Below, piece after piece: positions 1-64,000 of a DNA stretch of 64,000 nucleotides. The DNA is from Aldrovandia affinis (taxonomy: Eukaryota; Chordata; Actinopteri; Notacanthiformes; Halosauridae): positions 1,082,807 to 1,146,806 of the forward strand of contig JAINUG010000261.1 in assembly GCA_029706075.1 (NCBI GenBank), read 5' to 3'. The translations under genes and the position numbers were made by a program. Position 1 is the stretch's first letter, and the number at the start of each line of letters is the position of its first letter. The notes under the pieces were generated by a model, which saw only the letters and a list, made by a program, of their open reading frames with translations, did no database searches and was not told the origin of the DNA.

Positions 1-172
1 GGCAAGGTCCTGGTGGTGCCATGCACCTTCCACTTCTTAATTATGGTCTTGACCATGCTCCAAATTATATTTAAGGCCTTTGAAATCTTTCTATACCCAT
101 TTCCTGATATGTGCCTTTCCCCGAGTTCTTTTGAAAGCGCCTTGTTTCTCATGGCGGATTCTTTACTCTGAA
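1..172 (-). mobile_element. Tc1/mariner transposase fragment (N-terminal HTH), cut by window edge
   Basis: The reverse strand reads open from about 154 down to 1 and contains GYRKISKALNI followed by TIIKKWKVHGTTRTL. This matches the paired-like DNA-binding N-terminus of Tc1 transposases (pattern SG.GYKKIS.AL, then IIRKWK..GTTRT). The catalytic DDE half would lie before position 1, outside the window. The 150 bases above it look like Tc1 5' non-coding sequence. The fragment sits upstream of the first crybg2 exon seen here, probably in one of its introns. Family call is firm; whether a full element exists cannot be seen. Confidence 0.75.
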
Positions 173-379
173 ATGCACTACCCAGCAGTGGAATCCTCTA
201 GGAACAGCTGATTGTATTCTGAAGTAATCAGAATCACTGTAAAAGAACACAGGTGGAGGCCAATTAGCTTGGTGTGTGATCTGGAAGTTGATTGTAAATT
301 TCAGACTGTAAGGCAACAAATGTGAAATGATTGAGATGGGGTGTAGACTTTAAAGGGACACTGTGTGCATGTGTGTATA

Positions 380-410
<31 letters not shown>

Positions 411-1318
411 GCATGTGTGTGTGTGTGTGTGTGTGCATATAGGCTAAAGGCAAAAGAGCTGTCAGTATTAATTAATATTTAGGGAACCGTGTACGTATAT
501 CTGGGATAAACCTGTTTTCTCTTAACCGCTGTAAAGTATACACCTGCTTCCATTTTTGTATCAAATTACTCAGTTATGCACCACAAACTGTCAGCAAAAC
601 ATGGCTAAACATAAAAGCACACTTTTTGTACAATGCGTATTGTAATTCTGCACTGGAACTGGCAGATTTAGGCCATTCTACACCTACAAGCCTGGAATAA
701 ACACAAGACGTTGCAAGAGATTTGCTGTTGAATTGCAGTACAAGGTATAGTGTCTTTCTACTTATCAAGTAAATGCTGAAAGAATTTCACTAAAGGGATG
801 TTAATAGTGAAAAATGTCCAGTGCAGGACTGATTAACCTATACAGCCGTGTTGGGAGCACTCAATGGAGAGGCAGGGGTGCATCAATCCAAAACGCTTCA
901 TGAATCCAAATGGCAGAACAGGTGCTGATATTTCAGTGCCATCTGTGATCTTCCTCACAGCGTGCACAGGGGTTTTAGCCTTCTTTTCTCTCATGTTGGT
1001 TAGAAGATGTTGGTCTTCTCATCAATGTTTATTTGTTGAAAAATGGAAGTGTGTAATAAAGAAGTTTCACTCTTTCCCGTTTTTTGATTTCACGACCTCA
1101 AATAACTTCAGAATACTTTACTATCCGGACCTTTTACATCTTCCTGAACATACCAACACACCCCTTGTTTTAGTGCACCTCTTATTACTCACAAAACCTG
1201 AAATCGCTTGCAGGAATTTTCAACATTGCGGATGTACCGTACAATAGATGACGATTAAGTCATTAATCTTTTTTTGTGCTGTTCTCCTTTTCTGTTTGTG
1301 TGTCTGTCGGGGTGTTAG
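173..1318 (+). other. Probable crybg2 intron upstream of the first visible exon
   Basis: I find no convincing exon here. The stretch carries a TG/TA microsatellite and then unique-looking AT-rich sequence. It ends in a pyrimidine-rich tract and an AG at 1317-1318 that I take as the acceptor of the large exon. Open frames in it lack any recognised domain. Confidence 0.55.
368..437. repeat. TG/TA compound microsatellite
   Basis: Alternating TG runs surround a TA core (gtgtgt, then tatatata, then tgtgtgtg). It is a simple repeat in presumed intron sequence. Confidence 0.9.
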
Positions 1319-24664
<23,346 letters not shown>

Positions 24665-25745
24665 CCCCACCTCCTACACTGGCCCCTCCTCCTCTCCTCT
24701 CCCGCCCTCGCCCTCTCCCCTGGAACTTGGACACGTCTCGATCCCTTAAGGGCTGCGTACCGCACCACGGCGTGTGCTGATTTTGAGTCACCGCAGGCGG
24801 GCACACCTGAGCTCTCTCGCACTCTTCCCCTTCGGTCGCATTGGGCTCACCTTGGGTCACTTTCAGAAGGTTCTGCCGGGTCACTTGCGACAGTCGTTCA
24901 CGGGCCTCGGTATTCCGAGCGGCAAGAACCATAGCCGCACACTGGCTGTAGAGAAGAGAACCCAACTCTGTTTCGGAAAAAGGAATGCTTCATGGACAGA
25001 ACACCAGATTCACCGCCAGTCTGACCTGTGTGGTTTGCCGACCTGGGGCCCCGTCGTGTCCTCATTTTAGATGCTGGCAGCGAGTGGAGCCAAACATCAC
25101 AGCTGCTCCTCTGCGGTGGAACTACCATACGTACTACCCCATTTGAAGTGAACTGCCCATAGTTTCCAGGGAGAAAAAGAGAACGTGAGAATCACCTCCG
25201 TGGCAATCGGTTATCGTGTTCTACAGTGGATGGAGAAATTCACTCTGTTGTAGAGCGCCGAATGGGATTCCATAAACGCCATGTCTTCCATGTGCCCATG
25301 GACGTCTGTAGTGCTGCAAAGCTCTACTGTGTGCAACAACTTGTCTCTATTTACAGAGCTATTATACTGATTTTATTTGTTTCTGTTATTCTGTTTCTTT
25401 CATGTTATGGGGTGAAAGCTATTTTTATATGCATTATAATGATCGTATCCCAAGAGTGCCTTGGAGAAGCCACTCAGGGTTATATGTGAGTCAGTGTTGA
25501 CACTATTGTTATGGTGGTGTTTTATTTAAATGGTATTTTAATGGTTTGGTAATATTATTCCTTAGCCAAACGTGTCAGTCAATGTTTGTTGGAGTAAAGC
25601 AAAATCAGAAATTGTCATTTAGATATCATAAACTTATCCCAAAGCTCTTTTAGTGACAATCTACATTGTGAAATGTTATATAAGGGAGTGGTTCTAAAAA
25701 ATAACCAAAAAATTGAATAAAAGTCAAATAAAAACAAAATGTATA
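24665..25745 (+). other. crybg2 3' UTR with two poly(A) signals
   Basis: No coding potential is evident. Overlapping AATAAA hexamers at 25716-25721 and 25727-25732 mark a likely cleavage site around 25745-25755, giving a 3' UTR of roughly 1.1 kb. Confidence 0.65.
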
Positions 25746-25922
25746 TGTATTGAAGACCTTCATTTTAGCTGGTGTGGTTTATGTAAAGTTGTGATAGATT
25801 GTCAAGGCTTGTTGTTCCCATTGTAAATTGTGAGGACATATTATTCGGTGTTACAACTGGCCTTCCATCTCTACTGAGCTGTCCCGAATTACTTAATCAA
25901 TGCATGTAACATTTTCCTCCTA

Positions 25923-27880
25923 GATGGTAACAACAGTTCAGAGCCCTCTGAATTTTATCCAGGAGCCCGACATTCATATGGTATTTTCATCATTAACATA
26001 ATACCTTTGTGTGCCTTTTCTTGCTAGAGAGAAGGTAGAGTGAAGTGCTGGTGCAAATGTGAAACCTTGTTAGAGAAGGTACCACATTTGAACAAATGTG
26101 CTGTGGAATGGCTGCAGTTCTCATCCTGCATAAAAAGACTCAGAAGGGCAAAGACATTGAGACGATGTGACGGGCTTTTGAACAGTGATTGTATAAGGTC
26201 ATATTTGTTGATACAAGTAATACCTGCATGAATGGAATCCCACAGACCATGACACGTGTGTGATAGTCCAGGATCTCTCAGAATTTCCTTTCCATTACTC
26301 AGGTGGTCGCTGGCTGCAGGCCCACAAGAAAGTCAGGGAAATATGCAGTGTCAATCTGCATCTCTCCTCATAAACCTCATACATAGTTAAAAAGGTGTAC
26401 CTTGGTTCAGAATGGGACTTGAAATACAATTCCAAGCATCTTATACTGTGCTTGGGGAATACAGTATTCATGTCCGGGCACCCTAAAATGACCATGCTGA
26501 GGACCCTGTTTATTCACCATAGACTGCAATGCAGTGTCTATTTAGCCCACTAGTCCATGGAATAATGTCTAAATTGTGATGTCATCATATAATGGATCTA
26601 TACATTACATTACAGGCATTTGGCAGACGCTCTTATCCAGAGCGACGTACAACAAAGTGTTAACCGTAGTCAAGAACAGTTTAGCTGAAAGCCACCCTAG
26701 CGGGAAGTACAGTTCCAGGTGCTAGGAGCAACCACATAGTTAAACTAGGACCCTGTAGGTAAATCTGTAGCCACAATTCAAAGGCAGCAATAAAACAAAC
26801 AGAGCGGAAAATATCGGCGAAATAATGCCTAAACCTAATACAATACATAACCAAGTAGACAAGAGTGCAATACTAAACAGCTACATCCCTAAGTAACAAA
26901 ACCGGACTACAGGGAGAGGTGCACCCTGAAGAGGTGAGTCTTCAGTCATCGCTTGAAGGTGGCCAGGGTCTCAGCTGTTCTGACTTCCACGGGAAGGTCA
27001 TTCCACCATCGTGGAGCCAGAACCGACAGGAGATGTGACCGGGAAGCACCGGTACGGAGGGGGGGAGGTGCCAGGCGTCCTGAGGTAGCAGAACGGAGAG
27101 GTCTGGCAGGTGTGTAGGGTTTGAAGATCTTTAGGAGGTATGTAGGGGCTGATCCCTTGACTGCCTGGTATGCTAGGACCAATGTTTTGAATTTGATGCG
27201 AATATACAAGTAAATATACACGTATCTATTTAGGGCAAATGTGTTTACTAGGTAAAATATTTAATCATTACAATGATAACAGTATTATGTGCATGTTAAA
27301 TATTTGTAAACCAGGCATGATTTATTCCATCTGAAATTCTAAAATATGTAATTGATGAAATATTGAAATATGACCAAAATATTCATAAAATGGAAATATT
27401 TTTTCCATTTTACTAATGAACCCCTGTGACTCCTTAGGTATCCTGCCTCACTCGAAATATGGAAGGAGCTATGTGCTTGCAGTTTTTAACACCAAACATC
27501 CCACACACACTTCTGAAAATGCAGCAATGTCAGTTGGCATTTAAAAATGGCAATTTTTTAAATTGTAATGTTTTATGGTTATCATGGCAGTACTTTTCTT
27601 CAGGACCTGAGATTATTAGCACTTTGTGACTTTTGGGGATTCTAATTGGTCTGCTTGGTTTGACTTTTTGTTTAAGGTTTTCTCCATTGCGTATCTCTTT
27701 TGTCAATCAGTGAAGGGCCCAGATCCCTAAATATGCTGGACAGCCAGTTTGACTGACAGCTCTGCCTGAATGTTGTTCATAGCTGGTGCATAGCCAAGAC
27801 TTGTGAATAGATGCTCATAGTCCTGTGAGATGTTATCTCTGATGCAGGGGTACCATCTCTAACCAATAATTGTCCAGGAA
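25923..27880 (+). repeat. Direct repeat, copy 1 (next to crybg2)
   Basis: From ATGGTAACAACAGTTCAGAG to CAATAATTGTCCAGGAA it matches 60080-61366 in the same orientation with high identity. Copy 1 carries about 50 extra bases near 26.34 kb and a LINE insertion near 26.6-27.2 kb that copy 2 lacks. No gene is seen in it. Confidence 0.85.
26600..27225 (-). mobile_element. LINE 3' fragment encoding reverse transcriptase C-terminus
   Basis: The - strand frame has VLAYQAVKGSAPTYL, then LLSVLAPRWWNDLP and RTAETLATFKR, the typical end of fish non-LTR ORF2 proteins. It is followed by a 3' UTR ending in the shared tail and TGTAATGTAATG. The empty site survives in copy 2 of the direct repeat around 60715-60725, so this insertion came after the duplication or is polymorphic between copies. 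Confidence 0.75.
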
Positions 27881-28667
27881 TAATTGACCGCTTCAATATC
27901 TCTGGTATTCCTTTTCTTCTAAATGCATGATTTAAAAATGTAATTCACAAAAAATATATAGACCTAAATATAGCTTAAGGCTAAATGGAGTTTATGAAGA
28001 CACTGGTTGCGGAAATAAATTGTTTGACACAGGTTGCGGAACCGTGTGGGCCAGTGGGTCGGGCCCTACCACATTTGGGCAAGTGTTTGTATAAATATTT
28101 CCACCATGAATGTAGGCCGCACACGTTTTTATTTGTTTTTGTATTCTTTGTTTTAATGATGCAGAGAGAGAGTGCTTAAATTGTACAAGCATAAACATTT
28201 TCCATACCAGTTGTTGAAAAGACCAAAGGGTAAGTCTGCACCTTGGAATATGCCCGATTATGATTGGAGGATTTGGATCCCTATTGTTTGCCAGGATGCA
28301 CTTTTTCAGTCCACCCCTCTAAGCAGCTCTTAATTAGTTCACTCTCTCATTACTCACCCTTTGGACCAAAATCCATTACATTTGGGGACTCGTGTGGGGA
28401 GCACGATAGCGAAAACGCACTTGGACGGTAGTGCAATTGCTGGTTTTGGCCGTCGCAAACAATATTTTCCGCCTCCGCCCAGTTTGGTAGTTTCGTGGTC
28501 GGCAATAAAGGCATTTGCGTCAACATGGGTTTGACAGCGCAAAGAGGGGTGTGCCATTAAATCATTAAGCGCTGTGCAAGTTCAGTTAAATGCACTTTAA
28601 TGAGAGAGAATGTCTCTACACCCATGTAATTCCGTGTTTTTTAAAATATATATATGTATGTATGCAC
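27881..28667. other. Intergenic stretch between direct repeat and inverted-repeat arm
   Basis: No gene seen. ACCAAAGGGTAAG near 28.22 kb and ACTCACCCTTTGG near 28.36 kb could be ends of a small MITE, but I cannot establish it. Confidence 0.4.
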
Positions 28668-28904
28668 ACTGGCTGAAAGCAATCGCAAATGCGGGCAAAC
28701 ATACTACTGGTGATGGTGAAATGCATTGAAACTTTGTTTTTGAAGACTCATTTGATCCAGTTCTATAACAAGACAAGCTAACGTAGCTAGCTACATTATG
28801 ATAGTTGGCTAACTAGCTGGTAAATTAAGCAGAATCTAGCCTGTAGCCTGTTTCATTGTATATTATAAGCAGGTTAAGAGGCTAATATCAATCCTGTATG
28901 CTTC

Positions 28905-29370
28905 ATGCTTGTAGAGGGGCCTGTCCTTGTAGCAGAGAGTGAGCAGGAAGAAGATGTGATCGAGGCAGAGAGTGAGCAGGGAGAAGAGGCAGAGAGTAGC
29001 AGTAGGACTAGTGAAGAGGATGATGGAGGTGAAGAGAGCAAGGAAAATGAAGGTTGCTCTGAGGGTAGTGAGAAGGATGAGGAGAAGACAGAGGAGGAAA
29101 TGGAAAAAAGTGAGGGGAATGCAGAAGGGTATTTGCCAGAGGACCCAGGACTATGGCCAGAGAATCTTACTAATCTTACTAATTATTTGTTTAAATGTGG
29201 TATAAGCAGTTCATTAGCGATTACCCTAATAACCACTACAGATTAATGTGTATAGTTGTTGATTCAATTAAAAAAAGAAATCGAAAGATGCGTGAGAGTC
29301 ATGGATCAAGAGGGGAAGGGGGCCCACAAGACTGCATATGTATAGGGCCCAGAATTGTATGCTACAGCCC
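28905..29370 (+). pseudogene. hAT/ZMYM-like transposase N-terminal fragment, arm A
   Basis: A 113-codon frame from 28905 is mostly Glu/Ser acidic repeats (EEDVIEAESEQGEEAESS) and then has LPEDPGLWPENLTN. A DPxLWP motif is usual near the start of hAT transposases of the ZMYM1-like group. The element end GTATGCTACAGCCCTG lies near 29370. The frame stops at 29246, so only a remnant is left. A near-identical copy is in arm B. Confidence 0.5.
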
Positions 29371-29845
29371 TGTTTGTATGTGTATATGTGTGTCACAGGG
29401 GTGACCAGTGCTCCCACTTAATTAATCATTTGTACTCTCCTCTTATTTATTTTCTTAACTTAGTCACTTTTTGTTATGTGTGTGTAAACATTTATGAATC
29501 ATTCGGTGTGAGATCCACATTTTATTTTGCAGTGTTTTCACAAGGCTAAGCATTTATTTCAACGTTTTGGAGGTGCATTGTTTCCCAGTGGGACTGATCC
29601 AAAGGACAGACCTAGTTCTCTTTGTGAGGATAGCCAGCTGTGTGGCGCAGTTAGGTGGGTTTTGAGTCTCTTGCGGAAGATCGCGAGTGATTCCGCGGTC
29701 CTGATCAATTGCGGAAGGGCGAGACCGCGAGGATGGGACAGTCAGTCGGCCAGTGGAGGCGGAGCGGAGGGGTCTGGCTGGAGTGTAGGGTGTGATACAA
29801 TAAGTATATAATTAGAGGTATCATGCTGCAATACGCTGAGTGTAT

Positions 29846-30434
29846 TGTGGCAGCCCATGGGGCTGCACAACAAAATGGCTGCCTGGCCTACAACACATGG
29901 GAGCCAGGAAACACTACATTTCCCAGCAGGCCACAGTCACACCTAAGCAAAGTCAAGGCAACGGGACTAACGAACAGCTGAAGGCCATTTCAAGGCCTAT
30001 TTAAAGGGCTGAATCCCATCATACTGGGAGGAGGAGTAGGAATGTGTGTGGGAAGGAGTTGCTGAGTGTTTGTGAGGAAATTGAAAACTGTGAAGTCGAT
30101 TGACCAGCCAGTATTTGGAGAGAGAGAGTGATTGTTGGAGTGTGTTTTGTGTATGAAATTGGATTGTTTGAGGACCCCCCTTTGGATTTTGATTACGGAC
30201 TGGATTGCAGACTTGGACCTGGATTTTGGATTGGATTGGACATTGACAACGATAAGGATTGCGGACTTTGTGTGTGTTTGTATTCCCCTGAAGACCCCAC
30301 CCTTTGTTTTGTGTTTGTCAGTATTAGAAATAAATCATTGTTTTGTGTTTGAATACTGCCTCCTCTGGGTTCTTGAACTTGCCTACGCCCTCTGCAAGGT
30401 CCGTGAGTGTCGCCCAACCCCTGGGGACACCACA
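29846..30434 (+). mobile_element. Solo LTR (589 bp), arm A
   Basis: Runs from TGTGGCAGCCCATGG to GGGACACCACA. It has a CTATTTAAAG TATA-like box and an AAATAAATC poly(A) signal near the 3' end. The left flank is GTAT; the right flank in this arm was replaced by the next insertion. Arm B has the same LTR with GTAT/ATAC on both sides. Confidence 0.8.
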
Positions 30435-31700
30435 GCAGTGGCAGGCCGTGCATTTCACACCTAGGCCTTCAGTAGTGCTCCGTCTGAATCAATCCACCCC
30501 TCAATAACTATTTTATGGCTATAAAAGCCATCTTATTGTTATGTTTTGAGTGTCTGTTCGGTTTGTTTTTGCACTTTGTTTATTTATCTTTCTTCAGTCA
30601 TGTTTCATTCTCGTTCTGTCATGCACTTCGGGAAATTCTGTTTCGGTTTTCCGTCTTCGTTTCTAATCTCGTTTTTACTTCCTTCTTACTTTCTAATTAC
30701 ACTTTGTATATATTAGTTAGATGTATATAGTACTAACCAACTAATCTACTAACATTAGGGATTTAGATTAAGTTACTAACACTACTAATCACTAATTATC
30801 TCACGCTTCTAACTATTGCTGTCATTCTCTCTCTCTGTACGCTTCTCACGTTCCGCTTTATTCGCACACAGATTTCTTTATGCGTTCCTCCTCTTCCCTA
30901 AAAAACCGAAACACAGAATTTCCCGAAGTGCATGACAAGACAAGGAGAGGAACTCGAATAGGAACAATGACAGACGGGGAACAGAACGAGAATGAAACAT
31001 GACTGAAGAAAGATAAATAAACAAAGTGCAAAAACAAACCGAACAGACAGCCGTTGCCGTTGCATCGCAGATAGATAACTCGTGTATCCAGAATAAATGC
31101 CTTTACTGAATAAACAAACCCGGGGTGCTACAGCTGCAACACACATAACAAAGCATCAATAATAACCTCATAAAATTGCAATATTATTTAGGAAAATAGC
31201 AACATTTTACTCACCAAAAATCCTTATTATTTGTACACAAAATCCATCCTCCTTTCTTTCCTCAAAAAGAGTTCAATTACTCTGTCGTACAGATTATCCG
31301 TGTGTTTCAGTTCCATCAAGAAGTCCTTTTCTATCGCCATCGAAGCTAATGCTGAAAGTCGAGCCTGCCCTGTCGTATTTCTGGCATAAATTTTAATTCT
31401 CTTTAGGGCTGAAAATGTCCGCTCAAATGTCTGAATCACAGACTGATGTTAATTATATTTTGTCTATGAATACTTATTAAATAATTCCAAATGGTCTGTC
31501 CGCTTCCTTTCATAGCTTTTCCCATGGTTGCGGTGCTTCCAGACGTGTATTTTCATATTAAAGCATTTAACCAATCACATTACATCATAGTCAGACACTC
31601 TCTGACTATCCAATCAAAGGGTGTGAATACGCTGACGTTACCTAGGCCTTCTAGAAGGCCTTCGTGTCCCCAACTCAAAATCTGATTGGTTGAAGCAACA
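30435..31700 (-). mobile_element. Arm-A-only insertion: hAT remnant with transposase C-terminus and LTR foldback
   Basis: Absent from arm B. Its - strand at 31227-31439 encodes a hAT dimerisation segment (QTFERTFSALKRIKIYARNT, TGQARLSALASMAIEKD). Between about 30537 and 31060 it carries two inverted copies of the start of the LTR seen complete at 58190, making a foldback with about 100-bp arms. ACCTAGGCCTTC occurs near both ends. No full transposase remains. Confidence 0.65.
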
Positions 31701-32562
31701 ATTTGAACAGAACCACACTGAACTGGACTGGAGCAGGTTGGAGAGGTACCAGAGAGAAGAGGGACCCGTTGACTAGAAGCTTCTTCTACTGCCTTTTACT
31801 TGTTTAGTGACTGGCAAAATAAGAGTTAAGACCATTTTTCTTTGAAGGTGAATAATGCTTTATTTTTAGATATCCATAAATCATTTTTAAAAGTTTAACT
31901 AGATTTGTCAGAGGTGTCATTTCCATTTTAATCAAACAATATTAAGTTCCTTTACTCCTAGGTTTTAACATCGACTGATTAAATAAATGCATGCAAAATG
32001 AGACATTTTACAGGTCAAAGGTGTGGCACCAGGTTATAATTGCTTGTAAGGCACTCTCATTCAACATCTTCTACAAATATATTCTGGAAGCTGTGCCACA
32101 CCCCTTTAAGAGAACATAAAAAAAAAAAAGAAATTACACATTACGTCTCTTGATTTCAAAGCAAGCTGATATGTTTGACAGTCTGCGCATATACCTTTGA
32201 AGAACGCATACACCATCACCAACATAGTGAAAATTGTAGCTGTAGCAAGACAGCTCCCGTTAAGTGGGGATGGTTCAGATAGACAGGTTATGTTTAACAA
32301 ACCTAGTAGAACTACTAATGACAACACACACTTGAAAGTATACATGTATTAGATAAAGAATAAAGAAATTCCTAAGAGTATAAAAAAATTGGAAATTGTA
32401 TTTCTAAGAATATGCTGAGGAACAGTCATGCCAAATGCATTCACCAGTTTGTATGTGTATGTACGTGGTTGTTTCTGTGTGTGAGTGTGTGGATGTGAGT
32501 GTGTGTGTGTGGACTGATCTTTGACATTTGTTTCTAATCCATCTTTGTCTCCTGTGCAATCT
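31700..32562 (-). other. 3' region of the arm-A 694-aa ORF
   Basis: Read on the - strand this follows the ORF stop. It has a TG/CA tract, the small 79-codon frame listed next, and an AATAAA hexamer (TTTATT at 31859-31864 on +). It matches arm B downstream of its ORF closely. Confidence 0.5.
32106..32345 (-). CDS. Small hydrophobic ORF (79 aa), function unknown
   Basis: Starts MYTFKCVLSLVVLLGLLNIT with a signal-peptide-like core, then a second hydrophobic stretch (TATIFTMLVMVYAFF) and a Cys/Gln region. It lies about 220 bases downstream of the 694-aa ORF stop on the same strand. The arm-B copy has a TAA in the equivalent of codon 23 (LS then stop), so it is broken there. It could be a small membrane protein, an env-like remnant, or chance. 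I do not recognise it. Confidence 0.3.
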   Translation of the reverse strand: MYTFKCVLSLVVLLGLLNITCLSEPSPLNGSCLATATIFTMLVMVYAFFKGICADCQTYQLALKSRDVMCNFFFFFMFS

Positions 32563-34647
32563 TTAGCCAAATTGATCTGCATCTTCTGCTGAGATCTCCT
32601 TCAGGATCTCCTGGGGTGCCTTATGGACAGTATCCTCAATAGCCTTCTGTTCTTCTCTGGAAGGAGTTGGCAGCACAGATTTCAGGTTATGATTGATGGA
32701 ATCGATTCTCTTGTCAATCTTTTCGTCAAATTCCTCTCTGTTTCTCTGCACAAGTTCTAGAATCCCTTTCTGGGCTTCTTGGCAACCATTCTCCAGCTGA
32801 AGTCGGGCTTTCTGAAATTGATTACTGCCTACCTCAAGAGACATCAGAGTCGTCAAGTTACTCATGCGATCCATAATGTACTTGTCGGAAACCTGAACAT
32901 ATGTCTCAGAGATCATGTGGACAAGGTGAGCAATATTACTCGCCTGGAATGCCGGGCCATACAGCATGTCTTTAATGAAGTCTAAATGCCGATAGTTTGG
33001 AATGGCAGGAATCGACTCACATTTGGTGACAAAATCTGAGATGTTTACATTCAGACATGTTTCAATTAAATTACTCATCATTTGGAAGAACCTTACCATC
33101 TTGGTCCACTGTTCTCTCACACGTCCCAATGCTTCTAATCCTCTTGCCAGCATTTTTAATGTAGTGTCAAAGTCGATTTTCTCTACTTCAAGGTTTCGCA
33201 TTTCAGTGAGGATGCTATCGAACTCTTGGCTGCATTTTTTCATGTTCTCAAAGGATTTGTGGTATTCAGCTCTGCTGTCTCTCAGCTGCTCCTTGCTTTG
33301 CTCAATTCTCATTTGGTTCATTTGTATTGCGGACCTCAAGATGCTTTCAGAACAGCTTGAATCTTGCTGTGCTTTTGATGCATTTGGGACACTTGGTTGA
33401 AAAGCAGCAGTATTTGTTAGACCATTGCAGGAAATAATAAACTTGTTTGTCTTCTCTACCAGGCCATGTATAGCTGCAGCAATATCTTTCTGGTGGCATG
33501 AGTCCACCTGACTCCTGTTCGCCAACTCCTTTTTCAAAAGGTCACATATGTTCTTCCCTTCCTCGCATAGACTCAGAGCAGGCTTTTTGACTTCACATTC
33601 CTTCTCCTTCTTCAATGAAGCTGCTATGTACTTGAACTGTTTGCCAATGCCTTGTGATTGTGCTTTATTTGTCTTCTGGTCACGTAGCTTAGTCATATCG
33701 ATCTTGTCTTCGGAAACAAACTCCAAAAGTCTTTGTGACAGAGCCATAACAATTCCAGCTTTTGATGCGATGTTCATTGTAGCGCCAGGGTCTGATTGTG
33801 GAGACTGAGATGCTCCTTGTGTTTGGTGTACTTGGGAATTTTTGGATTCTTTGTTTAGCAAGTTTGGTAGAAGGGTTGTCACTTTAACTATCGCATCGCA
33901 TACCGCAAAAGCAATCATATCAGCCCCACTGGGCATAGAGTTGATGGCTTCCATGTAAGTTTCTTGTGATTCTTTCATTTGTTTATTTACTGTTTTATGA
34001 TATTCGTCTGCCATTTCTTTGGCCATTTCCGCAGATTTCTTTTTGAGCTCGGTGTATTGTATGGCCTCAGTAACTTTTTTCAGGCTTTCTTGGTGAGCTG
34101 ATTTGGCAGATGTACAGTTTTCAAGAAGCTCAGAGATTAGTTCAATGATGCTTTGGAAACCATTTTCAACTTCTTTAGCAAAATTGAAGCACTTGCTGGA
34201 AATTACTTTCATTTTTTTCAGCTGAAGGGGAAGCAGTGACTCCACAATTGTTTTATCTTCTTGCATAAGGGTCTGGACCACAAGCTTCACATCGTTTGGT
34301 ATACTTAGGCTCAGGAGACGTATCTTGTCCATGTTTGTATGAGCTGTATTGAAAGCTTTCCATCCATCATTGCAGACCTGCATCAGACAGGCCCGGAAGG
34401 ACTCTGGGTGTTTTATGTGTGTAAAGGTTTTGTTAGGTGTGTACCTGTTGATAGCAAAATCAGTGTTAGCTGAAATAAACACCAGTTCACCCAGTATAGC
34501 AATTGACATTGGCCCTGGGACCAGGAATTCTCCCCAATTGGCATAGGCTCTCATTTTCAGCTCAGTTTCCTCTCGAACATCTTGAGCCCTGTAGATCCTC
34601 TTCACTCCATTGTTCAGTTCAGCAAGGCAGTCACTACTGGAGGCCAT
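32563..34647 (-). CDS. Uncharacterised alpha-helical protein, arm A copy (694 aa)
   Basis: I do not recognise this protein. I use the ATG in AAGATCATGGCC at 34647, just after a splice-acceptor-like TTTTACAG; an in-frame ATG 17 codons upstream lies across that acceptor. The sequence is rich in Glu, Lys, Met and Ser and predicted mostly helical. Residues 1-130 hold a well-kept block (KMRAYANWGEFLVPGPMSIA, then NTDFAINRYTP). Residues 150-235 are heptad-rich. Two hydrophobic stretches (about 241-264 and 290-311) are separated by a polar loop; another long coiled coil covers about 455-560, and the C-terminus is charged. There are no Cys-His boxes, protease or polymerase motifs. The helical-hairpin-helical plan resembles alpha-pore-forming proteins (ClyA/Hbl type), but this is inference only. 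Arm B encodes a 677-aa relative. An LTR lies upstream on the same strand. Confidence 0.7.
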   Translation of the reverse strand: MASSSDCLAELNNGVKRIYRAQDVREETELKMRAYANWGEFLVPGPMSIAILGELVFISANTDFAINRYTPNKTFTHIKHPESFRACLMQVCNDGWKAFNTAHTNMDKIRLLSLSIPNDVKLVVQTLMQEDKTIVESLLPLQLKKMKVISSKCFNFAKEVENGFQSIIELISELLENCTSAKSAHQESLKKVTEAIQYTELKKKSAEMAKEMADEYHKTVNKQMKESQETYMEAINSMPSGADMIAFAVCDAIVKVTTLLPNLLNKESKNSQVHQTQGASQSPQSDPGATMNIASKAGIVMALSQRLLEFVSEDKIDMTKLRDQKTNKAQSQGIGKQFKYIAASLKKEKECEVKKPALSLCEEGKNICDLLKKELANRSQVDSCHQKDIAAAIHGLVEKTNKFIISCNGLTNTAAFQPSVPNASKAQQDSSCSESILRSAIQMNQMRIEQSKEQLRDSRAEYHKSFENMKKCSQEFDSILTEMRNLEVEKIDFDTTLKMLARGLEALGRVREQWTKMVRFFQMMSNLIETCLNVNISDFVTKCESIPAIPNYRHLDFIKDMLYGPAFQASNIAHLVHMISETYVQVSDKYIMDRMSNLTTLMSLEVGSNQFQKARLQLENGCQEAQKGILELVQRNREEFDEKIDKRIDSINHNLKSVLPTPSREEQKAIEDTVHKAPQEILKEISAEDADQFG

Positions 34648-35298
34648 GATCTTTGCTCTCTTATTGAGCAAAAATGTATCTGTAAAAGACAACTGCATTG
34701 GTGTATCTTATCAAGTGAGTACACGTTTACATAAAATAAAATAAAATAATCTGTCCTATATCATATGGCAAGTGTTGCTAAACTCAAATCTAAGGCCCAC
34801 AAGAATATATTTACATTTGTCTAAACCGCCTCAGAATACAATGCTTCTCTTAGGCTAGATGTTTATACCAAACGTTCTGTCATGCATGTCGCAGAAAATT
34901 CTCAGGAGAGCCACATAATACTGAGAAATCGTATATTGTCAAAAATTGTCAAACATTTTTATTTCATAACTTCCCTTGAAAACATGTAACCTTAAATATA
35001 AAGATGTATAATATCTATAGATATGGAAAAAATTTAAAGCACGTGGGTAGTCATAAAGAGTTGACATTTTTTGCCATCATTCAGCTGCCATGTTCCTGGG
35101 CTCTTGTGTAACACATATTCCCATACTTGGTATCAGTATGTAGGGAAGGGAATAGAAATCCCATAGAGCTCTATTCACAATGTGTCTATATCTACACCCA
35201 TGACTCAGCATACCACTCAATGACTCTGTTTAATATCATCGTCTCCCCTGATGCAGTGGCCTCAGCTAAACACATTTCTTCATGCATTGAATGGAATA

Positions 35299-35527
35299 CA
35301 GGTAACTGTCAAAATAAAGTTAATATTTTGGTTACACAGGGCGACACTCAAACAGCCCTTGGCCAGACTAGGAGAGTCCCAGCTGGGTGGAGAGGGCTGT
35401 TGGAAAGGGGAGGGCCAGGCCTATCTGCTGGTACTGGACTTGGCACCCCCTGAAGAGACACTGTACTGCGCCCATTTAAAAGATCCCTAATTTACTCATG
35501 TGTTGCCTTTATTTTGGCAGTTACCTC
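35299..35527. mobile_element. Tc1/mariner-type MITE, same family as 4.3 kb
   Basis: Ends CAGGTAACTGTCAAAATAAA and TTTATTTTGGCAGTTACCTC with TA on both sides (35297-35298, 35528-35529). No coding capacity. Confidence 0.72.
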
Positions 35528-36667
35528 TACATTTTATTGTCAAACTGATGGTGACTTGTTTGTGAAATTGCAAACTTTACTAACAAGCTTGCTTCCTACA
35601 TTGATTAGCTAGCTAGCTAGCAATATATGTATTATCATAAGCACACCGTTAATATTCCTCGCTAGATTACTAAAGTGAATAATTTGTAAAATATCAAGCT
35701 ATCATTAGCTTGCAGTTAGGTAGACAGTTGGCGAGTGAGATTTTTAAATATGGAACGTGGCAAGGTATTGTAGACTATTTTTTCTATAGCCTAGATTAGA
35801 TAATCAAATATTTAATTCCACAGCTGATCAGAATTTTACTTTTACTTAGAACGTTGTTCATGCTTTTTACTCATTTTCCTCCCAATATGGAATGTCCAAT
35901 CGTATTTGCAAGCCACATTTTTTGCATGCCCTGCGATTAATTTGCTGTTGCCGACCTGACGAATGATCCATGTACAGAAGAAGGTGCGTTAATGACATCA
36001 ATGGGTGTTGTTTACATTCTCAGAAACGCTGATGAGAGACTGAGTGAGTGAGTAGCGGAACATTCTGCTTGGACAATGATTTAGAATCGTTTTGAATAAT
36101 CCCACAAATTTGTCAACCAAGTGAGCATTGCATGTTAAATGAACCAATGGTGTAACCGCATATTAAATATTGGGAGGACAGATATGACTGGTTTGAATAT
36201 TGTGGAGGGACATTTCCTCCCCACTCGTTACGCATATCAAATGAACTGCATTTGGCATCAAGGGTTTCATTGCTTGAGAGGTTTATTGCACTTTCAACAT
36301 GTAACTTGTATTATCTGAGACAAATGCAGTTCCATTGTTGAAATCAACATCAAAGGTCAACAGGCATTGTTTAATGCTATCTGGACTGAGCTGTGATTTA
36401 AAGCATCAAGTTACACAGTGTTGGCAAGAATACATTTTAAATTGGATGTAACTGATTTTACTTGCACAACAAATAAAATGTGCAAAACGCAAAGAAATGT
36501 GATGACTCAATCTGTATTTTCCTTATATTTGCAAAGCTGAAATTACGTTTTTGCTGTCTTGATAACTTTTCTCCCTTTTAAAAACATTTTGGATGATCTT
36601 ATTCAGGAGTGTTGTGGTCGATGACAATAGAAGCACCACCTGTGCTAGAAATGTTTTTAAAATCCTA

Positions 36668-36850
36668 TTAGGGGCACGGTCGGAAACCCGTCCTTTCCAG
36701 ACCGACCCTGTTCTGTTAGCCCCGATCGGGAGGTGGCGTGAGGGTGTGAGCTGGCTTGACTTCGCCGTGAAGCGCGGAAGGGTTTCTCCAGAACGTGGGT
36801 GGGCGAATTCCGTCTCGAAGGAAGCGGAGTTCGCTGCCCTCGGGGAATTA
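36668..36850. mobile_element. SINE/MITE fragment related to 21.7 kb
   Basis: Shares GAAACCCGTC, CCAGACCG, GTTAGCCCC, ATCGGGAG and TTTCTCCAGAA in the same order as the intronic copy at 21.7 kb. Confidence 0.5.
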
Positions 36851-37488
36851 TTTATTTATTAGTTTATTTGTAACATGTGTGTGACATGCACAGAGAACAT
36901 GAACAGCCGCAGAAGCAGAGCCCGATGCACTGTACATGTGTATATAGCCGAAGCCGAATGCTTTTCAACACCAGTTCTTTGATGGGCATTGATAGTTAAA
37001 TCAATCAATAAAATAATAAAGTTACATTTTATTAAAGTTAATTTAAAATGAGTGGATATAATGACCAAAAAACAACAGCAACAACAAGCATACATGCAAG
37101 CACGGATCTTGAACCGGGCCGATTGGGCCGTTGCCCATGGGCCCTTGAGCCAAAAGGGCCCTGTCCTGTCACTCGCTCTCACAAATAGACAGTTGAATAC
37201 ACGCAGCGTAACTCCCGCTGAGAAACCGCCTCCCGCCTCCAAGGAATCAACTAGCCTGTGCAACTAGCTAGCGCATCCCACGTTCTCGTTTCCTCCCCCT
37301 CTGATCCACTGAGTTTAACGGTTAAGTTAAAAAAAACAACGTATGTGTTATATTATTGGCTTTCATCTTTATAGGGTGATTTAATTGATGAGGGTACGTC
37401 ATCGCCGGCTTTTACTAAAGTTGGCGTTAGTTAGCTTTGTGTAGAATAAGCGTCTGGGTTTGGTAAAAAAACAAATAGGAAAATCTAA

Positions 37489-37728
37489 ATGGATAGACGG
37501 GGGAGCAGTGGGGGCAAAAAAATAAGGGAAATAAAAAGAGTCTGCAATGCTGCGGCTATTCCCGCAATTTCGAATTATTTTAAACCTGCTGCAGTGGATG
37601 TACGCACTGCCAGCCAGCTCGATAGTGAATTTAGCAGCCAAGCTGTGGCTAGTTCTAGTGCAACGCCGGTGGCTGTGAACGAGGAGGACGTTACCGATGT
37701 TGATGCCAACGACACAGAAGGTAGCTAG
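37489..37728 (+). pseudogene. hAT/ZMYM1-like transposase N-terminal frame
   Basis: Encodes MDRRGSSGGKKIREIKRVCN, then ISNYFKP and acidic/Thr stretches, stopping at TAG. A basic start followed by (I)S.FF/YFKP and a low-complexity region is common in first exons of hAT ZMYM1-like transposons. No downstream catalytic part is found here. Confidence 0.4.
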
Positions 37729-38390
37729 CTAGCTCCTTGTCACTGATGGCAATTGAGTCAGATTTGGTCAGAGGCCTGGATTTTAATGACGTGGTGGACG
37801 CTTTTGCCCAGAGGAAGGCGAGGAAAAAACACATGTTTTAAGGTAAGACAGCTCACTCTTTTACCGCATTTTAATGTTTATTGCTGGTTTAGTAAGTAGC
37901 GCAACAGTTTGTCAATAAGCGTAGTAGCTGTGCCGTCCGCGTGTATAACGTTAGAGTTTCAGTGTGGGACTTGGTGGCAGCATGGTGACCTATATGCATC
38001 AATTTTAGAATCAACGTCCCAGTACTTCGGATCCAGTTAATTCTACAGACCGGTTACTTTGGCCTATAAACGACAAACTTGAAATCACTGTCCCAGTGCT
38101 TCGGGCCCAGCAAATTCCTGCGGTCCAATTACTTTAGGGCCGTTCTCTTTAGCATTACCCTGCCTCTACGCAGAACTACAGAACACTACCTCAGTACGTC
38201 TAGCACAGTATTCCTAAGATCCAGCTGCTTTAGGATCCACAAATTCCAGTAGACTACTTCGGAATTACAACTCCTCCTGCCAGTTACTAAATAAAGTTCC
38301 CAAACAGTGTCCTTTTAATGCTTAGATTCTTTAAAAGAGGGATACTTCTATTTTAAAACCAGCGCTTTAAAGAAAGAAACCAATTTCTTA

Positions 38391-38392
38391 CC
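38391..38392 (-). promoter_or_regulatory. Splice donor of LTR leader, arm A
   Basis: On the - strand the sequence is ATAAAG|GTAAGAAATT, an excellent donor just 3' of the primer-binding site. It would join the U5/PBS exon to the acceptor in front of the 694-aa ORF (34680-34682). Confidence 0.55.
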
Positions 38393-38419
38393 TTTATCAC
38401 GGTTTTCTTCGGAAATTCC

Positions 38420-38437
38420 CTCCTGGCTGGCTCGCCA
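38420..38437 (-). promoter_or_regulatory. tRNA-Arg primer-binding site, arm A
   Basis: On the - strand TGGCGAGCCAGCCAGGAG is the exact complement of the 3' end of vertebrate tRNA-Arg(ACG) plus CCA, as I know that tRNA. It starts two bases after the LTR end, the normal place for a minus-strand primer site. Confidence 0.8.
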
Positions 38438-38439
38438 AT

Positions 38440-38976
38440 TGTAAGAAATACGGCAGCACTCTGATCTTGATGAAGAAGGTTTTATTTCGGTAGCGACAGT
38501 AACAAAGTAAATGACAGGTAATACAAGAATACCAGCAAGCACTCTGGACTCAGTGGAGTTCTTCTGAATGTCCTTCTCCCAACTGAATGACTCTAAATAC
38601 TATTTTTCAGCTTTGTTTTCTGAGGCGGGAAACAGAAATGTGTATACGGAAATAATGTGATTGATTTAAGGAGGCCAAACACTGGCTTCCTTAAATCAAT
38701 CAGTCTGCTCATCACTAGGGGGGGTCTGATTGATTCAGTTCCCGGGGCCTAGCCAGGAAACAGTCTATTGTATTGTTAATCAAGTCTAAATGGTTGGCCT
38801 GAGTAGCCGTTTGATCACCTATCCATGTATTCTACTGGCCATTGTTGGTTTCAGGAGTTTCTCTCTCTTCCTCTTGATCACCTATTCACATGCCAATTAC
38901 TGTCTCCATTTGGCCACACAGATCCCTTGTAATTGTGATATGATTTACCTGTCTGCTTACAGTTCAATATCTTACA
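38440..38976 (-). mobile_element. LTR of tRNA-Arg-primed retroelement, arm A (537 bp)
   Basis: Bounded by TGTAAG and CTTACA inverted ends. On its own strand it has a palindrome in U3 (38658-38702), a TATTTAGAG TATA-like box and AATAAA near the 3' end, followed directly by the primer-binding site. Arm B has the 540-bp counterpart. Snakehead retrovirus is the described fish retrovirus with an arginine tRNA primer site, so a relative is possible. Confidence 0.78.
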
Positions 38977-39348
38977 ACATATATATATATAAATGAAAAC
39001 AAATTGTGGACAAAAAAATGGAAGAATGGACAGACCCCTTTCTTATCCCTGCCCTTATTCTTGTCTGAGTTTATATGGCACAAGCGTTACTAATTCTATA
39101 AACATTTAAGCCCAGTTATGACTACAAAAAATTGTAACAATAGCTTTCAAATTGTAAACATAATGGTAGCTGTTGTTAACTGTTCAATTTATTTCTCTCC
39201 ATTTATCACAAATTAGCTTCCTCCATTTGTGCTCTGCAGCAATTTCGCTTTAGCTGACTTATAGGAAACCTCTCTGGTTTTAACATGAACTAGCCTATTG
39301 AGGGTTCATATGCACAGAGTTGGCAGTGCAGCGGGCTGGCAGTGTAGT

Positions 39349-39590
39349 GTAATGGTTAGGGAGCTGGGCTTGTAACTTGCCCAGGTGGGGCACTGCTGTT
39401 GTACCCTAGAGCAAGGTACTTAACCTAAATTGCTTCAGTAAAATATCCAGCTGTATAAATGGATTGTATGCAAAGAAATGTAAACTGTGAGATAAGAGCA
39501 TCTGCTACATGCCTAAAACGTAAATGTCGCTCTGGATAAGAGTGTCTGCTAAATGCCAAAATGTAAATGTAAATGTAAAAACAATCATTC
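39349..39590 (+). mobile_element. tRNA-headed SINE, B box deleted, arm A
   Basis: Has AGTGTAATGGTTAGGGAGCT (A-box region), CAGCTGTATAAATGGATTGT and the shared tail. Compared with the intact copy at 61.67 kb it lacks the GGTTGCAGGTTCAATCCCC segment, so it should not be transcribed by Pol III. Confidence 0.75.
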
Positions 39591-39779
39591 ACTGGCACAG
39601 CTATCTCACACACCCATTGATCATTACTGAAGGAGTAGTAGTAACAGTCCAACACAATCAAGAGATACTGCTGACCTCTCACAGCTCAAATGGGACGTCA
39701 ATAACAGGGTGCAAAAAGTTCTGATAAGGCTGTTGGGTGGCTCATCCTGCTCATCCTCAACAGAAGGCACTGTTCTAGT

Positions 39780-40310
39780 GTGTGGATGAGCCCCACGGTC
39801 TGCATCCTGTTAAGGCTTTCTGTTTATGTGAAATCTATTTTTACTCTGTCTGTTTTAATCTTCACATCTGTCTCAGACCAGTTTGATTGCTTGGCACTAA
39901 ATGTTCAGGTGGGTTGTACTAATGTCACAGTTGTGGGAGTGTATCGACCCCCAATTGCTCTCCCCTGTGTTATAGTCAATCTCTCTTGCTTATTATCTAC
40001 ATTTCAACATGCTGAAATGCTGATCATGGGTGATTTAAATCTGGATTGGTTATTGGTTATATATATACAGTATAAGGGTATGTATGTTTACATGGGTCTT
40101 GTATATGTGCATGTTTACATACAATAGAGGAACTATATTGATGCAATCTGTATACTTTCTTTTATGAATATTAATACTTCTGTGGTGATCAAATGTATAC
40201 CCCCCCGCCCCATGTTTCATGAAATTTGTGTAGTTATTAAAAAAGATCACTACCCACCCATATTGTATTCTGATGCTGATGTTTGTGCTCATTAAACGGG
40301 TAACAGTAAA
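39780..40310 (+). pseudogene. LINE endonuclease fragment, arm A
   Basis: The frame has NVTVVGVYRPP and EMLIMGDLNLDWL, matching the YRPP and GDLN(x)DW signatures of apurinic-type endonucleases in fish LINEs. It then degrades. Arm B carries the inverse copy. Confidence 0.7.
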
Positions 40311-40833
40311 TAAAATAAATGTTATTACGTCTCACTCATTTGTTCTGTTTGCCTACCTATATCTATGGGGAATATTCTCACTTGGAGATCCATGCCTCCA
40401 AATGAATTCTTGTTCTTTGGCTTTGATCAAGCATGCTATGAGTTTATTCTCCAGAAGGGAGAAGCAGCAGCATTGCTTCAAATATTGATTTACCATGGTC
40501 ATTTATTTTTATTTTATTTTTTTGGCTGCTGTAATCCTGTACATGCGGATTATATGCACCTCGATGGGGAGAAAATCTCTCACTCAGATAACTGAGGTTA
40601 CATAGGTGTTGCACCCTACCTCTAAAATGCATAAAAACAACCGTGGAACAGATGCAAACTGTGGAGCAGATACAGAGGCTCAGGGGGTAGGGATCTGCCT
40701 TTCTCACGTCTCTGTCACAATGTTCCACGCATTGACAACTCTCTGTGTGAAAAAAATACTTCTTTGTCAATCCCTGTTATGAATTCTCCCTTCCTGTTTA
40801 CTAAACCTGAATTGATTAAATGTGCCCAGAACT

Positions 40834-41470
40834 GCTGTTAGATATTTAGAGTAGTTCTCCATCCTAAAATATGCATGTATTTTCATATTGTGCAGGTGTT
40901 GTTCTAGACTTTAGCACAAAATTCACGTCATGCTCATCGATATCAGTACATTTCTTATTGACTGGCAGATCAGTTGTCTATTCTGGCGGGTGCAAGAGCG
41001 CAGGATCTTCAAATGATGATACTGACGCGCTGCCTACTGGCCTAAATCAACACAAAACCAACAACGAACATGCATTCTGTATTAGAGGATATATTTCCAC
41101 TGTCCAAAAAGGTGGATTTACACGTACAAAATCTAAATTTCATCGCGTAAATTATAAAAGGAAAACGCATATTTTCCATGCAAAGCGGATGAGAAGAACA
41201 GATCCGTTGAATGAGCGAGTTCACGGTTCAGTAAAACAGATTTAAATGTGTTTATATGTCCACCTACTGGGAAAAGTGGGAAGTGCAGCCCGCGCTGTAT
41301 TTTCACAGAATCCAAATAGACCAAACTATCATAATTATGTTCTTCATTTGGCAGAAACGGAATTATGGAGGGGAACCTCCGTTAACCCGAGCGCGTGTCA
41401 TATAGCACTCATACCAAAATGTTATTGTATTTCGTATACATGTCACGCTATTTTTTGATTGGAGGAATAT
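40834..41470. other. Spacer stretch before the U1 gene
   Basis: A 124-codon frame at 40871-41245 shows no domain that I recognise. I see no clear repeat here. The distal promoter element of U1 begins after it. Confidence 0.4.
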
Positions 41471-41477
41471 AAACTGT

Positions 41478-41490
41478 TGCATTGTGGGAA
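41478..41490 (+). promoter_or_regulatory. U1 distal element (ZNF143/SPH-like)
   Basis: TGCATTGTGGGAA is the inverse of TTCCCACAATGCA, the core of the ZNF143 (Staf) site used in snRNA distal elements. It lies about 206-194 bases before the U1 start, the usual place. Confidence 0.6.
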
Positions 41491-41621
41491 CATTAACGAA
41501 CCTTGTTCAGGATATCGTACAAAAAACGAAATTGCGATATATAACTACTCACAACCACATATTTGTTAATGTTAGTTACTGTTCTCGCAAGATATAGTCA
41601 CAGAACGACTTGTAGAATGCG

Positions 41622-41646
41622 ATAACCGTTACTGTAAAATGTACGT
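41622..41646 (+). promoter_or_regulatory. U1 proximal sequence element (PSE)
   Basis: TAACCGTTACTGTAAAATGT lies about 62-40 bases upstream of the U1 start and resembles vertebrate PSEs (ACCGTAACTTGAAAG type). No TATA box follows, as expected for a Pol II snRNA promoter. Confidence 0.6.
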
Positions 41647-41683
41647 TAAGGAGTGGCTCTGTGTTCCCCGACGTGTACAACTC

Positions 41684-41847
41684 ATACTTACCTGGCAGGG
41701 GAGATACCATGATCAAGAAGGTGGTTCACCCAGGGCGAGGCTCAGCCATTGCACTTCGGTTGTGCTGACCCCTGCGAATTCCCCAAATGTGGGAATCTCG
41801 ACTGCATAATTTCTGGTAGTGGGGGACTGCGTTCGCGCTCTCCCCTG
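41684..41847 (+). ncRNA. rnu1: U1 spliceosomal snRNA (164 nt)
   Basis: The RNA begins ATACTTACCTGGCAGGGGAG, whose ACTTACCTG pairs with 5' splice sites. It has the GATCAAGAAGG and CATTGCACTTCGG loop regions (stem-loops I and II), the Sm site AATTTCTGG (41808-41816), and ends with the stem-loop GGGGGACTGCGTTCGCGCTC TCCCCTG. Length is exactly the vertebrate 164 nt. Changes relative to human U1 are few and include apparently paired changes in stems (for example TCAGCC with GGTTGTGCTGA). With the upstream elements and a 3'-box-like stretch it looks functional. It sits in the spacer of the inverted duplication. Confidence 0.93.
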
Positions 41848-41851
41848 ATTG

Positions 41852-41871
41852 TTGGTTCAAAATGAAGTTAA
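41852..41871 (+). terminator. U1 3' box candidate
   Basis: GGTTCAAAATGAAGTTAAGA begins five bases after the RNA end and approximates the snRNA 3' box (GTTTN0-3AAARNNAGA). Confidence 0.5.
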
Positions 41872-42242
41872 GAACGTGTATTGTTTATGTCTGTCATCGT
41901 TAGTGGTACCACAAGGTTTGTCGTGCTTTTGTCGCAGTACGTGGTATGTGAAGGATGCTGGTAATCTGTAATTACGTTCAATGCGTCATCTGTTTCACGA
42001 GGGTGTTCCGTGTGGATTGAATGATTTACAATTTACCCGTCATCACAATAATACTCGCGCTGTGCATGCTTGTGCACTGACACGGAGCATATATACAATA
42101 ATAATAATAAAATATACATAATAAATGTGGTATTATGTCATTTAGATCTTTCAGCGCTTATGCTAGATTTATAGTTGACGCATTGAAGGGGGCGCGCGCT
42201 CACATCTCACAAACTAAGATTTTATACTAGCCTACTACACGT

Positions 42243-42374
42243 CCACTGACCGCGCGCTTTTTGAACATTGCACAAAGAAGATGGACGATGGAGAGGAGTT
42301 GATTGTACATGCAAATCAACTCCTCTCCATCGTCCATCTTCTTTGTGCAATGTTCAAAAACGTTCGGTCAGTGG
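42243..42374. repeat. Near-perfect hairpin (about 57-bp stem, 9-nt loop)
   Basis: The left arm 42258-42304 and right arm 42314-42360 are exact inverse copies over 47 bases, with loop GTACATGCA. Stem pairing resumes outside a small bulge (CCACTGACCG at 42243-42252 with CGGTCAGTGG at 42365-42374). No target duplication or known MITE end was seen. Confidence 0.92.
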
Positions 42375-43136
42375 AAATGAAACACGAGAAGACCATGAAA
42401 TGAAACACGAGAAGTGCGATTTGTTTAATAAACAATATTCTTACAACTTTTTCCTGACAGTCACTTCGTCACTATTGAGCGTTTCCGCTATTTCCTTCTA
42501 CGAGTTAATTGCCATCTGGTTGTCTTTGTAATCGCGAAGTGAGGAGTCCGCAATGAAGTTCTACATTTTTAAATGTCAGGAAAAGACTCGTTCAACCTCC
42601 AGTCAACCAATCATCAGCGATATAGGTCTTGCGGCTGGCGCGGCGCGCCCAGTGTTTTCTGGCAAGGCCGTAAGGTATAAATCAAGCTTAATCGGGGTTG
42701 CAGTGACGAATATGCTATTTGACACGCAGATGTGTTTTTGATTAGGCCTACTTTTAGCAAGGTAGGTAAAAAAATGTTTTGATTAACAATGAATCAACAT
42801 GAATTTCGTTTTAGATAACCTTTCCAAAAAGGTAGAGCAATTAATGCAACTCCTAATTAATGGCTAGTTTTATAACATTAAACAGTCGACGTGACACTTG
42901 GCTCAGCCCGAGATCTTTCCGTAGTATTGTGGTTATTGCGTTCTTTACGGTGTTTGACGGTGGGTAGCGTTACAGTGGAAGTGACATGGGGAAAAAAATC
43001 CAGGCAGTCTTTTGCAAGTGTGAGAGTCCTTGAGAGTCCTGCTACAATCCTACTGACTGCCAGTCCGTTACAGGAATATTTGGTGGTGTGAAGGGACGTC
43101 CCACACGTTACTTTTTGTCCGGGAAGGAAAAGAGCT
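42375..43136. other. Spacer stretch between hairpin and hAT element
   Basis: Includes a short tandem pair (GAAATGAAACACGAGAAG twice, 42376-42417) next to the hairpin. Otherwise no gene or clear repeat was seen. Confidence 0.45.
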
Positions 43137-43187
43137 CTCCCCGTCGGGGAATTGAACCCCGGGCTGCCGCGCCGAGAGCTGCATACA
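43137..43187 (-). pseudogene. tRNA-like 3' half (Glu/Asp type)
   Basis: On the - strand GGGGTTCAATTCCCCG forms a perfect T-arm, followed by ACGGGGAG like a 3' acceptor strand. The 5' half and anticodon arm are not found. The hAT element landed at its edge. It is either a tRNA pseudogene or a SINE head. Confidence 0.45.
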
Positions 43188-43552
43188 GTTAAGCCAGGGG
43201 TGTCAAACATGTAGCCCGCCAGCTGGTCCAGTATGGCCCGCCAGGTGATGGATTTTAATTCGTTTTTTAAAATATAAAATAAAATACATAAATCATATAT
43301 TGGAGGACTGCATAATACATAACTTGAGTTTGCGCAGTTGCAGATTTTTTTCCTGTCCGCTAGGTGGCGCTACCCCTTTAATCACTAAGGCAGAATTATA
43401 ACTACATTTTCGGCACGGAAAACACATAGGGAAACCACCTTGTTAGCTATCGCATGAAGAAAAAATTCAACTCGTCTGATTGACTCAAGTGCACAAACAG
43501 CTAACTTGTTATTTTTCAGTGCAATCGTCAAATCATTGCCCTATCAAAGAAA

Positions 43553-44927
43553 ATGAAAATTGAAGGAGAATGCCGTTTATTTCAGGAGAAGTGGACAAAT
43601 GATTTATTTTTCACCGTTGTGAACGATAACCTACGTGCCTCATATGCACGCAACAAGTGGCTGTTCCAAAGGAGTACAACATTCGGAGACACTATCAGAC
43701 TATTCATGGCGATAAGTACAAGAAATACACAGGTAAAGAGAAAGTATTCGAATTAATAGGGGGGCTGAAAAAACAGCAGTCGATCTTTGCCCAGGCTCGA
43801 CATGTAAATGATGCAGCGGTCAAAGCTAGCTATGTTAGCTAGCTGCCTTTCTGCATTGGTCGGTAGAAAGGCAGGGGTAGTGGCGAAATTCAAAGCTAAG
43901 GTAGAGGCACTGAGACCCGAACAAGCCCTTTTGGGGTTTCATTGTATTTTGCACCAGGATGCGTTATGTAGCAAGTCCCTTAAAATGAACAATGTCATGG
44001 ACGTAGTTATCAAAACGGTTAATTTCATACGGGCAAGAGGGCTCAATCACCATCAATTTGACACTTTCCTAAATGACAATGACATTCGTCATGGGTTGCC
44101 TTACCACACCGAAGTTCGTTGGCTCAGTCGTGGAGTTGTACTTGAACGCTTCTTTGAATTACGTGAAGAAATAAAATATTTCATGCACCAGAAAGCTAGG
44201 CCAGTGTCTCAGCTGTAAGATGCAGAGTGGCTTAACGACCTTGCATTTATGGTGGACATTACTGAGCACCTGAATTGGCTCAATACAAAGATGCAAGGAC
44301 GCGACAAGCTTGTGACAGAATTTTATGATAGCGTTCGTGCATTCGAGCTGAAACTGAATTTGTGGGAGAAACAACTCCCTCTCGGCAACTTTGCACATTT
44401 CCCCACACTGAAATTAACAGGCGAAATTCACGGAACAGCCCAAGTTAACAGAGAACGATACGGACAGAAAATAGCCGAATTAAGAGATGAGTTTCAAGAA
44501 CGATTCCTTGACTTCCGGAAACTTGACAAAGACTTCAGAATCTTTCGCACGCCGTTTTCTGTGAGTGCGTCTGAAGTGGCAGAGGAGTTGCAAATGGAGA
44601 TAATTGAACTGCAGTGCGACATGCTGCTTAGAGACAAGTTTGCTACATGCAGTCTCAACGCCTTTTATCAGTACCTGGGGTCCAACTACCCCAAGCTGAA
44701 AGCATTTGCCTCGAGAATCATTTCCATGTTTGGGACAACGTATGTCTGAACAAACGTTCTCAGTCATGAACGTAAACAAATCTAAATTACGTTCACAACT
44801 CACAGACACAGACCCGAACTCCATCATGAAGGTTGCGGTAACACAGTCGCTTGCTCCTGATGTTGATGCACTGGTCAAGGCAAAAGATGCCAGGCGTCAG
44901 GGAGCCATAATTGATGTAAGTACATAA
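43553..44927 (+). pseudogene. hAT transposase (GTF2IRD2-like), disrupted
   Basis: Overlapping frames give KEYNIRRHYQTIHGDKY (BED-like region end), then LLGFHCILHQDALCSKSL, EVRWLSRGVVLERFFELREE, HLNWLNTKMQG and finally MSEQTFSVMNVNKSKLRSQL, which is the hAT dimerisation part. Stops and shifts are seen near 43800, at 44218 (TAA after SQL) and near 44740, so no full protein can be made. Established family signature: W.SRG..L.RF..L and the QTFS.MN.NKS.LR..L block. Confidence 0.88.
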
Positions 44928-45028
44928 AACAGCATTTGTTAAATAGGTTCTTTATTTGATTGGAATATGAATGCTGAGTTTGGGTCTTTATGCATGATGT
45001 ATTACATGTTCAGCTGGGATCATTAGCT

Positions 45029-45756
45029 TGTCATGGTTTTCCCCGGACTCACCGCTGGGTGGCGGTGTTGCGCCTTCCTTGTGGGAGGCGCACAGGTGGG
45101 GTTCATTTGGCAATTACCTTCCTATTTAAACCCCCACCTGTAGTTGCTCTGGGCAAAATCGTAAGCCATCTTTGCACAAGGTAGTTGTGTCTTTTTAAAG
45201 ACGTAACATCAAGACTTACTTTAGAAAAGACTCTTTCTGTCCGAAACTATCTCTAACTAAGAACATCGTTATTGTACCTTCTATAAGAACCTTGCTCTCT
45301 ATTAGAGCTTCCGTTTGGTTTTCTTTTGTTCAGTCGGTTCGACTGTGTTTTAGTTACATTCTTGTTCTTTGGCTCTCCTAGCCCTTTCTCGTTTTCGGAC
45401 ACTCGGTGTCTTTGGTTTATTTGATTGTTTCTATTACCATTTGTAATCCGGTGGACGTATTTCCACCACCGTGTTTTTTGTTTTCTGCAAAGAAATTAGT
45501 ATAAGGTATTTTGTTTGTCGGGTGTTTTGCTACCCTCACCTTATTAACTCCATGGAGTTTTCTTTATTTCTTTTGTTTGTGTCAGTGTGACACATAGCCG
45601 GTGCCCGCTGGGTGATATTTTCCGTTCCTCCCTTTTGTTCGCCCCTTCCTATTTCTCTGTTTATCAGAACTAGTGGTTAGACTGTAGGGCAGTACAGTGT
45701 AACTTATTGATCCCCTGGGGTTCTGCGAGTGGCGCCTATCACCATCCACCCTCACA
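45029..45756 (+). mobile_element. Solo LTR (728 bp) nested in the hAT element
   Basis: Runs from TGTCATGGTTTTCCCC to CCACCCTCACA, flanked by TAGCT on both sides (45024-45028 and 45757-45761). It has CCTATTTAAACC as TATA box. No internal coding sequence. It inserted after the hAT element. Confidence 0.78.
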
Positions 45757-45866
45757 TAGCTGGGATGCAGACCCACCCCCATTTAATTTGTACTGGCCCA
45801 TGTGAAGTGTCATGCCCTCCAAAGTGGCCCACTACCGGAAATGAGTTTGACACCCCTGAGTTAAGC

Positions 45867-46384
45867 TTAACTCTCGTTAACTTTTCCCATTAATTTCCAA
45901 TGGTCGTCCTTAACACTACCGATGTAATATATTTCTGGCTACTGAGGCTTTTGTGGCACACTTCCGACTTTGAATAAAAGCACAGACAGGTTTTCCCAGC
46001 TCACTTCTCATCACAATTCATGCGAGAGGATTTTTGTTCCATTCTTCATTCATATTCACGAAGATAATTTTTAGATTTAAGGAAAGCGAATTAATTATTG
46101 TCGATAATTTGTGAAGTTATGTTTGTTGGCAATATAGATCAAAGTAGCTAGTATTTGTTTTCATAACGTTTTGCTATTTCGTTAGCTAGCTAGCTAATGT
46201 AGCTAGGACCTAACTAACTGCCTTTTAGTCGCCTCTCCGCTTTCTGAGGTAAATTGACTGAAATGTTAAGATTTTTATGAATAAAATGCTACGACTTTAT
46301 GTTAGTTAGGCTGTCATACAAGCTACTAGTAGTTTTGTTGTCCCACCTGACCTTTACAGTTGTATTTCCAGTGTACATTGATAT
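45867..46384. other. Spacer stretch
   Basis: AT-rich with AGCT tetramer runs (46180-46200). No gene or recognised repeat. Confidence 0.4.
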
Positions 46385-46550
46385 TTTAACCATTTAGCAG
46401 ACGCTCTTATCCAGAGCGACATACAAGATGTGCATTAGTACATGGTAGGAACAATCATAGTTCGCGGAAGAGATCAGTGCAGTAATACAGCGATAGACAT
46501 CGTTGCAGGCAGCTGCGTACCATACCTGTAACACTGGGAAGGAAAAGGTT
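46385..46550 (-). mobile_element. LINE/SINE 3' tail, near-identical to 10.17-10.35 kb
   Basis: CATTTAGCAGACGCTCTTAT through GCGTACCATACCTGTAACAC repeats the crybg2 intron copy with few changes. Confidence 0.7.
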
Positions 46551-46856
46551 AGTCATTTGTATTTATTTTTTTTTATTCTAAATGAGGAGTAGGCAGGGAT
46601 ACATATACAAGTGTTGAGCAAGTAGTGGTGATGACAATTGCGTGTTTTGTTCTATTATTTGCTATTTTGCTGTATTGAGTGGGTGTACTTTTCCTGATAG
46701 CCTATGTACATGCATGTGGGTCTATTTTGTTTTCTTTTTAAAACTTACTTATTTATTTTTCTGTAGTTTATTGGGGACAGGTATTGGGAATTAGCCTTTG
46801 GCTATAAACACTTAAGCCAATGCATCTGACAAAAATAATGGCAAACGGCAGCTGGG

Positions 46857-47591
46857 GTGAAGTCCACGGCGAGGACGGTTAGAAACAGGCTCCTAGGGGC
46901 AGAGCTGAAGTCGTGCAAAGCTAGAAAAAAGCCCTTCATCAATGAGAAGCAAAGAAGAGCCAGGCTGAGGTTTGCAAAAGACCACAAGGTTTGGACCGTA
47001 GAGGACTGGAGTAAGGTCATCTTCACCGATGAGTCCAATTTTCAGCTTTGCCCAACACCTGGTCGTCTAATGGTTAGACGGAGACCTGGAGAGGCTTACA
47101 AGCCACAGTGTCTCGCACCCACTGTGAAATTTGGTGGAGGATCGGTGATGATCTGGGGGTGCTTCACCAAGGCTGGAATTGGGCAGATTTGTCTTTGTGA
47201 AGGACGCATGAATCAAGCCACGTACAAGGTTATCCTGGAAGAAAACTTACTTCCTTCTGCTCTGACAATGTTCCCCAACTCTGAGGATTGGTTTTTCCAG
47301 CAGGACAATGCTCCATGCCACACAGGCAGGTCAATCACGGTGTGGATGGAGGACCACCAGATCCTGTCATGGCCAGCCCAATCTCCAGACCTGAACCCCA
47401 TTGAAAACATCTGCAATCTGATCAAGAGGAAGATGGATGGTCACAAGCCATCAAACAAAGCTGAGCTGCTTGAATTTTTGCACCAGGAGTGGCATAAAGT
47501 CACCCAACAGCAATGTGAAAGACTGGTGGAGAGCATGCCAAGACGCATGAAAGCTGTGATTGCAAATCATGGTTATTCCACCAAATATTGA
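46857..47591 (+). pseudogene. Tc1 transposase, 5'-truncated (244 codons)
   Basis: An open frame covers the catalytic domain: KVIFTDESNF (first Asp), FGGGSVMIWGCF, FFQQDNAPCHT (second Asp) and SPDLNPIENI (Glu). It stops at TGA after NHGYSTKY, the normal end. There is no ATG and the N-terminal HTH part is missing, so it cannot make a full protein. Between the second Asp and the Glu I count 32 residues rather than the 34 typical of Tc1 (a two-residue gap around ILSWPAQ). Confidence 0.88.
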
Positions 47592-47891
47592 TTTCTGAAC
47601 TCTTCCTAAGTAAAAACATTAGTATTGTGTTGTTTAAAAATGAATATGAACTTGTTTTCTTTGCAATATTAAAGGTCTGTAAACACTGCATCTTTTTTTG
47701 TTATTTTGACCAGTTGTCATTTTCTGCAAATAAATGCTCAAAATGACAATATTTTTATTTGGAATTTGGGAGAAATGTTGTCAGTAGTTTATAGAATAAA
47801 ACAAAAATGTTCATTTTTACTCAAACACATACCTATAAATAGTAAAACCATTTTGCAGTGGTCTCTTAATTTATTTACAGGCAGCTACAGT
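47592..47891 (+). mobile_element. Tc1 element 3' end
   Basis: Follows the transposase stop and ends in CAGTGGTCTCTTAATTTA ... CAGGCAGCTACAG, which fits the terminal repeat common to fish Tc1 elements. The 5' terminal repeat was not found. Confidence 0.6.
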
Positions 47892-48430
47892 GTAGCTAGC
47901 TAGCTCGTGTTTTTTAACATGCAAGGAAGTGTAACTAGTTGGCTAGCTAGATTGCTATTATTTTCTTTATATGTAGCTCATGCTAGCAACCGATATCTAC
48001 CAAAATAATGCTGCTACACCTAATTTCTGCTTTTGTTTATCCAAGTCTGAATAATGGAGGTTTGTCTGATACGTTTTGTTTTTTTACAGCAACTTTAAAT
48101 GCCTCGACCACTCGGCTGTAGTTGCACAAGGTAGGTCGACTATGTGATGTGAAACCACCATCTCTTGGCCCGAGTTATCCGCCAGAAAATCCTGAAAACC
48201 CCACTCACTTGCATTTAATTTTAGAGCTTTATCAAAAATACTCAAAGATAATTCAATTTCATTTTAAATTGAAAATCCTGCAAAACCCCAGGCCGGGGCC
48301 TTTCTCACTTGCATTTAATTTGCAGAGCTTTATCTAAAAAATGAACTCAAAGATTCCTGCATCCCTGCGCCCGGAATTGCTGGGAATTTCATTTAATAAT
48401 GGATTGATATTATATTCTGTTTTAGAACCA
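47892..48430. other. Spacer stretch with ~105-bp imperfect tandem pair
   Basis: CACTTGCATTTAATTT followed by AGAGCTTTATC and CTCAAAGAT occurs twice (about 48205-48250 and 48305-48350). No gene. Confidence 0.5.
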
Positions 48431-48436
48431 ACGTTT

Positions 48437-48655
48437 CTAGTTTTTGTTTCGTCTTTGTATCTTCCCCGCCCTTCTTTCCAGCCGAAGAGGAACACCAACG
48501 CCGTTGATATCCAAACTGGAGTCTATGTGCGAGTCAGTGAGCCAGGTTTCAGTAAACGCCATGATACATGCATCCCTGCACTCCCGGAGATAATTGACAT
48601 CAGCTTGCAGTTCGTCACTCTTATTCCTCAATGGCTGTACATTTCCTGAATCATA
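48437..48655 (-). pseudogene. LINE endonuclease N-terminal fragment
   Basis: The - strand frame has RNKSDELQADVNYL, then CIMAFTETWLTDSH and VGVPLRLERR. AFTETWL is the first catalytic block of LINE apurinic endonucleases. Truncated at both ends. Confidence 0.75.
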
Positions 48656-49059
48656 GACATGGGAAGAGAGTTGTCAAGCACGCCATATTTCCCTCGTTTC
48701 CTTGAATAGTTAGTGTTTTTGATGTCTTTTCTGATTATCCGTTCACAGATGTCCTGGTTTAAAACTGCGATGCAAGAAAGTCAGAAGGGTAGATCAGAGA
48801 CAAACGATTGTATCGTAACCCTCGAAGTAGCTTGCGCGTGTATTGGATTCTGTTTGTTTGGAAGTGATGGTCACTGTTCAGAATAATCACAATTTCAACT
48901 AGTGCGTACAAAATCGTTTTAAACATTAAAAGCACTAGATTGGACTTATTATAGGATTTAGATGTAGAATTTACCGAAGTAACATTATTTTTCACAGACG
49001 GGCAAACACCTGCTGACGGTAGCCACAAGAGCAGTGCCCCACAATGCATCTCTCATCCC

Positions 49060-49320
49060 TGTGATTACTTCCCCCAAGGACACAGAGGGATTCAGGGGTG
49101 TGCGATACGTAATATCTACATCAATGAACTGGCAAAAAACTCTGGAGCAATCAGTATCGTCTCACTCTGAACGATACTGAAATAAAATTCCTGTCAAATG
49201 CAGATGATATGGCACTGCTGTCGACAACCAAAGAGGGACTGCAACAGCACTGAGAGACCCTGCAACAATGATGTCAGACCTTGGCCTTGACTGTCCATCT
49301 CAAAAAGTGATGAGGTTATA
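49060..49320 (+). pseudogene. LINE reverse transcriptase fragment (ADD box)
   Basis: Frames read NIYINELAK and then FLSNADDMALLSTTKEGLQQ, corresponding to the palm F/YADD box of non-LTR reverse transcriptases. Shifts and a stop break it. It runs into arm B, whose inner end may be more of the same LINE. Confidence 0.7.
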
Positions 49321-49984
49321 TTAATGTTATATAATGCCTCTGTCAGACTTCGCTTAGAGTACTGTGTGCAGTTCTGGGCACATTTAATCTATTCAGGTTT
49401 AGTAAACAGAGACTAAGGGGAGATTTTATTTAGGTATTTAAATTCATAACAGGGATTGACAAAGAAGTATTTTTTTCACACAGAGAGTTGTCAACGCGTG
49501 GAACATTGTGACAGAGACGTGAGAAAGGCAGATCCCTACCCCCTGAGCCTCTGTATCTGCTCCACAGTTTGCATCTGTTCCACTGTTGTTTTTATGCATT
49601 TTAGAGGTAGGGTGCAACACCTATGTAACCTCAGTTATCTGAGTGAGAGATTCTCTCTCCATCGAGGTGCATATAATCCGCATGTACAGGATTACAGCAG
49701 CCAAAAAAATAAAAATAAAATAAATGACCATGGTAAATCAATATTTGAAGCAATGCTGCTGCTTCTCCCTTCTGGAGAATAAACTCATAGCATGCTTGAT
49801 CAAAGCCAAAGAACAAGAATTCATTTGGAGGCATGGATCTCCAAGTGAGAATATTCCCCATAGAGATAGGTATACCCCATTTAGCATGGGGGATGTGGGC
49901 AAACAGAACAAACGAGTGAGACGTAATAACATTTATTTTATTTACTGTTACCCGTTTAATGAGCACAAACATGAACAGCATCAG

Positions 49985-50493
49985 AATACAATATGGGTGG
50001 GTAGTGATCTTCCCCCCCCCCCTTTTTTTTTTTTTATAACTACACAAATTTCATGAAACATGGGGCGGGGGGGTATACATTTGATCACCACAGAAGTATT
50101 AATATTCATAAAAGAAAGTACAGATTGCATCAATATAGTTCCTCTATTGTATGTAAACATGCACATATACAAGACCCATGTAAACATACATACCCTTATA
50201 CTGTATATATATATAACCAATAACCAATCCAGATTTAAATCACCCATGATCAGCATTTCAGCATGTTGAAATGTAGATAATAAGCAAGAGAGATTGACTA
50301 TAACACAGGGGAGAGCAATTGGGGGTCGATACACTCCCACAACTGTGACATTAGTACAACCCACCTGAACATTTAGTGCCAAGCAATCAAACTGGTCTGA
50401 GACAGATGTGAAGATTAAAACAGACAGAGTAAAAATAGATTTCACATAAACAGAAAGCCTTAACAGGATGCAGACCGTGGGGCTCATCCACAC
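49985..50493 (-). pseudogene. LINE endonuclease fragment, arm B
   Basis: Inverse copy of the arm-A fragment, with VYRPPI and GDLNLDWL on the - strand. This copy stays open further (170 codons) and has a poly-C/poly-T stretch near 50010-50035 not seen in A. Confidence 0.7.
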
Positions 50494-50689
50494 ACTAGAA
50501 CAGTGCCTTCTGTTGAGGATGAGCAGGATGAGCCACCCAACAGCCTTATCAGAACTTTTTGCACCCTGTTATTGACGTCCCATTTGAGCTGTGAGAGGTC
50601 AGCAGTATCTCTTGATTGTGTTGGACTGTTACTACTACTCCTTCAGTAATGATCAATGGGTGTGTGAGATAGCTGTGCCAGTGAATGAT

Positions 50690-50945
50690 TGTTTTTACAT
50701 TTACATTTACATTTTGGCATTTAGCAGACACTCTTATCCAGAGCGACATTTACGTTTTAGGCATGTAGCAGATGCTCTTATCTCACAGTTTACATTTCTT
50801 TGCATACAATCCATTTATACAGCTGGATATTTTACTGAAGCAATTTAGGTTAAGTACCTTGCTCTAGGGTACAACAGCAGTGCCCCACCTGGGCAAGTTA
50901 CAAGCCCAGCTCCCTAACCATTACACTACACTGCCAGCCCGCTGC
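50690..50945 (-). mobile_element. tRNA-headed SINE, B box deleted, arm B
   Basis: Inverse copy of 39349-39590 with the same missing B-box segment, so the deletion came before the inverted duplication. Confidence 0.75.
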
Positions 50946-51309
50946 ACTGCCAACTCTGTGCATATGAACCCTCAATAGGCTAGTTCATGTTAAAACCAGA
51001 GAGGTTTCCTATAAGTCAGCTAAAGCAAAATTGCTGCAGAGCACAAATGGAGGAAGCTAATTTTCAATAAACTTGTGATAAATGGAGAGAAATAAATTGA
51101 ACAGTTAACAACAGCTACCATTATGTTTACAATTTGAAAGCTATTGTTACAATTTTTTGTAGTCATAACTGGGCTTAAATGTTTATAGAATTAGTAATGC
51201 TTGTGCCATATAAACTCAGACAAGAATAAGGGCAGGGATAAGAAAGGGGTCTGTCCATTCTTCCATTTTTTTGTCCACAATTTGTTTTCATTTATATATA
51301 TATATATGT

Positions 51310-51849
51310 TGTAAGATATTGAACTGTAAGCAGACAGGTAAATCACAATATCACAATTACAAGGGATCTGTGTGGCCAAATGGAGACAGTAATTGGCATG
51401 TGAATAGGTGATCAAGAGGAAGAGAGAGAAACTCCTGAAACCAACAATGGCCAGTAGAATACATGGATAGGTGATCAAACGGCTACTCAGGCCAACCATT
51501 TAGACTTGATTAACAATACAATAGACTGTTTCCTGGCTAGGCCCCGGGAACTGAATCAATCAGACCCCCCCTAGTGATGAGCAGACTGATTGATTTAAGG
51601 AAGCCAGTGTTTGGCCTCCTTAAATCAATCACATTATTTCCATATACACATTTCTGTTTCCCGCCTCAGAAAACAAAGCTGAAAAATAGTATTTAGAGTC
51701 ATTCAGTTGGGAGAAGGACATTCAGACGAACTCCACTGAGTCCAGAGTGCTTGCTGGTATTCTTGTATTACCTGTCATTTACTTTGTTACTGTCGCTACC
51801 GAAATAAAACCTTCTTCATCAAGATCAGAGTGCTGCCGTATTTCTTACA
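51310..51849 (+). mobile_element. LTR of tRNA-Arg-primed retroelement, arm B (540 bp)
   Basis: Begins TGTAAGATATTG and ends TATTTCTTACA (6-bp inverse ends). It contains a U3 palindrome (51587-51631), a TATTTA box near 51690 and AATAAA at 51803-51808, and is followed two bases later by the primer-binding site. No second copy of this LTR is found 3' of the ORF, so the element is incomplete or was rebuilt. Confidence 0.8.
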
Positions 51850-51851
51850 AT

Positions 51852-51869
51852 TGGCGAGCCAGCCAGGAG
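51852..51869 (+). promoter_or_regulatory. tRNA-Arg primer-binding site, arm B
   Basis: TGGCGAGCCAGCCAGGAG, complementary to the 3' end of tRNA-Arg(ACG) with CCA. Identical to the arm-A site. Confidence 0.82.
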
Positions 51870-51898
51870 GGAATTTCCGAAGAAAACCGTGGATAAAG

Positions 51899-52584
51899 GT
51901 AACTAATTGGTTTCTTTCTTTAAAGTGCTGGTTTTAAAATAGGAAGTATCCCCTCTTTTAAAGAATCTAAGCATTAAAAGGACACTGTTTGGGAACTTTA
52001 TTTAGTAACTGGCAGGAGGAGTTGTAATTCCGAAGTAGTCTACTGGAATTTGTGGATCCTAAAGCAGCTGGATCTTAGGAATACTGTGCTAGACGTACTG
52101 AGGTAGTGTTCTGTAGTTCTGCGTAGAGGCAGGGTAATGCTAAAGAGAACGGCCCTAAAGTAATTGGACCGTAGGAATTTGCTGGGCCCGAAGCACTGGG
52201 ACAGTGATTTCAAGTTTGTCGTTTATAGGCCGAAAGTAACCGGTCTGTAGAATTAACTGGATCCGAAGTACTGGGACTTTGATTCTAAAATTGATGCATA
52301 ATTCCATATTCCAATAAGTAATTGGAATAGTTTGAGTTGGCTGTGTCCGAAGCACTGGAACAGCAACTACCGTTTATTGTGTGTAAATTCCTAAAGTAAC
52401 TGGAATACTGGAGTTTGCTGGGCCCGAAGTACTGGGGAAGAAACTCTGTAGAGCCTGTCATATCCTAAGGTAACTGGGTAGTGGGTGTCGAAATATCTTA
52501 AAGTGATTAGTGATATAGGACAGATTATTTTATGTAAACGTGTACTCACTTGATAAGATACACCAATGCACTTGTCTTTTACAG
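51899..52584 (+). other. Leader intron of the LTR unit, arm B
   Basis: Donor GATAAAG|GTAACT at 51898/51899 and acceptor GTCTTTTACAG at 52584 frame a 686-base leader that would be spliced out. The acceptor lies 31 bases before the ATG of the long ORF. Arm A has the stronger donor GTAAGA. This is how retroviruses make subgenomic messages, here pointing at the cargo ORF. Confidence 0.55.
52058..52500 (+). repeat. Degenerate ~78-bp tandem repeats in the leader
   Basis: Six units start with CCTAAAGTAA(C/T)TGG or close variants at about 52058, 52154, 52230, 52311, 52390 and 52464, and most hold GCTGGGCCCGAAG(C/T)ACTGGGA. Units differ by many substitutions. Arm A keeps only the part matching 52058-52300. 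Confidence 0.7.
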
Positions 52585-52615
52585 ATTACATTTTTTCCAT
52601 AAGAGAGCAAAGATC

Positions 52616-54649
52616 ATGGCCACCAGAAGTGACTGTCTTGCTAAACTGAACAATGGAGTGAAGAAGATCTACAGGGCTCAAGATGTTCGAGAGGAAACTG
52701 AGCTGAAAATGAGAGCCTATGCCAATTGGGGAGAATTCCTGGTTCCAGGGCCAATGTCAATAGCTGTACTGGGTGAACTGGTGTTTATTTCAGCAAACAC
52801 TGATTTTGCTATCAATAGGTACACACCTAACAAAACCTATACACACATAAAACACCCAGAGTCCTTCCGGGCCTGTCTGATGCAGGTCTGCAATGATGGA
52901 TGGAAAGCTTTCAATACAGCTCATACAAACATGGACAAGATACGTCTCCTGAGCCTAAGCATACCAAACGATGTGAAGCTTGTGGTCCAGACCCTTATGC
53001 AAGAAGATAAAACAATTGTGGAGACACTGCTTCCCCTTCAGCTGAAAAAGATGAAAGACATTTCTAGCAAGTGCTTCGGTTTGGCTGAAGAAGTTGAAAA
53101 TGGTTTCCAAAGCATCATTGAACTAATCTCTGAGCTTCTTGAAAACTGTACATCTGCCAAATCAGCTCACCAAGAAAGCCTGAAAAAGGTTACTGAGGCC
53201 ATACAATACACCGAGCTCAAAAAGAAATCTGCGGAAATGGCCAAAGAAATGGCAGACGAATATCATAAAACAGTAAATAAACAAATGGAAGAATCACAAG
53301 AAACTTACATGGAAGCCATCAACTCTATGCCCAGTGGGGCTAATCTGATTGCTTTTGCGACATGCGATGCGATAGTTAAAGTGACAACCCATCTACCAAA
53401 CTTGCTAAACATAATATCAGGCCCCGGCGCAATAATGAACATCGCATCAAAATCTGGAATTGTTACGGCTCTGTCACAATGTCTTTTGGAGTTTGTTTCC
53501 GAAGACAAGATGGATATGACTAAGCTACGTGACCAAAAGACAAATAAAACACAATCAAACAGCATTGGCAAACTGTTCAAGCACATAGCAGCTTTATTGA
53601 AGAATGAGAAGGAATGTGAAGTCAAAAAGCCTGCTCTGAGTCTATGCGAGGAAGGGAAGAACATATGTGACCTTTTGCAAAAGGAATTGGCCAACGGGAG
53701 TCAGGTGGAGTCATCCCACCAGGAAGCTATTCCTGCAGCTATACATGACCTGGTAGAGAAGGCAAACAAGTTTAGTATTTCCTGCAATGGTCTAACAAAT
53801 ACTGCTGCTTTTCAACCAAGTGTCCCAAATGCATCAAAAGCACAGCAAGATTCAAGCTGTTCTGAAAGCGTCTTGAGCTCCGCAATACAAATGAGTCAAA
53901 TGAGAATTGAGCAAAGCAAGGAGCAGCTGAGAGACAGCAGAGCAGAATACCACAAATCCTTTGAGAACATGAAAAAATGCACCCAAGAGTTCGATAGCAT
54001 CCTCACTGAAATGCGAAACCTTGAAGTAGAGGAAATCGACTTCGACACTACAATAAAAATTCTGGCAAGAGGATTAGAAGCATTGGGAAGTGTGAGAGAA
54101 CAGTGGACCAAGATGGTAAAGTTCTTCCAAATGATCACTAATTTGATTGAAACATGTCTGAATGTAAACGTCTCTGATTTTGTCACAAAATGTGAGTCGA
54201 TTCCTGCCATTCCAAACTATCGGCATTTAGACTTCATTAAAGACATGGTGTATGGCCCGGCATTCCAGGCGAGTAATATTGCTCAACTTGTCCACATGAT
54301 CTCTGAGACATATGTTCAGGTTTCAGACAAGTACCTGATGGATCGCATGAGTAACTTGACGACTCTGATGTCACTTGAGGTAGGCAGCAATCAATTTGTG
54401 AAAGCCCGACTTGAGCTGCAGAAAGGTTGCCAAGAAGCCCAGAAAGGGATTCTAGAACTTGTGCAGAGAAGCAGAGAGGAATTTGACGAAAAGATTGACA
54501 AGAGAATCGATTCCATCAATCATAACCTGAAATCTGTGCTGCCAACTCCTTCCAGAGAAGAACAGAAGGCTATTGAGGATACTGTCCATAAGGCGCCCCA
54601 GGAGATCCTGAAGGAGATATCAGCAGAAGATGCAGATCAATTTGGCTAA
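52616..54649 (+). CDS. Uncharacterised alpha-helical protein, arm B copy (677 aa)
   Basis: The full-length open counterpart of the arm-A protein; start chosen at ATCATGGCC, 31 bases after the acceptor. It begins MATRSDCLAKLNNGVKKIYR and ends SAEDADQFG. The first 240 residues and the C-terminal 200 are nearly the same as in A, with scattered substitutions. The main difference is that 17 residues between the two hydrophobic stretches are missing here (PNLLNIISGPGAIMNIAS). Codons stay open throughout despite many base changes between copies, which suggests constraint or a recent split. No gag zinc knuckle, protease, polymerase or integrase motif is found. Upstream on the same strand are LTR, tRNA-Arg primer site and leader; downstream is AATAAA at 55331. 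Family unknown to me; a retroelement-borne cargo, a divergent coiled-coil Gag or a captured host gene are all possible. Confidence 0.72.
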   Translation: MATRSDCLAKLNNGVKKIYRAQDVREETELKMRAYANWGEFLVPGPMSIAVLGELVFISANTDFAINRYTPNKTYTHIKHPESFRACLMQVCNDGWKAFNTAHTNMDKIRLLSLSIPNDVKLVVQTLMQEDKTIVETLLPLQLKKMKDISSKCFGLAEEVENGFQSIIELISELLENCTSAKSAHQESLKKVTEAIQYTELKKKSAEMAKEMADEYHKTVNKQMEESQETYMEAINSMPSGANLIAFATCDAIVKVTTHLPNLLNIISGPGAIMNIASKSGIVTALSQCLLEFVSEDKMDMTKLRDQKTNKTQSNSIGKLFKHIAALLKNEKECEVKKPALSLCEEGKNICDLLQKELANGSQVESSHQEAIPAAIHDLVEKANKFSISCNGLTNTAAFQPSVPNASKAQQDSSCSESVLSSAIQMSQMRIEQSKEQLRDSRAEYHKSFENMKKCTQEFDSILTEMRNLEVEEIDFDTTIKILARGLEALGSVREQWTKMVKFFQMITNLIETCLNVNVSDFVTKCESIPAIPNYRHLDFIKDMVYGPAFQASNIAQLVHMISETYVQVSDKYLMDRMSNLTTLMSLEVGSNQFVKARLELQKGCQEAQKGILELVQRSREEFDEKIDKRIDSINHNLKSVLPTPSREEQKAIEDTVHKAPQEILKEISAEDADQFG

Positions 54650-55499
54650 AGATTGCACAGGAGACAAAGATCAGTCCACACACACACACCCACACACACT
54701 CACATCCACACACTCACACACAGAAACAACCACGTACATACACACAAACTGGTGAATGCATTTGTCATGACTGTTCCTCAGCATATTCTTAGAAATACAA
54801 TTTCCAATTTTTTTATACTCTTAAGAATTTCTTTATTCTTTATCTAATACATGTATACTTTTAAGTGTGTGTTGTCATTAGTAGTTCCACTAGGTTTGTT
54901 AAACATAACCTGTCTATCTTAACCATCCCCACTTAACGGGACTTGTCTTGCTACAGCTACAATTTTCACTATGTTGGTGATGGTGTATGCGTTCTTCAAA
55001 GGTATATGCGCAGACTGTGAAACATATAAGCTTGCTTTGAAATCAAGAGACGTAATGTGTAATTTCTTATTTTTTTAATGTTATCTTAAAGGGGTGTGGC
55101 ACAGCTTCCAGAATATATTTGTAGAAGATGTTGAATGAGAGTGCCTTACAAGCAATTATAACCTGATGCCACACCTTTGACCTGTAAAATGTCTCATTTT
55201 TCCTGCATTTATTTAGTCAGTCGATGTTAAAACCTAGGAGTAAAGGAACTTAATATTGTTTGATTAAAATGGAAATGACCCCTCTGACAAATCTAGTTAA
55301 AGTTTTAAAAATGATTTATGGATATCTAAAAATAAAGGATTATTCACCTTCAAAGAAAAATGGTCTTAACTCTTATTTTGCCAGTCACTAAACAAGGAAA
55401 AGGCAGTAGAAGAAGCTACTAGTCAACAAGTCCCTCTTCTCCCTTGTACCTCTCCAACCTGCTCCAGTCCAGTTCAGTGTTGTTCTGTTCGGTATATAC
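54650..55499 (+). other. 3' region of the arm-B ORF
   Basis: A CA-rich tract, a broken copy of the small hydrophobic frame (54850-54925, stop TAA), an AATAAA at 55331-55336 and T-rich sequence. No further gene. Confidence 0.5.
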
Positions 55500-56080
55500 T
55501 GTGGTGTCCCCAGCGGTTGGGCGACACTCACGGACCTTGCAGAGGGCGTAGGCAAGTTCAAGAACCCAGAGGAGGCAGTATTCAAACACAAAACAATGAT
55601 TTATTTCTAATACTGACAAACACAAAACAAAGGGTGGGGTCTTCAGGGGAATACAAACACACACAAAGTCCGCAATCCTTATCGTTGTCAATGTCCAATC
55701 CAATCCAGGTCCAAGTCCGCAATCCAGTCCGTAATCAAAATCCAAAGGGGGGTCCTCAAACAATCCAATTTCATACACAAAACACACTCCAACAATCACT
55801 CTCTCTCTCCAAATACTGGCTGGTCAATCAACTTCACCGTTTTCAATTTCCTCACAAACACTCAGCAACTCCTTCCCACACACGTTCCTACTCCTCTCCC
55901 AGTATGATGGGATTCAGCCCTTTAAATAGGCCTTGAAATGGCCTTCAGCTGTTCGTTAGTCCCGTTGCCTTGACTTTGCTCAGGTGTGACTGTGGCCTGC
56001 TGGGAAATGTAGTGTTTCCTGGCTCCCATGTGTTGTAGGCCAGGCAGCCATTTTGTTGTGCAGCCCCTTGGGCTGCCACA
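55500..56080 (-). mobile_element. Solo LTR (581 bp), arm B, with 4-bp target duplication
   Basis: On the - strand it begins TGTGGCAGCCCAAGG and ends GGACACCACA, flanked by GTAT on each side (ATAC at 55496-55499 and 56081-56084). The TATA-like box and AAATAAATC are as in arm A. It points opposite to the long ORF. Confidence 0.82.
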
Positions 56081-56728
56081 ATACACTCAGCGTATTGCAG
56101 CATGATATCTCTAATTAAATACTTATTGTATCACACCCTACACTCCAGCCAGACCCCTCCGCTCCGCCTCCACTGGCCGACTGACTGTCCCATCCTCGCG
56201 GTCTCGCCCTTCCGCAATTGATCAGGACCGCGGAATCACTCGCGATCTTCCGCAAGAGACTCAAAACCCACCTAACTGCGCCACACAGCTGGCTATCCTC
56301 ACAAAGAGAACTAGATCTGTCCTTTGGATCAGTCCCACTGGGAAACAACGCACCTCCAAAACGTTGAAATAAATGCTTAGCCTTGTGAAAACACTGCAAA
56401 ATAAAATGTGGAAAATCACATCAAAAAAACACCTCACTCTAACACCTGATGATACAAATCGGATCTCACACCGAATGATTCATAAATGTTTACACACACA
56501 TAACAAAAAGTGACTAAGTTAAGAAAATAAATAAGAGGAGAGTACAAATGATTAATTAAGTGGGAGCACTGGTCACCCCTGTGACACACATATACACATA
56601 CAAACAGGGCCGTAGCATACAATTCTGGGCCCTATACATATGCAGTCTTGTGGGCCCCCTTCCCCTCTTGATCCATGACTCTCACGCATCTTTAGATTTT
56701 TTTTTAATTGAATCAACAACTATACACA

Positions 56729-57070
56729 TTAATCTGTAGTGGTTATTAGGGTAATCGCTAATGAACTGCTTATACCACATTTAAACAAATAATTAGTAAG
56801 ATTAGTAAGATTCTCTGGCCATAGTCCTGGGTCCTCTGGCAAATACCCTTCTGCATTCCCTTCACTTTTTTCCATTTCCTCCTCTGTCTTCTCCTCATCC
56901 TTCTCACTACCCTCAGAGCAACCTTCATTTTCCTTGCTCTCTTCACCTCCATCATCCTCTTCACTAGTCCTACTGCTACTCTCTGCCTCTTCTCCCTGCT
57001 CACTCTCTGCCTCGATCACATCTTCTTCCTGCTCACTCTCTGCTACAAGGACAGGCCCCTGTACAAGCAT
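56729..57070 (-). pseudogene. hAT/ZMYM-like N-terminal fragment, arm B
   Basis: Inverse copy of the 113-codon acidic frame of arm A, differing by very few residues (for example Q for E at position 4), with the same DPGLWPENLTN and stop. Confidence 0.5.
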
Positions 57071-57305
57071 GACATACAGGATTGATATTAGCCTCTTAAC
57101 CTGCTTATAATATACAATTAAACAGGCTACAGGCTAGATTCTGCTTAATTTACCAGCTAGCTAGCCAACTATCATAATGTAGCTAGCTACGTTAGCTTGT
57201 CTTGTTATAGAACTGCATCAAATGAGTCTTCAAAAACAACGTTTCAATGCATTTCACCATCACCAGTAGTATGTTTGCCCGCATTTGCGATTGCTTTCAG
57301 CCAGT

Positions 57306-57723
57306 AGTGAAAGTGAAACTGAAATGAGATTAATCGCGATTTTAAAAAAATGAACGCGTTATTCGTTTGAAATTAATCGCATGCGTTAACGTGTTACCGT
57401 TGACAGCCCTAGTTCAATCGAAACAACGTACCGATATTGGCTTAAACCACTCTTAAACAGTGTTAGCAAGTTGCTTACCTTTCTTTTGAAAGAAATTAGT
57501 GAGCAGTTGTTTTCCCTCAGTTTGCCTTTTTTCTCTTTCTTTTCTTTCTTGATACCCAACTTCACTTTCTTCTGGAAAGACATGATTGACTGAAACTTGT
57601 GGGCTCCAGCATCAGCACCAGTCAGCGTGATTAGCCGTGTTTGGCGACGAATCTTAGTGTAGGTATGTTACAAAAATTTGAGATGTTATAAATCTAGCCT
57701 GAAACTTATTCCACCAGATAGAG
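57306..57723. other. MITE-like and hAT-exon-like remnants outside arm B
   Basis: AATCGCGATT, GTTAACGTG and GTTGACAGCCCTAG (57320-57410) resemble a fish MITE with a CTAGGGCTGTCAAC end. A - strand frame at 57480-57583 (MSFQKKVKLGIKKEKKEKK, donor GTAAGC) could be a hAT first exon. Both are fragments. Confidence 0.35.
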
Positions 57724-58070
57724 CAGGGGTGGCCAACCCGCGGCTCCCGAGCCGCATGCGGCTCTTTGCCTGGTTTCATGCGGCTCTTACGTTCATATCG
57801 AAGTTTGTGTTTTTGTTTTTTTTTATGTGCGTGTTCGCTACCGTTCAATACGGTATTTTCGTCAAACGCGCACCGCTCGCAAAATTTCAGAAGACGAAAA
57901 AAAACACAGTTAGGGCAGCGGTCCCCAACCTTTTTTGGTTTCATGCACCGGGTTTAAAATTAGGAGGGGCGCAATTTTTTTTATTCCTCTTACCACCCCC
58001 CGGTCCGCGAAATAAATGAACTGGTTTTATTTCGCGTGGCTCTTAGTCTCTGACTGGTTGGCCACCCCTG
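57724..58070. mobile_element. hAT-type MITE (347 bp) with 15-bp TIRs and 8-bp target duplication
   Basis: Ends CAGGGGTGGCCAACC and GGTTGGCCACCCCTG are exact inverses; AGATAGAG flanks both (57716-57723, 58071-58078). Within it, from about 57917, CAGCGGTCCCCAACCTTTTT looks like the end of another hAT family, so one element seems nested in the other. Confidence 0.85.
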
Positions 58071-58189
58071 AGATAGAGCATGACAATACCTTTAATTCTT
58101 ATCTTAAGTTTTAAGGAAGTTATGGTAATTTTTACACTCTGAAATTTGCATATTGACCCCTATTGTTTTTCAATGATCTTGAAACAAAA

Positions 58190-59195
58190 TGTTACGTTCT
58201 GAGTGTCTGTTCGGTTTGTTTTTGGTCTTTGTTTATTTTCCTTCAGTCCTGATTCGCTATTCTTTATTCTGTTTTGCATTTTCTTCGTTCTGGTCCCTGT
58301 CTGTCTTTTCCGTTTATTTCGAGATCCACTCCTTGTCTTGTCATGCACTTTGGGAAGTTAACATTTCGGGTTTTCTCCATCTTTGCTTATTATCTCGTTT
58401 TCTTCCTTCTTACTTTCTAGATTGCACTTTGTATATATTAGTTAGATGTATATAGTACTAACCAATTAATCTACTAACGTTAGGGATTTAGATTAAGTTA
58501 CTAACACTACTAATCACTAATTATCTCACGCTTCTGACTATCGCTGTCTTTCTCGCTTATTATCGTATCCCTGATTAGCTTTTCACTTTCCCTTTCATTT
58601 GCACGCAGCTTCTCTCTTTGCGTTCCTCCCCTTTAACCATGCACGTGTCTGCCTGTTCTTCCAGGTCGTTTATTGTCTATATGTTTGTACGATTCCCAGT
58701 CCGTGTCTTTCGTTTCCCCTCGTTATTCTATTAGCGAATCCCCTCGTTATTAGATTAACGATTCCCATTGTTTACACCTGTGTTCCTCCCCTCTCTCCTC
58801 CCAGTCACACCTGAGTCCTATTGTGTTTTCCTTCCCTGCCTGTATATTAGTTCAGTGTTTATGTTCATTCCTTGTATATCTGTTCTGTGTTCATGTTCTT
58901 TCCCGGGTCAGTACGTTGATCCTTATTCCCTGAGCCTACTTTTCCGAAGCCAATGTTTATAGATTTTTCCGAGACTACCCTTCTGTTGACTACCCCGAGC
59001 CTGCCTAGCGATTCTGTTTTGTTTGCCTATCTGTCTTCCTGTTTTTGACTTTTTGGACTGCCTGTTTTTGACTTCTCTCTGCCTTGCGTTTTTGTACCTT
59101 CGAGATTCTGATTCCTGGTCTGACCCCTGCTTCCCATTAAACTACTCTTTTGCCTTATCCTGATCTGCGTCTGGGTCCTTATCCGGTTCCTAACA
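58190..59195 (+). mobile_element. Solo LTR (1,006 bp) with 5-bp target duplication
   Basis: Starts TGTTACGTTCTGAG and ends GGTTCCTAACA; CAAAA flanks both ends (58185-58189, 59196-59200). TGTTA/TAACA form the inverse ends. No internal genes. The first part also occurs in two inverted pieces in the arm-A insertion at 30.5-31.1 kb. Confidence 0.85.
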
Positions 59196-59200
59196 CAAAA

Positions 59201-60079
59201 GCTGTGATTCAATAACATAAATGCCCATAACTTTCTTAAAAACAAAGATAATTGCATGACATTTTCAGTAATTACAGATTGAAGTATTCTAAAAAAAAGA
59301 TGCATATAGATGATATATCTTAATTTGAATTATCTGAAAGTACATTACATAATCAATTAATCACATAATTACATGTTGCTCATGCCGCGACACGGCAAAA
59401 ACCACGGCAGGCAGTGAGCATTTGGGCAAAGATATCTCACATTCCGGGTCAAAAATATTGCATTTCGCATCGACAGATTTCAATGAAATTTCACCAGAAA
59501 CAAGATAAAATGTTAAATTAACGTCCTGGATACGCTTTATTTAGTCCTAAACTTGCGATATATCATTTTGAAAGCAGTAAACACGAGTCTGACTCTGAAT
59601 TGTAGCGTATGACCAAACCGAGCAATGTTTAATCAAATTTCGGAAAGAAGATGGAGGATCGAGTTTTCAACTACGTTATATTGCAGACATATGGTGGAAA
59701 AAAAAACGACAGCCCTTGAGCCTGCATTTTTGGGGTACAGCCATAGTCTCTTGTAATTGCTTGCACAGGGACACAGGCACATCTAGACCGCCGCTGCGCA
59801 CGGGAATTGTAACATGCCTACTTAGTGCAGGGGGCGGACTAAACCATTTCGCTTTTGAGAGGGGAGGGGGCCCAGAGAGCCTCCAATATTTTTATGGATA
59901 CAAAGTTCAGTCTCTCAACCTATTTATTCAGCCAATATAATCTAGTAATGACACTAATTACTTCGAAATTTTAAATCGCAGACAAATGGTTTTTTTTTCA
60001 TTCCAGGCTTTTCAAGGGCCCTCCCCCACTTGGGGCCCTAGGTAGTCAGTTCTCCTTTCCCCCCTGCTACGACGCCCCT
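59201..60079. other. Stretch ending in a hAT-like terminus
   Basis: AT-rich without genes. The last bases (CCCCTGCTACGACGCCCCTG) look like the end of a hAT element (inverse CAGGGGCGTCGTAGCAGGGG) and abut the direct repeat exactly. Confidence 0.45.
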
Positions 60080-61366
60080 GATGGTAACAACAGTTCAGAG
60101 CCCTCTGAATTTTATCCAGGAGCCCGACATTCATATGGTATTTTCATCATTAACATAATACCTTTGTGTGCCTTTTCTTGCTAGAGAGAAGGTAGAGTGA
60201 AGTGCTGGTGCAAATGTGAAACCTTGTTAGAGAAGGTACCACATTTGAACAAATGTGCTGTGGAATGGCTGCAGTTCTCATCCTGCATAAAAATCACTCG
60301 GAAGGGCAAAGACATTGAGACGATGTGACAGGCTTTTGAACAGTGATCGTATAAGGTCATATTTGTTGATACAAGTAATACCTGCATGTATGGAATCCCA
60401 CAGACCATGACACGTGTGTGATAGTCCAGGATCTCTCAGAATTTCCTTTCCATTACTCAGGTGGTCGCTGGCTGCAGGCCCACAAGAAAGTCATAAATAG
60501 TTAAAACGGTGTACCTTGGTTCAGAATGGGACTTGAAATACAATTCCAAGCATCTTATACTGTGCTTGGGGAATACAGTATTCATGTCTGGGCACCCTAA
60601 AATGACCATGCTGAGGACCCTGTTTATTCACTTAGGCTGCAATGCAGTGTCTATTTAGCCCACTAGTCCATGGAATAATGTCTAAATTGTGATGTCATCA
60701 TTTAATGGATCTATACAAGTATCTATTTAGGGCAAATGTGTTTACTAGGTAAAATATTTAATCATTACAATGATAACAGTATTATGTGTATGTTAAGGAT
60801 GTGTAATTCCATCTGAAATTCTAAAATATGTAATTGATGAAATATTGAAATATGACCAAAATATTGATAAAATTGAAATGTTTTCATTTGACTAATGAAC
60901 CCCTGCGACTCGTTGGGTATCCCGCCACACTCGAAATATGGAAGAAGCTATGTGCTCGCAGTTTGTAACACCAAACATCCCACACACACTTCAGCAATGC
61001 CAGTTGGCATTTAAAAATGGCATTTTTATTTAATTTTAATGTTTTATGGCTATCATGGCAGTACTTATTATTTTCTTCAGCACCTGAGATTATGAGCACT
61101 TTGTGACTTCTGGGGATTCTAATTGATCTTCCACATCTGCTTGGTTTGACTTTTTGTTTAAGGGTTTCTCCATTGCGTATCTCTTTTGTCAATCAGTGAA
61201 GGGCCCAGGTCCCTAAATATGCTGGACAGCCAGTTTGACTGACAGCGCTGCCTGAATGTTGTTCATAGCTGGTGCAAAGCCAAGACTTGTGAATAGATGC
61301 TCATAGTCCTGTGAGATGTTATCTCTGATGCAGGGGTACCATCTCTAACCAATAATTGTCTAGGAA
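60080..61366 (+). repeat. Direct repeat, copy 2
   Basis: Matches the sequence just 3' of crybg2 (25923-27880) in the same orientation. It lacks the LINE insertion and some short segments. No gene. Confidence 0.85.
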
Positions 61367-61671
61367 GCACAAGAACAATATACCTTGACAAGCGCTTCTC
61401 CTCTTAATGCATCGCTTAACTTCAATGGCTTGTAATTATCTGATCAGTTCAGTCTGAGGAAATACTCCTTCCTATTAAGCATCAATAACTGCATAGGGTC
61501 AATGGATGATCTGTGGTTGGACAGTATCTCAAATATGGGGACCTCCTGGGTGGACGAAGTACACAAACCCTTTACTTGAGTGAACGTACAGATACCCTGA
61601 TCATTTACTGCACTAAAAGTAAAAAGTCCTACATTTAACCCCAATTGCCTTTGAAATGTATTGGTCACAGG
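61367..61671. other. Stretch without features
   Basis: Nothing recognised apart from mixed AT-rich sequence with a weak LINE-like look on the - strand (61444-61668). Confidence 0.35.
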
Positions 61672-61905
61672 CAGGCAGTGTGGTATAATGGTTAGGGGAC
61701 TGGGCTTGTAACGTTAAGGTTGCAGGTTCAATCCCCAGGTGGGACACTGCCGTTGTACCCTTGAGCAAGGTGCTTAACCTGCATTGCTTCAGTAAAATAT
61801 CCAGCTGTATAAATGGATTGTATGTAAAGAAATGTAAACTGTAAGTCGCTCTGGATAAGAGCGTCTGCTAAATGCCTGTAATGTAATGTAATGTAATGTA
61901 ATGTA
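61672..61905 (+). mobile_element. Complete tRNA-headed SINE
   Basis: A-box region GTATAATGGTTAGGGGACTG, B box GGTTGCAGGTTCAATCCCC, a body with CAGCTGTATAAATGGATTGT, then GTCGCTCTGGATAAGAGCGT and TAATG repeats (TGTAATGTAATG). Both Pol III boxes look intact. Confidence 0.85.
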
Positions 61906-62807
61906 AATGTAGGGATGTGAAAGTAAAAATAAAAGTACAAATGGAAATACGTAAGCACAGAAAATTGTACTTAAGTACAGTAATAAGTAAAAGCTCTCAG
62001 CATGAATATCTCACAGATATGGGGAAAGTGAACAGAAAAGGAGGTCAAAACTTGCATTTGGCAAGCTTAGCAGGAAGAAGTATGGTGACTGGGAGAGCCC
62101 TTTTACCTCCATGTCATGGTGCTGGCCTAACACAATGCCAGACCTTACAGCAGAAAAGACACTGTGCTGGTGTTTTGCCCTACATGTTATCATCAATGTA
62201 CTGTCAAAATCACATCAAAATTCACATTTTGGAATAAATGTAGGCTCTTAAGTGTACATTTTCTGTTTACTAGTTTTTTTATTTCTCAATTTCTTGAGCT
62301 GCTTACATTACATAACATACGTAATGATTACATCTTGCACACCCAGGCCAGTGGCTAAATAAAAGCCTTCTGCCCATGCCATTTTGTTGATCCTTACCCT
62401 GTGTTCCATTTTACATTTCATGCTAGGCAAATGTAGAATGGGTAATAATTGTGACCCCTACAAATTCCTGACTCCTTTTGTAACAAGTAGTTCCCTCCTA
62501 CCAGCACTCCGAAGTCGCTATAGTCTTCCTCTCAAACCTCTTGTTAAAGAATCATCCCATTGCAAATGGCAATTAAATAGAAGCGTCCATCTTCTCATGA
62601 ATTCTCAGACAATACAGTACTTTTAAATTAAATGATGTGCAACAATGACTCACACACTCTTTCACAGTCACTAATAAAACAAAGTTAAGATGGAAATTAA
62701 AACAAAGGTTATGTCTTAAATTGTACATTCTGGAACAAAACAATCTGTCATGTAAAACAATTAGATATGAATTAATATGAAAGAAAATAAAAAATAACTA
62801 AACTTAC
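61906..62807. other. Intron or intergenic stretch
   Basis: No gene seen. If the - strand gene below continues, this holds its next intron or 3' end, but I cannot place an exon. Confidence 0.35.
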
Positions 62808-62829
62808 TTCGGAGTTTCCTGGTTTTAAT
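62808..62829 (-). CDS. Possible 22-nt exon of - strand membrane-protein gene
   Basis: On the - strand CCCCCTTCCAG|ATT ... CGAA|GTAAGT gives a 22-base exon reading IKTRKLR, in frame with the exon above. A basic stretch right after a membrane segment is what a cytoplasmic flank looks like. The call rests on splice signals and phase only. Confidence 0.4.
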
Positions 62830-63092
62830 CTGGAAGGGGGAAAAAGAGAAAAATGAATCATCAGTACAATTTAACTACAGACAGGGCAATTAACTGCACT
62901 CAGGCCAAAGTTAATCATAAATGTAATAACTGGGAAAGATAATCTTGCAGCATAGAGTTAAAGCTAATAACCAGTACAGCTAATTTAACAGAATACAAAG
63001 TAAAGTTGTAGAGAGCAGGTTTGGAGCCTATATCGCTCTGGATAAGAGCGTCTTAAATGAGTGCAATATAATATAAGCTAAAAAGGGCTCAC

Positions 63093-63203
63093 CACAAGCG
63101 CAGTTACGCAGTGAATCGCGATCATCGTGATAGCTCCGATTACGATAAACTTGAGGTCCAGCGACAGGGCAAAACCAGAAAGTTCACGTAGGCAGTCAAT
63201 GAG
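63093..63203 (-). CDS. Exon of unidentified single-pass membrane protein
   Basis: The 111-base exon reads LIDCLRELSGFALSLDLKF followed by a strong hydrophobic span (IVIGAITMIAIHCVTALV). Acceptor is TTGTTCAG|CTC, donor GTG|GTGAGC; phase 0 at both ends. I do not recognise the family. Confidence 0.5.
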
Positions 63204-63475
63204 CTGAACAACAGGAAAACAACAGGGGTTAAAATTCACTCTAAAATTCGGCTCTATGTGGGATTCACTTGTTAACATGTCTTACACCACACAATCTACT
63301 GCGGAGTTACGATTTTACAATGCAGCACAAGCCTAAGCGCCCCTTTTGTTTAAAGGCAACACCTTATACCACGGAGGTTTCATCTTATGACTAATGATGA
63401 AATCCCCAAAACAATGCTAAAGTGTTAAAACACTCGATCATATGCAGTGGCAAAATGCTATTTGTAGCAACTTAC

Positions 63476-63573
63476 AATTTCCGTATAATTTGTTAGCAGC
63501 CTTTGAATTGGAAGAAGGGTGTAGCCAATAGCGCTAGAACAGGCGTGATCCCCCAGGTGGTAGGTGACATTGC
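63476..63573 (-). CDS. Upstream exon of the same - strand gene
   Basis: Reads NVTYHLGDHACSSAIGY and then PIQRLLTNYTEI with donor ATT|GTAAGT and acceptor TCAAAG|GC. Two N-glycosylation sequons (NVT, NYT) precede the membrane span encoded by the next exon, so this part would be extracellular or lumenal. Exons further upstream would lie beyond 63573 or the window. Confidence 0.45.
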
Positions 63574-64000
63574 CTTTGAGAGAGCAGACATTTGATGTCA
63601 GATATTAAAACAGGATAACATGTGGCCCCGAACGACCACTGAAGAACGACAGTCTTAAAAGCAACACTGTAACGTTAAAGTAATTACCTAGCATTAACTG
63701 CTAAACAATTAGACTATTTAAAAAAATGTAGAGCGTGTCAAACACTATGTAGCTGTATGAAAAGCTAGATAGAACAGTGTCAAATGGCTAGTGTTGCTTG
63801 TTACAATTAACTAGCTTGCTATTGCTTTGAATTAGCCTACTGAAGATTTTAGTAAAATGCAAAACATCCAACTAGTTGTAGGAAAATGCAACATCTGCCC
63901 GGAGTACTTAGCTAAGGCTCCACACAATCATCACTTGCCCTCCTCAAATCAGCTCTGATAGGAGCTTGCCAACTGAATACCATCGACGGGACCGAAGTTC
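63574..64000. other. Window end, no feature recognised
   Basis: Likely intron or 5' region of the - strand gene. I found no clear exon or promoter. Confidence 0.35.

Follow-up and report, generated by a model that had tools for sequence, protein, structure and literature searches.

The stretch of DNA analysed here, which we call the window, comprises 64,000 nucleotides of the Aldrovandia affinis genome and holds, on its forward strand, a long terminal repeat (LTR) followed by a leader and one long open gene. The LTR (51310–51849, +), recognised both by direct reading and by its dispersed family, is 540 bp long, has TGTAAG...CTTACA ends and carries, as read from the letters, a TATTTA at 51690 and an AATAAA at 51803. 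An 18-nt primer binding site, which we take to be that of tRNA-Arg(ACG), begins 2 nt after the LTR (51852–51869, +); the reverse complement of this 18-mer is the 3' end of two published CCA-tailed vertebrate small RNAs, and the site with its context has no exact match in IMG/VR. The retroviral leader (51850–52512, +) has imperfect internal repeats and is followed by the host gene's own 5' intron end, acceptor and 31-nt 5' UTR (52513–52615, +). Splice-site comparison predicts an intron (51899–52584, +) that would lead from the retroviral donor, AAG/GTAACT (the slash marks the splice point; its G is 51899), to the host acceptor, TTTTACAG/A. At this acceptor, CTTTTACAG/A, the first exon base is 52585, 31 nt before the ATG at 52616, where an intact ORF of 677 codons starts (52616–54649, +). 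The preliminary description of this locus had listed the same LTR, primer site, donor, leader, acceptor and ORF, all of which can be read directly, and had noted that the LTR lacks a 3' copy. This too holds: no LTR was found downstream of the gene within the window, and a search with 7-base words (E<=0.01) returned no copy beyond the pair on the plus and minus strands, only a short inverted repeat inside the LTR.

The minus-strand member of this pair consists of an LTR 99% identical to the plus LTR (38440–38976, −), part of the leader, a stretch of DNA between leader and gene that we call X (34764–37992, −), and a second intact ORF of 694 codons (32563–34647, −; open-frame reading). Self-comparison of the window revealed that the plus and minus sets are the two arms of one inverted duplication (left arm, 28668–40835; right arm, 49368–57305), which differ unevenly, by ~0.2% around the LTR and its flank and by 4.7% over the gene and its 3' flank. 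Thus, of the earlier remark that two copies stay open, the intactness of both ORFs stands, but the copies are not independent, because both lie within a single duplication. Approximately the 3' two thirds of X is native upstream DNA, which also precedes all nine gene copies without an LTR. Ten reading frames (five of the eight in X, four in the spacer of the duplication and one downstream) gave no Pfam match at E<=0.1. The spacer contains a full-length match to U1 snRNA (41684–41847, +; Rfam RF00003, 170 bits), and a Tc1-like transposase frame with DDE_3 and HTH_Tnp_Tc3_2 matches lies at 46857–47591 (+). Six matches to UnaL2, the eel LINE 3' element (10088–10228, 20711–20764, 26610–26663, 46384–46436, 61828–61881), are consistent with an elopomorph genome, and a tandem array at 22889–23834 is open in several frames on both strands.

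A genome search with the LTR returned 422 candidate places, the best 40 of which were scored; all 40 are approximately full length, with 91–100% identity, and the top four matches are the four LTRs linked to copies of the gene. We fetched 30 loci, 26 of them not gene-linked. Among these 26, 4-bp target duplications are present at 14 (about ten independent sites, as some loci have common flanks), a G-rich tract (GGGGGAC-type), as is found before 3' LTRs, precedes five, leader sequence follows the LTR at four, and three have neither target duplication, G-rich tract nor leader. The four leader-bearing elements share an identical donor core, AAAGGTAAGA, and differ by at least one base from the primer site, which is found in its exact form only in the four gene-linked copies. 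Because the LTR family is dispersed and the leader and donor recur at four unrelated loci, the association of LTR, leader and donor goes beyond chance. Several marks of an endogenous retroviral LTR are found here, namely TG...CA ends, dispersed copies, short target duplications, a 5' primer site and a G-rich tract; judged by these sequence features, the LTR is retroviral and comes from a dispersed fish endogenous retrovirus family. Other members of this family adjoin a CCHC zinc knuckle (locus L062; 29.5 bits against a cut-off of 20.8, with nucleocapsid matches in the PDB as well) and an integrase C-terminal match that is below cut-off (locus L046), and a frame of ~260 codons beside the LTRs looks like a Gag coiled coil, with no Pfam match above cut-off. 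On contigs C1792, C1967 and C824, LTR pairs are only 4.2–4.8 kb apart, which suggests that some members of the retrovirus family are shortened and may be non-autonomous.

The Aldrovandia affinis genome holds at least 13 long copies of the gene, plus fragments, and we read the upstream DNA of 13 copies: the two in the window and 11 others (~10 kb for ten, 1.4 kb for one at a contig end). An LTR stands upstream of four (the two window copies, C1787 and C1899), so that the arrangement recurs, as the preliminary description had proposed to check across the genome; the other nine have no LTR and carry native DNA homologous to X. These nine speak against the view that the ORF encodes a viral protein, for which non-LTR loci with other upstream DNA had been named as the test. 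The acceptor junction aligns over 74–103 nt in the copies outside the window, its 15-mer is identical in all six non-LTR copies compared, and in these six the ATG follows the acceptor after 31 nt (five copies) or 15 nt (one copy). Since an identical acceptor stands in copies that have no LTR, the acceptor and intron end are the host gene's own. We sought a native first exon through conserved donors in X; one candidate, at window position 35524, aligned in five of the nine upstream stretches and was rejected, as it sits in an apparent repeat.

Three of the four LTR-linked copies (window plus, C1787 and C1899) have lost the native upstream DNA; in each of them the complete leader of 663 bp runs into the gene at one and the same point. 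The exact AATAAA context is kept in three of the four gene-linked LTRs (not in C1787), and the plus copy has the weakest donor (GTAACT, as compared to GTAAGA in the other three). The block shared with the plus copy extends 5' of the LTR to window position 51100 in C1787, to 50850 in C1899 and, in the window pair, to 49368. The copies are therefore products of DNA duplication rather than of LTR-bounded insertion, and their alignment points to all four stemming from one insertion that was copied with its flanks. All four LTR-linked ORFs are open, as compared to four of the eight non-LTR copies translated (one with a changed end; the remaining four are broken, and C1530, cut by a contig end, was excluded), numbers too small to mean much.

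A protein search with the ORF listed at least 79 relatives, mostly near full length and 34–47% identical. Among the matches listed, where a missing group means nothing, are vertebrate proteins from sharks, chimaera, sturgeon, bichir, coelacanth, teleosts, turtles and geckos, and one from a soft coral; a coral query added other corals, horseshoe crab, abalone, chytrid and blastoclad fungi and a few ascomycetes, and a profile led by the fungal members added further ascomycetes. Neither window ORF reached a Pfam or NCBIfam cut-off or matched a Gag/capsid or zinc-knuckle family, and single family members gave only weak, chance-like Pfam matches, the best at 2e-4. We considered a viral or prokaryotic origin of the ORF and rejected it: no relative was confirmed in IMG/VR (130 stretches matched the pattern) or in GTDB genomes (86 stretches), and a fold search of BFVD gave no match at E<=1e-3. 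On these comparisons, the ORF is a host gene and belongs to an ancient family of eukaryotes that has no Pfam match. Among the titles and abstract openings that we surveyed, none dealt with zgc 162509.

To what fold might such a protein belong? For two AlphaFold models of the family, the best structural alignments are to alpha-pore-forming proteins of the ClyA/HBL/YaxA type, which fill rows 1–14 of the first comparison and rows 1–15 of the second, with an rmsd above 15 in 5 of the 14 and 2 of the 15 ClyA-type rows, respectively, and with vinculin/talin-type rows close behind in the second; absence from these lists does not rule out a fold. A Foldseek search had no match at E<=1e-3. At the sequence level, a 23-member profile run against PDB sequences hit no ClyA-type chain among eight hits at E<=1, and no family member has a Pfam match of this kind. 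A coral annotation paper that mentions ClyA/HlyE was set aside, as the mention is only a cited reference on the bacterial toxin. Sequence and structure-model comparison places a variable insert between two long helices at codons 238–416 (53327–53863, +). Judging from the models, the protein is predicted to fold into a ClyA-like bundle of helices that carries a variable insert, and it most likely acts at membranes.

The insert is also rich in differences: with 179 of the 677 residues, it accounts for 29 of the 61 residue differences between the window copies (Fisher p 0.0002). The window plus copy and C1787 have an overall dN/dS of 0.48 (N-terminal part 0.59, insert 0.89, C-terminal part 0.17), and the two window copies one of 0.68 (insert 1.9, on few synonymous changes). 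Such regional values are noisy, since the C-terminal part of one non-LTR pair reaches 2.79 on 1.5 synonymous changes. Divergence between the window plus copy and C1787 is ~1.2% over 51100–53305 and 11% across the next 200 aligned bases, a step which, with the uneven divergence of the window pair, suggests that coding parts were exchanged among paralogues by recombination or gene conversion. Because of such exchange much of the coding divergence may predate the fusion, and a dN/dS below 1 is therefore no proof of selection after the arrival of the LTR.

We propose the following history for the fused gene. A provirus of the dispersed fish endogenous retrovirus family would have inserted upstream of one copy of the multicopy host gene; most of this provirus and the native DNA upstream of the gene would then have been lost by deletion, so that the end of the leader (52512) came to abut the final ~70 nt of the 5' intron that belongs to the gene. 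The LTR most likely starts transcription of the fused gene, the retroviral donor would be spliced to the host acceptor, and removal of the leader would leave a 5' UTR without upstream ATGs. Duplication at the DNA level would then have set the fused module at four sites or more, its coding part recombining with other paralogues. With transcription assumed to start 26–30 nt past the TATTTA and exon 1, ending at 51898, joined to 52585, none of the four LTR-linked copies has an ATG in its predicted spliced 5' UTR; shuffles of the plus-copy spliced UTR contain a mean of 3.7 ATGs (1.3% are without any), and the unspliced plus-copy leader holds four. Scored with general splice-site base frequencies, the plus-copy acceptor is the best of 113 AG sites and its donor tied second of 87 GT sites, and the minus-copy donor is the best of 236 and its acceptor only fourth of 283. 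A sense LTR with a usable donor lies upstream, as in LTR-promoted host genes, and its promoter may now control the host gene. We give about an even chance to this reading as a whole, that is, a host gene fused behind a retroviral promoter and donor by deletion and then duplicated, whose ClyA-like product likely has a membrane role.

The copies with native upstream DNA, the host acceptor and the LTR family together identify a host gene behind a retroviral front end, neither a Gag nor mobile cargo. The preliminary description had offered both of these: a highly divergent Gag-like protein or a cargo gene placed under retroviral-type splicing. A single long helical ORF does follow LTR and leader in the position of gag, and in the zebrafish LTR-plus-single-ORF elements BHIKHARI and crestin such an ORF is a Gag, BHIKHARI-1 being described as one 617-aa Gag ORF without pol (PMC10996621). 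The nine copies without an LTR and the spread of homologues to corals and fungi refute this for the halosaur ORF, which has no Gag match and a ClyA-like predicted fold, and the zinc knuckle of the retrovirus family adjoins other LTR copies; we give a Gag next to no credence. That the gene is retroviral cargo, captured and then mobilised, is highly improbable as well, even with the gene behind an LTR, primer site and leader at four places: transduction predicts LTR-bounded copies and loss of the host intron, but the intron end and acceptor are kept, the shared block runs 5' of the LTR to different points, and a downstream LTR was not found in the window. The cargo idea survives in so far as a retroviral front end precedes a host gene; the capture does not survive, as the two were joined at the DNA level and the acceptor and intron end are the gene's own.

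Harder to dismiss is a passive LTR, a fossil beside fused copies that are silent or start elsewhere and whose frames are open only through youth or gene conversion. The difference of only ~0.2% over LTR and flank in the window pair and the likely exchange of coding parts between paralogues are consistent with this; against it, three of the four LTR-linked copies no longer have their native upstream DNA, and donor and acceptor are kept in all four, with no upstream ATG after predicted splicing. On balance we hold it to be possible and rather doubtful. The likeness to a ClyA bundle might also be superficial and the protein an ordinary scaffold of the cytoplasm that has no membrane role, a reading to which we assign a little less than an even chance: the leading rows for both models are of ClyA type, and the helix order and the position of the variable insert fit that type, both of which favour the membrane role that we propose for the fused host gene. 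A bolder extension of our reading, which we consider unlikely, is that fungi and animals, fishes and reptiles included, have an unrecognised intracellular ClyA-type membrane-perforating family, of which the halosaur branch, its own upstream region lost, would be run by a retroviral promoter and donor; the promoter and N-terminal half would be shuffled, in the manner of a defence gene cluster, onto different insert and C-terminal parts that change fast.

Published abstracts, for example that of PMC4379568, describe LTRs as alternative promoters, and the halosaur fusion resembles host genes with LTR-derived promoters and first exons in having a sense LTR upstream of a host gene and a donor able to reach a host acceptor. 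Unlike those cases, this fusion retains the primer site and full leader, three copies have lost their native upstream DNA, and duplication has multiplied the fused unit itself. It is a traceable replacement of a host gene's upstream region by a retroviral front end, followed by spread through duplication, for which the nine copies without an LTR serve as controls within one genome. Snakehead retrovirus (SnRV) is reported to use a tRNA-Arg primer and has an LTR of similar length; unlike SnRV, the gene-linked copies have neither pol nor env. In one study, a reporter in fish cells was driven by the 518-bp SnRV LTR plus the 87 bp that follow it (PMC12193657), and such LTRs can therefore be promoters. 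The zebrafish lokiretrovirus relatives BHIKHARI and crestin likewise have an LTR and then one long helical ORF without pol (PMC10996621), but their ORFs are Gag proteins with a capsid domain, whereas the halosaur ORF is a host gene with non-LTR copies.

We consider the gene family itself the most interesting part. Among the titles and abstract openings that we surveyed, no earlier report of an animal ClyA-like family was found. Like ClyA, HBL/NHE, Cry6Aa, YaxAB/XaxAB, AhlB, Smh and Mak, the halosaur protein is predicted to form a bundle in which an insert separates two long helices, and this insert is variable and partly hydrophobic, as described for the ClyA-like family in two accounts (PMC6162564, PMC5935710). 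The fold that marks this family is a five-helix bundle with a stalk, its insert lying between helices 4 and 5. Unlike these proteins, it is eukaryotic and has 677 residues, as compared to about 250–400 in the listed solved chains; unlike known pore formers, it has no detectable sequence match to them, its putative pore activity being read from the models. The family, which is widely conserved among eukaryotes and has no Pfam match, has a predicted fold closest to bacterial pore formers, and whether ClyA-type proteins exist in animals is now a directly testable question.
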